The notes under the pieces were generated by a model. It was not told the origin of the DNA and ran no database searches. It saw only the letters and a list, made by a program, of their open reading frames with translations. A stretch of 64,000 nucleotides of DNA, taken from positions 19,013-83,012 of the forward strand of contig JAFXTB010000155.1 of assembly GCA_017525225.1 (NCBI GenBank). Direction: 5' to 3'. How positions within the stretch are numbered: the first letter of the stretch is position 1; each line of letters opens with the position of its first letter. The position numbers and the translations under genes are program-made. This DNA is from Kiritimatiellia bacterium. Lineage in GTDB: Bacteria > Verrucomicrobiota > Kiritimatiellia > RFP12 > UBA1067. Shown piece by piece: positions 1 to 64,000 of this stretch.

Positions 1-954
1 CACGTCCAGCCCGAGCCGGCGCAGAAGGCGCAGCAGCACAAGCTTTCCAAGCCCCGCGCCGCCGTTGACCAGAACCACCGGCGCGAACGCGAAGATGAGA
101 AGCGGATTGCCGGAGACCAGCACGCCCGCGCCCACGAGCAGGCCGAGGAAGCGCGAACCCGCATCGCCCATCAGCACCTTGGACGGCTCCGAGTTCCACC
201 ACAGGTATCCAGCGATTCCGCCGGCGACCGTCATGAGCAGGATCGCCCAGCGCGCCGCGAGACGCGCCGCCGTGCCGCCCACGGGAATGAGCAGGTAGTG
301 CGCCACCGGCATGTAGCCTATGACGAGATACAGCAGCACCGCGAGGCTCACGAGCGTGATAAGCGTGAGCGACCCGGCAAGACCGTCCACGCCGTCAGAG
401 CAGTTCGTAGCGTTCATCGTGAACCAGAGCATGAAGCCCGCGGCGGGGATGTACACGTACCAGGGTATCTGCCACATACCCTTCACGAACGGCAGCCAGA
501 TCTTAGCGTACGCGGCCTCCCCCGTGCCGTGCGCATAGCCGATGTAGATGAAGAGCGCCACGCCCAGCGACACCACCGCGTCCAGAAGCCCCTTCTTGAG
601 CTGCCCCCACGGCATGACGCTGCGATCGTCGAGATATCCGAACACCATCGCCGCGTAGAGGCAGAGGAGGACACCGAGGTCCGGCACGTTGAGCGGCATC
701 ACAAGCAGTATGACCGGAAGTACCAGAAGCGATATCCAGAAACCCGCCCCGGTGGGCTTGCCTTTCGACTGCATCCCACCCTGCACGAGCGCCTTGCCCT
801 GATCGTGGGGCAGATGACGCCACAATCTCGGCAGGAACAACACCACGACGAGCGCGGCAAGCATCGTGCCGCCCGCCAGAAGCAGCGCGTGCGACCGGAA
901 GAGGCGCAGCGGGCCCCATCCGTTTGCAACAAGATTTGACAGATGGTACAACAT
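1..954 (-). CDS. mraY: MraY, phospho-N-acetylmuramoyl-pentapeptide transferase (C-terminus beyond window)
   Basis: MraY is the integral membrane enzyme that moves phospho-MurNAc-pentapeptide from UDP onto undecaprenyl phosphate, making lipid I for peptidoglycan. Translating the minus strand from the ATG at 954 gives an open frame that runs off the window after 318 codons; the usual length is about 360, so roughly the last 40 residues are missing. Family signatures are visible: KGKPTGAG near residue 64, the aspartate-rich NCSDGVDGLAG near 185 and MGDAGSR near 261, separated by hydrophobic membrane segments. No strong ribosome-binding site precedes the ATG. It is the only clear housekeeping gene here and anchors the window to a chromosome. 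The usual dcw-cluster neighbour murF does not lie upstream of it. Confidence 0.93.
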   Translation of the reverse strand, partial: MLYHLSNLVANGWGPLRLFRSHALLLAGGTMLAALVVVLFLPRLWRHLPHDQGKALVQGGMQSKGKPTGAGFWISLLVLPVILLVMPLNVPDLGVLLCLYAAMVFGYLDDRSVMPWGQLKKGLLDAVVSLGVALFIYIGYAHGTGEAAYAKIWLPFVKGMWQIPWYVYIPAAGFMLWFTMNATNCSDGVDGLAGSLTLITLVSLAVLLYLVIGYMPVAHYLLIPVGGTAARLAARWAILLMTVAGGIAGYLWWNSEPSKVLMGDAGSRFLGLLVGAGVLVSGNPLLIFAFAPVVLVNGGAGLGKLVLLRLLRRLGLDV

Positions 955-1069
955 AATAAAATGCAGATTGGAGGACAAGAGCCGCCGAAACGGCACCTGG
1001 TCCAATGGACGCCGATATGATACCATTTCCCGGCTACGGTTTCAAGTAGCCGTCTGCAACTGCCGCCCG

Positions 1070-2026
1070 CTATTGCGCCAATGACATTCCCTTGGGCGTC
1101 AGCATAATCTCGCGGACACGGGCGATGTCTGCGTCCGTAAAGCCACAGGATTTCACGTAGGAGACTATTCGCTCCGTCAGCGTCGCGCCTGGGAATGCGT
1201 CCATGACCGCCACAAGACGGTTGAAACGTGCTTTGTGCGTGAAATTCGGGTTTAGGGCATGTCCAGTACCGAACACGGTGAGTTCCCAGTCCTTGCTGAG
1301 ATCATCGAGCGACACGCCCAGGATACCGTTGAGAATGAAGGCGACCGCACCCGTGCGGTCCGCGCCACCGGCGCAATGGAAAATGACGGGATAGTTGGAC
1401 CTTTCCAGAAACACACGGAACGCGGCGGCGAAAGCGCGCTTTGCATCTTCATCCTTGAAGCCACCATACGTCTTCTGCGGACAGTGGAACCATTTCACGC
1501 CAGGTCCCAGCGGCGAGCCGCTCATGCCGTAGCATTCGTGCGGCGAACGTAGGTCGAGATCGCTGCGTATGCCAAGCCCATGGACAAGCTCCGCAATGTC
1601 CTTGTCTGAGATCTTCCGCACACTGGGCTTGAAGGTGGACTTTTCCTCCTCCGTCACGGGTGTGAGTCCGAAGATGTATTCATATCCATGTTTCTCCCCG
1701 CGCTTGAATCGTGCCCCAGAATCAAAAGCGGCGCTGCGATATACAAGGCCATGCCGGACACGCCGTCCATCAAGGCCCATCCAACCGCCGATGTCACGCA
1801 TGTTGGATACGCTATCCACAGCCATGAAGCGTGGCGGACCGTCTTCAGGACGCGGCTTTACATCCCTGAACTTCGCCTTTTGGACCGGATCGGCGAGAAT
1901 GGCGGCACGCTCTTCTGCGCTTTTCGCAAGAAATTCCGAGATGATTCCGGTACCTTGCCCCGCATACACGACAGCCGCCACACCCAAGGCCAGCACGACC
2001 GTCATCGCAATGATCTTCTGTTTCAT
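1070..2026 (-). CDS. Secreted protein-tyrosine phosphatase, Y_phosphatase3 type
   Basis: This is a 318-residue cysteine-dependent phosphatase. Residues 1-22 form a signal peptide (MKQK start, hydrophobic core, VYAG cleavage region), so it should act outside the cytoplasm or at the membrane. The family's early motif NMRDIGGW lies near residue 75, and the catalytic P-loop HCAGGADRTG at 217-226 supplies Cys218 and Arg224 of the CX5R signature. Members dephosphorylate phosphotyrosine or phosphoinositides; the substrate cannot be read from sequence. I chose the ATG at 2026 because it gives the cleaner signal peptide. A GTG at 2038 is also possible, since the AAGGA ribosome-binding site sits unusually far from the ATG. 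The gene stands alone between mraY and the alpha-CTD gene. Confidence 0.85.
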   Translation of the reverse strand: MKQKIIAMTVVLALGVAAVVYAGQGTGIISEFLAKSAEERAAILADPVQKAKFRDVKPRPEDGPPRFMAVDSVSNMRDIGGWMGLDGRRVRHGLVYRSAAFDSGARFKRGEKHGYEYIFGLTPVTEEEKSTFKPSVRKISDKDIAELVHGLGIRSDLDLRSPHECYGMSGSPLGPGVKWFHCPQKTYGGFKDEDAKRAFAAAFRVFLERSNYPVIFHCAGGADRTGAVAFILNGILGVSLDDLSKDWELTVFGTGHALNPNFTHKARFNRLVAVMDAFPGATLTERIVSYVKSCGFTDADIARVREIMLTPKGMSLAQ

Positions 2027-2132
2027 GACGTTGATCACGTCCTTTCGATTATATATAAACTATGACTTTTCTGGATCTTTCCTATAATCCGCAAGATCAT
2101 ATCGCATCCTTGAAAATCGACTGCTCTCAACC

Positions 2133-3203
2133 TTAGCCCCTTAGATGAAGATTGACCTTGGCCAGTTGCGCCCGAATCTCCTCTATCGATTTTTGACCGA
2201 AGTTACGATATGCCCGCAAGTCATCTGCCGACTTATCAAGCAACTCTCCAATCATTTTGATTCCAGCATTGGCCAAACAATTGCTAGCACGGACAGAGAG
2301 TTTTAATTCACTAACAGAAATTGAACGCACTTGTTCGGCCGTCATATCCCGCAACGCTGGATTAATCTCTTCCTCCTCGACTTCTACATTCTTTTTGGGG
2401 CATTCCTCCGTATTTAGTCCAGCAAGAATTTTGTCTAGGAATTCCTCCCCTTCTGTCTTTTTCGGATGATTGCACGTCTCAATGTCTTTGAGCTTTTGTA
2501 CGGCTGGCTCATACTTGAAATGTCTCACTAGCCACTCATATCCCATCTTCACCATCCTCATCCTCTGGCGTTCAGATATTGTCTGATCATTTTCGACTGA
2601 TTCAGTCAATCGAAAGACATACGGGACCTTCATTTTCATGAAATATCCAATAAATGCGTAAAAAACGTTTGAGTTAAAGGATGTAATATCTTGGTGATTT
2701 CGTTTGCAAAGCCAATCCTGCAAACCGCCATATCCAAATGCTGATTTAAACTTACCTGATTCATGATGTTTATGGGTCACAAAATCCTCTGTCTCATTAT
2801 AGAGCGACAAACCAATAACTCCGGCGATCGTGAGCGTATCATGCTCATTCATTTGCTCCATAGCCCACTCAACAGAGTAATACACGTCCTCATTCAGCAA
2901 AAAGTTTCGCGCGTCAGTCGGATCCAGCTTGCCGATCTGCGCATCTGGAAGCACGCACAACTCTTCAGCCATACGCTTGACCTCCGCCATGAAATTGCGA
3001 GTCACCCTAGTCCCTTTCGGGTTCTTAACATTGACAAATATATCGGGCTGAATAAGTCTAGCCAACGTCTCCAGCACAATATAGTGACTATTCAGTACAA
3101 TTTCAAGAATCTGCTCTTCCAGTGTCATCCCCTTCGCATCAGCAGCCCTGATGTCTTCAAGGTTGAGTAAGGATTTCTCTCTTGGCATCTGAATGTTTTC
3201 CAT
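2133..3203 (-). CDS. Unknown N-terminal region fused to an RNA polymerase alpha C-terminal domain
   Basis: The last 65 or so residues of this 356-residue protein (about 290-356) are a clear alpha-CTD, the DNA- and activator-binding module of bacterial RNA polymerase alpha. It reads SELKLSVRASNCL, then NAGIKMIGEL, then RNFGQKSIEEI. Residues matching the E. coli DNA contacts R265, N268, C269, G296, K298 and S299 are all present (R305, N308, C309, G336, K338, S339). The first 250 residues are not alpha-NTD and I do not recognise them; an acidic linker (VEVEEEEI) joins the two parts. It could recruit polymerase, bind UP elements or compete with host alpha. The start is set by AGGAG seven bases before the ATG. 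It is AT-richer than most neighbours. How it relates to the polymerase island 40 kb away is inference. Confidence 0.85.
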   Translation of the reverse strand: MENIQMPREKSLLNLEDIRAADAKGMTLEEQILEIVLNSHYIVLETLARLIQPDIFVNVKNPKGTRVTRNFMAEVKRMAEELCVLPDAQIGKLDPTDARNFLLNEDVYYSVEWAMEQMNEHDTLTIAGVIGLSLYNETEDFVTHKHHESGKFKSAFGYGGLQDWLCKRNHQDITSFNSNVFYAFIGYFMKMKVPYVFRLTESVENDQTISERQRMRMVKMGYEWLVRHFKYEPAVQKLKDIETCNHPKKTEGEEFLDKILAGLNTEECPKKNVEVEEEEINPALRDMTAEQVRSISVSELKLSVRASNCLANAGIKMIGELLDKSADDLRAYRNFGQKSIEEIRAQLAKVNLHLRG

Positions 3204-3230
3204 TACATCACTCCTGTACTATAGAAATTC

Positions 3231-4034
3231 TCAAAGCGCTCTTACCGAGAAATTACCAAACGCTTTATTAACTACGGCGGCGAGCGCTTCAGCGTATTTC
3301 TTAATTCCGGCGCTGCGTATTTCAACGCCTTCCTCCGAGTGCATGTCGCCTTTACATGGCAGGCAGATCGAACAGCATGGTAAATCGTATTCGTCATACT
3401 CCCATGACTCGTCAGGTTCACCGTCCACAACAATGCATGGATCACGGTCAATGTCGGCGACTGTATTTTTAAGTGTTCCCGCCATCTTCTGCTGATGCGC
3501 TTCGTCATCTTCAGGAAGCACATTCTCGATGGTGAACGCCTTTTCATCCGTCCATCCCTCTTCCGTCACATCGGTTGCCACGACATATTCCACGTAAATG
3601 CCTCTGTCCCTGAGCGCCTCGACAACTTCATCCGCCCCGCCGAACCCATCTTCGGCCTCCTCGTCACCAGTGAACGCCACCATGACATTGTCGCTAAACG
3701 CGTTCTCCTTCATGCAGGCGACAATCACCGCATTCGTGATGAGATTGTCGAAGGAGCCTTTCCACAATTCGCCGTCGCACTTTACGTAGCACTGTTCGGC
3801 CACCATGTCAACGTGGGACGAAACAACGACGACTGGTTGCTCCGGATCAAAATTACTCGGCGCATAGATTTTCGCAAGATCGCCATCATGATAAAGTTTC
3901 CAACCACTCTCTTTCAGACACTCAGCGATGGCATCAACCCGCGCCGTGTTTGTAAACTTCTCTCCATCATCCTCACCGCGCACGGCGATTCGTTCAAGGA
4001 TGGGACGGACTACTTCTTCTCCTTTACACCACAT
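3231..4034 (-). CDS. Zinc metallopeptidase, M20/M28/M42-like
   Basis: This 267-residue protein resembles co-catalytic zinc aminopeptidases or deacylases. Likely metal ligands and catalytic residues appear in order: SSHVDMV (His and Asp, near 74-76), GSFDNLITNA (Asp near 96), FTGDEEAEDG (paired Glu near 125), ATDVTEEGW (Asp near 155) and a late MHSEEGVEI (His). No signal peptide is seen, so it should be cytoplasmic. I prefer the ATG at 4034, nine bases after AAGGA, to the TTG or ATG just upstream. It overlaps the 3' end of the transposase gene by 11 bases. A second, distant peptidase of the same superfamily lies at 15186-15956. The substrate is unknown. Confidence 0.7.
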   Translation of the reverse strand: MWCKGEEVVRPILERIAVRGEDDGEKFTNTARVDAIAECLKESGWKLYHDGDLAKIYAPSNFDPEQPVVVVSSHVDMVAEQCYVKCDGELWKGSFDNLITNAVIVACMKENAFSDNVMVAFTGDEEAEDGFGGADEVVEALRDRGIYVEYVVATDVTEEGWTDEKAFTIENVLPEDDEAHQQKMAGTLKNTVADIDRDPCIVVDGEPDESWEYDEYDLPCCSICLPCKGDMHSEEGVEIRSAGIKKYAEALAAVVNKAFGNFSVRAL

Positions 4035-5118
4035 CGTCATCAATCCTTACGATTCCAACCGCCAAAACCGGCTTAGTCAAGCCATCCACAATGACATCAC
4101 CCATCAGATGGCAACGGTCATAGAGTTCTGCCCTTGTCGGTTCGCGCGTCATGGCGGGCCAGAGCGAAAGGAAGAGCATTCGGCCTTCCGCGCAGAAGCG
4201 CTCGTACTGGCGGCCGGGATGCCACCGCTCGCCGAAGCCCTCGGGCGAGAGTACCACCCACCTCCCGCCGGCCAGACCCAAGGCATGGCCGCACGCCTTT
4301 TCACATGGGCTCATGAAGGTACCGACGCCAGCCCCACCAGGGCCAATACGCCGCGCTCGTGCGACAGCCGCGTTCCACTCCTTACCACCCTCGGTAAGCT
4401 TGCGCGAATAGCGCATCGGCTCCAGGATCGGTGACTTTAAGATATCGATGTTGCCATAGCCATACCACTTCCGCCCGAGAAACGACACTTCATTGACGCG
4501 CTGGAAAAACTCACGGTGGCTTTGGCGCCGCCAGCTTCGCTCGGGATTCTCGCGGATATACCGCGTAAAGGCCGCGAGCTGCCCATCGGCCTTTACGATC
4601 CAATCATGCCAATCAAAGGCGAAGAGGTGTTGCCCGCCAGAGCGGGCAACGGCACCACGCCTACCGCCCGCGCTAGCCTGCAACTTTTCTGAGCTTGCTT
4701 CGCCCTTCACGCCAGTAGGCGATCCCGCCGCGCTAGTCGCGCCGCCATCTGCGCAGGTAGGCGTCTCGCTCGCGCTTGCTCTGGCAAGCGCGAAATACCC
4801 CTTCTCCAACTTTCTCATCAGCATTCTCACAATTACCGCCAAGCTCACTCGCTTCTCGATATCGCGAATCTTGATGAGTAGGTGAATATGATCAGGCATG
4901 ATGGAGAAACATCGAATCGGCTCGATGCAATACCAGGTTTCGTGGAATGTCATGATGATATCGACGAATAGCCGCGTAATCCTGTTCCCTTCAAGGTAGT
5001 GGCTCGCCGTACCGCCACAGACGCGCGAAAGCGCAGGGTAACCATCGTTGCGCCTGATCGTTACCATATAGAAATATGGCAATGAATAATCAAACCCTGG
5101 CAAGCGGCGGCCCATCAT
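4024..5118 (-). CDS. REP-associated tyrosine transposase (RAYT, Y1 HUH family)
   Basis: Y1 transposases nick single-stranded DNA with a tyrosine, coordinated by a His-X-His motif; RAYTs act on REP palindromes. The HUH motif is MPDHIHLLI (HIH at 77-79) and the catalytic tyrosine is Tyr187 in RYIRENPER. The protein is 364 residues, long for the family, because of two additions. One is a low-complexity insert at about 111-163, rich in Ala, Gly and Ser. The other is a C-terminal extension of about 150 residues that I do not recognise. The insert is encoded by REP-like DNA, including a perfect hairpin at 4629-4650 and GGTAGGCG-type heads. Matching GGTAGGG palindromes occur across the window. No ribosome-binding site is obvious. 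Confidence 0.85.
   Translation of the reverse strand: MMGRRLPGFDYSLPYFYMVTIRRNDGYPALSRVCGGTASHYLEGNRITRLFVDIIMTFHETWYCIEPIRCFSIMPDHIHLLIKIRDIEKRVSLAVIVRMLMRKLEKGYFALARASASETPTCADGGATSAAGSPTGVKGEASSEKLQASAGGRRGAVARSGGQHLFAFDWHDWIVKADGQLAAFTRYIRENPERSWRRQSHREFFQRVNEVSFLGRKWYGYGNIDILKSPILEPMRYSRKLTEGGKEWNAAVARARRIGPGGAGVGTFMSPCEKACGHALGLAGGRWVVLSPEGFGERWHPGRQYERFCAEGRMLFLSLWPAMTREPTRAELYDRCHLMGDVIVDGLTKPVLAVGIVRIDDDVV
4629..4667 (-). repeat. REP-like element inside the RAYT gene
   Basis: On the minus strand this reads GGTAGGCG followed closely by GTTGCCCGC, a TCTG loop and GCGGGCAAC, a perfect 9-bp stem at 4629-4650. It lies in frame inside the low-complexity insert of the transposase. The head resembles the GGTAGGG head of the other REP copies in the window. 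Confidence 0.55.
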
Positions 5119-5126
5119 TCAACACC

Positions 5127-5267
5127 TTAGTTGCCAAGGTTCGGGTTCGCCACCGCGACCTTCAGAAACTCGAACGGCCCCTTCGCCTTCCGCTCTCGCG
5201 TCAGTTCACCAACTAACTCCGCAGCAAGATTCTCAATACGGGCATTCTCTATGACTTGTAACGACAT
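5127..5267 (-). pseudogene. recC-like 5' remnant (46 codons)
   Basis: A strong ribosome-binding site (GGAGG four bases before the ATG at 5267) leads into 46 codons ending in TAA. The peptide reads like the start of an exodeoxyribonuclease V gamma subunit: ENLAAELVGEL, then GPFEFLKVAVANPNLGN, where intact RecC proteins continue from PNL into several hundred more residues. The frame ends just after that motif and the transposase gene begins nine bases later, so the rest of recC appears to have been lost or displaced. Alternatively it is a genuine short peptide. It sits 12 bases downstream of the DUF262/DUF1524 gene, as if once part of that operon. Confidence 0.5.
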
Positions 5268-5278
5268 ACATCCTCCTC

Positions 5279-7450
5279 TCAAGCCGGATCGTTATTTGGA
5301 TTCACACCCAAAACGCGTCTGAATGCTGAATCCAAAAGGCCCAACATATCGTTGCCATGGATCGCGCAAACTTCTTTCCAACCAACTTCATTCGCCGGGG
5401 TAAGCTCAGCCATTAGACGCAACTTCAAACTCCCCCCAAACACAGTTTCTCTATATTGAATCTTCTTCGCACTTGGCTTTAGATTTGAAAACTTAGAATT
5501 CTCGCTTGGCTGAACAACACACAAATTTCCAAACTGATCAACAGCCCGTCTTCCCTGCCCATCTGGATCTATCCATACGAGTTGCTGATTCTGTTGACAA
5601 CCCTCTGGATGCTGCGGATACCAATGCTCAACAGAATTACGATATGCAAATACAAAGGGCTCCCAAGTCCCTTCAGCTCCTTGAGACTTGAACTTCTTCT
5701 TCTCTTTTGCATCCCTCCATAGCAGGAAGTCTAGATAATTAAAGATAATATGAGGCGTAGAAGTGCCTTCGCGCAAATTTTCTTTCGTTAATTCGGCAAC
5801 GTATCCTTTTGTCTCTACGCATGCATACCTCTCCGCCTCATTAACAAGATCCACAAAAGAGACAACGCCATCCACATGGACTCTGTACAGCCAATCCAAC
5901 AATCTAGTCACCCAATGCATACCTTTGAATTCTGTGTATGTAACCCTTAGGCACGATTGTAACATCAGAATCTCTTCACGCGAATTGCTCTTTACGTTTT
6001 CTTCACCATCACACCAATCGGAAGCCACATAGTATGCTGTGCGCTTCTTCCCGCTCTCGTCAACACTTTGCCGTAGTTGTTTCAAACTCCAGTCTCCATC
6101 AACCGCATCACGTTCATAGTCACGTTTAACTATGTATTTGTCAAACAGGCATCTACATGTCAGGAGGCATTTTGCAAAATCCCATGCTATATTTCCATTT
6201 TTCTCATTGTCTCCGCCATCCTTCTTGAACAAATCCTCAAAACGCCGAATCATCTTCGAAACATCAAGTTCACTTCTGTCAAGATCACCTTGATTGTTTT
6301 TATGGTTAAACACCTTCAACACATTCAGTAGGAAATGGGGGAAGTATATTACACTTCTAAATCGCACAGGGTCCCCCCTGCCCTCTAATTCATCCGATCC
6401 ATCATCGAGTACCTGTTCTTCATTCGATTCATCCTTCACCTTTCCCATCAGAAGAGACTCACAAATCGAACACTTTACATCGCATACGCCCTCACCATTC
6501 GCACCAACATCAATCTGAGGCATTGCGGACCAATCTTTCCCGAAAATCTCGTCACGAACGCCAGATGAGAAATGCATTTGCACATACCCGTTCATGTCGC
6601 TACAAGCATTCCAAATTTGTGCAAATCGTTTTCGCTTATTAACGTCGGTAAGCTGTCGCATTAACATAGCTTTGACAATATCCTCTGGGTCTAATTGCTC
6701 ACCACGTGTGTTCATCACCTCAAAATATCTATTCAAGTCAGTTGTGTCTGGGACCCTGACAAGATATAGTCGGACCTTCGACAACCCCTTTAGCATCCGA
6801 TTTTTATATTCATCACCACGGGCCCGAAGGTGGCGCAATATTGAAACTACACCATTACACATGCTATTTTCAAGTGCCACACCTTTCTCGTTTGCCTTTT
6901 CTTTAATCAACCAATCCCCTTCCTTGACCTGTGCGTCAAGCTCCGCGAGCTGCTTAGTCGCCCTCTGCACACAATTCTCTTGCGTGTCCGCCTTACACAC
7001 AAAAGCTTTAGCGAACTTTATTATTTCCTTTATATGCATTACTGTTCGTCGCGACCGAACCCGTTGTGCATAATCCAACGGATTTTTCGACTTGATCTCA
7101 ACCCCAAGACAATTCAGCAATATGAAGAGTGCCGTCAGGCGTTGCTGTCCATCAATGACCTCACACCAAAGATGGCTATCTTTCTCTGTGGCCTTAACAA
7201 CAACCGAGCCTATATAATATTCATTCGTGCCATTTTCGTCAGAAATAGCGGCATCGTGAATGTCATCCATCAGGCAGATCAGCTCATTCTCATTGACCTC
7301 ATGCGGAGGTGTACCCCACGCGAATGCGCGTTGATATAGAGGCACCTTAAATGTACAGCATGGGAACAAGTCAAACAGTGATACCTCGTCCTGAAGTACA
7401 GGGGCTTGAACAACCGATGACTTCGTCAGATCTTCTTTATAGTCAACCAT
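5279..7450 (-). CDS. DUF262/DUF1524 protein, GmrSD/SspE-like candidate restriction nuclease
   Basis: This is a 723-residue protein of the family that includes GmrSD type IV restriction enzymes and SspE. The N-terminal DUF262 (ParB-fold NTPase) shows VPLYQRAFAW (36-45) and VIDGQQRLTAL (98-108). The C-terminal DUF1524 HNH-type nuclease shows NSVEHWYPQHPEG (about 605-617) and the FGNLCVV motif about 35 residues later. Such proteins couple nucleotide hydrolysis to cleavage of modified or invading DNA. The start at 7450 is set by AGGAGG six bases upstream; an in-frame ATG at 7465 would overlap the previous gene. It is the last intact gene of the AT-rich operon 13130-5279. It is probably intact and active, but the target is unknown. 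Confidence 0.85.
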   Translation of the reverse strand: MVDYKEDLTKSSVVQAPVLQDEVSLFDLFPCCTFKVPLYQRAFAWGTPPHEVNENELICLMDDIHDAAISDENGTNEYYIGSVVVKATEKDSHLWCEVIDGQQRLTALFILLNCLGVEIKSKNPLDYAQRVRSRRTVMHIKEIIKFAKAFVCKADTQENCVQRATKQLAELDAQVKEGDWLIKEKANEKGVALENSMCNGVVSILRHLRARGDEYKNRMLKGLSKVRLYLVRVPDTTDLNRYFEVMNTRGEQLDPEDIVKAMLMRQLTDVNKRKRFAQIWNACSDMNGYVQMHFSSGVRDEIFGKDWSAMPQIDVGANGEGVCDVKCSICESLLMGKVKDESNEEQVLDDGSDELEGRGDPVRFRSVIYFPHFLLNVLKVFNHKNNQGDLDRSELDVSKMIRRFEDLFKKDGGDNEKNGNIAWDFAKCLLTCRCLFDKYIVKRDYERDAVDGDWSLKQLRQSVDESGKKRTAYYVASDWCDGEENVKSNSREEILMLQSCLRVTYTEFKGMHWVTRLLDWLYRVHVDGVVSFVDLVNEAERYACVETKGYVAELTKENLREGTSTPHIIFNYLDFLLWRDAKEKKKFKSQGAEGTWEPFVFAYRNSVEHWYPQHPEGCQQNQQLVWIDPDGQGRRAVDQFGNLCVVQPSENSKFSNLKPSAKKIQYRETVFGGSLKLRLMAELTPANEVGWKEVCAIHGNDMLGLLDSAFRRVLGVNPNNDPA

Positions 7451-7461
7451 TTTAATCCTCC

Positions 7462-10400
7462 TCAAAGAGCGTTAACAAGTTCCCAAAGAGACTTCCTATC
7501 GTCCGTCTTCTGCTTCTCTTTTGCAGACTTCGACATTTCAACAGCCATCTTCGCAATGTCCGTATGGAACACCGCATTCCTGATAGCGAAAAACATTGCG
7601 ATCCTATTCGTGTAGTTACTGCTTCCGTCAACAACACCCAGGGCGTACTTGTTTGGTGTCTTAGGACTAAAATACTCAAGGTCTAGCCTCGCTGAATATA
7701 CCCATTTGCACAATGTTTTAATTGCAGCATTGACATCTTCTTCGAGAGGAAGTCCCAATCCAAAACGATCGAAATACGCCAAGAGAACCGACTCGAACAG
7801 CGCCTTAATATATACATTGTTGCTCCTATTCTCAAGTATCGGCTTTACCCCAGGACAACTCTCAGCTTTTTCTCGAACCTTCTTCAACAAGACCTGATAA
7901 TGCGAAACCATGTCGAAGAACTCCTTCCCAGGAGCAAACTCTGTTCCTATACGAAATTTTCCTACGGCAGCAAAAGCATTGTCAACATACCCATATTTAC
8001 CCCTCCACCGCTGAGGGACGCCCTTAAAAGCCTTTAGGTCTTTAGTTGTAAAGCCATAGCATCTTTCTTTACCCGACCATTTCAAGATTGGATACAAGAG
8101 TTTGTCAAACAAATAACTTAGATCCTGAACATCGAAATTCTCCCATTGTATCACAACCAGCAGACGCGGATCCTTTGTTTCATGCCCAACATTTTCATAG
8201 CAATCAGGATTAAGACGGATGTCTTCATCTAGCTCCCGCAAATGATACGCCTTCAGTAGATCATGCGGCTCAAGTCGTCTTCCTTTGATATTCTGTGAAT
8301 CAAACAACTGAAACGCATAATCGCGTTCGGTCACACACACAGCAACGACTTGCAGCGAATTAGTAAAGGCTTCTTTGAATTTCGCCTGGCAATCGTCACC
8401 ATGGATTTTTAAATAATCCATAATATGGCACAGATTATTGTTGAGATTTCTTCTCGAGTCCGGCATTTGAATAAGCGCAGGATAAAACTCCGGTCTTTTC
8501 AAAAGGTCACACTCTATTCCTAAGGCAAGCGCCAACAATAAAAATGTCAAAGTACGTTGCTGACCATCGACAATATTGTAAACGCATATTCCATCAGCGC
8601 TCTTTTCTTTGTGCAGGATAATCGAACCCATCCGATATGGTATGTCGCTCCAGTCATTTTCTTGCGGCTTTTTATCAATCACCATTCGTTTGATGTCATC
8701 CATGAACTCCCAGACATTATCCCTCTCCCATTTGTATGGACGCTGATACTCAGGAATACGCAGATTCATCTTAAACAATTGTGGTATAGTTATAACCATC
8801 GCATTTTTATCCCCAAGGACATCCAGGGTCTCGCCCATAGTCAGCTGATTCTTGAGTGTTTTCAGTTTCTCCCTTATTCCTATGTCCAGCGTCAGGAACT
8901 TCTCTTCTTCTACAACCTTACGCACACTTGGCAACTTGTCTTTGTCGCCGACCTTGTCTCCTTGATGATCTTCTTTTGTTTTTGAGGCAAGCAGTCCATC
9001 ATCATTTAATATAACTTCCCGAACATGCATACCTCTTTGATTGAGTCTTAATTTTAATTCCGCAAATTGTCGTATCTCTTCCAAATTTTCAAACCCGAAT
9101 TCTTTACACACTTTCTCCCGCTCCACCTTTGTCCTTCTGCTATTGGCGGTAGACGCCCCAAATCCAACAGCAACCAAAGCTGGGTTATCATACCCACCTA
9201 CAGGCCATTCCCAATCAGGCATTAAACTATCACGATCTACATCACAAGGTTTCTTCAACCCATTCTTAGTGGGCATCCACTTGCTATCCTTCAACTGAAT
9301 AACAAAGCTTGAATCAGAAATCCTGCCTTCTGCACCACGATTGGGTTTATAAAATGCGGATAACTGTTCTCTCGTCGCGGATATCAGCACCTGCCAGACC
9401 AGCCGTCCGACACGTTGAAGTTTCGCCGGATCATTTTGTAGCTCACTCAGTTTTTGTATTATCTGCCCTAAGATGTCTATCTTAAAATCTTTTTCTTCCT
9501 TAGTAGCCTTCATGACATTGCCAGGCGCTCCTCGTAGATAATCCGCCTTAACATGTTCTGATACAGAATCAACACAGGTGATTTGCAACTCCAGCATAAT
9601 GCCGAGTGCCTTAGCAAATTCACGAAGCGTCGTTAACTGTCTATCCCCTAAAATGCCACTATAGACATCCGACAACGAGAATCTGTTAACTGTTGCAAGC
9701 ACATTAGAAACTAGATTCAGTCCAGAATCAATATACGGCGAATCAAGAAAAATCTCGGAAAGCCTAACCCATCTCTTATCACAACAAATCACAGGGAAAC
9801 ACCGACATTCACTTGCGTATATCCTGTTAGCCGCCAATAAATCAAGCATTGAACTAAAGTACAACTCATTCTCTTCTATTGTTGCATCATTAATTTCTCC
9901 GGTTCCTGCCCAGAAATTCTTTATGTAATACTTTAGATTGGAAACCTCATCATATACATCAACATTGAGCTTCTTGAAAAATTCCTTCAAGGTTTCTCCG
10001 TCCGGACAATCATTGATATATTTATCGAAGTCCTCGTGAATAGCCACGGCATCAATCAACTTTACATCAGAACAACATCTAACTAATCTCTTGCCACAAT
10101 TTGCAGCAACCAACTCACCTGTTTGCAACCTAATGAAAGGGACCTTTAAGATGCCATCCTTAAACTCTTCATGCAGCCATGCTGCGTATTCTTTCCTTGC
10201 ATATATAAAGAGCTGTATCAACTCGGCATTAGCCTTCCCAGCAAACAACTGCGCGCAATCATGTCTTTCTTGACACTCCCCAACCAAGGTCTCAATATTA
10301 AACTCTTCAATCCCTATATCATCGAAAAACCTGTACGCATTGGAATTCTTTTGTGAAGGATTTTTAGCCCATGCGATATTCGTGTTCTTTTTTATTATCT

Positions 10401-11646
10401 TCAAGTCAGCGTCCGATATGATCTTCTGCATTATTTGGCCGCCGCGACATGCTTCAGAGGCTCTGGCAAAGCCTCCTTGCCTGATTGGAATTAGACTTTC
10501 ATTCTTAAATGAATTCAAAACCTCTCTTCTGATAACTTCATACTTTTCCGCAATTCCATCTCTTGAATTCGGCAACACATCGAAGAAATCTGTGCTTAAT
10601 AATCCTGACTGCTTAATGATTTCAAGGCTTTTCTGTTGAAGCGCCGCAATAGCCTCCATCAATTTACGATTTTCTGCTGTGTCTCGAATTTCACTACGGC
10701 TTACCGTTGGCGCAAATGATGCATGAATCGAATACCGTAACCCCGAATTCTCACCAGTAGCTGGGAAATGAATATAAACACTTGCATCTGGATCTGAAAC
10801 AATCCGCTGAGTTATTTTCCTCTCGCCGTCCTCTGATACATTTTCTTCGTCAGCTATTCGATAAGCTAATCCAATTGGAATATTCCGCTGCTTTATTTCA
10901 CCATTGTCTTCCACCTGCATTGTAACATCGTCGTCGAAACGAAGATACTTTGTCTCGGAAATCTTTTGACTGGTAAGCGCATGTTTACTCACTATTATCG
11001 AATTGTTCTGGGGCTGAGGCTTTTTGAAAACAAATCCTCCAGCCGGCATTTGGACGCGAACCTCCTCTATATGTCTTAAGAAAACAAACGACCTAGCACT
11101 TAAGTCATTGAGCTCATTCGTGATTTCATTAACGGCTTGAACACTACTTTTGCGAACATGGTCAAACGGCAGCACAAAGATTGTCGTAAAGCCCGGCAGA
11201 ACTCCTATTCTCTGCACTTCATCATCTTCCAAAATTTCTGGCACCACCAGATTCTTTACCTTGAAGTGCCATTCGCCGGAAATAATTTTTGGAGTGTTTG
11301 TATAAGCATAGACAGATTTGAATCCAATTCCAAATTTTCCTATTCGGGTGTCTTCATCACGCTCATTCACTTTAGTACTACACGCAACTCTTGATATAGC
11401 ACTCACATCAGCAAAATTAAAAGCCCTTCCGTCATGCCGGAAAACCAACTGATCTTGTGTCAGAACAAACTCAACCGTTCGTGCTCCCTGGTCCTCCGCA
11501 TTCTGCAACAACTCGTAGATAAAATGCGCGTCCTGAGGGTAGACTTCAATCAGCAACCGCCTAAGAGCCTCAAGTACACTCTTAGACATTTCGTTTTCAT
11601 ACCAGTGCTTACTATCCTCTGCAAGCTTCTTGAATTGCTCATTCAT
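7462..11646 (-). CDS. Sacsin-type HSP90-like ATPase fused to a DUF262 domain
   Basis: This 1394-residue fusion begins with a GHKL/HSP90-like ATPase of the sacsin N-terminal type: ELLQNAED (45-52, the N box with the catalytic Glu), RIGKFGIGFKSV (101-112, glycine lid) and GFTTIFVLPF. A long central region of about 700 residues is not recognised. The C-terminal third is a DUF262 domain with RIPEYQRPYKW near residue 962 and YNIVDGQQRTLTF near 1024. No DUF1524 nuclease follows; that activity sits in the next gene, 11 bases downstream. The architecture suggests an ATP-driven sensor or switch working with the DUF262/DUF1524 partner. Sacsin-like ATPases and DUF262 proteins both recur in defence loci, but I do not know this exact fusion as a named system. 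Confidence 0.8.
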   Translation of the reverse strand: MNEQFKKLAEDSKHWYENEMSKSVLEALRRLLIEVYPQDAHFIYELLQNAEDQGARTVEFVLTQDQLVFRHDGRAFNFADVSAISRVACSTKVNERDEDTRIGKFGIGFKSVYAYTNTPKIISGEWHFKVKNLVVPEILEDDEVQRIGVLPGFTTIFVLPFDHVRKSSVQAVNEITNELNDLSARSFVFLRHIEEVRVQMPAGGFVFKKPQPQNNSIIVSKHALTSQKISETKYLRFDDDVTMQVEDNGEIKQRNIPIGLAYRIADEENVSEDGERKITQRIVSDPDASVYIHFPATGENSGLRYSIHASFAPTVSRSEIRDTAENRKLMEAIAALQQKSLEIIKQSGLLSTDFFDVLPNSRDGIAEKYEVIRREVLNSFKNESLIPIRQGGFARASEACRGGQIMQKIISDADLKIIKKNTNIAWAKNPSQKNSNAYRFFDDIGIEEFNIETLVGECQERHDCAQLFAGKANAELIQLFIYARKEYAAWLHEEFKDGILKVPFIRLQTGELVAANCGKRLVRCCSDVKLIDAVAIHEDFDKYINDCPDGETLKEFFKKLNVDVYDEVSNLKYYIKNFWAGTGEINDATIEENELYFSSMLDLLAANRIYASECRCFPVICCDKRWVRLSEIFLDSPYIDSGLNLVSNVLATVNRFSLSDVYSGILGDRQLTTLREFAKALGIMLELQITCVDSVSEHVKADYLRGAPGNVMKATKEEKDFKIDILGQIIQKLSELQNDPAKLQRVGRLVWQVLISATREQLSAFYKPNRGAEGRISDSSFVIQLKDSKWMPTKNGLKKPCDVDRDSLMPDWEWPVGGYDNPALVAVGFGASTANSRRTKVEREKVCKEFGFENLEEIRQFAELKLRLNQRGMHVREVILNDDGLLASKTKEDHQGDKVGDKDKLPSVRKVVEEEKFLTLDIGIREKLKTLKNQLTMGETLDVLGDKNAMVITIPQLFKMNLRIPEYQRPYKWERDNVWEFMDDIKRMVIDKKPQENDWSDIPYRMGSIILHKEKSADGICVYNIVDGQQRTLTFLLLALALGIECDLLKRPEFYPALIQMPDSRRNLNNNLCHIMDYLKIHGDDCQAKFKEAFTNSLQVVAVCVTERDYAFQLFDSQNIKGRRLEPHDLLKAYHLRELDEDIRLNPDCYENVGHETKDPRLLVVIQWENFDVQDLSYLFDKLLYPILKWSGKERCYGFTTKDLKAFKGVPQRWRGKYGYVDNAFAAVGKFRIGTEFAPGKEFFDMVSHYQVLLKKVREKAESCPGVKPILENRSNNVYIKALFESVLLAYFDRFGLGLPLEEDVNAAIKTLCKWVYSARLDLEYFSPKTPNKYALGVVDGSSNYTNRIAMFFAIRNAVFHTDIAKMAVEMSKSAKEKQKTDDRKSLWELVNAL

Positions 11647-11692
11647 GCGAATCTCTCCTTGTTAGTTCATGGCATGTCATTCAAACGGGAGC

Positions 11693-12127
11693 TCAATGCG
11701 AAGCCAACCACTCGCAAGCACCTGCCCATTTTTGACGCGCATTGTCTAATAGCTCTTCTGGAATACCTTCACCGTTCTCCAGGGACGACCAGAAATCCTG
11801 GAGCTTCCCGAATGCCGCCTGAAAAACCCCATTCCCTCCATTTGATCCCTGAGCAGCTGTGAACGCAGCTGTCCTCATTAATATACGGATGATATCAGAG
11901 ACTTGCTCGCCGCCCCTGTATAAATACAAATTGTAGGAAGGCAATTCGGCCTCATGCATCCGGCTCACATACTCTTCGGTCAGATGCAAGGCGTATTTAC
12001 GATGATTTCGAGGATCCAACCGTTTTTTATCTCCGCCTGGGACCTTGGGCATGTCAAGCCAGGCAAGGAAATACACAGCAACATCTTGCCAGTTTTCCGC
12101 ATTCATAACATCATCCAGCATTATCAT
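11693..12127 (-). CDS. Uncharacterised protein of the DUF262/HATPase operon
   Basis: I do not recognise this 144-residue protein. It is soluble, mainly helical in appearance, and has no signal peptide. The start at ATG 12127 is supported by GGAGG seven bases upstream; upstream in-frame codons would run into the previous gene. Visible features are a charged PGGDKKRLDPRNHRK stretch and an Ala/Gly-rich segment around AAQGSNGGNG. It lies between the 319-residue unknown gene (43 bases upstream) and the sacsin-ATPase fusion (46 bases downstream), in the same direction and with the same AT-rich composition, so it is probably a subunit or regulator of that module. Confidence 0.7.
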   Translation of the reverse strand: MIMLDDVMNAENWQDVAVYFLAWLDMPKVPGGDKKRLDPRNHRKYALHLTEEYVSRMHEAELPSYNLYLYRGGEQVSDIIRILMRTAAFTAAQGSNGGNGVFQAAFGKLQDFWSSLENGEGIPEELLDNARQKWAGACEWLASH

Positions 12128-12170
12128 CGCAGTTCCTCCATTCAGATTCTTCCGAGTTGCTATTAATTCA

Positions 12171-13130
12171 TCAACCTGCCGATGGTACAACTATGAAATG
12201 GCCATGTCCACGCAAAAGGCGAGGTATGCTGATCCTGAAGTCGCCAGGCATATTGCGTGAAAAATCAATGATGATAGACCGACACCCTTTTCCCAAAAGT
12301 TTCTCAACAGGGATCCATGGGCGATCATAATCAGTGGCAACATAATAGGCGTATCGATAGGGGGCGCCTTCTTCACCGCATTTGTAGAGGCGAAAATCAT
12401 CATCATCCGGTAGCCCGAACATCTCATCCAGCCCAGAATGTTCAGGATCGCCGTATCCTTCACCAATGATAACTAGCCCATCGGCAGTAAAGGAATCAAG
12501 GCCAATCTCGCCCTTTCGACAGACATAAACCAACACATGGCGTTGGGAATGTCCCTTCCCGCCTTTAGACTTAGGAGGTTTTGATGCGCCAGAATCTTCG
12601 GCAACAGCCGGAAAGTCACGATTCCCCGCATTTCCACCAGGGACAATGATTCTCCTAATATCGCTTTCCTCTATCTCCTTCAATTCCTGAGGAATAGTAA
12701 AATTCCGAGGTTCAATCTGAATATTCATTTCTCTAAGATCGTAATTCAACCATCCAAAAAGAACAATGCAATAATCCCCAATCTCCCCATGTGTGTAATA
12801 CTGCTGATTATTATGCGTAAACGGATGCTCAAGAATGAACCTCGCTCGAGTATCGTCCGGCGCTCTTGAACCTTGAGCCTTTTGCTCAATCTCTTCGTGC
12901 GTACTTAGCAATCGTCTACCAGACCAGTAATATCTTGTATTCGGACGTTCGTTGCGAAAGCTATTGAATATCGCTTCAGGCACCCCCTTTTCAAACGCAG
13001 TATCAAGTACTTTAAGGAGTGTATCTTTATAGTTCCCATTGTCCAATTGTACATTGTTATCAACAATCACTCTGAACTTACGATTGCCGTTTTGAGGATT
13101 AAACCTCTTGAAGTCATTAAGCCTTGCCAT
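12171..13130 (-). CDS. Uncharacterised protein, first gene of the DUF262/HATPase operon
   Basis: This is a 319-residue soluble protein that I cannot assign. It starts MARLNDFKRFNP, contains a Lys/Ser/Gly-rich linker (about 185-195, SKPPKSKGGKGHS) that divides it into two halves, and ends in a basic, glycine-rich tail. The two halves look like separate domains. It leads the four-gene block 13130-5279 and shares its lower GC. The ATG is preceded only by a weak purine stretch. Position suggests a recognition or regulatory component of the candidate defence system; sequence alone gives no function. Confidence 0.7.
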   Translation of the reverse strand: MARLNDFKRFNPQNGNRKFRVIVDNNVQLDNGNYKDTLLKVLDTAFEKGVPEAIFNSFRNERPNTRYYWSGRRLLSTHEEIEQKAQGSRAPDDTRARFILEHPFTHNNQQYYTHGEIGDYCIVLFGWLNYDLREMNIQIEPRNFTIPQELKEIEESDIRRIIVPGGNAGNRDFPAVAEDSGASKPPKSKGGKGHSQRHVLVYVCRKGEIGLDSFTADGLVIIGEGYGDPEHSGLDEMFGLPDDDDFRLYKCGEEGAPYRYAYYVATDYDRPWIPVEKLLGKGCRSIIIDFSRNMPGDFRISIPRLLRGHGHFIVVPSAG

Positions 13131-13147
13131 TTTATTCTCTTTTTCTT

Positions 13148-13205
13148 TTAATTTTCGTCACAAACAAACGTCATCTTCCCGCCGACACGGTCGACGACGA
13201 TTCCG
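13148..13205 (-). pseudogene. 3' fragment of a retropepsin-like protease gene
   Basis: Just past the nudix stop codon the minus strand encodes DGIVVDRVGGKMTFVCDEN and a stop. This is nearly the same as the end of the intact retropepsin at 24114-24713 (TLVVDRVGGKLTFVKN), and the DNA is also recognisably similar. No start codon or upstream protease sequence accompanies it. It is best read as the tail of a deleted protease gene whose 5' part was replaced by the nudix gene. Confidence 0.6.
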
Positions 13206-13613
13206 TCATACAGCACCTCCAAACACCACCGGCAACAGTTCCGCGTCGGCGGGACAGAAGTCAAGGGAGGACATCTCGGCGGGGGTGTACCAGCCGAGGG
13301 CTTCGTGCTCAAGCGCGGTGGGCTCCGCACCGGGCGCGGGCTCGCAGTCGATGAGCGTCAGGTGGATCGTGCGGTCAGGGTAGGCATGGGTAACGGATGT
13401 GCGGACGCGCGCGTTGACGATCTCAAGCGCGATCTCCTCGCGGCATTCGCGCGCAAGCGCCTCGCAGGGCGTCTCGCCGGGTTCGATCTTCCCGCCGATG
13501 AACTCCCAGTGCCCGCCCAGCGACTTGCCCACAGGCCGCCGACCGAGGAGATAGCGATCCCCTCGGCGGATGATACCGCCTACGACTTCGATGACCTTTT
13601 CTTCCGTGTTCAT
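13206..13613 (-). CDS. Nudix hydrolase, MutT-like
   Basis: This is a 135-residue nudix pyrophosphatase. The nudix box is GKIEPGETPCEALARECREE (41-60), with Gly41, Glu47 and the REXXEE core (Arg55 to Glu60). The flanking LGRRPVGKSLGGHWEFIGG fits the MutT/8-oxo-dGTP or nucleoside-diphosphate-sugar group. Substrate cannot be fixed: oxidised dGTP is the usual guess, but ADP-ribose is worth testing given the ADP-ribose genes nearby. A promoter-like TATGGTATAAT lies about 17 bases before the start (13630-13640). The start at 13613 is chosen because the upstream extension encodes no conserved nudix sequence. The gene abuts a retropepsin gene fragment. Confidence 0.85.
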   Translation of the reverse strand: MNTEEKVIEVVGGIIRRGDRYLLGRRPVGKSLGGHWEFIGGKIEPGETPCEALARECREEIALEIVNARVRTSVTHAYPDRTIHLTLIDCEPAPGAEPTALEHEALGWYTPAEMSSLDFCPADAELLPVVFGGAV

Positions 13614-13629
13614 CTCATCAACCGATCGC

Positions 13630-13660
13630 ATTATACCATATTTCCTGGCGCTTGTGTGGA
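13630..13660 (-). promoter_or_regulatory. Predicted promoter of the nudix gene
   Basis: On the minus strand a -10 TATAAT (13630-13635), directly preceded by TATGG, lies 19 bases after TCCACA (13655-13660). The same TATGG-TATAMT with a TYMACA box 19 bases upstream is seen before the ADP-ribosylglycohydrolase gene (34739-34769) and the RtcR-like gene (38956-38986). Confidence 0.5.
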
Positions 13661-13690
13661 CTTGCTGGAAAATTCCCCTGGACATTAGGA

Positions 13691-14071
13691 TTACTTCGCG
13701 TTCCACGCAATGGCACGCTCGGGATGCCAGCCGAGGAGGTCCTCGTGAATGGGCTCCAGGACGAACACCTTCTCGACGCCCTCCACCTCCACGAGATACC
13801 GCTTGGTCGTAGGTACGTACTCCCACATCTCGGGACTGGTGAAATGCATGATATACCGAATGCGGAAACGATCATGGCGGACGACCCACAGTTCGCCCAG
13901 TACCTTGTAGCGCGCCGAGATCCACGCAAGGATCTCGGCCTGGGTGCCAGTCGGCAGGGACTCGCCGCGGTACTCGACCTGCCCGTCGACGAGACAGTGG
14001 TAGCGCTGCCGGCACGAGGCAAGCGTTTCAATGAGTGAACCGAGCCTGTCAGGTGGATTCCAGATAATCAT
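13691..14071 (-). CDS. Uncharacterised 126-residue protein
   Basis: I do not recognise this small soluble protein. It begins MIIWNPPDRLGSLIETL and is rich in aromatic and charged residues (YRGESLPTGTQ, MHFTSPEMWEYVPTTKRYL), suggesting a compact alpha/beta fold. It lies 77 bases upstream of the nudix start in the same direction. The leader upstream (14087-14106) carries one copy of the GTTTAAT...TTCAACAA motif also found beside the two tRNA-Leu genes. No catalytic motif is visible. Confidence 0.6.
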   Translation of the reverse strand: MIIWNPPDRLGSLIETLASCRQRYHCLVDGQVEYRGESLPTGTQAEILAWISARYKVLGELWVVRHDRFRIRYIMHFTSPEMWEYVPTTKRYLVEVEGVEKVFVLEPIHEDLLGWHPERAIAWNAK

Positions 14072-14086
14072 GTGTCATTCCTTCTT

Positions 14087-14106
14087 CCTTGTTGAAACAA
14101 TTAAAT
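14087..14106 (-). repeat. 20-bp GTTTAAT-N3-TTCAACAA motif, single copy
   Basis: Minus-strand sequence ATTTAATTGTTTCAACAAGG matches the 20-bp units found in tandem downstream of both tRNA-Leu copies. Here it lies 15 bases before the start of the 126-residue gene and is preceded, as at the tRNAs, by GAAACCGT. Confidence 0.45.
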
Positions 14107-14133
14107 CATTGTTGACGGTTTCTTATTGCAGGC

Positions 14134-14874
14134 TTATTCCCCTTTCCAGCCTGGCATCTCTTCCATCCACGGCTCAAGCGGTATAGACTTCGCCCGCAGC
14201 GCGGCCTTGTAACCGGCAAAGTCAAAATCAACCTTGCGGAATTGGACCTCGCCCGTCACCGAGTCGAAGATCACATAGCTAGAGTACGGATTGACCCTGG
14301 GATAGCCCACTGAGCCAACGTTGACCAGGTACGACCACTTGTCGTCCATCTTGAAGTCGTGCGGTTCGAGCTGTTCGCTGTCGGGGTAACCTTCCGTCTT
14401 CACCCTGTACAGCGCCTCTTGGTGGGTATGCCCGACGAACTGGAGCCGCTCACGTCCGTTGAGAATCGAGTCGCGAGCGGCCTGCCTGTCGCGAACATAC
14501 CGCATATCCATCGGCGAGTAACAGCTTCCATGCGCCACCTCGAAGCCGTCGCCCAGGTACACGTATGGCAGCGACCTGAGCCAGGCCAAGTCCTCCTCCC
14601 CCAGCTCGGCGCGGTGCCGATTCACGCCGGCCTGGGCGGAACCGATCATATAGCCGATGCCGATGTAGTCCGCGACAGACTGGTCATGATTCCCCATTAT
14701 CGTGGGAATCTCACACTCGCGCAAGATGCGGATCGTTTCGGACGGATACGGGCCATACCCCACCACGTCCCCGGCGCAGATAACCTGCTCCGCTCCGCAC
14801 TGCTCCGCATCCGCGAGCACCCTCTCGAGAGCCGTCGGATTGGCATGTACATCGCTAATTATTGCAAACTTCAT
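14134..14874 (-). CDS. Calcineurin-like metallophosphoesterase
   Basis: This 246-residue phosphoesterase has the full di-metal motif set: SDVHANP (residues 7-13), GDVVGYGPYP, GNHDQSV, AHGSCYSP and VGHTHQEALY. The family includes bacterial Ser/Thr phosphatases and phosphodiesterases such as YfcE. The GDVVGYGP signature is typical of the group annotated as metallophosphatases of unknown substrate. Cytoplasmic; no signal peptide. AAAGGA lies eight bases before the ATG. It is followed 62 bases later by the 126-residue gene. A different metallophosphoesterase is at 52485-53249. Confidence 0.88.
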   Translation of the reverse strand: MKFAIISDVHANPTALERVLADAEQCGAEQVICAGDVVGYGPYPSETIRILRECEIPTIMGNHDQSVADYIGIGYMIGSAQAGVNRHRAELGEEDLAWLRSLPYVYLGDGFEVAHGSCYSPMDMRYVRDRQAARDSILNGRERLQFVGHTHQEALYRVKTEGYPDSEQLEPHDFKMDDKWSYLVNVGSVGYPRVNPYSSYVIFDSVTGEVQFRKVDFDFAGYKAALRAKSIPLEPWMEEMPGWKGE

Positions 14875-14910
14875 GTCTGTTTCCTTTGCTTTTTGATTTC
14901 TTGCTGTTTG

Positions 14911-15171
14911 TCAACCGCAATTGGCACGGAGTCTCCTACGTTCGGCGAGCCGCCGCCAGAACTCCTCCCTCGCGGCGGCATTTTGGGCCTCCTCCGCTGC
15001 CTTCGCAGCCTCCTGCGCGGCCTTCTCACTCGCGCGCTCGGCGAGAATCTCCAGCGCGCGCTCGCGCGAAGCGTGGTAGATACGCATCACCATCTTCACC
15101 TTGATTTCGGCGAACCGCTTCTCTTCTGACGCTGCTGTACGGGGGCTTCCCGGGACTAGTACAATCTTCAT
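14911..15171 (-). CDS. Small protein with a KVKMVMRIY core
   Basis: This is an 86-residue protein. The ATG at 15171 gives MKIVLVPGSPRT, then the core AEIKVKMVMRIYHASRERAL, then a long Ala/Glu/Arg helix that looks like a coiled coil (ASEKAAQEAAKAAEEAQ). The core is shared with the 97-residue protein at 37706-37999 (AELKVKMVMRIYGVSRKRAL), so the two are paralogues. The pattern of alternating hydrophobics and basics suggests a short helical interaction module. It sits 14 bases downstream of the peptidase gene and upstream of the phosphatase. Function unknown; an adaptor or DNA/RNA-binding role are both guesses. Confidence 0.65.
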   Translation of the reverse strand: MKIVLVPGSPRTAASEEKRFAEIKVKMVMRIYHASRERALEILAERASEKAAQEAAKAAEEAQNAAAREEFWRRLAERRRLRANCG

Positions 15172-15185
15172 TCCGTTTTCTCCTT

Positions 15186-15956
15186 TTACTGGAACCAATG
15201 CTGACTGGTTCCCACCGCCTCGAGCAGTTCCTTGCCCAGTGCGTAGGCACTCTGCGTATCCTCGACGACGAGGTATTCGGAGGAGCTGTGGGCGAGCCGG
15301 CCTCCGTTGCCAACGTTGAAGCACATCACCTTCGTCTTGTCGCGGATCTGCGTGACGTCCGTGAACGGCTCGTCATTGAAACGGGTGACACCGTGCCGGG
15401 CGCAGACTGGCTGCAGAATCTCTCCGAAGAAGCCGTCGGAGTAGAGCAGGCGACCCGAGCAGGTGCGGCTTGCGCGGTTGCGGTCCGGCGAGTCGAACGA
15501 CAGGCAGAAGCCCACATCGCCGAACCAGCCTACATCGAGCTCGCGCGACCCGAGCATGCCCAGCTCCTCTTCAACGAAGAAGACGGCATTCACCACGGGC
15601 AGGACATCCACGAGCGCGAGCGCGATGGCGCATCCGAGCTTGTCGTCGGCCCCGATGCCGCCGTCCTCCGCATACAGCTCCGTATGTCCGCCGCGCACCC
15701 GTTCCAGGATGTCAATCAGCTGGGCCTGGTCGACGAACACGCCCTGCCAGGTCTGGACCGTGTCCATGTGATTGACCAGGCACGGATAGCATCCGCCTGC
15801 CGGATTCCCCTTTGCGAGATAGAGATTCCCCTTCCCGTCGCGGTGATGGTCGATCCCGCGTTCGTCCGCGAACCGTTCGACGTATTCACGGAGCATCGTC
15901 TCCTTGCCGGAGCACGAAGGCACGGACAGCACTTCTTTGACGAACTCTTTCGTCAT
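15186..15956 (-). CDS. M20/M28-like zinc peptidase
   Basis: This 256-residue protein has the metal-site order of co-catalytic zinc peptidases: NHMDTVQTW (His and Asp, about 62-64), GIGADDKLGCAIAL (bridging Asp, about 108), FFVEEELGMLGS (Glu-Glu, about 135), SFDSPDRN (Asp) and LAHSSSEYLVV (late His). The lengths between ligands fit M20/M28-type enzymes lacking the dimerisation lid. Likely an aminopeptidase, dipeptidase or deacylase; substrate unknown. The ATG at 15956, after AGGAAAGAAGAG, is preferred to the upstream ATG at 16013. It differs clearly from the peptidase at 3231-4034. Confidence 0.75.
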   Translation of the reverse strand: MTKEFVKEVLSVPSCSGKETMLREYVERFADERGIDHHRDGKGNLYLAKGNPAGGCYPCLVNHMDTVQTWQGVFVDQAQLIDILERVRGGHTELYAEDGGIGADDKLGCAIALALVDVLPVVNAVFFVEEELGMLGSRELDVGWFGDVGFCLSFDSPDRNRASRTCSGRLLYSDGFFGEILQPVCARHGVTRFNDEPFTDVTQIRDKTKVMCFNVGNGGRLAHSSSEYLVVEDTQSAYALGKELLEAVGTSQHWFQ

Positions 15957-16035
15957 TTCTCTTCTTTCCTTTCTTGAAATCTGCTTTAGTGGTCGCCATT
16001 TGGGCACTGCCATTCAAGTACCCACCTTCGGTTTT

Positions 16036-16404
16036 TCACGCCGCCGTGGTGATCCCCGCCACGGACGGCGCGATGGCGGAAGCATTCGCTTCTACGGTCG
16101 CGGCCGCAGTTTCCAGCGAAGGCCATTCCTCCAGGAGCTCGCCGGTCCAGGCGTCGCACACGTAGCGGCCGCCAGTCATGGTCTCGACCTCGAGCACGTC
16201 GCCGCGGACGCAGGCCGAGGCGATGGCGCCGTCGAAACGGCGGGCGAATATGACACGGCCGCGCCGGGTCCGTACCTGCACATCGTCGGAGCCGAGCCTG
16301 TACTGCGCGAACGGCGTAGACACGGAACGGGTACGGCGGGAGCGCTTCGCGATGGTCGCCGCAGCGACACGATCGGAATTCCAGGATGATTTGAGTGTTT
16401 TCAT
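16036..16404 (-). CDS. Uncharacterised 122-residue protein
   Basis: I do not recognise this protein. A basic N-terminus (MKTLKSSWNSDRV, then RSRRTRS) is followed by alternating beta-strand-like segments (DDVQVRTRRGRVIFARRFDG, VLEVETMTGGRYVCDA) and an Ala-rich tail. The middle could be a small beta-barrel. GAGGAAG lies six bases before the ATG. It follows the 209-residue gene by 56 bases in the same direction. Confidence 0.55.
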   Translation of the reverse strand: MKTLKSSWNSDRVAAATIAKRSRRTRSVSTPFAQYRLGSDDVQVRTRRGRVIFARRFDGAIASACVRGDVLEVETMTGGRYVCDAWTGELLEEWPSLETAAATVEANASAIAPSVAGITTAA

Positions 16405-16460
16405 TGCTTCTTCCTCACTATTAAATACAAAGAGTTTGCGCGCGGATCGAGAGAAGACGG

Positions 16461-17090
16461 CTACCGCATCGTATCGGAAGTGTCATGCGCGGATTCGTCT
16501 TCATGCGCGGCGAAGGTGTCGCCGAGCGATCCCCCGCCAGGCAGCACCTCCACCACCCGGTCCCTCAGCGCGGCGAATTCCGCGTCCGTGAACACGGTCT
16601 TCACTTCGGCGACCCTGAGGCAATCCACCGTCTTCGAGACGCGACGGTAGATGACGCGTGGATTCCCTGAAGCGGCGGCGGCGCGGGTGGAGTCGGCGTC
16701 GATCTCAAACGCGCCGAACGACTTGTACCACCTGGCGCCATCGCGCTCCAGCCGGAAGAACACGTAGCGCGTCTTGGGCGCGGCAAGCTCTTCATTGATC
16801 CGCTTGGCGGTTATCTTGGCGTCATCGTTGTATTCGGAGATGGTCAGAATCTCGCTCCAGCCCTGAGAGTCGGTGTCTGGCCCGTATTCGGGGACGTTGT
16901 GCCAGCCATTGCCGCCATTTTCGGACGGCAGCCAGCCGATGACGTTCTGCTTCCCCGGAACATTGAACCAGGCGTGATACGGCAGCTTCATCGCCGCCAG
17001 GCCGAAGAGGTGCGTAACCTCGGCGACCGTATTGAGGTCGTCTCCAAAAGAGACATGACCACTCCTGAGACAGGAGTTGAATTTGCTCAT
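16461..17090 (-). CDS. Uncharacterised 209-residue protein downstream of tRNA-Leu copy A
   Basis: The start is MSKFNSCLRSGH at 17090; the longer open frame upstream is only the tRNA and its leader read as protein. No family is certain. The segment RYVFFRLERDGARWYKSFG, then FEIDADS and VIYRRVSKT, alternates aromatics and charges like a PUA/SRA-type beta fold, but this is weak. The end is acidic (HEDESAHDTSD). It is the first gene after direct repeat A, whose 3' half (GATTTTGCGTCTGT) lies directly upstream and probably carries its promoter. Confidence 0.6.
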   Translation of the reverse strand: MSKFNSCLRSGHVSFGDDLNTVAEVTHLFGLAAMKLPYHAWFNVPGKQNVIGWLPSENGGNGWHNVPEYGPDTDSQGWSEILTISEYNDDAKITAKRINEELAAPKTRYVFFRLERDGARWYKSFGAFEIDADSTRAAAASGNPRVIYRRVSKTVDCLRVAEVKTVFTDAEFAALRDRVVEVLPGGGSLGDTFAAHEDESAHDTSDTMR

Positions 17091-17151
17091 TTTCTTTGTT
17101 CCTTTGATTGTTGTTGTTGTACCCACCGTGTAGGCGAAGCACAAAAAACTA

Positions 17152-17351
17152 CACAGACGCAAAATCATCCGTTGGCAAGCGGTTTGCGGGCATATCGCAG
17201 GCCGCCGGTCAATTTTTGTTGAAGCTATTAAACCTTTGTTGAAAAAATTAAACGGTTTCTTCTGGATGGTGCCCCGAGGGGGAGTCGGACCCCCACGCCT
17301 TTCGGCCCGTGGATTTTGAGTCCAGGTCGTCTGCCATTCCGACACCGGGGC
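17152..17351. repeat. 200-bp direct repeat, copy A (tRNA-Leu plus leader)
   Basis: This 200-bp block recurs at 22075-22274 in the same orientation. By eye there are about 11 mismatches, all in the non-tRNA half; the 85-bp tRNA half is identical. Read on the minus strand it holds the tRNA, two tandem 20-bp GTTTAAT...TTCAACAA units (17234-17253 and 17214-17233), a TTGACC box and GATTTTGCGTCTGT at the far end. Together the two copies bracket the ADP-ribose gene cassette. This block fills most of the 322-base gap between genes. Confidence 0.9.
17267..17351 (-). tRNA. tRNA-Leu (CAA), copy A
   Basis: The minus strand folds as a class II tRNA: acceptor GCCCCGG with TCGGGGC, a D arm, anticodon loop CTCAAAA with anticodon CAA (17316-17318, reading UUG Leu), a variable arm around GGGCCGAAAGGC and a T stem GGGGG/CCCCC. 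The 3' ACCA is encoded. The T loop reads TCCGACT rather than TTCGANT, so position 55 is C instead of the nearly universal U. An identical copy is at 22190-22274. Confidence 0.9.
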
Positions 17352-17412
17352 GGCGGTTCGCGAATCAGGATGATGAACAAATTCCCCATGAACAACTCGT
17401 CCGAAAATGCCG

Positions 17413-18393
17413 TTATTTCACCCACCTGCCGAATGTCGCGTAAAACGGGGCAAACTTGCCTTGCTCTTCGACCGGGCGTCGGGCCGAGCCGGGCCCTTCA
17501 AGGATCGCGAAGACAAGTTCCTTGAACTTCCCCTTGAACTCCGGCTCCTCGAGAACGCGGCGAAACTGGTCCGCTACCGCATCGCACGGCAGCTTGTTCA
17601 CGCCGCAACCGAACGCGCCGAGCACGATGCTGTCGTGTCCGTTCTTCAGGGCGATGCGGTAGATGGTACGTATCTTGTTGAGCTGGATGGCATCGCCCTG
17701 CGTCGTGAAGCCGCCGTCAGGCGCCATGTACTGCCGCTCTTCGTTACAGTAGTTGTTCGGCTCGCGGAAGCTCAGGGCGGCGACCGTGATCACACCGCAG
17801 GCAAACGGTTTCTCACGAAAGGCATATCCGTCGCGAAGGTTCCTACGGAAGAAAACGACGCCCGGCGAATAGATGCCGCCGAAGTCGATGTCCAGCGGAT
17901 AGGCGTTGAACCGGTGCGGCACTTCCGCTTCCTGCACGCACCTGTACTTCGGATCGTAATACTGGTAGAGCGACTGGCTCAGCGTCGAAAGGCGGCAGAG
18001 CGTCTCCTCCTGCGCGCTCATGCCTCTGTCGTAACCGCCGCCCGGACGCCTGCGCGAGGCAAGGTTCAGGATGGCGGGATGCAATCCGCATTTGATCATC
18101 TGCTCTGCAACGTCAACGCAGTCGGCGTTAACGCACCCCGTCTTCGTCTCGCATCCGCACTGCGGCACGTCGTCCACGTCGAAAGATTTCGCATAGACTT
18201 TCGTACCGGCGAGCAGGGCGTTCCTGTCGCCAAGACCGACGATCCGTCCGTCAGGCAGCCGGTAACCCCAGTACCGGAACACTTCGACGTTGTTCCTGTA
18301 AACATCCTCCATGACGCGTTTCTTCCCGAAACGCCCGCCATGAGCGATCTGGTCTTTGGCTTTTTCGACATCCCAATCGTCAATTCCAATCAT
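17413..18393 (-). CDS. Microbial poly(ADP-ribose) glycohydrolase, TIGR02452 family
   Basis: This 326-residue macrodomain-type enzyme removes ADP-ribose from modified macromolecules. The PARG signature GGG-X7-QEE is present as PGGGYDRGMSAQEE (GGG 118-120, QEE 128-130), where the second Glu is catalytic. It is preceded by AILNLASRRRPG and followed by the family's VLGAFGCGVNKLP-type adenosine-binding motif near the C-terminus. A DUF2263-like N-terminal region carries a Cys cluster (CGCETKTGCVNADC). It is the last gene of the operon ART-NADAR-PfkB-PARG and lies directly before tRNA-Leu copy A. AAGGA precedes the ATG by eight bases. As an eraser it could reverse the product of the ART-like gene in the same operon. 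Confidence 0.9.
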   Translation of the reverse strand: MIGIDDWDVEKAKDQIAHGGRFGKKRVMEDVYRNNVEVFRYWGYRLPDGRIVGLGDRNALLAGTKVYAKSFDVDDVPQCGCETKTGCVNADCVDVAEQMIKCGLHPAILNLASRRRPGGGYDRGMSAQEETLCRLSTLSQSLYQYYDPKYRCVQEAEVPHRFNAYPLDIDFGGIYSPGVVFFRRNLRDGYAFREKPFACGVITVAALSFREPNNYCNEERQYMAPDGGFTTQGDAIQLNKIRTIYRIALKNGHDSIVLGAFGCGVNKLPCDAVADQFRRVLEEPEFKGKFKELVFAILEGPGSARRPVEEQGKFAPFYATFGRWVK

Positions 18394-18417
18394 GCCTTCA
18401 GTTCCTTTCCAGACATT

Positions 18418-19374
18418 TCAAAGAGGCTTTTCGACGATTCCGCGGACTCCAAGTTCTTTCAGAAGTTCGTCCGAGCAGGTGGTGATGTACGAGCAGTTGC
18501 ACGAGGCGTACCACTGTCCGGTCGAGAGCGCGACCGCGACACGTTCCGGCGTCAGCTCCGCGAACCTCATGCCCCCGCTCCGCCAGAGGGTCGTCAGGAA
18601 ACCACATGTCGTCCAGTCTCCAGACCCTTCAGGGTTGAGCACGTTGTCGTTGACGAAGCCTGGGACAGTCTGCCAGCCCTTGCCGGGGAAACGGAAGCGC
18701 GCGCCGGCAGGGCCACCGAGTGTCTGGATGAAAAGCTTGTCGGGATAGCGCTCAACGAACGAAATGTCGGGAAAGTCCTCGTTGGAGAACTTGACGACAG
18801 TCGCGAGCTCGATCGCCTTCATGCAGGCCGGATCCTTGGGGTTGCAGGGCTCGAAGTAGACGAGCGTACCCTTCTCCCTGAGGATCCGTGCGAGCTCGCG
18901 GTGTCCTGCTGCCGCGGTGTCGAAGAAGAAGACGTCCGGGACGAAGTCCAGCGCCGCCACCAGCGCCCGCGCCTGGTCGATCTTGATGTACGTCCAGCGC
19001 GGGAACCGGCTCTTGACACCGCGTGCCTTATCCTTCGCGTTGGAGGTGCGGATGGCCTTCTTGTTCGGGCCACCCTCCACCTTCGTCGTGCACACGGTGA
19101 GGAGCGTGGTGCCGCCGTCAGGCGTGTTGGTGACGAACCGCGTGTCGCAGCCGAAGTCCGCAAGGCCGGACTTCAGGAGCAATCCCTCCTCCGTGTCGTC
19201 GAAGCGTCCGATGGGGAGGGCATGCCAGCCGAGGACGGCAAGCAGCTTGGAAACCACGCCGCCGGTTCCGCCGACCTCGTGGGCCATGACCTGTTCGGGA
19301 GCCTTGCGGTCCTCTTTCCAGGTGATGGTGTCGTAGTTGAACATGCCGCCGATCAAACACGTTGGTTTACTCAT
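18418..19374 (-). CDS. PfkB/ribokinase-family carbohydrate or nucleoside kinase
   Basis: This 318-residue member of the PfkB kinase family has the N-terminal substrate/lid motif HEVGGTGGVVSKLLAVLG (33-49) and C-terminal NPEGSGDWTTCGF (247-259), where Asp253 is the expected catalytic base and GSGD the anion hole. An atypical Lys-rich insert (NKKAIRTSNAKDKARG, about 104-119) sits in the middle. The family phosphorylates ribose, adenosine, fructose or similar. Position between PARG and NADAR makes ribose or an ADP-ribose breakdown product an attractive substrate, by inference only. AAAGGA supports the ATG. It follows NADAR by 29 bases. Confidence 0.8.
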   Translation of the reverse strand: MSKPTCLIGGMFNYDTITWKEDRKAPEQVMAHEVGGTGGVVSKLLAVLGWHALPIGRFDDTEEGLLLKSGLADFGCDTRFVTNTPDGGTTLLTVCTTKVEGGPNKKAIRTSNAKDKARGVKSRFPRWTYIKIDQARALVAALDFVPDVFFFDTAAAGHRELARILREKGTLVYFEPCNPKDPACMKAIELATVVKFSNEDFPDISFVERYPDKLFIQTLGGPAGARFRFPGKGWQTVPGFVNDNVLNPEGSGDWTTCGFLTTLWRSGGMRFAELTPERVAVALSTGQWYASCNCSYITTCSDELLKELGVRGIVEKPL

Positions 19375-19403
19375 TGCAAAGTCCTTTCATCTAGGGAATA
19401 CCA

Positions 19404-20036
19404 TCAAGATTCTTCGTTCTTACGGACATTCTGTAAGATCTTTATGTAAGCCAATGCATCGTCCGGTAGTCTATACTCCAGTTGCCCGCGATCGCGCAGT
19501 TCCATCAGCAGTCGTCCGAGAACGTTCGGTCCGGAGAAGTGCACCCCGTCGCCGGCAGGCTTCACGCCCCAGCAGTCCGGCTGCGCCTTTGGAAAGGTCG
19601 TCTGGTCTTCAACGATGAATCTGCCGCGGCTCCGCTCAAGTTCCGTCCGGAACAGCTCGCACTGCTCATACTTCTTCACAAGCGCGAACTTCAGCGCATC
19701 GAGGATCATCGTGCCCCAATCGGGACGGCGATACGCCTTCTCGTAGCTCTTGACCGTGCGCTTGACCTCATGGCAGATCTTGCCGCGTGCGGTAATCCCG
19801 TTCCAGATCCTCTTGATGATCTCAGGATCCTTGAACTTCATGAGCTGGAAAACCTGCTCGGCGTTCTTGAACGTCACGCCGTCAATGACAATCGGCGTCG
19901 CGTAGAAGTTGCAAAAGACGCCCCACTCCTCGGCGACCTTCCGAATTCGCACGCAGTCGGCGATCGGATAGGTCTGATAGCCGAAATACTGCGGATAGTT
20001 GTCCCGGATGAACTCGGCGACGCTGTAGAAACTCAT
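19404..20036 (-). CDS. NADAR-family N-glycosidase-like protein (YbiA-related)
   Basis: This is a 210-residue NADAR domain protein. The hallmark FCNFYATPIVIDGVTF (41-56), then NAEQVFQLMKF (58-68) and RRPDWGTMILDALKFALV match YbiA/NADAR enzymes, which cleave the N-glycosidic bond of riboflavin intermediates or ADP-ribosylated guanine. The latter activity fits this operon, where an ART-like protein is immediately upstream. The ATG at 20036 overlaps the ART stop (ATGA) and has GGAGG seven bases upstream inside that gene, so the two are translationally coupled. Confidence 0.85.
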   Translation of the reverse strand: MSFYSVAEFIRDNYPQYFGYQTYPIADCVRIRKVAEEWGVFCNFYATPIVIDGVTFKNAEQVFQLMKFKDPEIIKRIWNGITARGKICHEVKRTVKSYEKAYRRPDWGTMILDALKFALVKKYEQCELFRTELERSRGRFIVEDQTTFPKAQPDCWGVKPAGDGVHFSGPNVLGRLLMELRDRGQLEYRLPDDALAYIKILQNVRKNEES

Positions 20037-20605
20037 GCCGACACCTCCGCACGGCTTGTCAGGACCCACTTGCCCGCCTGCTGCTCAACATCGATCTTCT
20101 CGACCTTGAGGATCTTGACGTTCTCCTCGCAGAAGACGGCGACGTTCTTCTCGCCATCCGGCTTGTTCTGCGCCGTCGGCCAGACATTGAACAGGACACC
20201 CAGTCTGTTCAGAAATTCCGCCGCGGACTTCTCCTCAGCAAGGCCATTCGTCTTTGAACCCGTCAGCGTCATCCCGATCCACTTCCTGAACAGCTTACCG
20301 TGCACGAGCACCTTAGCCGGGGCTTTTACCCCCAGCGCAGACTCGACCTTAGCCACAATAGCCGCATTCGGAGGCGGATTAGACATGAGGTGATTCTCGG
20401 CCGTCAGATCTGGGATCTCGACCGTGTAGAGGTAGTGCGCGGGAGCCTTCACACCCTTCAGCGCGCGAGGATTCGAGTAATGGACGGCAGACCTCTCGGA
20501 CTCTGTCAGATAAACGCCAAAACCAAACTTGATGCCGGTGCCGTCGCCGGCGCGGCTCAAGTCGAACCTGTCAAACAGCTCAGGTGACCCATGGTACATT
20601 CTCAT
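20033..20605 (-). CDS. ADP-ribosyltransferase-like protein (ART-PolyVal type)
   Basis: This is a 190-residue protein with the N-terminal pattern of phage/polyvalent-protein ADP-ribosyltransferases: MYHGSPELFDRFDLSRAG (His5 in the YHGS motif), then FGFGVYLTES (27-36, containing the second conserved aromatic) and an early helix with HYSNP. The expected catalytic Glu could not be placed with certainty. Such enzymes transfer ADP-ribose from NAD to protein or nucleic acid. Its ATG overlaps the stop of the Cys-rich peptide and its own stop overlaps the NADAR start, so three genes are chained by ATGA overlaps. AGGA lies eight bases upstream. Activity and target are untested. Confidence 0.7.
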   Translation of the reverse strand: MRMYHGSPELFDRFDLSRAGDGTGIKFGFGVYLTESERSAVHYSNPRALKGVKAPAHYLYTVEIPDLTAENHLMSNPPPNAAIVAKVESALGVKAPAKVLVHGKLFRKWIGMTLTGSKTNGLAEEKSAAEFLNRLGVLFNVWPTAQNKPDGEKNVAVFCEENVKILKVEKIDVEQQAGKWVLTSRAEVSA

Positions 20606-20700
20606 GTGCAAGTTCCTTGGTGTTCGTGTTTCTTCGTAGGCGAATGGATACACCCCGATCCATAACATGTGCTACCGCAGCACCTACAGTTTGTACTCAT
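20602..20700 (-). CDS. 32-residue cysteine-rich peptide upstream of the ART gene
   Basis: A strong GGAGG lies nine bases before the ATG at 20700. The 32 codons begin MSTNCRCCGSTCYGSGC and contain six Cys and three His, ending in TGA that overlaps the ART start (ATGA). The Cys/His spacing suggests a metal-binding or redox peptide, or a leader peptide that senses translation. The palindromic promoter-like site at 20729-20750 lies just upstream, so it would be the first gene of the ART operon. No family is recognised. Confidence 0.5.
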   Translation of the reverse strand: MSTNCRCCGSTCYGSGCIHSPTKKHEHQGTCT

Positions 20701-20728
20701 TTCTTCTTTCCTCCAAAGATGGCAAGAC

Positions 20729-20750
20729 GACAGTATAGCATAATACTGTC
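20729..20750 (-). promoter_or_regulatory. Palindromic operator/promoter for the ART operon
   Basis: GACAGTAT-AGCATA-ATACTGTC is a perfect 8-bp inverted repeat with a 6-bp centre. On the minus strand it contains TATGCTATACT, a good -10 box, about 30 bases before the Cys-rich peptide start. A repressor bound to the palindrome would block that promoter. It occupies the 84-base gap after the RapZ-C gene. Confidence 0.5.
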
Positions 20751-20784
20751 GGGGGTTGGGAGATTGTTTTGCAAATCACGCATT

Positions 20785-21186
20785 TCATGCGTTCCAATAC
20801 TGCCTCGCAGCATGCGTGACCTCGATCTCAATACCTGCGGTGCCCGCCAGGCGTTCGGCGAAGCGCTCGGCTAGATACACCGACCTGTGGTGTCCTCCGT
20901 AACAGCCGAACGCGACCTGGAGATAGTCGCGTCCCGTCTCGGGAGCCGCCTCGATTGTCTGGCGGACAAGCGACTCCGCCGCGTCAAGGAAGCGCTCGAC
21001 ACGATCCCTGTGCCGTTCGAAGAAATCGATCACCGGCTTGTCCAGCCCCGAATAGCCGCGCAGAGTCACTTCGTCGTGCGGATCGGGCATCGACCGGCAG
21101 TCGAAGACGAATCCGCCCCAATAGTCGTCGTCAGCGTCCTCGGGCACGCCCCGCGGATAGGAAAACGACACGTTCGAAACCTTCAT
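20785..21186 (-). CDS. Stand-alone RapZ C-terminal domain protein
   Basis: This 133-residue protein matches the C-terminal half of RapZ (YvcJ), without the N-terminal kinase-like part. It shows VSFSYPRGVPEDAD, FVFDCRSMPDPH, the GYSGLDKPV segment and the signature GCYGGHHRSVYLAERFAERL (94-113). In E. coli this domain binds small RNAs and glucosamine-6-phosphate and dimerises. Stand-alone forms occur in phages and mobile elements; their role is not established. The start at 21186 overlaps the GP88 stop (ATGA) and uses a GGAGG inside that gene. Confidence 0.82.
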   Translation of the reverse strand: MKVSNVSFSYPRGVPEDADDDYWGGFVFDCRSMPDPHDEVTLRGYSGLDKPVIDFFERHRDRVERFLDAAESLVRQTIEAAPETGRDYLQVAFGCYGGHHRSVYLAERFAERLAGTAGIEIEVTHAARQYWNA

Positions 21187-22025
21187 GCTGACACCTCCGT
21201 TGCCTTCTTCGCGGCCTTGAGGGCCCAATCGTCTCCACCAACGACATTGAAGCGGATGTCGCCCGCGCCGCAACAGCCACACCCGTGCTCCGCGCAGTTC
21301 CTGCAATGCCAAACGGTGATTTCCTTCTCCGCCTCGCGCTCGGCGCGCTTGTTGGCGGTCTTCGCGTCACCTCCCTGCGCACGTAGTGCGCGGACAATCT
21401 CGTGTTTGCGGGCGAGAAAGCGGGCAAAGGACTTCTGGTAAGGGCAGTTCCCCGAGCCGTCCCAAACGACATGCGTCACGTCAAACCCGAGCCGGCGTGC
21501 CTCCGCCTCGCCCGCCTCGTCGCCCGTCCAAGCTGAATAGCGGACATGAAGGTTCGCGGGATGGTCGACAAGCGCGGGCAAAAGCTCAATCCGCTTCGTA
21601 TAAAGGATTGCGTGTACCGTCGGGTGGTGGCGCGCGGCCGCCTTGCACGCCTCAACTTGCTCGGCGTTCTCGAAGTCACCGCCGTCCGAAAGGCGGATCG
21701 GAAGGTGAAGGCGCCCGGCCTCCTTGTAGAAATGTTCGTAGTAGGCGTTCGGGTCGATCCGGCGGAGGACCGTGTTCTTCGCCTCAACCTTCCTGCAATT
21801 CGGCCGCAGCTTCGTGCAGATGTTGATCACGTAGCACGTCCCCGCGCACTTCTCGAGGCACGAGGGGTGGCATGTGATGATCGGGAGCGTCGCCTCGTTC
21901 ACACACAGCGTCTTGTGGTTGCCGAGGCCGACATGCGGCGCTTCGGCGAAACGCCCCTGGTATTTGGCCTCGAACGCGGCCACGTCGCGCTGCATCAGCT
22001 CGATAAGTTTAGTGAAGTCTTTCAT
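21183..22025 (-). CDS. GP88-family Cys-rich protein (phage-type)
   Basis: This 280-residue protein resembles phage 'gene product 88' proteins. It starts MKDFTKLIELMQRD, with LGNHKTLCVNEATLPIITC followed by the Cys cluster CHPSCLEKCAGTC and later CTKLRPNC. A barrel-like middle follows (IRLSDGGDF, ILYTKRIELLPAL) and a second cluster CRNCAEHGCGCCGAGD closes it. The two Cys clusters suggest an iron-sulfur or zinc site, and the layout recalls radical-SAM-like proteins, but no certain CX3CX2C motif is seen. It opens the cassette next to direct repeat B. It ends EVSA with the same junction sequence as the ART gene. Confidence 0.75.
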   Translation of the reverse strand: MKDFTKLIELMQRDVAAFEAKYQGRFAEAPHVGLGNHKTLCVNEATLPIITCHPSCLEKCAGTCYVINICTKLRPNCRKVEAKNTVLRRIDPNAYYEHFYKEAGRLHLPIRLSDGGDFENAEQVEACKAAARHHPTVHAILYTKRIELLPALVDHPANLHVRYSAWTGDEAGEAEARRLGFDVTHVVWDGSGNCPYQKSFARFLARKHEIVRALRAQGGDAKTANKRAEREAEKEITVWHCRNCAEHGCGCCGAGDIRFNVVGGDDWALKAAKKATEVSA

Positions 22026-22074
22026 TTGCTGTTTCCTCGTTCCAAGGTGATTTGAGTTCTAGCATACTTAATAT

Positions 22075-22274
22075 CACAGACGCAAAATCATCCGTTGGCA
22101 AACGGTTTGCGAGCATATCGCAGACCGCCAGTCAATTTTTATTGAAATTATTAAACATTTGTTGGAATGATTAAACGGTTTCTTCTGGATGGTGCCCCGA
22201 GGGGGAGTCGGACCCCCACGCCTTTCGGCCCGTGGATTTTGAGTCCAGGTCGTCTGCCATTCCGACACCGGGGC
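22075..22274. repeat. 200-bp direct repeat, copy B (tRNA-Leu plus leader)
   Basis: This is the partner of the block at 17152-17351, same orientation and same length. The 20-bp units here are 22157-22176 and 22137-22156. GATTTTGCGTCTGT at the right-to-left end is followed by TATTAAGTATGCT, a likely -10 region for GP88. The gap 22026-22305 contains only this repeat. Confidence 0.9.
22190..22274 (-). tRNA. tRNA-Leu (CAA), copy B
   Basis: Identical to copy A over all 85 bases, including the encoded CCA, the CAA anticodon and the unusual TCCGACT T loop. Confidence 0.9.
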
Positions 22275-22305
22275 TTCAATTTGCAGCCTCAGCAGTAGGT
22301 AAGCC

Positions 22306-22866
22306 TCAGGCGACTGGCCGCAGCCAGTATCCAAGGTCGTACAGCTGCGCAGTCAGTTCACGGCAGAGGCGGCTCACGATTTCGCGGCAGTGGGGAATGT
22401 CTTCAACCAGGGTCATGCCGTAGCAATCTGCGCGCTCCTCCGCGTATATCAGATGTTCGTCCGGACAGCCTTCGTTCTTCGGGCTAGGGCCCTCGGACAG
22501 ACCAAGCCCCACGCGGTCAAAGTCTATCGCCTTGAAGATGTCCGACGGACAGGCCACGCTCACGGTCGTCCAGAGGCCGCCGTACGAATCGTGGAGATGG
22601 AGCCTGACTACCACTTTGCGGCTGTCGGGCTCGCTAGGCTTCCTGCACGCCACTTCGAAAAGGAGGTCGGCATCTGTCCCGCTCAGCTCCGAAGTCATCG
22701 GGAAGAGGCGAGGCTCTCCGTCCCAGCCGCGCAGGGTTACCGAAGCAAACGCCCCGGTATCCCATGCGGAAGGCATAGGTTTGTTGATCCACACGTCCCG
22801 GATGGGCCGGCCCGTGCAATCCGAGGCCGCTCTGGACATCAGACTGGGGATGCTATACGCGATCAT
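22306..22866 (-). CDS. Uncharacterised 186-residue protein
   Basis: I do not recognise this protein. It begins MIAYSIPSLMSRAASDCTG and contains two beta-rich stretches (ASVTLRGWDGEPRLFPM and VVVRLHLHDSYGGLWTTV). AGGAGG lies five bases before the ATG at 22866, and the start lies 14 bases inside the end of the preceding 61-residue gene, so the two are co-translated. The pair might be antitoxin plus toxin, but no toxin motif is visible. Confidence 0.6.
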   Translation of the reverse strand: MIAYSIPSLMSRAASDCTGRPIRDVWINKPMPSAWDTGAFASVTLRGWDGEPRLFPMTSELSGTDADLLFEVACRKPSEPDSRKVVVRLHLHDSYGGLWTTVSVACPSDIFKAIDFDRVGLGLSEGPSPKNEGCPDEHLIYAEERADCYGMTLVEDIPHCREIVSRLCRELTAQLYDLGYWLRPVA

Positions 22867-23038
22867 GTTTTCCTCCTTCGATGAGTCGGTTCCAGGCTTC
22901 ACGATCGAGGATCACCGGGCCAGGGGCGTCGGGGTCGCTCATCCGGCCGATCTTCCTCGGGTTCTTCTTGTGCGCTAGGATGTCCTCAAACTCATAGATG
23001 GGGACCATCTTCCGCTTCTTCGGTCTGTTAATTGTCAT
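22853..23038 (-). CDS. Small basic protein, possibly antitoxin-like
   Basis: This is a 61-residue protein starting MTINRPKKRKMVPIYEF at ATG 23038, with AGGAAACAGGAA just upstream. The C-terminal PVILDREAWNRLIEGG resembles the VVLSREEWERLL end of Phd/YefM antitoxins, and the N-terminus is strongly basic. The overlap with the following 186-residue gene fits an antitoxin-toxin or regulator-effector pair. Both readings are tentative. Confidence 0.5.
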   Translation of the reverse strand: MTINRPKKRKMVPIYEFEDILAHKKNPRKIGRMSDPDAPGPVILDREAWNRLIEGGKHDRV

Positions 23039-23403
23039 TTCCTGTTTCCTCTTTTTTACCGTATTCACGTTGGCTGAATGCCAGCTCCAATAGAATACTA
23101 CATTCCTCTCAGCGTTTTATTACTCTTAAACGCGGGTTACATTTGCATGAACATCCCCAAAGGGCCCCCTGCCCCCATTGTTTTTGCGGCGGGAGTGGGC
23201 TTGTTTTCTCAAGGGATGCGTCTAGCGAAATAATGCCATAACTAGTTGTATAATAGGCGATGTTCATTTTTTGAAGTTATGAGGTGTTGATGGGGGTAGG
23301 TGTTGGCAACTTCGCGCCGGCGAAAACCCTTGCCGTCCACTTGTATCATATCACTAATCCATAAAAACCGCGGAACGCATTCCGCTCCAAAAGAAAGGCA
23401 GCA
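23039..23403. promoter_or_regulatory. Divergent intergenic region with a structured leader
   Basis: No gene is seen in these 365 bases. A plus-strand TATAAT lies at 23249-23254 without a good -35 box and would give a leader of about 140 bases for the sigma-like gene. That leader contains a TTCGC/GCGAA stem and a perfect GCGGAA-CGCA-TTCCGC hairpin (23370-23385) ending just before the ribosome-binding site. On the minus strand a TATTCT box near 23086 could serve the 61-residue gene. Confidence 0.4.
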
Positions 23404-24018
23404 ATGAAGGAAACGACAGATTCCAGCAAGCTCAACGAAAAGCGGGTCGAATCCACGCTGAAGAAGCTGACAAAGTGGATCGCCTACAAGACATACAACG
23501 CGGACCTTCCCGCCTCGCCCGAGGACATCGCCGTGGAGGCCATCACATACGCCATCATGCCAGCCCTGGAGGGGAAGACAGATTTCCCATCCTCCGAGGA
23601 GCACCTCATGCGCCGGGCGAGGCTGGTCGCCAGGTGGAGGATCCAGCAGGCAATCCAGAAGGCGGCCAAGGATCCCTGCCGCGAGTCCATGGACGACGCA
23701 ATGGAGGACGAAGACGGCACACCCCAGGAACACAGCGCCGCAGAGATCGAATACTCCATGCATTGCTACTACGAGGAGAAGCACCGCAGCGAAATGATGG
23801 CCCTGGGAAGGCAGGCGCTCGACAGGCTCGACGCCTTCCTGTCCGGGAAAGGCGTCTCCAAGCGCGACATCAAAATATACAAGGCCCGCAGCCTGTACGA
23901 AGCGCCAACCGATCTCGTGTGCGCCAGGTATGGCATCTCGAGGACAAACCTCTACAAGATCGTCTGCGTAATCAACGGCATACTGTCCCGCGACGGACGC
24001 TCGCTTGTCATGGACTAG
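23404..24018 (+). CDS. Small sigma-70/ECF-like regulator (A)
   Basis: This 204-residue protein is one of few on the plus strand. The N-terminal half has an ECF region-2-like pattern (KLTKWIAYKTYNADLPASPE, DIAVEAITYAI). The C-terminal half ends in a helix-turn-helix like region 4: SKRDIKIYKARSLYEAP, VCARYGISRTNLYKIV. The middle (residues 85-130) is acidic. It shares this plan, at low identity, with the protein at 38132-38749. If it is a sigma factor it is highly diverged; a DNA-binding regulator is the alternative. It is convergent with the retropepsin gene. Confidence 0.55.
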   Translation: MKETTDSSKLNEKRVESTLKKLTKWIAYKTYNADLPASPEDIAVEAITYAIMPALEGKTDFPSSEEHLMRRARLVARWRIQQAIQKAAKDPCRESMDDAMEDEDGTPQEHSAAEIEYSMHCYYEEKHRSEMMALGRQALDRLDAFLSGKGVSKRDIKIYKARSLYEAPTDLVCARYGISRTNLYKIVCVINGILSRDGRSLVMD

Positions 24019-24113
24019 CCCCTGTCAGAAGATAGTGTCAAATCTCGTCGCTAGAAGAATTCGACCTACGCTCCTTGCTTTCCGTTCCGTGCTCATCTCG
24101 CCGTTCCTTTCTG

Positions 24114-24713
24114 TCAGTTTTTCACGAATGTCAGCTTTCCGCCGACGCGGTCGACGACGAGGGTGAAGTTGGCGAAGAAGTCGTAGCCGATCACGCCCTC
24201 TGGAGGAACGTACTCGGGATTGTCCTTTACGTCACCACAAAGGATCTCGAACGGATATCCCATGAACTCGCATGGCAAACGCCGCACAGGCACAGTCCAT
24301 GGCTCGCCGGAGAATCCGCAATCTTCAACAACGTCGACGATCGGGAAATGCGGCGGCTGGTCCAGATAGTTGACATACGAGTACGCTGCACCCGTGTCGA
24401 TATAGCGCCTTGTATGAATTCCGCGGACATCCATTTTGACAACCCAGCCCGAATCGCGAACCTCGAGACGAACGTCCGTGCCGCCTTCGAGCGGAATAGG
24501 TTCGTCCGAGGTGATGATCTCGTTGTTCGGATAGTCGAACTTCGTGTACCGCTTCAGCGATCCGACGCCAGCGACGTGAAGACCGGGAATCCCGAAGAGT
24601 TCCTGAACGCCTGGAAGGACTGGTTCAATCGCGCGGGGAAACCCCGTGTCCATAAAACAGGTCTTTCCGTCTATCTCAACGACCGGCACCCTCTTGATCA
24701 ATTTGAATTGCAT
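24114..24713 (-). CDS. Retropepsin-like aspartic protease with two DTG motifs
   Basis: This 199-residue protein has FMDTGFP (Asp22) and YIDTGAAYSYV (Asp106), two candidate active-site triplets in one chain. It ends GYDFFANFTLVVDRVGGKLTF, the usual terminus of bacterial aspartyl protease domains. Retropepsins carry one DTG per monomer, so two suggests a tandem, pepsin-like arrangement or one non-catalytic lobe. No signal peptide. AGGAG lies eight bases before the ATG at 24713. A fragment of a second copy survives at 13148-13205. Confidence 0.7.
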   Translation of the reverse strand: MQFKLIKRVPVVEIDGKTCFMDTGFPRAIEPVLPGVQELFGIPGLHVAGVGSLKRYTKFDYPNNEIITSDEPIPLEGGTDVRLEVRDSGWVVKMDVRGIHTRRYIDTGAAYSYVNYLDQPPHFPIVDVVEDCGFSGEPWTVPVRRLPCEFMGYPFEILCGDVKDNPEYVPPEGVIGYDFFANFTLVVDRVGGKLTFVKN

Positions 24714-24783
24714 TACATAATCTCCTAGGCAGGATCTTCGTTCCAGGCCAGCGCGCGAAAAAGCCATAACTTTCCCACCACCA

Positions 24784-25581
24784 TCACCCAATATAGTTTC
24801 GACACTCATAAAGAGCGTCGCGAATAGTCATGTCCCGCTCTTTGACCATCTTAAGACATTGTTCCGCCACAGTATGCGGATAGGTGCTACATGTTTCTCT
24901 TACCAAAGACAACGCCTTGTCCGGATCAACCGCGACACCAATGCCGATGGCATATAGTACGGCCAGTCGGACTTTTGCATACGGATACCCTTGATCGGCC
25001 GCCTTCTTCGTATACTCAAACAACTTGTCCAGCACTTCGGAGTGTTGTTCGCCAGCATCCCAATCGAACACATCGCGGTTTTCGCGGTAGATGGCATCAC
25101 TCAAGGCATCTGCAGCGTCCGTGTTCCTCAATCTCGCCGACCTCTCATACCAGACCACAGCCTTGTCCGGATCAGGCTTGAACAACTCGCCGTAATCGAA
25201 CATCGCATAATGATTCAATTCGGCCAGTTCAAGCGCCGCCATGGCGGCGGCCGCCCTCTCGTCTGGATCGTTGAAGTTCGAGCCATTTGCATAGGCTCTC
25301 TCCCAATATGCTATTGCAGCAAGAAGTCCATCTCCAAACAAGTCGTCCCCTCGCCATTCAAAGCAGAGACGGCCATACTGATATTGAGAGATCACATTTC
25401 CGCGTTGCGCCGAATGCCTGAGCCATTCAAGACCGGCCTGAAAAGACTGGTCGCCATACGGATAATCGGCCAGGTCGCCTGCACATTTTATCATCGCAAG
25501 CCGATGTTGTGCCTCGCCGTCGCCCGACCTCGCGGTATTCTCCAACCTCTCAAGATCGCTCTCGTTCTGCGCTACATTCAT
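24784..25581 (-). CDS. Sel1-like repeat protein
   Basis: This 265-residue alpha-solenoid contains several Sel1/TPR-like helical pairs, for example GLEWLRHSAQRGNVISQYQYG, AVVWYERSARLRNTDAADAL and EYTKKAADQGYPYAKVRLAV. Such repeats mediate protein contacts. The ATG overlaps the stop of the DUF6939-like gene (ATGA), so the two are coupled. No signal peptide, so it probably acts in the cytoplasm with that partner. Confidence 0.82.
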   Translation of the reverse strand: MNVAQNESDLERLENTARSGDGEAQHRLAMIKCAGDLADYPYGDQSFQAGLEWLRHSAQRGNVISQYQYGRLCFEWRGDDLFGDGLLAAIAYWERAYANGSNFNDPDERAAAAMAALELAELNHYAMFDYGELFKPDPDKAVVWYERSARLRNTDAADALSDAIYRENRDVFDWDAGEQHSEVLDKLFEYTKKAADQGYPYAKVRLAVLYAIGIGVAVDPDKALSLVRETCSTYPHTVAEQCLKMVKERDMTIRDALYECRNYIG

Positions 25582-26582
25582 TTTGCTACCGTTCCAAGTT
25601 TTCCCTTAGACATCTCCGAAGAAGCCAGTGAAGGACATGCTCCTTCCGTCTGCTCCTCCAGCCGTGCCACCCGAAGCTTTTCGGCCAAAGGAAGACGCTC
25701 CCACGCGGCGCGGGCTATTCCGCGCGCCTTGCAGGCCTCACGGGAATAGGCGCGTTTCAGCACCTTGCGGTCAGATTCCGAGAGTGTCTGGAGTTCTTCG
25801 ACTGTGACTCCGGCACACGAAGCGGCCCGATCGAGCTTCTGCTCGTCGGTGAGCTTCCGCAGATCTGGGCTGTAAACCTTATGCGGATCGTCCATGAGCC
25901 CATCCGCATAGGTGACATTGCCGTTCTCGTCAACCTTGATGACGCCTTCGAGCAGCATCGCGAGAACGAAGCCGTGCCCCATCTTCAGAATCGGGCAATG
26001 CAGGACATCGTTATAGGTGAAGTTGTAGCGCGGCAGATGGCGGTTGTAGCCGTCGAAATCGACGAGCAGCAGGTTCTTCCCTTCGTCCCGCAGCGCGCAG
26101 AGGCGGCGATAGGCCTCCGTCTTCACGACGGCCTTCGCGTAGACGGGAAGATAGATGTGCTTTCTCGCGTCGATGTATCCGAGGCGCTTGAATTCGCCGT
26201 CGACCTTCCAATAGGAATACAGCGTCTTATTCGCGTTGGCGTTCTCCCGGCCGGCGGGGAATCGAATCGCCATGTGGTCGGTGTTCGAGGCGTCGGCCCA
26301 CATGCGGTCGCGCCAGGCAAACCACTCGGGGAGCGGATTCCCGGAAGAATCGGCGAACCCGGCGAACACTTTCGAGCACTGCCAGGCGCGCTCGAAACGT
26401 TCGGCCTTCAGTCCGTCGTAGGTCTCAACAGGGCCAAGGAAGAATGGAGACAACCCCTCCCTCATCACCTGGTCGGGGTTTCCTGAGGTACAGTCGATGC
26501 GGACAAAATCTACACCCTTTGCAGCCGCGTCCAGCTGCGATTCCACACTACCCTTGCCTCTCTTCCCAACTAGTCTAATCAT
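25578..26582 (-). CDS. DUF6939-like protein with C-terminal extension
   Basis: This 334-residue protein's first 215 or so residues match my recollection of the DUF6939 pattern: a short Gly-Lys-Arg start, RIDCTSGNP, GLSPFFLGPV, AWQCSKVF, then LGYIDARKHIYLPVYAKAV and LLLVDFDGYN, HCPILKMGHGFVLAMLL. Members are widespread in phages and hosts and have no assigned reaction. The remaining 110 residues form a Lys/Arg/Glu-rich helical tail. Promoter-like TATACT lies at 26600-26605, with AAAGGA before the ATG. It is coupled to the Sel1 gene by an ATGA overlap. Confidence 0.6.
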   Translation of the reverse strand: MIRLVGKRGKGSVESQLDAAAKGVDFVRIDCTSGNPDQVMREGLSPFFLGPVETYDGLKAERFERAWQCSKVFAGFADSSGNPLPEWFAWRDRMWADASNTDHMAIRFPAGRENANANKTLYSYWKVDGEFKRLGYIDARKHIYLPVYAKAVVKTEAYRRLCALRDEGKNLLLVDFDGYNRHLPRYNFTYNDVLHCPILKMGHGFVLAMLLEGVIKVDENGNVTYADGLMDDPHKVYSPDLRKLTDEQKLDRAASCAGVTVEELQTLSESDRKVLKRAYSREACKARGIARAAWERLPLAEKLRVARLEEQTEGACPSLASSEMSKGKLGTVAK

Positions 26583-26659
26583 CTTCTCTTTTCCTTTCTA
26601 GTATACATTGAACGCAAAGAGTGAGCCACTTTTACTCTTCAAAGGAATATCTTCTTAAA

Positions 26660-27844
26660 TCAGTCGTAGTCGATCTGGCGGGGCATGAACTCGCGTTCGT
26701 ACTGCTTGAGGAAGTACTGGTCGGTCATGAGCGATAGGTAGTCGGCCACGATACGGGCCGGAGGCGTCTCGTCGCGGTAGGAGTGCGGGTAGTGACGAAG
26801 GAAGTCCTTGCATACGCCACAGCTCTGATCATCCCTCTCGATCGCATCGAGATATACCTCGAATAGCGCCGACATCATCTTTGTAAACCTGCCGCGCTGC
26901 TCGGCCAGCAGGTCGCATCCGTAGATTCTCTCCCCGTTGAAAGCCTTCATCTCCCTGTAGGCCGCGAACACCTCGGACGAAAACTCAAGATGTCCCCTGC
27001 CAAAGCTGTGCTCTACGATGTCCGTGCAGAGCGTCCCGATTATTTCAGTGTTCCGTCTGCCGAGGACCTTTGCGCATCTCTCCGGGATGTCCGTCCGCTT
27101 GATGAGGCCAAGGGCGATGGCGTCCTCCATGTCCTTGCCGAGATAGGAGATGATGTCCGAAACGCGCACGACACATCCTTCCAGCGTGGATGGAAACACC
27201 TGCCGGTCGAAGCCCGGCGTCTTCATGCAGGCGGCGAGGTTCGACTCCAGTTTCTCCCAGGTGAGGTTCCAGCGGTCATACTCGTACACCGGCGCCTCGA
27301 GCTCGCCGTTGTGCCCAAGTATGCCGTCTAGGACAGGAAGCGTCAGGTTGAGCCCCCTGCCGCCCTTCTCCAGATGCTGCAGGACGCGCACCGACTGTGC
27401 GTTGTGCATGAACGTCCCCGCCCCGTGTTTCGCGAGCAGTCTTGCAAGCTCAGCCTCGCCCGTGTGTCCGCACGGCGTATGGCCGATGTCGTGACCGATG
27501 GCGATCGCCTCGATTAGATCCTCGTTAAGCCGCAGACAGCGTCCGATCGACCGCGCGATCCTGGACACCATCTGAACGTGTAGCGACCGGCGCGAGATGT
27601 GGTCATTCTTGATCTGGAAGAACACCTGCGTCTTGTCCATGTATCGCGCATACGAATGGCAGTGCATGATGCGGTCGGCGTCGTGCGCGAACGGCGTCCG
27701 GAAGTATCCCCGCTCTCCGCGTTCCACGACCCGCCGGCTCGCCGCCGGATCGCTGCTGAAGAACGCATATTTCTCGTCCAGCACCGCCTTCTCGACGGAG
27801 AGGCTCGATTCCACCACCTTACGAAGTATCTCGTTCGTTTTCAT
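26660..27844 (-). CDS. dNTP triphosphohydrolase (dGTPase-like HD protein)
   Basis: This is a 394-residue HD-domain enzyme of the Dgt/SAMHD1-like family, which splits dNTPs into nucleoside and triphosphate. The order is HSYARYMDKTQVFF, ISRRSLHVQMVSRIARSIG, then IAIGHDIGHTPCGH (HD near 116-121) and a distal VRVSDIISYLGKD Asp. Relatives limit phage replication by draining dNTPs or tidy nucleotide pools. Four Cys sit in the C-terminal third. Its ATG overlaps the stop of the LRR-protein gene (ATGA), an odd coupling between a cytosolic enzyme and a secreted protein. Confidence 0.9.
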   Translation of the reverse strand: MKTNEILRKVVESSLSVEKAVLDEKYAFFSSDPAASRRVVERGERGYFRTPFAHDADRIMHCHSYARYMDKTQVFFQIKNDHISRRSLHVQMVSRIARSIGRCLRLNEDLIEAIAIGHDIGHTPCGHTGEAELARLLAKHGAGTFMHNAQSVRVLQHLEKGGRGLNLTLPVLDGILGHNGELEAPVYEYDRWNLTWEKLESNLAACMKTPGFDRQVFPSTLEGCVVRVSDIISYLGKDMEDAIALGLIKRTDIPERCAKVLGRRNTEIIGTLCTDIVEHSFGRGHLEFSSEVFAAYREMKAFNGERIYGCDLLAEQRGRFTKMMSALFEVYLDAIERDDQSCGVCKDFLRHYPHSYRDETPPARIVADYLSLMTDQYFLKQYEREFMPRQIDYD

Positions 27845-29028
27845 CTCATCTCCACCGTGACCTTGAAGAAATTGTAGTTCGACTCCTGGCCCGACGGGAC
27901 GACCGTCCAGTCGCCCGACAGAAGAGACTGCCGGCCGTAGATGGTGTAGGTACGCTTGGCCGCCTCGGAAGCTGACAGCACAGGCGACCACGAGACGACA
28001 GGCGCACCGTTCACGATTCGAATCTCCGCGCGAAAGAGGTCGTTCACGTCAGTGGGGTCTGTCCCCGCCACGTAGTCCTGCCACACCTGCATGGCATTGC
28101 CCGCCGCATCCTTCTTGCCAGTCGGCTTCGTGAGCGAAGCAGTAAAGTCGCTGCCGAACTTGGCGGCGTACGACGGAAACCGTGCCGCCCATGTCTCTGA
28201 CACCGCCACGGCGCCACCCTTGATCTCCGTGATCACCGTCACGAAACCGGTCTCCTCCGCCTGCGTCCCGCCGCCGGATTCCTCCACCGTCTCGTGTGCC
28301 TGCATGTAGCCGAAGTCCACCGGCCACTTTTCCGGCACGCCCTTCACGTATGGCGCGATCCAGCCCGACGTGTTCCGGTTGATATGTACCTTGAAACGCT
28401 CATAGTATCCGTAGGAACGGAAGATACTTTCACCAAGGCCCGACTTGTCCGTCATGGACGGAATCACCAGTCGCGGCGCGTTGCCGAGAAAGTACACATC
28501 CTTAAGCTCGACACACCCCTGGAAACATCCGGCGCCAAGGCGGGAGAGGGTATCGGGAAAAGTGATCGATACAAGACTCGTGCAGTTCGAGAACGCCGAG
28601 TCTCCTATCGTCGTCACGCCGGCAGCGAACGTCACGTTCGTCAGCAGCCAGCAATCGGAGAACGCCCGCGCGCCGATTTCGCGCACGGTCGCGGGAATCT
28701 TCACGCTCCGGAGCTTTTGGCACGTAATGAAGGCGGCATCGTTGATCTTCCGCACCGGCAGTCCGCCGATGGTGGACGGGATGACCACAGAGCCGTCATA
28801 CGAGGTGTTCGCCAGCGCGGGACGAGACGGATAGTAGGCCCCCAGTATCACATAGCTCGCATTCGCCTCGCCTGTCCGCCCCGGCTCGCACACCTTCGTG
28901 TAGGTCAGCTGCGGGTTTCCGGACGTCGTACCCGTGTAGATCTCATACGGCGGATACGACGCCGCCCCCGCCACCATCGGCAGCATAACCGATGCGGTTA
29001 TAGCCATTTTACCAACAAGTCCAATCAT
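27841..29028 (-). CDS. Secreted BspA-type leucine-rich repeat protein
   Basis: This 395-residue surface protein begins with a signal peptide (about 1-22, ending VAGAASYP). Residues 75-195 hold LRR_5/BspA repeats such as LRSVKIPATVREIGARAF, LTNVTFAAGVTTIGDSAF and LVSITFPDTLSRLGAGCF. The C-terminal part carries QDYVAGTDPTDVNDLFRAEI, a motif common near the end of secreted proteins in Kiritimatiellota/Lentisphaerota-type genomes. Such proteins are thought to act in adhesion. No anchoring motif is visible. It is 103 bases downstream of the SNF2 gene. Confidence 0.88.
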   Translation of the reverse strand: MIGLVGKMAITASVMLPMVAGAASYPPYEIYTGTTSGNPQLTYTKVCEPGRTGEANASYVILGAYYPSRPALANTSYDGSVVIPSTIGGLPVRKINDAAFITCQKLRSVKIPATVREIGARAFSDCWLLTNVTFAAGVTTIGDSAFSNCTSLVSITFPDTLSRLGAGCFQGCVELKDVYFLGNAPRLVIPSMTDKSGLGESIFRSYGYYERFKVHINRNTSGWIAPYVKGVPEKWPVDFGYMQAHETVEESGGGTQAEETGFVTVITEIKGGAVAVSETWAARFPSYAAKFGSDFTASLTKPTGKKDAAGNAMQVWQDYVAGTDPTDVNDLFRAEIRIVNGAPVVSWSPVLSASEAAKRTYTIYGRQSLLSGDWTVVPSGQESNYNFFKVTVEMR

Positions 29029-29133
29029 TTGCTTTTTCCCTTTCCAAGTTCAAGAACGCCAAGAAGAAGCCCGACCTTACGTTTCGCCTCCCTCTGCCTA
29101 TGAAAACAACGCCAAGTTCCTAACCTTACAACA

Positions 29134-32100
29134 TCAAGATCCTTTTTTTGACATGGTGTCTTGTTCCCCTTTGAGAAGTCCCATCAGCATCTCGCTGCTG
29201 AGGGATGCCGAACCTGTATCGTCAAGGATGTCCGCCGCCAGCAGCCGCTTCGTGTTGTGAAGCGCCAGCACCTGTTCCTCCACCGTGTCCTTCGCAATCA
29301 GACGGTAGATCGTCACCGGACGCCGCTGGCCGATGCGGTGCGCACGGTCCGCCGCCTGGTTCTCTACCGCCGGGTTCCACCACGGATCAAGGATGATCAC
29401 ATAATCCGCCGCCGTGAGGTTGAGCCCCGTGCCGCCTGCTTTGAGCGAGATGAGGAAGAAGTCGCCTTCTCCGTTCTGGAACGCATCAACGCGTCGGCCA
29501 CGCTCCTTGAGCGGCGTCGACCCGTCGAGGTACTGCATCGACCAGCCTTTCCCCTCCACCATCTTCCTGACGATCTCCAGATAGTCGGTGAACTGGCTGA
29601 ACACGAGCGCCCGGTGCCCGCCGTCGCGAAGTTCCACCATCAGCTCGGCCAGCGCATCGAGCTTGGCCGACACAAGCCCATCGCAGCCGGCCACAAGCGA
29701 AGGATTGCAGCAGAAACGGCGCAAGCGGGTGAGGCCGGTCAACAGCATGGCGAGCTTGTGCCGTCTGTCTGCCTTGGCCACGTCCTCAAGCGCCTTGAGG
29801 CGGCAGGCCTCGTATCCGGCGCGTTCCTTCTTGTCCAGCTCCACGAAGCGCGTCACTTCCGTCTTCGGCGGCAGATCGTCGAGGACATCGCCCTTCAGGC
29901 GGCGGAGAATCAGGGGCTTCACCAGCCGCTTGACGCTTTCGCGGTTGCTTGTTTCAAAACCGTCGGCGGTTCCGAGCAGACCCGTGTTGAGGAAGTCGAA
30001 GATGCTCCACAGTTCCAGCAGCTTGTTCTCCACCGGCGTGCCGGTTGCCGCCACGCGGAATTTCGCCTTGAACCCCTTGACCGCCCTGGTGCGCTTGGCC
30101 GACTCGTTCTTGATTGCCTGCGCCTCGTCGAGGACGAGTCCGTTCCACTGCTTCTTCGCGAACTCCTTTTCGTGGAAGAGCAGATAGCCGTAGCTCGCCA
30201 GGACGACCGCGCGCGGACCGGCTTTCGCAACGCCCTTCTCGTCCTCGATCGCCATGACCGGCTCGAGAGTGGGCGCGAACCGCCGGATTTCGTTCCGCCA
30301 GTTTCCGCAGACAGACGCGGGGGCGACGACGAGAGAGGGGCCGTCCTTCGCGCGCTCGAGGAGCAGCGTGATGATCTGAACCGTCTTGCCGAGGCCCATA
30401 TCGTCCGCAAGGCACGCGCCGAACCCGCACGACGCCAGCCGCGAAAGCCACTTGTAGCCCTCCAGCTGGTACGGACGAAGCTGCGCCTGAAGCGTCCTTG
30501 GCGGCTCGGGGTCGGATTCCAGCGCCTTGCGCACGGCGTCCGCCGCCTTGGCCATCGCCGCCGGCAGTTCCACGCCTTCTCCGCCGAACACGGCCTGCAG
30601 CATGGGAATCGCGCCGCGCGGAATCTCGTACGCTCCGTCTTTCTCGCGTCCGGCGGATGCCAGCGCGGAGAACTGACGCTGCATCTCCCTCGTCAGCTTC
30701 ACGTAGTCGCCGTCGCCAAGCCGGACATAGCCCGAACCATCACCACCCGCCTTCATCGCCTCAAGGATCTTCATCATGTCCATGACGCGTCCGTCTTCAA
30801 GCATGAACGTGCCGCGGACTCTGAACCACCCGTTGCGCTCGCCGCCACTGGACTCGAGGCTGAACCGCGGACGCGACACCTGGAGCCGACGTCCCTTCCG
30901 CCACTCTATTTCCACGGCGGGTGACAGTTTCTTCAGATTTTCCACCACGGCGACCGCTTCACCAAGACCGCGGACGCGCCACGAACACCGTCCGTCAAAC
31001 CATGCCACGCTGTCCGACATCGCCTCTTCAACGGGTCTGAACGCCGCCTTCTCCGCCTCGAAATCCCGCACAAGGCGAAACGGCCCGTGCTCTCCCGAAA
31101 TGACGCTGCTCGGCGTACCGAATCCAGGCTCAAACGCCAGGCCGCCGTTTCCCGCGATCGGCCGCGTATAGGCATGGACCTCCAGCCCTCCGTCTCCGAA
31201 ATCCAGACGTACGAAACAGACCGCATCCGCCTTCACCTCCGGAATCTCATCTTCGGTCTTCCTGTCGGGAACATCGGAAGAGGCCAGTTTCTTCAGTCTA
31301 TCGAACATCTGCATTTGCCGCTCAACGCCTTCTCGGGGAATCCGTATGACGCCATTCGTCCCGTACAAGTCGAGAAGCTCCGCCACCTCGCCGACAACAG
31401 GGTCAACTCTGGCGAACATCAGTTCGTCGGCCCGGTCCGTTTCTCGAAGTACATATCCACAATACTTGAATCCCGTGGCCACCATCTGCCATTCGGGCAT
31501 CTGAATGGTCACGCTTCCGTCGTCCGCCGCCGAGGTTCGCATGTAGCAGCGGCGCTCCTTGATTCTCACGTTGCGGCGGTCGATCTCTTTTCCGTCCCAC
31601 GTCCCGTCCTGTGTTACGATTACAAGTTCAACGTTGTCCATGCCGCACAGCAGCGATAGCGCTTCCGGCACGCCGCGCTTGCCGCGGTACCAGTTGCGAT
31701 CCAGCTCTCGTGACAGGATCAACGTCGCGAGGCGCACGTCGCCGTCGTTCAATTTGTCCTGGCCGACATCGGAGAGCAGGTTTTCAATTCGCACATATTC
31801 CCGCTCAAGCTGTCCGTCGTATTTTTTCCGCCAACTGTATGGCTGAACCGTCAAAGCCGAAAGCCAGCCGTCGTCTGCCCTTTTGCATCGCAGTTCCCAT
31901 GCGATTTTGCCGGATGGCGTTTCTTCCTCTTCAGGCTGATCATCTTCATCGCGCAAATATGTCGTTTTTTCCGCGAGGGCCGAGACAAAATCCTCCCATA
32001 ACGACGGGATCTTTGCCGCGTTGTACGGCGGGATCCACGTTCCATGTTTTTCCATCGCCTGCAAAACCGGCGCGGCATTCCCTTCCGCACCCAGTTCAGG

Positions 32101-33339
32101 TAGAAGCGACAAGACTGCGCCACAGACATTCACATATCCGTTTTGGAGGAATCCCTGCACGGCATCCGCCATTCGCCGCGCATTTTGACGGAGAAATCGG
32201 ACACGATCTGGTCCCATGCAGGATACCGCCAACGCTGTAAACACGACGGATCTCAAGTCATCCGATTTTTGCAGCTCGACAATGATATTTCGCGACCAAA
32301 CTCCCTCCCAAGCATATCTTCCCTGCAAGTCTCCCGCCGAGAGCGCCGCGCGGAGGTATTTGTTCAACACTCTTGGTCCGCCACAGTGATATTCCAATAT
32401 CTTTTGCGCAACCCTCCTTTTTTCCGGAACGACAGCCCTGCAAACCAGATAAAGGAGGAATCGCGACAAAGTGCCTTTCAGTTCACCTTTCTTCCGAAGC
32501 GGATCCATCAACTTGAAGGCCAGCGGCAGATCTCCCTCCAGCACGGCTTTGCATCCCCTGCAGAACGCGTCGGTGGACGCAAAAGAACGGTTCAGTCCCT
32601 CACGCCATCCAGTCCAGACGCATAGCGTAGCATACGCCTGCACAACCTCGGAGTTTCCCTTCAGCCAAGACAGGGATCCTCCGTCCATGTTCCGCCCGAG
32701 AACCTCCAGTCCATGCCGGACATCGCGTCCCTGCCAGAACGAGCACTCCAGCCAGTTGCCAATCTGCGCGGCACATTCTGCTTTGTCCAGACACGCCGCC
32801 ATCCCGACAGGATCCAGATCGTCGGCCACCAGCTCAACAGCTGCCTGAATCGCGGCCAAACCCGGAAAACCGGCAATGCGCCCGGCGCAAGAGCGGTCAC
32901 CCGTCGCAAGGAAGCGCCAGCCGTCCAACATCTGCACGGAAAAGGCTGCGTCATGTTCAACATTATCCGCCAAACTTCTTTCCTGTCCGGCCAGTCCCCA
33001 TGAACGATAGATTTTCTCAAATGATTTTGCAAAGGCTGCTTTAGACGGCCACCACCCTCGTTTATCCGCCTCCTGCGCAATCACAGAGAGGGTGTCGCGT
33101 GCCGTCCGGACGCTCGGACGGCCATACCGGAGCACGCCTTTCTTCTCCAGCGATGCGACAGCCGCAAGCACTTCCGCACGATCCGTCTCGGATTCCGCGC
33201 CGAGCAGATCGGCAAAGCCCGCGTATCGCGTTGTTCCGTCCTCGTCCGCTTCCTTGCGGATGTCAACCGGCACCAGCGCCGCGATGAAGAACACGCGCCG
33301 CTCCGCAACGCCCAGACTCTTGTATTCGTTTGCCGTCAT
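29134..33339 (-). CDS. SWI2/SNF2-family ATPase with a large N-terminal extension
   Basis: This 1401-residue protein has its SNF2 motor in the C-terminal third: DDMGLGKT near 977, DEAQAIKN near 1068, TGTPVENK, then LVFSQFTDYLE near 1243, ISLKAGGTGLNL and ADRAHRIGQ near 1330. These enzymes track on duplex DNA to displace or remodel proteins, as RapA does to RNA polymerase. The first 950 residues are not recognised; a basic segment precedes the motor. It is intact and high-GC like its neighbours. A role in transcription recycling would suit the island but is only suggested by family. Several large antisense frames here are shadows. Confidence 0.9.
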   Translation of the reverse strand: MTANEYKSLGVAERRVFFIAALVPVDIRKEADEDGTTRYAGFADLLGAESETDRAEVLAAVASLEKKGVLRYGRPSVRTARDTLSVIAQEADKRGWWPSKAAFAKSFEKIYRSWGLAGQERSLADNVEHDAAFSVQMLDGWRFLATGDRSCAGRIAGFPGLAAIQAAVELVADDLDPVGMAACLDKAECAAQIGNWLECSFWQGRDVRHGLEVLGRNMDGGSLSWLKGNSEVVQAYATLCVWTGWREGLNRSFASTDAFCRGCKAVLEGDLPLAFKLMDPLRKKGELKGTLSRFLLYLVCRAVVPEKRRVAQKILEYHCGGPRVLNKYLRAALSAGDLQGRYAWEGVWSRNIIVELQKSDDLRSVVFTALAVSCMGPDRVRFLRQNARRMADAVQGFLQNGYVNVCGAVLSLLPELGAEGNAAPVLQAMEKHGTWIPPYNAAKIPSLWEDFVSALAEKTTYLRDEDDQPEEEETPSGKIAWELRCKRADDGWLSALTVQPYSWRKKYDGQLEREYVRIENLLSDVGQDKLNDGDVRLATLILSRELDRNWYRGKRGVPEALSLLCGMDNVELVIVTQDGTWDGKEIDRRNVRIKERRCYMRTSAADDGSVTIQMPEWQMVATGFKYCGYVLRETDRADELMFARVDPVVGEVAELLDLYGTNGVIRIPREGVERQMQMFDRLKKLASSDVPDRKTEDEIPEVKADAVCFVRLDFGDGGLEVHAYTRPIAGNGGLAFEPGFGTPSSVISGEHGPFRLVRDFEAEKAAFRPVEEAMSDSVAWFDGRCSWRVRGLGEAVAVVENLKKLSPAVEIEWRKGRRLQVSRPRFSLESSGGERNGWFRVRGTFMLEDGRVMDMMKILEAMKAGGDGSGYVRLGDGDYVKLTREMQRQFSALASAGREKDGAYEIPRGAIPMLQAVFGGEGVELPAAMAKAADAVRKALESDPEPPRTLQAQLRPYQLEGYKWLSRLASCGFGACLADDMGLGKTVQIITLLLERAKDGPSLVVAPASVCGNWRNEIRRFAPTLEPVMAIEDEKGVAKAGPRAVVLASYGYLLFHEKEFAKKQWNGLVLDEAQAIKNESAKRTRAVKGFKAKFRVAATGTPVENKLLELWSIFDFLNTGLLGTADGFETSNRESVKRLVKPLILRRLKGDVLDDLPPKTEVTRFVELDKKERAGYEACRLKALEDVAKADRRHKLAMLLTGLTRLRRFCCNPSLVAGCDGLVSAKLDALAELMVELRDGGHRALVFSQFTDYLEIVRKMVEGKGWSMQYLDGSTPLKERGRRVDAFQNGEGDFFLISLKAGGTGLNLTAADYVIILDPWWNPAVENQAADRAHRIGQRRPVTIYRLIAKDTVEEQVLALHNTKRLLAADILDDTGSASLSSEMLMGLLKGEQDTMSKKGS

Positions 33340-33408
33340 TCCACATCATACTCTTTCTTCAACGAAATGTTCGGACACGAACAACCCCGTCCTGGATCAA
33401 GCGCATCC

Positions 33409-33894
33409 TTACGCTCCCGCAGCCGCGAGCAGGAGTTGCAGCGCATGCTCAATCGCCGCCGTGCGAACAGCCTCGCGGTCGCCGGGGAACACCTTCTTTT
33501 CGGTGATGACGGTCGCGCGGGAGCACGACCCTCCCGACGCAACCCCGAACCAGACGAGCCCGACCGGCTTCTCGACGCTGCCGCCGCCCGGACCGGCTAT
33601 GCCGGTGAGCGACACAGCGAGGTCCGTCTTCAGAAGCCGTTTCGCACCCTCCGCCATCGCCGCCGCACACTCGGACGAGACCGCGCCCTTCGTCGCCAGA
33701 ACTTCTTCTGGCACGTCTAGGACGCGATGCTTCACCGAATTGTCGTAGCTGATGATGCCACCCCAGAAGACGGCGCTCGAGCCGGAGACTGCTGTTATCG
33801 CATACCCCACGCCGCCACCCGTGCACGACTCCGCCGTCGCGCACGTCATCTTCTTCTCTGTCAGAACCCTGACCAGTTTTTCCGCTGTTGTCAC
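33409..33894 (-). CDS. pncC: CinA/PncC-family nicotinamide-nucleotide amidase
   Basis: This 161-residue single-domain PncC enzyme deamidates NMN to NaMN in NAD recycling. Signatures: CATAESCTGGGVGYAITAV (18-36; Ser23 is the expected catalytic serine), FWGGIISYDN and SLTGIAGPGGGSVEKPVGLV. It starts with GTG at 33894, eight bases after GAGG and ten bases after the ADP-ribosylglycohydrolase stop, so the two are one operon. It is the stand-alone form without the COG1058 domain. NMN and NAD handling fits the ADP-ribose genes nearby. Confidence 0.9.
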   Translation of the reverse strand: MTTAEKLVRVLTEKKMTCATAESCTGGGVGYAITAVSGSSAVFWGGIISYDNSVKHRVLDVPEEVLATKGAVSSECAAAMAEGAKRLLKTDLAVSLTGIAGPGGGSVEKPVGLVWFGVASGGSCSRATVITEKKVFPGDREAVRTAAIEHALQLLLAAAGA

Positions 33895-33904
33895 GCTGTC
33901 ACCC

Positions 33905-34711
33905 TCAGTCTATGATGTTGCCGGCATAGCGGAGTTGGAACTTCTTGAGGACCTGTACCATTTCTGGCTCAAGGTAGGATTCAGCCTTTGCCGCCAGATC
34001 CTTCGGTACGCCCCAGTACGCCTCCGCCACGGAACCGGCGATGGCGGCGATGGTATCGGAATCGCCGCCGATCGAGACTGCGTTACGGACGGCATCCTCG
34101 AAGGAAGTCGACTCGAAGAACGCCTCCAGCGCCTGCGGCACCGATCCCTGGCACGATTCGTCCATGTGGTATGTCGGGCGTATCTCGTCGAGCGTGAAGT
34201 CCATCGGATAATAGTTCTCCACGACATGCGCGCGTATCTCGGGGAGCTTCCACCCCTGACGCGCAAGCCAGATGGCGACCGCCGTCGCCTCTGCGCCCTT
34301 GATGCCTTCTGGATGATTGTGCGTGATGTCCGTCACCTGAAGCGAAAGGGACTTCACCTCGTCAAGCGAATTGCCGATCCACCCGCACGCGCTCACGCGC
34401 ATGGCCGAACCGTTGCCCCAGGAATTGTAGGGCTGCGGATTGTCAGTCTTAAGCCAATACACGAAGCGTCCGCCGTAGCCCGCGCAGGGGATCGCCTTGT
34501 CGAACGCGCGCATGGAATCGGTGGCGATCTGCCTCAGGTCGCCACCTTCGTCACGCCACTTCATGAGCGCCGCCGCAACGGCGATGGTCATGAGCGAATC
34601 GTCCGTCCATTCGCACTCCTCGTGAAAGAAGTCGAACTTCTTCGTCTTGATGTTGTTGAAGTCGAATTCAAACCTCGACCCGACAATGTCTCCGATAATC
34701 GCACCGATCAT
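33905..34711 (-). CDS. ADP-ribosylglycohydrolase (DraG/ARH family)
   Basis: This 268-residue all-helical di-magnesium hydrolase removes ADP-ribose from Arg, Ser or other acceptors. It starts MIGAIIGDIVGSRFEF, then WTDDSLMTIAVA (the TDD metal ligands, near 53-55), SWGNGSAMRVSACGW and the C-terminal SIGGDSDTIAAIAGSVAEA (GGDSDT ligands). All catalytic Asp residues appear intact. AGGAGG precedes the ATG by six bases. A shared-type promoter lies at 34739-34769. With PARG at 17413-18393 this is the second de-ADP-ribosylating enzyme in the window. Confidence 0.93.
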   Translation of the reverse strand: MIGAIIGDIVGSRFEFDFNNIKTKKFDFFHEECEWTDDSLMTIAVAAALMKWRDEGGDLRQIATDSMRAFDKAIPCAGYGGRFVYWLKTDNPQPYNSWGNGSAMRVSACGWIGNSLDEVKSLSLQVTDITHNHPEGIKGAEATAVAIWLARQGWKLPEIRAHVVENYYPMDFTLDEIRPTYHMDESCQGSVPQALEAFFESTSFEDAVRNAVSIGGDSDTIAAIAGSVAEAYWGVPKDLAAKAESYLEPEMVQVLKKFQLRYAGNIID

Positions 34712-34738
34712 TTCTAGCCTCCTTGCTTTTAGGCGTTC

Positions 34739-34769
34739 ATTATACCATACTTTCGCATCAGATTGTGAA
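34739..34769 (-). promoter_or_regulatory. Predicted promoter of the ADP-ribosylglycohydrolase operon
   Basis: Minus-strand TATGG-TATAAT (-10 at 34739-34744) lies 19 bases after TTCACA (34764-34769). The layout matches the promoters before the nudix and RtcR-like genes. It falls in the 61-base gap after clpP, so it separates ARH-pncC from clpP. Confidence 0.5.
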
Positions 34770-34772
34770 CTT

Positions 34773-35360
34773 TCATGCCAGGACCTTGTCAACGATACCC
34801 CATGCCTTGGCCTCTTCGGCGGACATGAAGTGGTCGCGGTCGGTATCGTTGGTGACGCTGTCGATGGTCCTGCCCGACGCCTCGGCGAGGATGCCGTTGA
34901 GCATCTCCTTGAGGCGCAGAATCTCGCGCGCCGTAATCTCGATGTCGCTCGCCTTCCCCTGCGCGCCGCCCCACGGCTGGTGGACCATGATGCGCGCATG
35001 CGGCAGCGCGTAGCGCCGGCCCTTGTCGCCGGATGCGAGTAGGATCGCACCCATGGAGGACGCCTGCCCCACGCAGTACGTGGCCACGGGGCACTTCACC
35101 ATCTTCATCGTATCGAGGATGGCGAGGCCCGCCGTGACGCTGCCACCCGGCGAGTTGATGTACATCGACACCTCCTTCTCCGGGTCCTGCGCCTGCAGGA
35201 AGAGGAGCTGGGCGACGATGGCGTTGGCCATGCTGTCGTCTATCTCCCCTCCCACGAACATGATGCGGTCCTTGAGGAGGCGCGAGTAGATGTCGTACGC
35301 GCGCTCGCCGTCGCCGGACTTTTCGACTACCATCGGAATCAGACTTGCATTTACTTTCAT
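34773..35360 (-). CDS. clpP: ClpP-family serine protease
   Basis: This is a 195-residue ClpP. The catalytic triad is recognisable: Ser in [15 protein letters not shown] (about residue 101), His in [14 protein letters not shown] (about 126) and Asp in [14 protein letters not shown] (about 175). [19 protein letters not shown] is the oxyanion region. ClpP forms a 14-subunit barrel fed by AAA+ unfoldases. No clpX or clpA is adjacent; the nearest AAA+ protein is the tandem ATPase upstream, separated by REP DNA. It may be the host's ClpP or an extra copy. AAGGA precedes the ATG. Confidence 0.93.
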
Positions 35361-35416
35361 TTGTTTATCCTTTCAAGAGTAACAACCATGACACATGGAA
35401 GAGATTTCATACTTTC

Positions 35417-35466
35417 GGTCACGCTGGACGCGTGACCCTACCGGCGGGTACATGAGACCCGCCGGC
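35417..35466 (-). repeat. REP element plus adjacent hairpin
   Basis: Minus strand: a hairpin CCGGCGGGT...ACCCGCCGG runs directly into GGTAGGGTCACGCGTCCAGC and its matching arm (35417-35442). The REP unit is nearly the same as the one at 63562-63587. Placed between the AAA+ ATPase and clpP, it could also act as a transcript-stabilising or terminating stem. Confidence 0.7.
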
Positions 35467-35486
35467 AAGGCACGCGTACAGCCGAC

Positions 35487-37670
35487 TCAGGCGGCGAAGC
35501 CGATGGCACGGCTCTTGTCGCCATCCTTCTTCACAGCGCACTCCTCCTTGAGCGCCGCGATGCGCTCGGCGTTCGTGGCGTCCTCGCCGAGATAGAACAT
35601 CTCCTGGCGGACGGTGCGGAAGTCGCCCGGAGCGACGTTCCGGAGCAGGCGCAGCTCGGCGCACTCCTCGTCCGAGAGCTTCGTCTTGAACATGCGCTCG
35701 AAGAAGGCCTTCTTCCCGGCATCGTCGAGGTAGCCGAACTCCAGCTTGAACGTGAACCGGCGCATCGTCGCGGGGTCGAGGTTCTTGGAGAAGTTCGTGG
35801 CGGCGACCATGATGCCGTCGAAGTTCTCCATCTGCTGGAGGAGCTCGTTCACCTGGGTGATCTCCCAGCTACGAGCAGCATGAGTGCGGTCCTGCAGGAG
35901 GCCGTCCACCTCGTCGAAGAAGAGGATGGCGTGCTCGGCCTCCGCCTGACGGAACGCACGGACGATGTTCTGCTCGCTCTCACCCACCCATTTCGAGAGG
36001 ATGTCGCTGCCCCTCATCACCACGACCTTGCGGTCGAGCTCCTTGCCGAGATACTTCACGAACTCTGTCTTGCCCGTGCCGGGAGGCCCGTAGAGGAGGA
36101 TGTTCATCCTGGGCTTGTCCTCGGAGGCGGCGCTGAAGCCGGCGTCGAGGTAGTTGCGCGCAGCCTTCACCAGGCGCTCCAGGGAGACCTTGCCCCTGAT
36201 GTTGAGCCCGTCGAGCGAGTAGTCCTTCGCGGGGAGGAAGGTGTTGGCGTCCTTGACGCCCATGAGCTTGCAGTGGGGCTTCATGAGCGTGGCGACCAGC
36301 TCGTCCACCTTGTCGGGCGCGGGAGCCATCCGCTTCACGTTCGCGAGCACGGTGGAAATGCCGCCCGCGCTCGTCTCGTACCTGGCGGCGTACTCCTCCA
36401 TCTTCGACTCGGGGACGAGCGCCTCGAGGCCATGCTTCGCCACCTGGTTGCGCCAGATGGAGACACGCTGGGCGCCCGTGAGCCTCTCGAAGCAGATGGA
36501 GTAGTCGAAGCGGCGGCGCACGGACTCGTCCATCGCCCCGGCCGGGGCGTTGGAGATCCACACGGCGGGAATCTTCATCTCGTCGAGAATCGAGTTCATC
36601 ACGCCCTTCTCGGTGGACTTGCCGCCGGTGTCGAACCCGAAGAGTCCGAAGAGGCTGAACCCGCCCGAGCTGCCGCGCAGGAGCTCGTCCGCCTCGTCCA
36701 CGATCATCAGACTCGTGGCGGGGTCCCCCTGGCCGTTGCACACCTGGATGCCCATCATGCGGGCCTCGGACTTCATGTTCCGTCCGTCCTCGTCGCCCTG
36801 GCGGATCTCCCAGGCCGTGCGCCCGAGCTCCTTCGCGAGGGAGCGGGCGAAGGAGGTCTTGCCCGTCCCCGGAGCGCCATAGAGGAGGATGTTGCACTTG
36901 CCGCCGCTCGCGGTGACCATGCGCTTGAGAACCTCGCCATCCTTGGTCGAGAGGTCGCCGAAGAACTCCCAGGGGAGAATATCCTTCCCCTCGCTCTTCG
37001 AGTAGAAGCGGCGCTCGATGGTCTCATCGGACGTGCCGTCCATGAACCCGCCGAGCGTGCGGCGGCTGAAGTCGTAGTCGCTATCGAGGAGACCAAGCTT
37101 CAGCAGCTTGCCCTGAGGAGACATCGCCTTCACCACCTCGTCGTAGGAACGGTCGAGCGCCATCGCGTAGTAGAGCGGCTTCTCGCGGTCCTCCACGCGA
37201 ACCGGCCAGCTGAAGCACGTCTGGTCGCGAACGTAGGCGAAGACGAGCAGCTCCGCCTCGAGCTCGTTCAGCTTGAGGACGCGCACGAGCTCGTCGAAGC
37301 GGCGTGCGACGATGTCCTCGGTCCCCGGGCCGCATTCCGCCTCCATGTACTCGCGTACCGTATCGAGGACGACACGGCACTTGTCCCGCGCGCCCTCATT
37401 GTTCCAGAGCGCGCAGAAGATGTCGTCCAGCGGGTCGCTGAGGTCCAGCCGGCAGTTGCGAGCACGGACCTTGGCCATCTCCGCGAGTTCCGCCGGCGAG
37501 TACGCCGCCTCGATGAGCTCAACCCCCTTGTCGTGGTCGAAACAGTTCCGGACTACATCGAAGAAGTCGTCGTCGCGACAGTCGTTCTTGTAGTTCTTAA
37601 CCACGTTTCCCCAGTGCGTCAGGAGTTTCTTGTAGAGGTAGTCCTGAGGGATCTGCTTGAATCTTGCCAT
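35487..37670 (-). CDS. Tandem AAA+ ATPase
   Basis: This 727-residue protein has two AAA+ modules. The first has LLYGAPGTGKTSFARSLAKE and SLMIVDEADELL. The second has LLYGPPGTGKTEFVKYLGKE, then ILFFDEVDGLLQDR and VAATNFSKNLDPATMRRF. Both Walker A and B sites look intact, so both rings could hydrolyse ATP. Such proteins remodel or unfold protein complexes. A first third of about 240 residues is family-specific and not recognised. AGGAG supports the ATG at 37670. The small KVKMVMRIY protein ends 36 bases upstream and may be its adaptor or substrate; clpP follows downstream. Confidence 0.85.
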   Translation of the reverse strand: MARFKQIPQDYLYKKLLTHWGNVVKNYKNDCRDDDFFDVVRNCFDHDKGVELIEAAYSPAELAEMAKVRARNCRLDLSDPLDDIFCALWNNEGARDKCRVVLDTVREYMEAECGPGTEDIVARRFDELVRVLKLNELEAELLVFAYVRDQTCFSWPVRVEDREKPLYYAMALDRSYDEVVKAMSPQGKLLKLGLLDSDYDFSRRTLGGFMDGTSDETIERRFYSKSEGKDILPWEFFGDLSTKDGEVLKRMVTASGGKCNILLYGAPGTGKTSFARSLAKELGRTAWEIRQGDEDGRNMKSEARMMGIQVCNGQGDPATSLMIVDEADELLRGSSGGFSLFGLFGFDTGGKSTEKGVMNSILDEMKIPAVWISNAPAGAMDESVRRRFDYSICFERLTGAQRVSIWRNQVAKHGLEALVPESKMEEYAARYETSAGGISTVLANVKRMAPAPDKVDELVATLMKPHCKLMGVKDANTFLPAKDYSLDGLNIRGKVSLERLVKAARNYLDAGFSAASEDKPRMNILLYGPPGTGKTEFVKYLGKELDRKVVVMRGSDILSKWVGESEQNIVRAFRQAEAEHAILFFDEVDGLLQDRTHAARSWEITQVNELLQQMENFDGIMVAATNFSKNLDPATMRRFTFKLEFGYLDDAGKKAFFERMFKTKLSDEECAELRLLRNVAPGDFRTVRQEMFYLGEDATNAERIAALKEECAVKKDGDKSRAIGFAA

Positions 37671-37705
37671 GTTTTTTTTACTCCTCGTTGTTTGTTGTTT
37701 GAAAT

Positions 37706-37999
37706 TCAACCGTGCAGGCCGAAGAAGTCCTCGGCGGACATGACTCCGCCGTCGTCTTTCCGTGTCGGCTCGTTTCCGCGCTCGAGCTGCATCTTCTCGC
37801 CGGTACGGCCGGCGATGATTGCCAGCGCACGTTTCCTGGATACGCCATAGATGCGCATGACCATCTTGACCTTCAGTTCGGCAAAGAGGTCCTTCGCAGA
37901 GGACTTCTTGCCGCGCGACCGTCCCTTGCGGACGGGTGTTTCGGGTTTCTCTACATCGCCGAAGAACTCGGCGGCGCTCATCATCGTGCTGTCTTTCAT
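37706..37999 (-). CDS. Small KVKMVMRIY protein with terminal MSA-x-x-FFG motifs
   Basis: This 97-residue protein shares the core AELKVKMVMRIYGVSRKRAL with the one at 14911-15171. Near each end it repeats a short motif: MSAAEFFGD at the N-terminus and MSAEDFFGLHG at the C-terminus. Between lies a basic stretch (VRKGRSRGKKSS). Paired hydrophobic terminal tags suggest bivalent docking to a partner, plausibly the AAA+ ATPase encoded next. GGAA eight bases upstream favours the ATG at 37999 over 38017. Function unknown. Confidence 0.65.
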   Translation of the reverse strand: MKDSTMMSAAEFFGDVEKPETPVRKGRSRGKKSSAKDLFAELKVKMVMRIYGVSRKRALAIIAGRTGEKMQLERGNEPTRKDDGGVMSAEDFFGLHG

Positions 38000-38131
38000 C
38001 GTGTTAGTTCCTTGCATGTACTGTTTTCACCGACATTTATCATCTGCCGACAAAGTATTTAACAATGCCGCAGATGTTTCATTACGTGAAAAATGGTTTT
38101 TTCTTCTGAACTGGGGATTTCTCCGTGCCGT

Positions 38132-38749
38132 TCACGCCGCAGGCGTGAACGGATCCTCGCTGTCAAGCGCGCGATCGAAATATCCGGGGCCATATTTCCG
38201 GAGCAGGTGGCCGACGCGGCATTTTCTCACAAAGACGTTGTTGGGCGTGAGGTGATAACGTGCCGCAAGTTCCTTCCCGGTCGCCATGCCCGTCGTGATG
38301 CCAGTGTAGATGGCAAGGTCCCGACGGGAGATGTCATGATTCCTGCGGAACATTTCGAGTGCACGCGCAAGCGCCCGGCTACGGATGTCGGCATCGATAT
38401 ACTGGCCACGGTGGCCGCTCGTGAGGATATCGGCTAGCATCTTCGATGTCTCTTCGACGTATTTGGCATGGCGCTCGCCGTGTTCCCTCAGATGGGAAAG
38501 ATACGAACGCGCCTGCCAATACAGCGCCTTGACCCAACCCGCTTCCGTCCGTGGCAGCTTGTCGCCGTAGGCCATACGGTCTTTGACGAACATGAGCTTG
38601 TAGTAGGCGAACTCTACCGCGTCCTCGCGATCGGCATGGCTGTAGCGGTGGCTGAGCATCTGCACGATCGACTTACGGGTCTTTGCGTAGAGCACACCCC
38701 AGACGGTGAGGGTTGGATAAGGCATTTCTGTTTCGTTGTCGAATACCAT
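38132..38749 (-). CDS. Small sigma-70/ECF-like regulator (B)
   Basis: This 205-residue protein has an ECF-like layout: a region-2-like helix set (HADREDAVEFAYYKLMFVKD, AGWVKALYWQARSYLSHL) and a C-terminal helix-turn-helix (SRRDLAIYTGITTG, GKELAARYHLTPNNVFVRK). It parallels the regulator at 23404-24018 at low identity. The ATG at 38749 follows AAGGAAAACC. The GATTTTGCGTCTGT motif lies 105 bases upstream (38852-38865). It leads a row with the small protein and the AAA+ ATPase, so it may control them. Confidence 0.55.
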   Translation of the reverse strand: MVFDNETEMPYPTLTVWGVLYAKTRKSIVQMLSHRYSHADREDAVEFAYYKLMFVKDRMAYGDKLPRTEAGWVKALYWQARSYLSHLREHGERHAKYVEETSKMLADILTSGHRGQYIDADIRSRALARALEMFRRNHDISRRDLAIYTGITTGMATGKELAARYHLTPNNVFVRKCRVGHLLRKYGPGYFDRALDSEDPFTPAA

Positions 38750-38851
38750 GTGGTTTTCCTTGTTTGGACGGCGTGCCGTTGAAGCAAACGCCACCCGGGT
38801 CTGCCTCAAATCCTGGCCCATCCAGAATCCAGGATTCACCTCTTATATACA

Positions 38852-38865
38852 GACGCAAAATCCAG
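38852..38865 (-). promoter_or_regulatory. GATTTTGCGTCTGT motif upstream of regulator B
   Basis: The same 14 bases end both tRNA-Leu repeats (17154-17167 and 22077-22090, minus strand). Here, as there, they are followed within a few bases by an AT-rich stretch (ATATAAG), which could be a -10 region. A promoter or operator role is inference. Confidence 0.4.
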
Positions 38866-38955
38866 TATTCGCTTATGCCTACCAGCGGGATTCCCATCAA
38901 CTTCCGCTGTTTTTTAAACAACCTGTGAATTTTTCTTCCCCCCTCGTTAATTTTT

Positions 38956-38986
38956 TCAACACATCAGCGACATTATATGGTATACT
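38956..38986 (+). promoter_or_regulatory. Leaderless promoter of the RtcR-like gene
   Basis: TCAACA (38956-38961), 19 bases, then TATACT (38981-38986) preceded by TATGG. The ATG follows six bases after the -10 box, where transcription would start, and no ribosome-binding site is present. The mRNA is therefore probably leaderless. The upstream TTAATTTTTTCAACA overlaps the motif seen beside the tRNAs. Confidence 0.55.
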
Positions 38987-38992
38987 ATCGGC

Positions 38993-40945
38993 ATGCCAAA
39001 AGAAAAATCAACAAAGTCGCAGGATGTACAGCCAAAGCGCAAAGTCCTGATTTCCTTCATCAGCTATGATCAGGATGATTTCGAGGTCAAGAAAACCGAT
39101 GAATCATTCATGAAATCTTATCTGCTTCCTGATGATCGTGTTCCGCAGAGCCGTCATGAGATCTGGCGGCCGTCCGTCGCACTTGCTCAACTACAGGGAT
39201 TAGAGGAACATTACGACGACCTGGTTTTCGACGACTACTATCTCCTCACGGACAACCGTGACAAACACAAGAAAGTCAAGGAAGAAGTCATAGAGGACAT
39301 CCGCCACGTAGCGCCGACGCTCAATCTAGTAGTCGACGATCCAAGAATCAAGAATCCTTTCGACACCTACGAAGTCTACCAGCGGTTCGTCGAGTACTTT
39401 TCCGACGAAAAATTTCACAGGGCGAATACCGAATACTACGTCAACTGCACCAGCGGAACCTCGCAGATACGCAACTGTCTCTTCCTACTCACACAGATGG
39501 GCCAGATCGATGCACGCCGCATAGATCCCACACCATGGAGGAACCACAAACAACGGGGCAAGAAAAAAGACAACCAGTACAAAGAAGACGGTCGGCGCTG
39601 GGTCAAGGGTTCGTATAAGATTGATGACCCCCGTGAGTTTACCGAGGCCTGCCGTAAAACGACTGAGTCAACGGACAAGGGGACGCTCGGTTTTCTGAAG
39701 TACGGTGTAACCACAAAGGACTACAGCAAGCTCGAGAAGATCGCACACATCATTGACAAGATCAAAGAAATCAAGAACCCAAAGTTAAGGGCGCAGCAGT
39801 CGATCCTGCTGACGGGGGAAACGGGCGTTGGGAAAACGCAAATGGCGCGAAACATTGCCGATGCATTTATGGGCAGGCGTGACAAGAAGAATTTCATCTC
39901 CCTAAATTGCGCGATGATTCGCGGGTCTGACGCGAACATCCAGCGAATGGAACTTTTTGGAAACAAGAAGGGCTTTCCCAACGCGAATGACCAGGAAAAA
40001 CCCGGTGTGTTTAGCACGGCCAACGGCAAAATCCTGTTTCTTGACGAAATCGGAGAACTCCATCCGACAATACAGGCCATGCTTCTTGCGGTGCTCGATG
40101 TGGACGACGACGGAAATTTCAATTTCGTCCCTCTCGGTGGCGACCCGTCCAAACCAGAGAAAAGCTCCTTTATGCTGATCTGCGGAACAAACCGCCCGTT
40201 GGAACAGCAGTTGGAGGAGAACGCTTCCTCAGAAATCCATTTTCGAAGTGATTTGTTCAATAGAATCAACGCCTGGCATTTTGAACTGGCTCCGCTCCGA
40301 GAACGCCGGGAGGACATTCCCGAGAATGTCGATTCAATCTTGAACGAGTTCTATGCCGATACAAATGGGAAGCGTCCCCTGTTCAAACCAACAGCGCTCA
40401 AAAAATTTCTCGACTTTGCCAAAGAAGAAAAGTGCACCACTTGGGACGGGAATTTCCGCGAACTAAACGCAATAGTGAGGCGCATGGCGATCCTCGCAGT
40501 CAACAACACCATTACGGATGAGATCGTGGAAGAGGAAATTAAAGCAGCTCAAAAACAGTACGAAGCCAAACGGCAACGCAGTGCTTCCGCAGTTGAAGAA
40601 ACGGCGCGTCAAGCAACAATGGAAGCACCTCGCCAGGAGGAGAAGGAGGAACCCCATCAAGAACGGGACCACCACTCCATTATTGGCGATGACACCTACA
40701 AATCCTTAAGTCTCCTTGACCAGGCAGAGTTCGATATCCTCGCGAAGACTGTCATGGAGGACCGTGTGACCGACCGGCAAGAGCTGATCGAAAAAGTGTA
40801 CGGCATACGGACTTCGGGCAAAGGGGCGGGCAAATTGAAACTGTCTTCGGGAGGTCTGACGCATCGCCTCTCCAATAAATTCAATCTGCGTCTCGTCAAA
40901 GGGAAACTGGTGAGAATCGAAAATCCCCAGCCCCCTGCAACCTAA
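38993..40945 (+). CDS. RtcR-like CARF-AAA+ regulator lacking the GAFTGA loop
   Basis: This 650-residue protein resembles RtcR, the sigma-54 activator of RNA repair. Its N-terminal CARF-type domain (VLISFISYDQDDFE, WRPSVALAQLQGLEEHYDDL, EYYVNCTSGTSQIRNCLFLL) should bind a nucleotide ligand. The AAA+ domain has LLTGETGVGKTQMARNIA, ILFLDEIGELHPTIQAM and a FRSDLFNRINAWHFELAPL second region of homology. Where sigma-54 activators have GAFTGA, this one has KKGFPNAND, so contact with sigma-54 may be lost or changed. A helix-rich C-terminus follows a Lys/Glu linker. No rtcA or rtcB is nearby. It converges on the sigma-70 gene with a 12-base gap. Confidence 0.8.
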   Translation: MPKEKSTKSQDVQPKRKVLISFISYDQDDFEVKKTDESFMKSYLLPDDRVPQSRHEIWRPSVALAQLQGLEEHYDDLVFDDYYLLTDNRDKHKKVKEEVIEDIRHVAPTLNLVVDDPRIKNPFDTYEVYQRFVEYFSDEKFHRANTEYYVNCTSGTSQIRNCLFLLTQMGQIDARRIDPTPWRNHKQRGKKKDNQYKEDGRRWVKGSYKIDDPREFTEACRKTTESTDKGTLGFLKYGVTTKDYSKLEKIAHIIDKIKEIKNPKLRAQQSILLTGETGVGKTQMARNIADAFMGRRDKKNFISLNCAMIRGSDANIQRMELFGNKKGFPNANDQEKPGVFSTANGKILFLDEIGELHPTIQAMLLAVLDVDDDGNFNFVPLGGDPSKPEKSSFMLICGTNRPLEQQLEENASSEIHFRSDLFNRINAWHFELAPLRERREDIPENVDSILNEFYADTNGKRPLFKPTALKKFLDFAKEEKCTTWDGNFRELNAIVRRMAILAVNNTITDEIVEEEIKAAQKQYEAKRQRSASAVEETARQATMEAPRQEEKEEPHQERDHHSIIGDDTYKSLSLLDQAEFDILAKTVMEDRVTDRQELIEKVYGIRTSGKGAGKLKLSSGGLTHRLSNKFNLRLVKGKLVRIENPQPPAT

Positions 40946-40957
40946 TCTCCTTTAAGT

Positions 40958-42289
40958 TTAAGCACATTTCACCTGATCTCGCAGGTAGCGCAATCGTCTG
41001 GGATGGCGTAGCATACGCAACGCCTTCGCCTCGATCTGGCGTACGCGTTCGCGCGTGACGTTGAACATCTGGCCGATTTCCTCCAGCGTACGGGAATTGC
41101 CGTCTGTCAAGCCATACCGGTAGTCGATTACCTCGCGCTCGCGAGGCCCCAGCGTTTGCAGGACATCCATCAACTGCTCGTGCAGGAGATTCCGATCCGT
41201 CGCCACGGACGGTTCAACACTCGTGGGATCCGCCACGAAATCGCCAAAAGAGGCGTCCTCCTCGTCTCCCACCTTCATCTGAAGCGAGATGGGACGCTGC
41301 GCCATGTTCAGAAGCTGACGCACTCTTTTCGGGGTAACGCCTAGCTCCTGCGCGAGTTCGGCCGCGGTTGGATCGCGGCCCAAGCTTTGTATCAGCTGCT
41401 TCTGGACTCGACGGAGTACCTGAAGCCGCTCGATGAGATGGACGGGCAGGCGGATCGTACGTGCCTGGTCGGCCAGCGCACGTGTCACAGACTGGCGGAT
41501 CCACCATGTCGCGTATGTCGAGAACCGATACCCCCTGCGGTAGTCAAAGCGCTCCACGGCCCGCACCAGACCGGCGTTCCCCTCCTGGATCAAGTCCAGG
41601 AACTCCAGCCCGGAGTGCATGAACCGCTTGGCGATGGACACGACCAGGCGGAGGTTGGCCTCCACCACGCGAGACCGCGCCGCCTGGACAGTCGACAACG
41701 CCCGACGCAGCTCGCCGAACTTTTTCGCGAATCGAACCTTTTTCCCGAACTCTGCATCTGCATCCGTGCAGAGCGCCTCAAAACACTTCTGGCTTATGCA
41801 CATCTCAGCCGCGCACCGCGAAACGGCCAAGGCGCTGCGGGCTCGTTTAAGTTTCTGGCGGAAAGCGGGGATCCGCGCCACAAATGCGGCACGGTCTCCT
41901 GCAAACTCGTCGGAGACAATGTTGTCGAACCGTTCCTCCTGCCCTTCAATGCGGTCGAGAAGGCGCGCATACGACGTCGGGGCAAAGGGGAAGCTGTTGA
42001 AAATCTTCTGGCACGTCACCGTGGCCGCGGCGATCGCCTTGAACAACCTCGTCTCCTCCGCCATGTTCAACATCGGTATCTGCGCCATCTGATAGAGGTA
42101 ACTCTGTACGGACGAATCCGACATCATGTACTCCTCCCGAGCCTTCTTCGCCTCCTTCTCCGTCATGTCAGGATCTGAAGGCGGTGCGGTCTCGTCGGAC
42201 ACATCTGTGTCCGTCTCGGGCGTGTCCGTCTCGGGTGTGTCCGTGTCGGGTGTGTCACCCATTTCATCAATCTCGTAGTCTTCTTCCAT
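40958..42289 (-). CDS. Primary-type sigma-70 factor
   Basis: This is a 443-residue full sigma factor. Region 1.2 is [20 protein letters not shown] (59-78). Region 2 spans 211-282, with [19 protein letters not shown] and [18 protein letters not shown], then [18 protein letters not shown] (the -10 reader). Region 3 follows, and region 4 (about 375-435) has [20 protein letters not shown] (the -35 reader). The non-conserved spacer between 1.2 and 2 is about 110 residues. The N-terminus is a tandem TDTPE repeat, not region 1.1. It could be the host's RpoD, but its place behind the fused polymerase argues for an accessory, dedicated factor. Confidence 0.92.
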
Positions 42290-42308
42290 ATTCTTTCTCC
42301 TTTCATTC

Positions 42309-42334
42309 GGCCCGCTCGGCGAGCGGGCCCTACC
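42309..42334 (-). repeat. REP element between helicase and sigma-70 genes
   Basis: Minus strand GGTAGGGCCCGCTCGCCGAG with its closing arm forms a perfect GGCCCGCTCG/CGAGCGGGCC stem. It fills the 47-base gap and may also stabilise or terminate the upstream mRNA. Confidence 0.7.
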
Positions 42335-42336
42335 AA

Positions 42337-43983
42337 TTACTTGGTACGTAGATAATACCGTGCATCCCCCTTCGATGTTACGCTATAAGGGTTCATGAGC
42401 GCGAGGCGGAGACGCGGTAGCATGTCCGGCAGCAACTTGTCAGCCGCTTGCAGTACCTCCACGAAAGGTGTCCCGCGCCGGTACGTATTCACAGACTCGT
42501 TGTAGCCGAAATCCTCCATCATCATGGTGATTTCGTTCGCGCTTGGCTCGTGGCCATCCGCCAAGAGCTTGAGCCGTATCATCCCCTTCAGGAGATCGAC
42601 TGCGAACCGCCGGTGCGACAGCGCGCGCCGCCAGATCTGGCCGACGCACGCGCGCAGGTTGACCGCCAGGGCCGGAACCACCCGATCGCCGTCGCGCAGG
42701 AAGTTGGGAATCGCCGTCACCCGTTCCAAACCCGTGCCGAGACCTTTGTTGAGATGGATTGCGCACGGGCCCGGCGCATCATTCCAGCATGCCGCATACG
42801 CCAACTCGCGGAAGCGCACGAGCGCGTCGTAGATGCCGCCGAACGCCGAGTAATACGACTTTTCCGCCTTCTCGGCGCGTTCAAGGCGTTGGATCTTGCG
42901 CGTGAATTTCTGCGGTACGACCTGTGCCGCGTGCCGGAACTCGCTTTTCCGCGCCGCGCGGTCCGCCTTCTCTCGCGCGGTCATCCGGCGAAGGGTCTCC
43001 TTCAGTGTCTGCTCGATCGCCTCCGTGCCGTCCGTCAGCGCAAGCCACTGATCCTGCTGCCACCTGAAGGCGTTGCGTGGGGACGCCACACGCTCGAAGA
43101 GGTAGTTCGAGTTCGCGCTCTGCACGATGTTGCAGGCAACCTTGCCAGGAGCGCGGCGGAGGCCGCGTCCGCACATCTGGATCGTCGGCAGACGCGAGGC
43201 ATCGCGCGCGAAGATGCTCATCACATCGGGCTGGTCGAAACCCTCCGTGAGCATCGCCACGTTCGCCACCACCTGCACGCGGCCGTTTGCAAACGCCTCG
43301 ATCTGACTCTCCTTGTCGCTCTCGCCCGTTACCACCTCGCACGCCACACCGCCTGCGGCGAGGCGCTCGCGGAACGCCACGCATTCGGCGATCGTGGAGA
43401 AGAATACGAGGCTCTTCCCCCAGCGGGCGGGTTCAGCCAGGTAGAAATCCGCCGCCGTGTCCACACTGTAGTTCGGAATGACATACGTGTTGAACGGACT
43501 GAGATACCCTTCCCGAACGAGGCGGCCGATCGAACACGTACGCACCGTCTCCTGGAAGGAGAGCTTCATGCGGTCCGTCCGCATCGGTGTTGCCGACAGG
43601 CCGATCGTCCACTTGGCGTGCATCCGCTCGTATAGGAGCACGCAGCTCTGCGTCGCCTCGTGGTGGGCCTCGTCAAGAACGACTAGCTCCACCTCTGGCG
43701 GTACCTTCTCGAAGAGCGAAACGGGGCGGATGTTGTCACCGTGAAGGTCGCGGTTGGCTTCCATCATCTGACGCAGCAGGTGGTGGCGTGGCGCCACCCA
43801 GCCGATCTTGAGTGGACGTCCCAGATGTTCCTGGAGACGGTGGATCACCTCCAGGGCCATGTACGTCTTGCCCGAACCGACAGGCGATTCGAGCAGGACG
43901 GACGTGCGTCCCCGTTCGGTGAACGCAGCGAGAGCCGCCTTGATAGCCTCCTGCTGGTAGGGCCTCTGCTCGTACTGCATCAT
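42337..43983 (-). CDS. DEAH-box superfamily 2 helicase
   Basis: This 548-residue helicase has Q-like [12 protein letters not shown], Walker [15 protein letters not shown] (33-40 core), DEAHHEA (104-110), GLSATPMR and, in the second lobe, [10 protein letters not shown] and [15 protein letters not shown]. This is the restriction-helicase-like (UvrB/type III/DEAD) group that translocates on DNA. The C-terminal 200 residues are not recognised. The ATG follows the DUF932 stop by one base and uses its internal AGGGAGG, so translation is coupled. Within the polymerase island it might open promoters or help replication; that is inference. Confidence 0.88.
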
Positions 43984-43984
43984 C

Positions 43985-45064
43985 CTATGCGGCCTCCCTT
44001 GAGAAGTTGATGCCGCCAAGGTAGAATCTGCTGGTCCTGCCTGCGTTCGGATAGAGGTCTTCCAGGTCGAAATCCTTGGAAAGGAGCGTCCCCGCGAAGG
44101 AATGGAGCGTGGAGTCGGGCTTGAGCAGGTCCGCATGGTGCGTGGTGAGCTCAGAAGCGAAGTTGAGGAGGTCGGCCACGCTGCATCCCACGGGCAGGAG
44201 CGGACGCTTCTTCTGGCCAATGTTCGTGAGGTCAGTCACGCCGTAGCGTACGCACGGGTTCGCGGCGATTTCGTTCAGACGCTCGCGAAGGAGCATTTGG
44301 TTGCGCGTATTCGCCACAGAGCGGCGGATCAGCCCCTCCAGCAGCACAACCTCGCCCACCGATGCCTTCGTGCCGGCCGCGGTGCACATGCGCTCCTGCA
44401 GCATCTCGATGCCGGACGGATTGCTGAAGGAAACCAGCAGCCGACGGAAATGCTCGCCGCTGTTGTCCTTGATCTCCATCTTCGTGCGGAAGATTGGTGC
44501 CTCCGCCACCGCGCCGTTGGAACACACCTGGCGCCAGGTCGCGAGGCTCATGTCGGGCATGCCAACGCCGTCCACGGGCACACGGCAGCGAACGCGCACA
44601 TGGTAGGCGCTGTCGTTCGGCACACTCCACGGATCGTCAAGGTCCAGCATGGCACTCAGCATGCCGTCGCCGTATTCAACTTCCTGCAGGCGGCGGTCAT
44701 CGTGCAGTACCCTTTCAATGAACTTCACGGGCATGGGAAGTCCCTTGTCCTGCGTGAGGCCGAGGGCCTGGTTCTGCTCCGTGTCGACCGTAACGCGAAG
44801 CGGCAGGTCCGGTTCCTTCTCAGCGGCGCGGGTCATCACCTCCAGTGGTGAGAAGAACCCGAATACCCCGAAGGGAATGCCCAGTTCACCGGCGAGGGTT
44901 TTGTAGAACCGGTCGCTCAACTTGTAGGTCGTCTGACCGAGGACGAGTCCCTTGATCTTCTCGTCGTCACTGTCCAGGACCTCGACCATCTGTCGAGGCG
45001 TAATGGGGATCGGCTCGAAGCGGTCGCCGATCCATGTATTCATGTCGATTTTTTCGGCTTTCAT
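43985..45064 (-). CDS. DUF932-like protein
   Basis: This 359-residue protein resembles phage/plasmid DUF932 proteins: a lead-in with FYKTLAGELGIPFGVFGFFSP, a central NDSAYHVRVRCRV, then the SLATWRQVCSNGAVAEAP block, where family members have a C-S/T-N-G motif. A helical C-terminal half follows. DUF932 proteins are common next to replication and helicase genes, but their role is unknown. The ATG at 45064, nine bases after GGAG, is preferred to two ATGs just upstream. It is coupled to the helicase gene. Confidence 0.6.
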   Translation of the reverse strand: MKAEKIDMNTWIGDRFEPIPITPRQMVEVLDSDDEKIKGLVLGQTTYKLSDRFYKTLAGELGIPFGVFGFFSPLEVMTRAAEKEPDLPLRVTVDTEQNQALGLTQDKGLPMPVKFIERVLHDDRRLQEVEYGDGMLSAMLDLDDPWSVPNDSAYHVRVRCRVPVDGVGMPDMSLATWRQVCSNGAVAEAPIFRTKMEIKDNSGEHFRRLLVSFSNPSGIEMLQERMCTAAGTKASVGEVVLLEGLIRRSVANTRNQMLLRERLNEIAANPCVRYGVTDLTNIGQKKRPLLPVGCSVADLLNFASELTTHHADLLKPDSTLHSFAGTLLSKDFDLEDLYPNAGRTSRFYLGGINFSREAA

Positions 45065-45140
45065 GGTTTTCATCTCCATGAGGGTAAACCGAAATCATCC
45101 CACGATATTACAATTTTTTTATTAAACCTTTCAATTGCCT

Positions 45141-45193
45141 GGTAGGGGCACGCGTCCCGCGTGCCCGCGGTCGCGCGGGACGCGCGACCCTAC
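45141..45193. repeat. Inverted pair of REP elements (BIME-like)
   Basis: A plus-strand GGTAGGGGCACGCGTCCCGC (45141 on) faces a minus-strand GTAGGGTCGCGCGTCCCGCG (ending 45193), each with its own palindromic arm. This head-to-head pairing is typical of BIMEs and fills most of the 176-base gap between the sigma-54-like and DUF932 genes. It could form a large stem and separate two transcription units. Confidence 0.75.
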
Positions 45194-45240
45194 TGGGTTT
45201 TGCATCTACCCCTTGTTATATGCCTGCTGTCCCGATCTTA

Positions 45241-45972
45241 CTAGGTGAAAACGCTGTCCAAGGGCAGGGATGACAGGGGCCAAGCCAGGCGGCATTTTTT
45301 GCAATAGGCGCGGATATTCGTCGTATCCGTGTCTGTAAAACCGACTTCCTTGCAGAAATCTTGTCGCGTCTTCGACTTGTGGTGCTCCTTAAAACCCTCG
45401 GGGCTTTTAAGGACATCATCCCCTTCACTCTGCAACCAGTTCGCCACCGCCTCGTAGAAGGCGAATTGCCTGCGAACGGCGTCAAGTATCAGTCGCGCCT
45501 CATTGTCAGAGTCGTTGACCCGATACCCCGACAGAGGATTGCGAGGCGGAACGCACGACCATTTACCCGTCCCCCTCTGAACAAACTTGATCTCATGGAC
45601 ACGCGGAAGGGTGTCCAACGGCGACTCGTCGCCGCCGGAAAGGGCCACGTGCGCGTTGAAGGATTGGCCATCCTCACGGAGTTCATCGTCATCGACGAAC
45701 TCGGCCTCTGAATCATAGTCCTCCTCGGCGTTCTCCGCGACATCGTCGTATTCACCTTTCTGATCGTCTCCGTCGACAAAGAGCTTTTGTTCCTTAATCA
45801 ATTTCTGTATAACCTGCGCCTGGACCGCACAATCGGCGCGAACAAAAGGCGCCACTTGTATCGCAGCCTGCTTCTTGATGATTGCTTCAGCCTTCTGCTC
45901 CGCAGTAGCTTTGACATTCTTCTTGACTTCCACATGTGCGGAAGAACCTGCACTCAAACTCATGCCATACAT
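45241..45972 (-). CDS. Truncated sigma-54-like protein (core-binding plus HTH region, no RpoN box)
   Basis: I find this 243-residue protein to resemble the middle of RpoN. VQRGTGKWSCVPPRNPLSGY then RVND matches the 'V..G..W.V.LN...P.LRIN' core-binding motif. NEARLILDAVRRQFAFYEAV corresponds to the 'A..LI.AI..R..TL..V' helix. SPEGFKEHHKSKTRQDFCKE then VGFTDTDTTNIRAYCKK parallels the GPEALKPLTLKDIAE-HESTVSR helix-turn-helix. It ends WPLSSLPLDSVFT, where RpoN has FPLKYFFS. The terminal RpoN box is missing and the N-terminal activator region is replaced by an acidic segment. Similarity is by eye and could be wrong. It starts three bases after the polymerase gene and shares its GGAGG. Confidence 0.45.
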   Translation of the reverse strand: MYGMSLSAGSSAHVEVKKNVKATAEQKAEAIIKKQAAIQVAPFVRADCAVQAQVIQKLIKEQKLFVDGDDQKGEYDDVAENAEEDYDSEAEFVDDDELREDGQSFNAHVALSGGDESPLDTLPRVHEIKFVQRGTGKWSCVPPRNPLSGYRVNDSDNEARLILDAVRRQFAFYEAVANWLQSEGDDVLKSPEGFKEHHKSKTRQDFCKEVGFTDTDTTNIRAYCKKCRLAWPLSSLPLDSVFT

Positions 45973-45974
45973 GA

Positions 45975-48900
45975 CTAACCCTCCACCTCAAAACTGTTGA
46001 ACATCACCTGCGCCGACGGCGAGGTCAGCGGGACATCGCGTATCTCGCAGTTAAGGAGCCGCCCGATCATTTCAAAGTTGGCACACCGTGCGATGGACTC
46101 CAGGTCCCCGTTTTTGTCAACGACCTTCAACACCTCGTTGAGGGATTTTTTGGGGTAACTATTAAGAACCCGCCACAGAAGCTGAAGGTGCCGGGGATCC
46201 AGTTCGCTGTACGGCGTTTTCTTCCTATCGCCTGAAAAGCACAGGCGCTTGTAGAAATCGTCGTAGTCTTTGATCGTACGTTTATCCTTCTCCTCGCTCT
46301 TCTCTTTTGCGTTGATCAACTTGCGAACCGACTCTATGTCAACCTGACTTCCCAAGGCATGGGCGCTTTTCATCGAAAGCTGCGTACCGCGCTCACCGAT
46401 CGACTGCGCCGCAATCAATCCTGCCGGATATCCAACCTCGGGCAACGTGCCGTCCGACAATTTTCCATAGCACGCCGCGCAGATGCCGTCCGCACATGTA
46501 CAGTTAAGTACGGAGCGCTCGCCTTCGTGCTTGCAGTCCTCCGTTGTGATCGTCACGGGACGCAACGCGTAGACGAGGCGGCGCGTAAGGTCACCCGCCT
46601 TTCCCGTGTTGAGCTTCTTGTCGCACATCGAGGCACGAGCGTTGAATGACGACCAGAAGAGATCCTCCCACGACATGCCGCCGACAAGCGACCCCTTGAT
46701 CGTGAATTCTTTCTCATGTTTGGGTGTCGGCGTGAAACCCAGTTCACCGTATGGAAGTTTGCCGCGCGAGTTCGTGAACTGCTTGATCTGCTTCGCGCCG
46801 TTCGCGCCAGAGTTGACCATATCCGCAACAAACCCGTTCTTACCGTCATACGCCGCAAGATCGTAGAAGCCGAACGACACACCCTCTTCCGTACACTTCG
46901 CGAACGCCTCGCGCGCATACTTCAGAACGGATTCGGCTTCGCCATTCCCGCAGGCTTCAACCAACCGCTTCTCCGCGGTCTGTGAATCGCGATCGCACAG
47001 CAGGTACGCGCCCATCACTAAATCCCGGTCATAGTTCGGAGTGACCTTGAGATTGCCCGCCGAGAACAGGTTCGCAGACGGCGCCAACAGCGGCAACGAC
47101 TCCTGCGCCTTATTGGAAAGCGGCAGATAACCGGCCATCTCGTCGCCGTCGAAGTCCGCCCCGAACCCCTTACACGAAAGCGGCTGCAGACGAAACACCT
47201 CGCCGTCTTCGGGCTTGAGCACCCTCACCTTGAAGGCCTGCATGCTGTACTTGTGGAGGGACGGCTGCCGGTTCATGAGCATCCAGAGGGGATTCTGTTC
47301 AAGATAGGTTTCAAGCGCACTCGCCTTCTCATCGCGCGAGCGAGCTCTTTCGCCCCTCGGCGAACGCCACCCGAACCCTGCCATCGTCACGTCGTTGGGC
47401 GACAGAGGGTGCCCTTCTCCCATTTCGCCAGTGACCCGATCGGCCAAAAGCTCCCAGAGAACGGACGGCGGAACACCCACCTCGTCAAACGCAAGATCCG
47501 GACCTGGCGTAATGACCAGCCGGCACGAACGGTCCACGCGCCGCCCGAGTCCCTCTCGTCTCACGAGCCCGTGCTTTCCACACAACGCATCACGCAAAAC
47601 CTGAAACACGGCTGCAACCGTCTTCTCGATCTGCGTCAGTGCTTTCGCCTTATCTTCTGCCTTCGCCTTGGCATACCAATCGCACGCGGCGACGATTTCC
47701 CCATACCCAAACGGATCCTCCTCGCCTTCGTATCCCACGCGGTACCGGAGCGGCAGGACGGGAACGTAGTGCAGTTTCGTCTGGTTGTCAATGTCCTTGT
47801 CCGTCTGCGCTCTCGCAGGATAGTCTATCGGCTCTGGCAATTCAATGACGCCCCACTTCTCCTCGTCAGCACACACAAATGCCTCGCGAAGCGAACCGAA
47901 CACTTTCGGATCACTGATGCCTCCCTCCGCCGGTTCGTCCTGCACGTTGACCGCCTCAAGTTTGAAATTGTAGCCAGGCTTATTCTTCCTACATTCTTCG
48001 CATGGGCACAGCACAAGCGCATCGCCGATCTCCTTTGCCTGCTTTTCAGATGCTTCAAGGCACATCCTCTGAAGCGCCTCACTCGCGTTCATCTTAATAA
48101 AACAACGTACGTCGCCAACGCCGCCAATGCGAAGGTCCGAAGTCTTCACTTCCAGCGACAGCGTTGTGGCATTTTTGTTTATCTCTCCCTTCTTCACACC
48201 CCAAAGTGGCGTTACCTTGAGATACTCGCATGCAGCACTCGCAACCGGCATCCAATAGTTGCCTTTGTCCGCTTTCAGGGGACCTTTTATCGACACGCCG
48301 AAATGGGACAGCAACGACGCAAGGCTCAGCGTCTTGCGGCGTTCATCGTCCCCTGTCCAGTTAAAACGTTCCCCACCAAACGCAAGTGTCTCTGCATGGT
48401 GTGTACACCGGAACTGCGCAGAACGGCACGTCACCGCAGTCGCCTTCTCAATCGTCCGCTCGCTGCGGACCTGCTCCTCACCAAGCCCAATCCGCTCAAG
48501 GAGCTCGTCGTCCGTCATCCGTCCGAACGACACCGTCTTCTTCTCCTGGTTGACCTCCATCTTGATCAACATGGCCGCCAGGTAGTCGGACAGCACCTGC
48601 GGGAAACCGGTCTGGCCGAGTTCTGGATTCCCTGCTTCCTTCGTAGCCACGGCATCGGAGTTGTGAAGCAGGTCCGCGATGATTGGCTCCGATCCGGAAT
48701 AGGCGGAAAGCGCCCACATCTCCATCTCACCGACACGCTGTCCGCCGCCGATCAACCGTCCGTGCGCGGCCTGTCCCGTGGCACAGGAATACTGCGCATC
48801 CTTGCCGCCGCGGCGCGCCTGCGCCTTCAACGCGGGAATATGGTGGAGTCGGAAGAAATGCTGGTACCCGACAACGACAGGCGACTTTGTTGTCACCTTG

Positions 48901-50903
48901 CGGCCATCCGGCAATGTCCAGTGCAGTTTCGTCTTACCGAATTCGTCAAGTCCCGTCTCCTTGAGCAGCCCCTTGACCTTCTCATGGTCGATCGCACCGC
49001 AGGACGGAGCGCCGGCGGGGCCGGTGGCACCCGCCACCAGCACGTCCGCATCCGTCTTCCCTTTGTGGAACAGCCATCCAAGATGCGTCTCCAGCAGCTG
49101 ACCGGGGTTCATGCGCGACAGTACGCCATGCGGGTTCAGGAGAATGTCAACCGGCGTACCGTCGGGAAGTCTCGGCATCGCCTTCGCGGGCAGCACCTTG
49201 GAGACGACACCCTTGTTGCCGTGGCGTCCCATCAGCTTGTCGCCCGGTTCCAAGACGAACTCGCGCGCAATTCGGTACTTCAGCCTACACACGAACCCTG
49301 GATCACGCTCAAGGGGCTTCTTCATGATCTCCTGCGGATAGTCGATCTGCACGAGCATTGCGGGAGCGGCATCGACATACCGAATCGAGCGAGTAATTTC
49401 CTTGCCGTTCTTGATCATCTTGAACGTGGCAATGACCGAACCCTCGCACAGGCTCTTGCCCGGCTTCCGGATCTCGGTGCACGTCCATTCCGGACCAATG
49501 TCACATGCGTAGTCCTTCTCTTCGGTGACAGCCATCTCTTTCACGATCGCGTCGCTCACAACGACCGCGTCGTCAAGGTTCCAGCCATACCAGGGGAGGT
49601 AGGCTACGAGCAGGTCGCGCCCGATTTTCAGCTCGCCGTTCTCCGAGCAGCGCGGACACAGCCCCGCGTCCTCCAACGGTTGCATGAACTCCACAAGCCC
49701 CTCCTCGCCGCCAGACTTCACGCTTGGCGGTTTCGACCCGCTCATGGGCACGGCCTGACGCATGTTCTTCGCGCCCATCATACTGCGGGCGTCGTCGTTG
49801 TGGTTCAGGAACGGTATCAGCGACGTGCACCAGCTCACGGGGAGTCCCGATGGTAGGGCCGCCTCGCCGAGGCGGCCGCTCTTCGCGTTAATCTGGCCAG
49901 TCTTGTCCACCCAAGCCCCGCGCGCGAGCTGCAGCTGGATGCCCACCATCTCGGACTCGGGACTCTCTATCGGACAGATGCGTCCTTCAAACGAGGGATG
50001 GTTCTGGCGGAACGCAGCGGGCAGGAACCCCACGTAGCGCCTGCTCACCTTGAATCGCTTAATGCCACAGATGCGTCCCGCCGCCTCGAGGATGTTGTCC
50101 GGACGGATCACGTCAAAGCCGTTGTACCACCGCTGTCCGATCGACGAAATGGGCACAAGCGCCCGCGCCAGATCGTTCCAGCTGTCACGCTTGCTTTTCT
50201 GCGAGACAAAGACGCGATAGTAGAGCCGGAGTAGTCGGTTCCGCAACCAAATGGGGAATGTCACCGCCATGCGGTGGTCAAGATCGTCGGCATCCAATAT
50301 CTTCAATTTGCCTTCGTGCTTTTCCGTCCAATCCCGCACGTCCTTGCAAAATTCCAATCGTTCGGCCTTTTCGTCCTCCAAAACTTTCTCATACTTGGCG
50401 AGAACGCGAAAAAGCTCCTCGTCGTAGGCGCCGGGGAATGCCTTTGCCCACCAAAGGACGAAAGCGATCTCGTTCCAATTGGACCTAGACAGCTTCTTTT
50501 CATCGACGAGGATGAACTGTCCGTCCGGCATCCCCAGCCGCAACGCCTCTTTGCCGTTGGCCACCCTCACCTTACGCAGCCCCGGCATCTCGCCGAGCCA
50601 TGAGCTCCAGACCAACCTCTGGGGCGCGTCCTTGTTTTCGGCGTCGCCGCCGTGCGCCACGAAGATACCGTGATACGGCAGGGGTATCTCGAACTCCCGC
50701 TTGTCGCCGTCTTTGAAGGAAACACAGAAGCTCCCCATGAGGTCAACGTTGTTCTTGTACGCGAATTTCGCGTCCCCCGCAGTGGGGAGGATAAGTTCCA
50801 CCTTGTCCACGTCCGGCGCCACTTTCCGAATACAATCCGTGGCGGATTTATTCCACGACTCAAGTGTCTCCGCGTCGCCGTCTTTAAACATCAGCCAATT
50901 CAT
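45975..50903 (-). CDS. Compact single-chain RNA polymerase beta-beta' fusion
   Basis: This is one 1642-residue chain carrying both catalytic subunits, which normally total about 2700. Beta part: ALVPISSIGQRWYNGFD (248-264), EGRICPIESPESEMVGI (306-322), NDDARSMMGAKNMRQAVP (369-386), YLPWYGWNLDDAVVVSD (435-451), GDKLMGRHGNKG (554-565) and GGQRVGEMEMWALSAY (720-735). Beta' part: GVIELPEPIDYP, RRVDRSCRLVITPGPDL, NRQPSLHKYSMQAF, the magnesium-binding GADFDGDEMAG (1248-1258), bridge helix near 1365, trigger loop near 1404-1443, a Cys zinc site near 1457-1478 and LIAAQSIGERGTQLSMKSAH (1496-1515). All catalytic Asp residues are kept. Lobe, flap, clamp and jaw insertions are reduced. It starts the run sigma-54-like, DUF932, helicase, sigma-70. 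Confidence 0.93.
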   Translation of the reverse strand: MNWLMFKDGDAETLESWNKSATDCIRKVAPDVDKVELILPTAGDAKFAYKNNVDLMGSFCVSFKDGDKREFEIPLPYHGIFVAHGGDAENKDAPQRLVWSSWLGEMPGLRKVRVANGKEALRLGMPDGQFILVDEKKLSRSNWNEIAFVLWWAKAFPGAYDEELFRVLAKYEKVLEDEKAERLEFCKDVRDWTEKHEGKLKILDADDLDHRMAVTFPIWLRNRLLRLYYRVFVSQKSKRDSWNDLARALVPISSIGQRWYNGFDVIRPDNILEAAGRICGIKRFKVSRRYVGFLPAAFRQNHPSFEGRICPIESPESEMVGIQLQLARGAWVDKTGQINAKSGRLGEAALPSGLPVSWCTSLIPFLNHNDDARSMMGAKNMRQAVPMSGSKPPSVKSGGEEGLVEFMQPLEDAGLCPRCSENGELKIGRDLLVAYLPWYGWNLDDAVVVSDAIVKEMAVTEEKDYACDIGPEWTCTEIRKPGKSLCEGSVIATFKMIKNGKEITRSIRYVDAAPAMLVQIDYPQEIMKKPLERDPGFVCRLKYRIAREFVLEPGDKLMGRHGNKGVVSKVLPAKAMPRLPDGTPVDILLNPHGVLSRMNPGQLLETHLGWLFHKGKTDADVLVAGATGPAGAPSCGAIDHEKVKGLLKETGLDEFGKTKLHWTLPDGRKVTTKSPVVVGYQHFFRLHHIPALKAQARRGGKDAQYSCATGQAAHGRLIGGGQRVGEMEMWALSAYSGSEPIIADLLHNSDAVATKEAGNPELGQTGFPQVLSDYLAAMLIKMEVNQEKKTVSFGRMTDDELLERIGLGEEQVRSERTIEKATAVTCRSAQFRCTHHAETLAFGGERFNWTGDDERRKTLSLASLLSHFGVSIKGPLKADKGNYWMPVASAACEYLKVTPLWGVKKGEINKNATTLSLEVKTSDLRIGGVGDVRCFIKMNASEALQRMCLEASEKQAKEIGDALVLCPCEECRKNKPGYNFKLEAVNVQDEPAEGGISDPKVFGSLREAFVCADEEKWGVIELPEPIDYPARAQTDKDIDNQTKLHYVPVLPLRYRVGYEGEEDPFGYGEIVAACDWYAKAKAEDKAKALTQIEKTVAAVFQVLRDALCGKHGLVRREGLGRRVDRSCRLVITPGPDLAFDEVGVPPSVLWELLADRVTGEMGEGHPLSPNDVTMAGFGWRSPRGERARSRDEKASALETYLEQNPLWMLMNRQPSLHKYSMQAFKVRVLKPEDGEVFRLQPLSCKGFGADFDGDEMAGYLPLSNKAQESLPLLAPSANLFSAGNLKVTPNYDRDLVMGAYLLCDRDSQTAEKRLVEACGNGEAESVLKYAREAFAKCTEEGVSFGFYDLAAYDGKNGFVADMVNSGANGAKQIKQFTNSRGKLPYGELGFTPTPKHEKEFTIKGSLVGGMSWEDLFWSSFNARASMCDKKLNTGKAGDLTRRLVYALRPVTITTEDCKHEGERSVLNCTCADGICAACYGKLSDGTLPEVGYPAGLIAAQSIGERGTQLSMKSAHALGSQVDIESVRKLINAKEKSEEKDKRTIKDYDDFYKRLCFSGDRKKTPYSELDPRHLQLLWRVLNSYPKKSLNEVLKVVDKNGDLESIARCANFEMIGRLLNCEIRDVPLTSPSAQVMFNSFEVEG
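49852..49879 (+). repeat. REP element embedded in the RNA polymerase gene
   Basis: GGTAGGGCCGCCTCGCCGAG closed by GCGGCCGC forms a strong palindrome with the family's GGTAGGG head. It is read through in frame as SGRLGEAALPS (residues 342-352), in a surface segment between two conserved beta motifs, so the polymerase tolerates it. Confidence 0.7.
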
Positions 50904-50995
50904 CTGTGGAGGTCTCCTTCTAGGGAATCACATGGTGAAATTTTACCAAATCCCCCTGAGGAATGCCATACGGATTTAAAGAAGCGCAAACCGCG

Positions 50996-51766
50996 CTACA
51001 TACCCTTGCAGAGGCGGTGGAGGCGAAGTCCTGGAAGGTCGCGGCGCACTCTATCGAACGCGCCCCAGAGGTTGGAAGCGAGCGAATGGGAATCGTGGAG
51101 GACGACTGCGGAAGCATCGAGGCGCTGGACGACATCCGCTCCGCGCCGGAGCCGTACTCCTGCCTTTCTGGCACCCGCAGCGACCCACGCGAGAGCGAGG
51201 TCGGCCATCAGGTGGTTGTCGGCATAGAGTCCGCCAACGTCGCTATGGCTGCCGGGGAACAGCATTTCTACGACACGCCCCTTTCCGCTACCAAGAGGCA
51301 CATGGCGGAAGAATTTCCGCGTCTCGTCGCGCGCAACGGCATGGCGTGCGCTCGCCACGTTGGCGGGGCAGGTTACGGATACATCGAGCCCTATGGTGGA
51401 ATCAACCGTATCCCAAAGGCCGAGATATGCTACTTTCGTTCCGAGCCTGTCCAGCCAATCCGCGAAATGGCGCGCAATGAGCGCACCGCGAGAGAAACCG
51501 AAAAGGAACACGCGCGTCGCAACGCCATCCGGCGGAAGCGATTCGTAGTTCGCCTCGAACCAGCGCCGCGCGTCGCGGAAGATGGCCCGCCAGTCCGAGC
51601 CAGCGATCTTGCCGCTCAGGTACGAGCCGAAATGCGTACCTGGTCCAGGCTCAAGGTGGAGCTTCTGCCGCGCATCGTCGATGCAGAGGTCCCGCATGCG
51701 CGTCACATTCGTATGTCTGCCCGCGACGCCCTTGCCCGTCCCCTCGAAAAACAGACAGAGGTTCAC
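50996..51766 (-). CDS. DUF2235 alpha/beta hydrolase (Tle1-like lipase)
   Basis: This 256-residue hydrolase has the DUF2235 start LCLFFEGTGKG and NVTRMRDL, the nucleophile elbow VFLFGFSRGALIARHF (Ser about 92), YLGLWDTVDSTIG and a late FPGSHSDVGGLYADNH carrying the His. DUF2235 proteins include phospholipase effectors of type VI secretion and cytosolic hydrolases. It starts with GTG at 51766, whose bases overlap the upstream stop (GTGA), so it depends on the 189-residue partner. No secretion genes are nearby. Confidence 0.82.
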   Translation of the reverse strand: MNLCLFFEGTGKGVAGRHTNVTRMRDLCIDDARQKLHLEPGPGTHFGSYLSGKIAGSDWRAIFRDARRWFEANYESLPPDGVATRVFLFGFSRGALIARHFADWLDRLGTKVAYLGLWDTVDSTIGLDVSVTCPANVASARHAVARDETRKFFRHVPLGSGKGRVVEMLFPGSHSDVGGLYADNHLMADLALAWVAAGARKAGVRLRRGADVVQRLDASAVVLHDSHSLASNLWGAFDRVRRDLPGLRLHRLCKGM

Positions 51767-52332
51767 GCCCTGAGACAGATGGTGAGGGAACCGGTGGGCT
51801 TGCCGGTGAGCGGACGAATAAGCTGCACCGTCACCATGCGCTCTTCGCCTTCGGCGGGGAGTTCGTCTATGTCGGCGACACCCTGCGCCACCACCTTGGG
51901 CACGTCCTTCTCGCCGATCATGACCGCCAGCGCGTCGATCGGCGAGGAGGCTATGTCCGCATAGCCGACCATCGCCTTCTCCATGAAGTCCGCGCCCATC
52001 TTGAGCGCATACTTGGCAGTAAGGCGGAGGAAGCGCCGTACCTTCTGGATGCTTACAGGTTCCGTGATGGACACGGCGATTCCGCAATGTCCGTCGACCT
52101 CCTCGCGGAACACGACGCGCTTCGTCCATGGTTCGGCGGTGAAGTCGCACACGCCCTTTTTGAACACCATCTCCCGCGCGCCCGATTTCTTCGCGATCGC
52201 GGTCCTCGGCCATACAAGGTCGAGCTGCCCGATGTTGCGGCTCTTCAAAAGCGCCTTTTCGGGAACACCCTTCAGCTCCGCCCTGACAAGCAGAAACTCC
52301 ACGTTCGCCTTTGTCCGTTTCGTCGTCGCCAT
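51763..52332 (-). CDS. Uncharacterised partner of the DUF2235 hydrolase
   Basis: I do not recognise this 189-residue protein. It begins with a basic MATTKRTKANVEFLLVRAEL and contains CDFTAEPWTKRVVFREEVDG and KYALKMGADFMEKAMVGYA, suggesting mixed alpha/beta structure. It ends in the GTGA overlap with the hydrolase. A promoter-like TATACT lies at 52414-52419, with AAAGGAGCAG before the ATG. Co-translation suggests an immunity, sensor or scaffold partner; the hint is positional only. Confidence 0.6.
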   Translation of the reverse strand: MATTKRTKANVEFLLVRAELKGVPEKALLKSRNIGQLDLVWPRTAIAKKSGAREMVFKKGVCDFTAEPWTKRVVFREEVDGHCGIAVSITEPVSIQKVRRFLRLTAKYALKMGADFMEKAMVGYADIASSPIDALAVMIGEKDVPKVVAQGVADIDELPAEGEERMVTVQLIRPLTGKPTGSLTICLRA

Positions 52333-52413
52333 TCGCCTGCTCCTTTCAAGATTGCCTTCTTCAGCATGTCATGATTCGAGAACACCCTCCTGCCTGAGGC
52401 AAGAAACGCCGAT

Positions 52414-52419
52414 AGTATA
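52414..52419 (-). promoter_or_regulatory. Predicted -10 box upstream of the hydrolase pair
   Basis: Minus-strand TTTTGCTATACTATCGGC. The TATACTATCGGC part is identical to the one before the RtcR-like gene at 38981-38992. A GCCT/AGGC stem follows in the leader. No clear -35 box. Confidence 0.4.
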
Positions 52420-52484
52420 GCAAAATCCAGTGATGGCGTGGGAGAAAAGTTGGTATGCTGGGTACCCACCCTCTCAACCCGACC

Positions 52485-53249
52485 TCACATTATCTTCTGT
52501 GCCTCTTCGGAATCGGGATCGACGAGCTTGAGCTGGACGTAGTAATTGCCGTCCTTTCGAGTGAATTTCTCGATCAACCCCAACCAGCCCAATGCATGCA
52601 GCTTTTCGTTCAGCTGGTCGAACTTCTTTTCGACATGGACCTCGAAGAACGGCCTGTCGCGCAGCATGTCGTTCATCTCGGCGAGGATCGTCTCGGCCTT
52701 CTCTCTGGTCGTCGACATGCCCTCGGACATCTCCGCTTCAATCTCCATATCCATCTGCCGTATCGCCTCGACGAGCGTAATCGGCTTCCATCCGTGCCAT
52801 TTCGCGCACACGCAGATCGAATCACTCGTCGTGGGCGGCGGCTCCATGAGGCCGCGATGGTAGTGTCCGTAGATCATGCGCTCGCCCGGACGCCGTGTAG
52901 CGGACTCGGGGGCATGGACCAGCAGGAGCTTCAATTCGTCGATGTACATCTGGTCAACTACATCTGCAAACGCCATACGATAGATTGAATCGTCCATCTG
53001 ATCGTGATTACCCTTGATCAGGACGATCCGTCCGTTCAACCTCCGGCAAAGATCGTCAAGGTCGGCGACACGGCCGTCGGAAAAGTCACCCACATACAGC
53101 ACGGTGTCATCCTTCCCCACCACGCTGTTCCACAGCGCGATATGTTCTTCCTCCTGCTTTTGCGTGCTTTCACAGAGGAGCCCGCCGAAATGCGTCCACT
53201 CACGAAAATGGTGGTCGCTTGTCACGAATGTCTTGTTTATGTCAATCAT
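52485..53249 (-). CDS. Calcineurin-like metallophosphoesterase (phage-type)
   Basis: This 254-residue enzyme has VTSDHHFREWTHF near the N-terminus, VLYVGDFSDGRVADL, IKGNHDQMDD, LLVHAPES and MIYGHYHRGLMEPP: the complete metal-site series. The SDHHF start is typical of the phage/YkuE-like group. Its C-terminal 100 residues form a helical and beta extension not seen in the phosphatase at 14134. AAAGGA precedes the ATG at 53249. The upstream gap holds a 17-bp inverted repeat and a divergent promoter. Substrate unknown. Confidence 0.85.
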   Translation of the reverse strand: MIDINKTFVTSDHHFREWTHFGGLLCESTQKQEEEHIALWNSVVGKDDTVLYVGDFSDGRVADLDDLCRRLNGRIVLIKGNHDQMDDSIYRMAFADVVDQMYIDELKLLLVHAPESATRRPGERMIYGHYHRGLMEPPPTTSDSICVCAKWHGWKPITLVEAIRQMDMEIEAEMSEGMSTTREKAETILAEMNDMLRDRPFFEVHVEKKFDQLNEKLHALGWLGLIEKFTRKDGNYYVQLKLVDPDSEEAQKIM

Positions 53250-53369
53250 GTTTTCCTTTCGGGTTTTAATACAAAGATTCATCCACTATAATCACAAGCG
53301 CCAGCCCCACCAAATATTACGGACAAAATGAAACAGGCGGCACCCAAGGCACCACCGACCCTACGCCAT

Positions 53370-53414
53370 AAAATGGGCTTGAAATTTAACAAACAACAAT
53401 TTCAAGCCCATTTT
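53370..53414. repeat. 17-bp perfect inverted repeat
   Basis: AAAATGGGCTTGAAATT and its exact complement are separated by 11 bases. The arm ends in a T run on either strand, so it could act as a terminator or as an operator in the space between two divergent genes. It lies directly before the -35 box of the ATPase gene. Confidence 0.7.
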
Positions 53415-53418
53415 CCTG

Positions 53419-53447
53419 TTGCGCACGGGACGGAATTATGGTAATAT
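53419..53447 (+). promoter_or_regulatory. Predicted promoter of the DUF234-type ATPase gene
   Basis: TTGCGC (53419-53424), 17 bases, TAATAT (53442-53447), with TTATGG just before the -10 box. The ATG at 53470 follows with GGAG in between. Confidence 0.5.
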
Positions 53448-53469
53448 TCCTTCGACAACGGAGAAAACC

Positions 53470-54903
53470 ATGTTTTACGGTCGTAAAGAACAACTTGAAC
53501 GATTTATGGGCTTGTGGCGTAAGCCCGTACCTTCGCTTGTCGTCTGTCGCGGACGTCGGCGCATCGGGAAGTCAACCCTTGTCAAGGAGTTCGCACGGCA
53601 GAGCGGCGGTATCTATCTCAAGCTGGAAGGGCTCGCCCCAGAGCCGCATATCACGAACGCGAAGCAGCTCGCCGCGTTTCGCGAACAGCTAGCGGCACAG
53701 ACAGGAAGGGATGTACCGCGGCTCAAAAACTGGGGGGCGGCGTTCCGCGAGCTCGACGCGGCCCTTGCCCCGGACGGGCGCAAGGTCGTGTTGCTGGACG
53801 AGGTTTCATGGATGGGATCACGCGACAGGACCTTCGCCGCAAAGCTCAAGGTGGCGTGGGACAATCTCTTTCACGAAAGAAACGACCTCGTCATGTTCGT
53901 CTGCGGTTCCGTCTCCACGTGGATCAAGAAGAACATCCTCGCCAGCAAGGGTTTCGTCGGACGCATCACGCTCGACACCGTCGTCCCCGAACTGCCGTTT
54001 TCCGAATGTGCGAAGTTCTGGCGCGGCAAAGCCGGACGCATAGACCCTCGCGACATGCTGGACGTCCTCTCGGTCACCGGCGGCGTACCCCGTTATCTCG
54101 AGGAGATCGACCCGTCTCTCACGGCGGACGAGAACATCAGGCGAACGTGTTTTCTGCCGGACGGATACCTCTTCCGCGAATTCACGGAGCTGTTCAATGA
54201 CATCATCTCGCGCACGGCGCCGCTCAAGCGCAGGATTCTGGAGGCACTCTCAAAAGGACACATGAGCGGATGCGAACTTGCCGAAAAGTTGGGCATCAAC
54301 CGCAACGGACATCTCTCGAACATCTTGGCGGAGCTTGAGACGGCGGGATTCGTCGCGAAGGCAAACGGCCTCAACCCCGAAACCGGATGCAGAAGCCGCG
54401 TCGACCAGTACAGGATTAGGGACAACTATACGCGCTTCTTCCTGCGGTACGTCGCCCCCCGCATCCCGGAAATCGAAGCCGGCGTGTTCTCCTTCGCCGG
54501 CGTGGAACTGCTGCCCGGCTGGGACGCGATGATGGGGTTGCAGTTCGAGAACCTCGTCCTGAACAACTTCGCGGCACTCGTCCCGCTCCTGAACCTTCAG
54601 GGAAAACTTGTGGTTTCTGCCGCTCCGTTCAGATGCGTCCGCAGTTCGCGTGGAGGCGGCGTACAGGTGGATCTACTCGTCCAAACCGAGGGCAGGGCAT
54701 ACATTGTGGAGATCAAGCGCAGCCGTGGAGTCCTCGGCGTGGAGGTGGCGGATGAAATCCGACGCAAGGCCGAGCGGTTGCCGGTGCGTTCGGGCGTATC
54801 GGTACGCACGGCACTTGTCTACGACGGACACCTCACGCGCGGCCTGGAGGCGAGCGACGCCATCGACGTGTTCGTCCCGGCCCGTCGCCTTCTGGGAGTA
54901 TAG
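53470..54903 (+). CDS. AAA ATPase with C-terminal DUF234 nuclease-like domain
   Basis: This 477-residue protein has the 'archaeal ATPase' start MFYGRKEQLERF, Walker A CRGRRRIGKSTLVKEFA (28-36 core) and Walker B VVLLDEVSWMG. A winged-helix-like middle (GCELAEKLGINRNGHLSNIL) precedes a DUF234 domain with VDLLVQTEGRAYIVEIKRS, a PD-(D/E)xK pattern near residue 400. These proteins are often mobile-element or toxin-like cargo; activity is untested. The start at 53470 is set by GGAG. It is one of four plus-strand genes and carries its own promoter. Confidence 0.87.
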   Translation: MFYGRKEQLERFMGLWRKPVPSLVVCRGRRRIGKSTLVKEFARQSGGIYLKLEGLAPEPHITNAKQLAAFREQLAAQTGRDVPRLKNWGAAFRELDAALAPDGRKVVLLDEVSWMGSRDRTFAAKLKVAWDNLFHERNDLVMFVCGSVSTWIKKNILASKGFVGRITLDTVVPELPFSECAKFWRGKAGRIDPRDMLDVLSVTGGVPRYLEEIDPSLTADENIRRTCFLPDGYLFREFTELFNDIISRTAPLKRRILEALSKGHMSGCELAEKLGINRNGHLSNILAELETAGFVAKANGLNPETGCRSRVDQYRIRDNYTRFFLRYVAPRIPEIEAGVFSFAGVELLPGWDAMMGLQFENLVLNNFAALVPLLNLQGKLVVSAAPFRCVRSSRGGGVQVDLLVQTEGRAYIVEIKRSRGVLGVEVADEIRRKAERLPVRSGVSVRTALVYDGHLTRGLEASDAIDVFVPARRLLGV

Positions 54904-55324
54904 GCTCATCTGGTTTACGATAACGCATGATGAATGACCGGACAGTCCATACTCCATGTTAATTTCTATCAACATGATACGGGATTTCAACACGCGATAT
55001 ATCATACCCTCGTTCTATCGGCAAGTCCAACAGCAACCATGGCATTTGTAGATGGATCACCATGCAACTATGGTACGGGCGAAATCAATGGTTCATGCAA
55101 CTCAAAGCGCCAGACGCAAAAATCAACTCTAAATCCTATTGAAATTGAATACTACCATCTTTTTAATGGGGACTGTCCCCCATTAAATCAGTGTTGTAAG
55201 TCATGATCACCGTCACCGCTCCCCCAATCGTCACCTTAAGCGATAGACTGATAAAATAGGTCAGACCTGTTTTATCAACTAAGGATCAAAGATTTGAAGA
55301 ATCGGATGCGCTCACTTACGCTTG
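54904..55324. other. Gene-free stretch between convergent genes
   Basis: No gene is supported here. It holds two palindromes: TTTAATGGGG-ACTGTC-CCCCATTAAA (55162-55187, perfect) and GATAAAATAGGTCAGACCTG with its partner arm (55250-55276, one mismatch). The first has the GGGGACTGTCCCC core that I recall as a common dispersed element in related genomes. A stray minus-strand GATTTTTGCGTCTG copy (55107-55122) leads to no gene. Confidence 0.5.
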
Positions 55325-58300
55325 CTATTCAGTGAACTCTTGGACGGGGCGGACAGGATAACCTTCGGGGCGACCGAAGTTTTCCGTACCATGGTAGTAG
55401 TAGCCCAAAGCGAAGTCGAGGAGCCACGCAAAGTAGCTGTCCTGGCTGGGGACGGATGACCAGTAATAGCCAATATCGGTACCATGGAGCGAAGTTTCGA
55501 GACCAACACCTGCTATGGGAAGAAAAATACTGTTGGAAGCATAGTTCCCCCTGCCACGTACAACATAACCGCTTACGCCATTCGTCGTCGTCAATATCCA
55601 GTCGCATTTGCTATTGAGATCGTACAGTTCCTGATCTGTCGGCATACGCCATTTCCCTCCCCAATGTACTTGTGCCGCGTCATGCTCCGGCACAAGAACT
55701 CCATCCGCCGTAATCCACCCCTCGCTCTTCAGAGCATCTACGCTTTTTTCATAGGTCGGAGAGTTACCCGCGCTAAAAGAGAAATTGGTCGAAGATCCGT
55801 CACTTGCAACCCAGGCGTCATTCTCTCGCTTGTAGCCGATGGTATCGCCCCACCAGAAGTAGTATCCATAATCCCACGGCTCATCCGCGCCGAGGTTCGT
55901 CTCCGCCCAATACGGACCACCCTCCCAGAGCTGGACCTTGCCGTGTGTATCGCCCGTCCAACCGTCATCCTCGGGATGTATTCGCACTCGGACGAAGAAC
56001 GTTCCGTGTGCTGTCTTTGGAGTGGCGGAGACCGAGAGCCTGCCATGGGGGGACACTCCAAATACAACGATAACATTGCCAGGCGAAAATGAGCGCGCGT
56101 CCAGCGAAGGTGAACCCTGTACTTCAAATACGGTTGCAAGATTCGCCGCAGTGGCACCGGCCCCGATCGGGACATCCTTGATATCCACTTCGAACGTAAA
56201 GCTACCGTCTGACGCCGTCGCGAGCGAATCTATCTTCACATCGTCGCTCTGGAAAGTCCGCTCGACAAGCCCGTTCGCCCCTATCGCATACGAGAACCAC
56301 GCCCGGGCAGAACCCTTCACCGCCTGATGGTCAAGCCCCTTCGCATCCACCCACGTACGATAGGCGTTGTATTCCGCAGCGGTATTGATATGTACGCAAA
56401 GCCGTTCATCAGCAGAACCCGCAAGCGCCTCAGACACGTCGCCATCGCCACCGATCTCTGGGATAGGATCAGGTGGTGGTGTCCATGTGAAACCACTTAC
56501 CCATGCGCGATCCGGGAAAGTATCGTCGTTGTAGTTGTCCTTCATGAACGTCCACCTGAGCGTATGCGTACCCGAGTCGGCGAACGTGAACGACTTCTCC
56601 ACCCAGCCGCTCGTCCCGTCCATGCGGGCAGCCTCGATACCGTTCGTGTAGAACGCCACATGATCCCACGTGGCATCTCCCGAATCGTCCCATTCGCAGT
56701 CCACCTTCCACCGGAACGAGATTGTTCCGGCACCCTCCACGACAGTCTGCAGCCAGGTCGTGGTGAAACCCTCGCCGGCGGCATCGCTGATCGTACCGCT
56801 CTGCACGGAATAGCCACCCAATGTCGTCGCGTCGCTGATGGGTGTCCATTGCGCGTCGCCGCCTGTCGTCCAGTTGAGCGACGCACTTGCCGCGTCAGCA
56901 CTTGCCGCCTCACCCAGGGACAATGTCCGTTTCGTAATGGTCGCCGTCACATACTCGCTTCTCACGCCATCCAGTACAGCGATCGCCTTGATGGTCGCCG
57001 TGTCCGCAATTGTAAACGGCCCAGTGTACAAGTAGGCATCCGTCAATCTTGGCGTCGTACCGCTTGGCGAATAGTAAATTGTCGCACCTTCCGTCGCACA
57101 GAGAATCATCACTTCACAGGCATTGCCTGTAAATTCCGAACCGTCTGCCGGGAATATTTGCGGCGGTGCCACCTCAAGCGTCTCCCATACCGCGTACAGC
57201 GTCACCACGCCGCTCGACTGCGCCGTCAGATTCGTGACGTGTTGCCCAGCCGCATAGACCACCTCGCCCGACGCATTCGTCGCCCATCCGGTGAACACAT
57301 GCCCCGTCCAAGTGAAACCGTTCGCCGCCACGGTAGTCTCGCTGTCGTATGTCGCCGCAGTCGTGGACATAGTACCACTGCCGCCGTTCGAATTGTAAGC
57401 GATGGAGTAGACGTTCGCCGTCCAAGCTGCCCTCACCGTCTGCGCACCCGTCATCTCCGCCGTAATCTGGCTCGGCGTCCATCCCGCGAACGTGTAGCCC
57501 GTCACCGCGCCCGGATTCTGGAAGGAGACCAGCGTCCCCTCGCGGTACGTCGCCGGATTCGGGTTGGTCGCCCCGCGCAGATTCTCGTATGTGATGGAGG
57601 AATAGACTATCGGTTTCTCCTTCCTGCCTGTCATCGGGTCGGACATTACCTCGTCCGACGGTCCTTCCGCCTCGATCCAGTACCAGTATTCCACGTCCAC
57701 GTCTCCAGTTGTGTCGAGATACGTACAGTTCCCGCTGTTCTGCAGTTCCACCAACATGACCGCTGACGACGGCACACTCGTCACGCCCCGATATATGCGG
57801 TATGTCCCCGCCCATGCGAGGTTGTTCCACGAGAGCGTCACGCCAGTGGTGTCAGAAACTACGGACGTGAACGCAATCGGCATCGGTGCAAATACCGCCG
57901 TATAGCTCTTCGCCGTGTCAGCAGTGACTGTCAGCGGATTCTGCATCGAACTGGCCGCCCCCGTCCAGTATGAGAACGTGTAGCCGCTGTCGGGTACGGC
58001 CGTCAGCGTCACCTGCGTACCGAGATCGTACGATCCGGCGCCGGAAACATGTCCGCCATGCTCCGCCGTAGCCGTGATCGACACCATCTGCCGCGCCCGC
58101 TGCTCCAGCGTATAGACCTCTCCCGCCACGATGATCTTGCCCGTGCGCGTCTTGCCTGTCGTGTTCTCCGTGTAGAGGAAGCGCACCACGCCGCTACCCG
58201 TCCCAGAATCATATCCACTCACAATTGTTATCCACGGCTCCGTCACGATGGCCGTCCATACGTCGTTGATGTACGCCGTGACGCAGAATTCGCCCGCGCC

Positions 58301-60283
58301 CGCGTTCCCCACCACGTTCGTGCCGTTCGGCTCGATGTTCAGGTCGTAGGGGCGCTGCGTGATGTACACCTTCTGGCTGCCCACCGTGATCCAGCCGGTC
58401 CTCGCGGAACCGTTTCCGACGTATGGCGAGACGATATACATGATCTCGCCGTCGCCCGTCCCCGAATCGCCCTGGAAGATCGTGATCCATGTCGCGTCGG
58501 ACGCGACTGCCGTCCATGACGAGTTGCCGTCGGGGTGGATCGAGATCGAGTCCATCCCACCGTCCGTACCAAAGAGCTTCGTATCGTACTCCAGTTCCAC
58601 GCCACGCGCCTTCTGCGAAACGGAGAAGTTCTTGCCCGCGATCTTAACCGTACCGCTTCGCGGATAGACCGTGTTATTCGCCGACGCCTGCAGGACAACC
58701 GTTCCCGGACCAGTACGAGACGTCGAACCGTTTACAGTTATCCAGTCCAGCGATTCGGAAATGCTCCACTGTACGATGTTCGCGACTGACACGTCCACCG
58801 AGCACGACTCGCCCGCCGCCTCGAACTCGTAACCGTTGGACGAGAGGGCGGATTGCGCCGCCGGCTGCGTCACCTTGTGCGTCTTCGCCGTCATGCCTGA
58901 CGCCGCCTCTGGCGTGATGGTAATATTACCCGTTCTCTGCGAGAGCGTCGGGTTGGGCGAGGCGGAATAGACCACGTTCCCGTTGCCCGCGCCCGTCGCC
59001 GTGGCCGCATAGACCGTGAGCCAGTTCGCGCCGCTCGTCGCCGTCCAGGGAAGGTCGGGCGTAGCCGTCACGGCAATAAGACCGTTCGCGCCCTCCACGC
59101 TCGCCGTCGACGCCGTCGGACTGACGCTGAACGACAGTGCCGCCGTCGGGCGTCCCTGCTGCGTCACGGTGAATGTCTCCGTCCCGATCTTCACCGTCCC
59201 CGTCCGCGCCTTGTAGCTCGGGTTCTCCGCAATGACGATGCTCACCAGATCGCCGCCCTGCCCATTACCAGCATCGACCACCGAAATCCAGCTGTTGTTC
59301 GGCGTCACGCTCCATTGTGTGATAGCAAGCGCATTGACCGTGATAGGTATCACATGCGTCTCGTAGTTCTGCGTTTCGTTGTAGGTTGAAAGTTTCATGC
59401 GCCGTCCGTACTGGAAGACCGTAAACGTGTTCCCCGCTACCGTCAGCGTCCCCTGGCGCGTCGCCACTTCGTCATAAGGGGCAACATTGTATGAAACGCT
59501 CCCCGCACCAGACCCACTCGTGGGCGTGACATTGATCCAGTTCACGTTCGGCCTCGCCTGCCACACGATATTGTTCGCCGCCGAAACCGTAATCGTACCA
59601 CTGGCGCCGTTATATTCAACGGTCCTGCTCTCCGGCGAAATCGTGCCACCAACGCCGTCCTGCGTGACCGTATGCGTCCACCCGCTCACATACACATAAC
59701 CCGTCCGTTGCTCCACATTCGTATTCGCGCTCACAGTGTAGGCGACAGGATAACCCACATTCCCGCTTGTCGCGTTCAGCGTGATCCACGGATCGCTCAC
59801 TGCCGCCGTCCATGTCGCGCTGCTGCCAGATACAATAATGGCATTCCCCCCTCCACCTACGCCGAAGTTTCGCGTCGTAGGCGTAATGGAGATGTTGTTA
59901 TCCTTTGCCATCGGCGGATTCGGAGCTGGTGTGACATAGAAATCGAGTGCGGTCACGTTCAGCGTCTTAGTCAGCACATTCGTGCCGAAGGTACAGGTGA
60001 GTGTGTGGTTGCCTTTTGTCAACGGCTGCCATGTCCACTGCGTTTCTGTTTGGTTTGTTGTCGAGAAGAGGCATGTGCCATCCACGGAAACGGAAACACT
60101 CTCCCCTGGCCCCGCCCATGGTGACGCATAAATCTTCTTCAGCGACTTGTTAATCGTCGTCGGCGTGGACGTATTTACCCGCACTGCCGCGCTCTCGCCT
60201 GAACAGATTATGGCACCTGACACAGAAAGGGGCGCGCTTGCCGCAACCACAACCACACAACCTAACATTATCAACTTACGCAT
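55325..60283 (-). CDS. Giant secreted BACON-repeat surface protein with FISUMP-type C-terminus
   Basis: This 1652-residue exported protein has a signal peptide (about 1-23, VSGA). At least seven BACON-like domains follow (about 140-770), each with a W-x-A start and an R-T-G strand, for example WTAAVSDPWITL, WSISESLDWITV and WTAIVTEPWITI. Next come an InlB/Flg_new type repeat (GSYDLGTQVTLTAVPDSGYTF, YNSNGGSGTM), a fibronectin-like stretch and a chitobiase-type DGSEFTGN-CATEGATIYYSPSG segment. The end (WRMPTDQELYDLNSKC, YYWSSVPSQDSYFAWLLDF) resembles the Fibrobacter paralogous domain. Likely a carbohydrate-binding or adhesive protein; no anchor motif is seen. Confidence 0.85.
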   Translation of the reverse strand: MRKLIMLGCVVVVAASAPLSVSGAIICSGESAAVRVNTSTPTTINKSLKKIYASPWAGPGESVSVSVDGTCLFSTTNQTETQWTWQPLTKGNHTLTCTFGTNVLTKTLNVTALDFYVTPAPNPPMAKDNNISITPTTRNFGVGGGGNAIIVSGSSATWTAAVSDPWITLNATSGNVGYPVAYTVSANTNVEQRTGYVYVSGWTHTVTQDGVGGTISPESRTVEYNGASGTITVSAANNIVWQARPNVNWINVTPTSGSGAGSVSYNVAPYDEVATRQGTLTVAGNTFTVFQYGRRMKLSTYNETQNYETHVIPITVNALAITQWSVTPNNSWISVVDAGNGQGGDLVSIVIAENPSYKARTGTVKIGTETFTVTQQGRPTAALSFSVSPTASTASVEGANGLIAVTATPDLPWTATSGANWLTVYAATATGAGNGNVVYSASPNPTLSQRTGNITITPEAASGMTAKTHKVTQPAAQSALSSNGYEFEAAGESCSVDVSVANIVQWSISESLDWITVNGSTSRTGPGTVVLQASANNTVYPRSGTVKIAGKNFSVSQKARGVELEYDTKLFGTDGGMDSISIHPDGNSSWTAVASDATWITIFQGDSGTGDGEIMYIVSPYVGNGSARTGWITVGSQKVYITQRPYDLNIEPNGTNVVGNAGAGEFCVTAYINDVWTAIVTEPWITIVSGYDSGTGSGVVRFLYTENTTGKTRTGKIIVAGEVYTLEQRARQMVSITATAEHGGHVSGAGSYDLGTQVTLTAVPDSGYTFSYWTGAASSMQNPLTVTADTAKSYTAVFAPMPIAFTSVVSDTTGVTLSWNNLAWAGTYRIYRGVTSVPSSAVMLVELQNSGNCTYLDTTGDVDVEYWYWIEAEGPSDEVMSDPMTGRKEKPIVYSSITYENLRGATNPNPATYREGTLVSFQNPGAVTGYTFAGWTPSQITAEMTGAQTVRAAWTANVYSIAYNSNGGSGTMSTTAATYDSETTVAANGFTWTGHVFTGWATNASGEVVYAAGQHVTNLTAQSSGVVTLYAVWETLEVAPPQIFPADGSEFTGNACEVMILCATEGATIYYSPSGTTPRLTDAYLYTGPFTIADTATIKAIAVLDGVRSEYVTATITKRTLSLGEAASADAASASLNWTTGGDAQWTPISDATTLGGYSVQSGTISDAAGEGFTTTWLQTVVEGAGTISFRWKVDCEWDDSGDATWDHVAFYTNGIEAARMDGTSGWVEKSFTFADSGTHTLRWTFMKDNYNDDTFPDRAWVSGFTWTPPPDPIPEIGGDGDVSEALAGSADERLCVHINTAAEYNAYRTWVDAKGLDHQAVKGSARAWFSYAIGANGLVERTFQSDDVKIDSLATASDGSFTFEVDIKDVPIGAGATAANLATVFEVQGSPSLDARSFSPGNVIVVFGVSPHGRLSVSATPKTAHGTFFVRVRIHPEDDGWTGDTHGKVQLWEGGPYWAETNLGADEPWDYGYYFWWGDTIGYKRENDAWVASDGSSTNFSFSAGNSPTYEKSVDALKSEGWITADGVLVPEHDAAQVHWGGKWRMPTDQELYDLNSKCDWILTTTNGVSGYVVRGRGNYASNSIFLPIAGVGLETSLHGTDIGYYWSSVPSQDSYFAWLLDFALGYYYHGTENFGRPEGYPVRPVQEFTE

Positions 60284-60428
60284 TTCTGTTCTCCTCTAGA
60301 TTCAAATTCATTTTGCACCTGCCATCTACACCCTTCGCATCCCGCGCGAGAAGGTGTTCGGCGAACCGATGAAGGAATTGACTGCATGAAAATCACTTCT
60401 GTCCGACATAGCAGCTTTCTGATCCGCT

Positions 60429-61385
60429 CTATCCATTCACTATAGCTCCTCTCTCGCGACTATTTCGCATAGACTTTCCCCCACCAACCTTTTCTACCTT
60501 CACGCCAAGTTTCGTTGCTTTTTTGATAAACGCATCAATATTGCCAATGCCCCATTGAGAAGAAACCACAACTCTAAATCCATCCTTGAGCATAATCACA
60601 TCCTCCGCATCTAGGAAATGACGCTTATGCTGCGTCCGCTCTGCAAGATTCTTTGCGTCATCAAGCAAACTGACACAACCCCATTTGCCTTTTGTTCCCC
60701 TCAACGCAATAGGGAATTTCTCATCTGAAATCAACTCATCATAACTAATGTTACTGTTCCTTGAAACGAATTCCTTTATGACGGCAAGAACCATTCTCCC
60801 TTTGCCAAACGGCCCTTTTCCATCGACAAGATATTTCTGATAATCTTTCGCACTAAAGTTTGAAATCACCGTGGTCATCAGATATTCATTGTCATCGGTT
60901 TTATAGCGCTTTATGGTCAATCCGTTTATAATCGGCGTTCTGGTCTTAGGTTTCTTCAACAATTCCATAACCTGTGCCGAGAATGATCTGCCGACCAATA
61001 CGCCAAACATATTGCGCCCACTTATCTCTTCATCGAAATCTTCATTCTGTTTTTTGTAATCTCTGAGAACCGACAATGCCTTCACCTTCGAGGGGTCGTC
61101 CAAATACCTCTTGAGTTGTTCATAATCTTCTTCTACGACAACGCCTCTCTTTAATTCGATAATGGCAATCTTCCCAGAACTGTACTCAACAATCATATCA
61201 ACACGTCCATGTTTTAACTTTCGCTCGACACCAATCAGCTCTTTAACTCTAAAATCATCATTATTCTCCACCAACGACAACAATTCTGGATGGGCGATTA
61301 AATACCCTTGCAACTCAAATTCCCTTTGAAAGGGAACTTCTTTGAGCAATGAACCGTTAAGCAAAATCTGTTTGAACATTGTCAC
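60429..61385 (-). CDS. NucS/DUF91-like endonuclease, AT-rich
   Basis: This 318-residue protein has a PD-(D/E)xK core near the N-terminus: GRVDMIVEYSSGK (Asp63) followed by AIIELKRG (Glu77, Lys79). That matches NucS/DUF91-type nucleases that cut mismatched or branched DNA. The helical C-terminal 200 residues are not recognised and end in a Gly/Lys-rich tail. GTG at 61385 or ATG at 61379 could start it; AAGG fits the GTG. It is more AT-rich than its neighbours, suggesting separate acquisition. Its substrate is unknown. Confidence 0.65.
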   Translation of the reverse strand: MTMFKQILLNGSLLKEVPFQREFELQGYLIAHPELLSLVENNDDFRVKELIGVERKLKHGRVDMIVEYSSGKIAIIELKRGVVVEEDYEQLKRYLDDPSKVKALSVLRDYKKQNEDFDEEISGRNMFGVLVGRSFSAQVMELLKKPKTRTPIINGLTIKRYKTDDNEYLMTTVISNFSAKDYQKYLVDGKGPFGKGRMVLAVIKEFVSRNSNISYDELISDEKFPIALRGTKGKWGCVSLLDDAKNLAERTQHKRHFLDAEDVIMLKDGFRVVVSSQWGIGNIDAFIKKATKLGVKVEKVGGGKSMRNSRERGAIVNG

Positions 61386-61443
61386 AACGCAACAACCTTT
61401 CCCTTACCACGATGTTGATTAGATTTTAATACCAAGGCTAATA

Positions 61444-62649
61444 CTAATAAGCTAAACAACAGATTCTAAAACCAAACCCACCATATCCGACACCATGTTG
61501 ACTCGAAGGTGTCAACCTTCTTCTCACCGAAGAAGTATGATTTAGCTCCGTTCTTGTGGGATTGGTAAAGGTAGAGGAAAAGGATTGAAAATATGCGCTA
61601 CTTCGCACTACTCGCTGACTTCCCGAGGACACCCCAACAGGATCTGTTACACCACTCGACAAATCACCAGCCCAATCCAAACACCACTCCCATACATTTC
61701 CATGCATATCATAAAGACCCCACGCATTCGACATATATGAACCGACTGCCGTCGTTCCAGATGAATACCCACCCTTGCCGTCTGTTTGATTACCACCGTA
61801 CCGACCTAGCAGTTTCAGATCATTTTCTGTATTACCCCCATTATTGTAGTCACTAGTTGTCCCAGCACGACAGGCATATTCCCACTGTGCCTCGGTCGGC
61901 AAGTCAAAGTTCAATCCTGTCCGCGTCTGCAACTTTCCCATGAACGATGTCAAATCGACCGCAGATGAAGATGGCCACTGAGCACCATTTTCAGAACCAC
62001 GTATCATATTGTATGACACCTCTACTACCGGACGATTGTCCCCAGTAATGCCGCTAGATGGTTTTGTCCCCATAACCAGTTCATACTGTTTCTGCGTCAT
62101 CTCAAATATGCCCATGTAAAATGATTTAGTAAGTATGACGTTGTACTGTCCTCCCATCTTGAACGACCCCGGCATAATTCGCCGCAATACAAGTTTTGTG
62201 GTCTTGTAAACATCCGTCCATCCTCCAGACGGAACTGCATAAAGATGGGCGATGGGGTATGATGCGGAATTTGCACCAGACGACAGATCGACCACCAAGT
62301 ATAACTCATCACAATACGCGACCGTGAATACCATGTTGGCCGAATTGATCGTTACGCCCTGTGTTGCAACATCCCAAATGACTCTATGCAATCCTACTGT
62401 AGTGCCTGTATCTCCAGACAAATGAGTCGCCTCATACACTCGTCCAGATGTCTTGTCTTTCGCGGTGACAAGAAGAAACGGCGTCTTTCCGCTCCCTGCG
62501 CTTGAGGTGACATCCCCCACAACCTCATAAGTGATGTACACCTTCCCCCAAGGGTACTGCTGCATCGCCTTCACGTTCTTCACCTGTGGCGTGGCGGCGG
62601 CGGCAAATGCGCAACAGCCAGCAACAACAAGCCCTATTAACATTTTCAT
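61444..62649 (-). CDS. Secreted formylglycine-generating-enzyme-like (SUMF1) protein
   Basis: This 401-residue protein begins with a signal peptide (1-19, ending AAAAT). It has a first domain of about 130 residues and then a FGE-sulfatase fold: YMGIFEMTQKQYELVMG, NFDLPTEAQWEYACRAGTT, WGLYDMHGNVWEWCLDWAGD and GGFGFRICCLAY. The two catalytic Cys of true FGE are not seen in their usual places, so it may be a binding relative rather than an enzyme. AAGGAGA before the ATG at 62649. AT-rich, like the NucS-like gene next to it. Confidence 0.82.
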   Translation of the reverse strand: MKMLIGLVVAGCCAFAAAATPQVKNVKAMQQYPWGKVYITYEVVGDVTSSAGSGKTPFLLVTAKDKTSGRVYEATHLSGDTGTTVGLHRVIWDVATQGVTINSANMVFTVAYCDELYLVVDLSSGANSASYPIAHLYAVPSGGWTDVYKTTKLVLRRIMPGSFKMGGQYNVILTKSFYMGIFEMTQKQYELVMGTKPSSGITGDNRPVVEVSYNMIRGSENGAQWPSSSAVDLTSFMGKLQTRTGLNFDLPTEAQWEYACRAGTTSDYNNGGNTENDLKLLGRYGGNQTDGKGGYSSGTTAVGSYMSNAWGLYDMHGNVWEWCLDWAGDLSSGVTDPVGVSSGSQRVVRSSAYFQSFSSTFTNPTRTELNHTSSVRRRLTPSSQHGVGYGGFGFRICCLAY

Positions 62650-62669
62650 AAAAGTCTCCTTAAAATGTA

Positions 62670-63248
62670 TCAACGGTTTAAACAATTGCGTAATGTCATA
62701 TCGCCTTCCATGCTCTTCAAAGCGATCTCACCTTTTCGGATAGTCCCTGCTATGACAGACAAATCCTTTACCGTAAATGGTGTCGAAGTCGTACCATAGT
62801 TTTTATGGGCTTTGCCATAACAATCCAATTGTTCTATGAGCGCATCCAACCCCTCTTTTACACCCTCCTTTAAAAAGAAATAATGTGCTGCTGTAAACTG
62901 CGGTATTAAAAGGTCTTTCAATTGGAGAAGCATAAGACTGCCTGTGTCCAGATTTAGTTTCGTATAAAATCTAATAATCTCTATATCTGACTGAAGATAT
63001 TCTATCCAGTCTGTTGAAAATGCAGCACCGTCAACAGGCATTTTCCGCTGTGCGTCAGCATGTGCGCGTGAAAGTGTAGCAACCAATGACCGAAAAAGCG
63101 AATAAACTTCCACACGTCTATCAATCAGCGATATCTTTTGTGTTGTACGGGCATTCAGATGTGAATAGATCACTCCAAGTATCGTCACCATCAATATCAA
63201 TACAGATAATACTGATGACACTATTACCCCTACACATGCCATACTCAT
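62670..63248 (-). CDS. Small membrane-anchored protein of unknown function
   Basis: This is a 192-residue protein with one N-terminal membrane segment (about 5-28, rich in V, L, I, S) and a mainly helical, extracytoplasmic or cytoplasmic body (FRSLVATLSRAHADAQRK, LDTGSLMLLQLKDLLI). No family is recognised. It ends 20 bases before the SUMF1-like gene in the same direction, so the two are probably co-transcribed. The ATG at 63248 follows GAAGAGAAAA. Confidence 0.65.
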   Translation of the reverse strand: MSMACVGVIVSSVLSVLILMVTILGVIYSHLNARTTQKISLIDRRVEVYSLFRSLVATLSRAHADAQRKMPVDGAAFSTDWIEYLQSDIEIIRFYTKLNLDTGSLMLLQLKDLLIPQFTAAHYFFLKEGVKEGLDALIEQLDCYGKAHKNYGTTSTPFTVKDLSVIAGTIRKGEIALKSMEGDMTLRNCLNR

Positions 63249-63313
63249 TTTTCTCTTCCTTTTCTCCCGCGCCTGTTGTTCGCACGGTGACACCCTCGGC
63301 GCAGAAAAGAAGA

Positions 63314-63518
63314 GTGGCGTGCCTTACATTCTCATGTCACAGTAGAGGCATCGCCAAACGCCGTCGGTAAACATGATCAGAAAGCACGCCACGTGGGACT
63401 TGCCCACGTAGCGCAACCTTCGTATCTCGCTTACCTAACTTTGGCGAAGTTTCTACTGTAGCGACAATACGCTGTTGCGTACGTGTCCTCCTTCGCGGGT
63501 TATTCCGCTACGGAGGAC
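63314..63518. other. Strongly folded non-coding stretch, possible structured RNA
   Basis: No gene is supported from 63249 to the window end (about 750 bases). This part contains nested stems: GTGGCGTGC with GCACGCCAC (63314-63322 and 63384-63392) enclosing TCATGT/ACATGA; ACGTGGG/CCCACGT (63391-63409); AACTT/AAGTT; and GTCCTCC with GGAGGAC (63485-63518) enclosing GCGG/CCGC. Such density is unusual for random DNA, but the strand and family are unknown. Confidence 0.35.
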
Positions 63519-63561
63519 TAGCTGGGGGCCTTTCGGGCTTCCCCAACTCCCCGGATTGGAG

Positions 63562-63587
63562 CGGTCACGCGGGACGCGCGACCCTAC
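63562..63587 (-). repeat. REP element
   Basis: Minus strand GGTAGGGTCGCGCGTCCCGC plus its closing arm. Nearly identical to the copy at 35417-35442. Confidence 0.75.
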
Positions 63588-63612
63588 CTGTGTTCCGGGG
63601 TTCTGCCCTTCC

Positions 63613-63704
63613 AAATGTAAAATGTAGAATGTAAAATGTAAAATCAGATGGAGCCGTGTGGGCTGCCATCATTTTACATTCTTCATTTTCAATTTTACAT
63701 TCTT
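63613..63704. repeat. ATGTAAA tandem repeats with facing inverted copy
   Basis: AATGTAAAATGTAGAATGTA and continuation (63613-63644) is mirrored by CATTTTACATTCTTCATTTT and continuation (63668-63704). The two arms can pair, with a 23-base spacer. Probably a dispersed AT-rich repeat; not a CRISPR. Confidence 0.6.
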
Positions 63705-63753
63705 CAGGGCCGGTGGCGGATACTTGGTGCCGCTCTTCGCCGCGCTTGCCGCG

Positions 63754-63972
63754 TCACGAAAAGCCGTATCCGCCGATATCAAAGATCGAAACTGTTCCCT
63801 TTTTATCAGGAACGCGAGATATAATACCAAATTGCGGCGGCGGCAACAAGCAGAAAACGCGGGATACGGAATTGCCGGGGTGCGATTCTAAACCGTTGAG
63901 CCGCTTGCGCGTAGCGCGGTTGATACCGAGGCCTATGCCGACCTGCTCGCCCGACCCGCAGTTTGCAGGCAC
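63754..63972 (-). other. Weak open frame at the right edge
   Basis: A 72-codon frame starting MPANCGSGEQVGIGLGINRA and ending IFDIGGYGFS. It has no ribosome-binding site and no known family, and the high-GC start looks different from the rest. It may be a fragment of a larger gene or chance. Included because the stretch holds nothing better. Confidence 0.2.
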
Positions 63973-64000
63973 CCCGCCGGCATGATTTTGACGCGCGGGC

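Follow-up and report, generated by a model that had tools for sequence, protein, structure and literature searches.

Bacteria ordinarily have one RNA polymerase, plasmid-borne extra copies of rpoBC aside. In the rpoB-rpoC fusions of the Helicobacter/Wolinella type, beta precedes beta' within a single chain (profiles PRK09603 and PRK14844, with lengths of 2890 and 2839), and this chain is the only polymerase known in its cell. Viruses, on the other hand, encode compact RNAP-related second polymerases, namely, the two-barrel enzymes that are split in jumbo phages and split or fused on IMG/VR contigs. In the literature, a fused beta-beta' is also mentioned for Adlerbacteria and Wolinella (PMC11515920), and multi-subunit RNAP relatives on one chain are described for the SP-beta prophage (YonO, whose RNAP homology is very distant according to the abstract) and for phage P23-45; we set the latter two apart by description only (PMC5467207, PMC10770324).

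Transcription that depends on sigma54 (RpoN) is opened by AAA+ activators. According to excerpts of the respective reports, the activator acts on region I and the ELH-HTH of sigma54, the core-binding domain of which is bounded by residues 120-260 (PMC5505868), and it contacts sigma54 through its GAFTGA loop (PMC7057263). It is further reported that one such activator, RtcR, binds 5' tRNA fragments with a cyclic phosphate (PMC7790460), that its homologs adjoin type II CoCoNuT restriction systems (PMC11090510), and that related CARF-AAA+ proteins adjoin restriction-modification systems (PMC4012209).

The locus described here lies in a stretch of 64,000 nucleotides (the window; contig C53, 19013-83012) of a Kiritimatiellia genome of 4.2 Mb in 180 contigs, rated 100% complete. 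Its parts are of these known kinds; what is new to us is their combination and the stripped sigma54. No description of such an enzyme, partner or context was found among the top matches of a literature search whose coverage excluded most subscription papers.

A single-chain polymerase alongside the rpoBC of the host

The initial annotation, made from the sequence alone, proposed a 1642-residue frame with the beta and beta' core motifs in order. The frame is indeed open, and it matches five Pfam domains, Rpb2_3, Rpb2_6, Rpb2_7, Rpb1_2 and Rpb1_5, in the order beta and then beta' (Rpb2_6, E 2.2e-43; Rpb1_2, E 6.3e-26; Rpb2_7, 30.2 bits, slightly under its Pfam cut-off of 32.1). The gene and its main parts are as follows.

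45975..50903, minus strand: single-chain beta-beta' RNA polymerase, 1642 aa (open frame with ATG start, Pfam, relatives, model)
48756..49310, minus strand: beta catalytic barrel region, Rpb2_6 match, residues 532-716 (Pfam and alignment)
47142..47156, minus strand: DFDGD metal site, residues 1250-1254, with G1248 in place of the usual N
46563..46670, minus strand: bridge helix, residues 1412-1447, modelled as a single long helix
46359..46394, minus strand: first trigger helix region, residues 1504-1515, including M1511 and H1515 (alignment)

GADFDGDEMAG, the bridge helix and GERGTQL are all found in the product, and K556, K564, R597 and H688 of the barrel region align with beta K1065, K1073, R1106 and H1237. 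Beta and beta' core domains, DFDGD and both beta lysines, which together mark a two-barrel polymerase, are thereby present in one chain, and the description of the enzyme as compact and fused holds. By sequence, the nearest solved structures are the bacterial beta chain 8dy7_C (E 1e-54) and, as top beta' chain, 8k60_D (E 1.9e-41). A model of residues 443-1642 (pLDDT 87.1, pTM 0.83) has bacterial beta' chains as its best PDB matches, with TM-scores of only 0.3-0.4, because each PDB chain covers part of the model.

The frame is not a product of chance, since at least 24 proteins (own included, among the matches listed) are 64-100% identical to it over 100% of the query; the more distant listed relatives, at 33-44% identity, are single chains too. 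The protein search scored 7998 candidates, 7173 of them at E <= 0.001, possibly with ordinary RpoB/RpoC among them. All but one of the 120 listed proteins (own included) exceed 1300 residues (range 1370-1973), and these 119 long proteins contain NRQP[ST]LH in 117 cases, ADFDGDE in 116 (preceded by G in 59, A in 55 and S in 2, never by N) and a GERGTQL-type block in 108. A pseudogene is ruled out by the open frame, the full-length alignment of 64%-identical relatives and the kept catalytic residues.

The proposal of a second polymerase, apart from any rpoBC/rplJL setting, was to fall if the host had no other rpoB/rpoC genes. Ordinary rpoB and rpoC frames are present on contig C180 (1313 and 1457 codons, stop to stop), and the single-chain gene is therefore a second polymerase gene. 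In this it differs from the Helicobacter/Wolinella type; its matches to the profiles PRK09603 and PRK14844 reach 301 and 303 bits, where the cut-offs are 5372 and 4632.

Conserved catalytic residues, a short flap and an altered position 458

Residues were compared with the rpoBC of Citrobacter freundii (1342 and 1407 residues) as reference, in E. coli numbering, using an alignment (A1) built from 63 of the 120 listed proteins. The family rows consist of one in three of its sequences and five more; two further loci were added for the count at position N458. First, beta' D460, D462, D464, R425, K334, R798, Q929 and H936, together with beta R678, D814, K1065, K1073, R1106 and H1237, are kept in 26/26 family rows, and beta' M932 and R352 in 25/26. 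Thus, the alignment proposed as a check for catalytic loss found the catalytic residues kept, with one nearby exception, the equivalent of N458.

Second, this position is G or A in 27/28 family rows, whereas N is found in bacterial (10/10), viral fused (7/7), viral split (9/9), archaeal (10/11) and other IMG/VR (14/14) rows. We take N458 to be a sugar contact with a role in sugar choice, and R425 to be the other sugar contact. The enzyme might accordingly not be a normal transcriptase, the replacement giving it an altered sugar choice, or an untemplated or RNA-templated product that serves as a defence effector. We consider this very improbable: R425 is kept in every family row, and A also occupies the position in two of three phage rows, those of Arash and D181, the former gene being annotated as RNA polymerase (the latter as hypothetical).

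Third, the flap lies between beta D814 and K1065, a stretch that has 102-136 residues in the family, against 150-151 in the shortest bacterial enzymes of the comparison and 251-284 in the rest, and the stretch from D464 to H936 has 246-357, against 441-487 in bacteria. Positions 295 and 297 of the beta' clamp hairpin have no counterpart in the window polymerase, and R275 is replaced by A; the enzyme is thus predicted to have a short flap and an incomplete clamp hairpin. The weight of the former is lessened by the short flaps of archaeal (140-142) and phage enzymes (136 in Arash and D181; 110 on one viral contig). Positions 516, 526 and 531 of the rifampicin site are R, R and K.

The earlier description of well-kept bacterial motifs is consequently right for the catalytic residues; it does not extend to the N before ADFDGD, to the flap stretch, which falls below the shortest bacterial one (150), or to descent, as the tree places the family outside the cellular bacterial RpoBC.

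A sparsely distributed family outside the cellular RpoBC clade

Of 345 genomes of the class, 15 (this one among them, some with fragments) carry a family member at E <= 1e-120. In a sample of 387 genomes of the phylum, members were found in four, the same four whether the scan used one sequence or an alignment. The few named relatives of polymerase and partner belong to Kiritimatiellae or Verrucomicrobia/Verrucomicrobiota, or are plain "bacterium"; a Hydrogenedentota contig (L050) holds part of another family member. No phage or plasmid record of the same enzyme was recognised: matches occur in 51 phage and 66 plasmid records, but no record covers 80% of the query, and many of the matches listed (20 of each) are named rpoB/rpoC.

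In a maximum-likelihood tree of 68 taxa and 617 columns, built under a 60% column-coverage rule with 16 of the 80 viral loci mentioned below, the family forms a clade with the enzymes of G264, G595 and L050 (ultrafast bootstrap 100). The cellular bacterial RpoBC, without the family, form another (99), as do the viral split enzymes (100) and the viral fused ones (95; 100 with phages Arash and D181). The branching order among family, viral fused, viral split and cellular groups is poorly supported (56-59). In a smaller FastTree run without viral fused enzymes, from which 15 loci covering less than half of the columns were left out, the family joins Arash and D181 with support 1.0 on long branches. 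A recent duplicate of the host rpoBC is ruled out by the tree, and the separate rpoBC of the host and the position outside the cellular clade are not those of a natural cellular rpoB-rpoC fusion.

The viral survey kept 80 IMG/VR loci of 158 confirmed viral stretches. The enzymes are split in 69; the other 11 (L244, L245, L259, L268, L276, L278, L283, L284, L286, L288 and L296) encode beta-beta' in one frame of 2242-2329 codons, with several near copies among them, so fusion is not unique to the present family. Phages Arash (L207, 4111-8688) and D181 (L208, 8680-11700) have the beta-type and first beta'-type parts in one gene and the remaining beta' in a later one, and an Aenigmatarchaeota contig (L058, 9587-13954) has a 1456-codon frame that matches beta and beta' parts of the profile. 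On a Pontibacillus megaplasmid (L210, 916-8828), genes for rpoB, rpoC and rpoA follow one another; the polymerase of this megaplasmid falls outside the other sampled cellular bacterial enzymes, Parcubacteria excepted.

A predicted minimal sigma54 encoded next to the polymerase

The partner genes, absent from the initial annotation, say most about function. The first lies directly downstream of the polymerase.

45241..45972, minus strand: mini-sigma54-like partner, 243 aa (predicted structure)

Its model (mean pLDDT 71, disordered parts included) consists of N-terminal helices, an acidic linker and a C-terminal ELH-HTH-like part, without an RpoN domain, and 27 of its 28 structural matches are sigma54 chains, although Foldseek gave no match at E <= 0.001. 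By predicted structure the protein has region I and the ELH-HTH fold of sigma54, with which sequence profiles agree. The firm C-terminal part, from about 112-124, is matched to sigma54 chain residues from 264-273 onwards. In the model, the N-terminal helices are joined to this part only by the disordered acidic linker, in place of a core-binding domain, and the protein ends at sigma54 chain residue 402-405, without the RpoN domain for binding of -24 DNA. The partner is thus predicted to keep region I, acidic region II and the ELH-HTH of sigma54, and to lack most of the core-binding domain and the RpoN domain.

Other sequence comparisons were negative: the window's close partner family alone gave a non-significant hhalign match to sigma54 (E 0.34), the partner profile had no sigma54 match among PDB sequences (best E 0.99, unrelated), and 31 of 33 partners matched no Pfam sigma54 model at E <= 10. 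The RpoN profile comprised 21 of 25 fetched loci, four being without a frame bearing the required motif. At the locus of the G264 family member no partner match was found. In G595 (L204, 5135-5722) a weak partner-like frame follows the polymerase, extending some 50 residues beyond the shared end motif, with no Pfam match.

An RtcR-like activator, tail to tail with the polymerase operon

The second partner gene is convergent with the polymerase operon.

38993..40945, plus strand: CARF-AAA+ activator of sigma54, RtcR-like, facing the polymerase operon tail to tail; GFPNAN in place of GAFTGA in the loop

Like the RtcR and RtcR-like regulators of rtcBA and CoCoNuT loci, it has CARF and AAA+ parts (Pfam RtcR, E 2.1e-20; Sigma54_activat, E 3.1e-31; PADLOC RtcR CARF_AAA_HTH, E 2.2e-93). 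It differs from RtcR in scoring 311.9 bits to NCBIfam RtcR, under the equivalog cut-off of 650, in its changed GAFTGA loop, and in that rtcB is on another contig (C85). A second, full-scoring RtcR (709.7 bits) is encoded on C155, and rpoN on C40.

The context survey began with 17 loci and used 15, leaving out L051, an ordinary split rpoBC, and L050, whose 3.4 kb lie within the gene; G062, with fragments only, was outside the loci examined. In 11 of the 15, the polymerase operon has an RtcR-like gene tail to tail with it, directly after the partner gene in five and past two or three accessory genes in six. As to the other four, the sequence breaks off just past the partner gene in G595 and L049, no RtcR was found in the 1.65 kb beyond the partner gene of G044, and the only RtcR match of G264 is a weak one of AAA type (E 1.2e-4). 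Among nine aligned loci, [FY]TGA of the GAFTGA loop is kept in five, G006 has FTDA, and the loop is lost in three, namely, the window, G011 and G055. In the activator of G562 the loop is GAFTDA, one residue changed.

Accessory genes, promoters and possible mobile origin

Between and beyond the partner genes, the window has the following accessory genes, along with a small gene.

43985..45079, minus strand: 364-aa protein, no Pfam match, 89-92% identical in five relatives
42337..44220, minus strand: SF2 helicase
40958..42289, minus strand: RpoD-like sigma70-family factor, 3/10 loci
38132..38839, minus strand: ECF-sigma-like protein, 6/10 loci, profile match only, no Pfam match
37706..38017, minus strand: small protein gene ahead of the AAA ATPase
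35487..37709, minus strand: double AAA ATPase, IetA-like AAA, 126 bits against an NCBIfam cut-off of 510

The sets differ between loci in the helicase and 364-aa protein, the double AAA ATPase and the ECF-like and RpoD-like sigmas; the hhalign match of the ECF-like protein (probability 88, E 3e-6) comes from a shallow alignment without a control run. Upstream of the polymerase, G083 and G562 have AAA_5 and a PDDEXK_7-like protein (weak, E 0.012 and 0.0036), G055 has PDDEXK_1 and a RecD-like helicase, and G054 and its cluster mates G026 and G056 have DUF445. Varying nuclease and NTPase genes together with an RtcR-type regulator suggest a defence or RNA-damage response.

Two candidates for further parts were considered. 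The RpoD-like sigma may be the main factor of the enzyme, but it was found in just three of ten loci. A 356-aa protein (2133-3203, minus strand), whose C-terminal domain is that of RNA polymerase alpha (E 2.7e-21) and whose N-terminal part has no Pfam match, was dropped as a part of the cassette because it is about 43 kb away; it also has no relative in the ten loci clustered. Elsewhere in the window there are two adjoining GmrSD-type genes (5279-11646, minus strand), one with a sacsin domain and DUF7834, and a Tle1-like phospholipase sequence (PF09994; 50996-52332, minus strand) next to which a second frame overlaps, so that the gene may be broken.

Sigma54-type -24/-12 elements were found upstream of the small gene in the closely similar loci G054 and G056 (score 10 of 11) and, weaker, in G064 (9) and G006 (8), but none at that place in the window; sites scoring at least 10 number three in 577,172 strand-bases. 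No such promoter scoring at least 8 was found upstream of the polymerase genes examined. The good elements of G054 and G056 would be read by host RpoN, for which the host has the gene, and the 243-aa protein has no part to bind -24 DNA. It is therefore conceivable that the island is simply turned on by RtcR together with host RpoN, with the 243-aa protein as an assembly factor or inhibitor of the single-chain enzyme. We find this unlikely, given that the protein keeps region I and the ELH-HTH, the parts worked on by the activator in the available account of sigma54 (PMC5505868), and that it stays with the polymerase in loci where neither the helicase nor the 364-aa gene was found next to the pair (G083, G011, G055 and G562).

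The patchy spread noted above, the fused enzymes on viral contigs and the GC content of the cassette (0.582, against 0.646 around the host rpoBC) raise the question of origin. The polymerase may have come from a mobile element or virus and been left in or tamed by the host, transcribing the genes of the element, with the neighbours as cargo. The fused enzyme of G264 (2023-codon frame) is suggestive, lying between an integrase (PF00589, E 2.5e-12) and DUF3854, AAA and DNA polymerase A genes; this element (L148, 1303-18353) has ftsW-type and mur-ligase-type genes beside it. The window itself holds a phage-type GP88 protein (21183-22025, E 2e-11) and two identical tRNA-Leu genes at 17267 and 22190 (CAA; 17267-17351 and 22190-22274, minus strand; 85/85 bases equal, about 5 kb apart), possibly a trace of integration. 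Against such an origin, the 80 viral loci yielded no RtcR-like match at E <= 1e-10 and one short, weak match to the partner profile (E 0.022); no integrase or capsid gene was found among the window proteins scanned with Pfam, nor with PHROGs (five proteins); and the family clade excludes the sampled viral fused and split enzymes. We therefore regard a mobile or viral polymerase with its cargo as somewhat unlikely.

Discussion

At the level of sequence, one chain with the catalytic aspartates is encoded in a host that has rpoBC besides, and both the partner gene and the RtcR-like neighbour are conserved. That the polymerase is a dedicated one, as first proposed, we infer from the adjoining sigma54-like partner and RtcR-like activator. 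On balance, we think it rather likely that the polymerase and the predicted mini-sigma54 form a holoenzyme, which the RtcR-like AAA+ protein opens through ATP hydrolysis, and the whole is probably a second, self-contained sigma54-type transcription machine for stress or defence.

In such a machine, the CARF domain would sense a ligand, such as broken tRNA, upon which the AAA+ ring would assemble and, driven by ATP, pull on region I of the predicted mini-sigma54. The gate would then open, and the single-chain enzyme would open and transcribe a limited set of genes, which may well be the surrounding nuclease and NTPase genes of a stress or antiviral response. Several observations run against this scheme, among them the negative sequence comparisons of the partner, the failure to find a sigma54-type element upstream of the polymerase genes examined, and the G264 and G044 loci. 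In addition, the sigma54-contacting loop of the activator is lost in three of nine aligned loci, the window included, which does not fit a simple model. Moreover, the sigma70-family factor of the window could serve the single-chain enzyme instead of the predicted mini-sigma54.

It is a tentative speculation that the locus encodes an orthogonal second machine, made of a one-chain polymerase, a gate-only sigma54 and a CARF activator that reads broken RNA, for emergency transcription of defence genes while phages or toxins cripple the main polymerase. If the holoenzyme model is true, we would know of no smaller AAA+-gated transcription system than the single-chain enzyme with its minimal sigma54; they would provide a clean test of which parts of sigma54 activator-dependent opening needs, and could become a simple orthogonal transcription tool of two or three genes. 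For the bacteria that carry it, the family would then be a possible case of a polymerase recruited to a stress or antiviral response.
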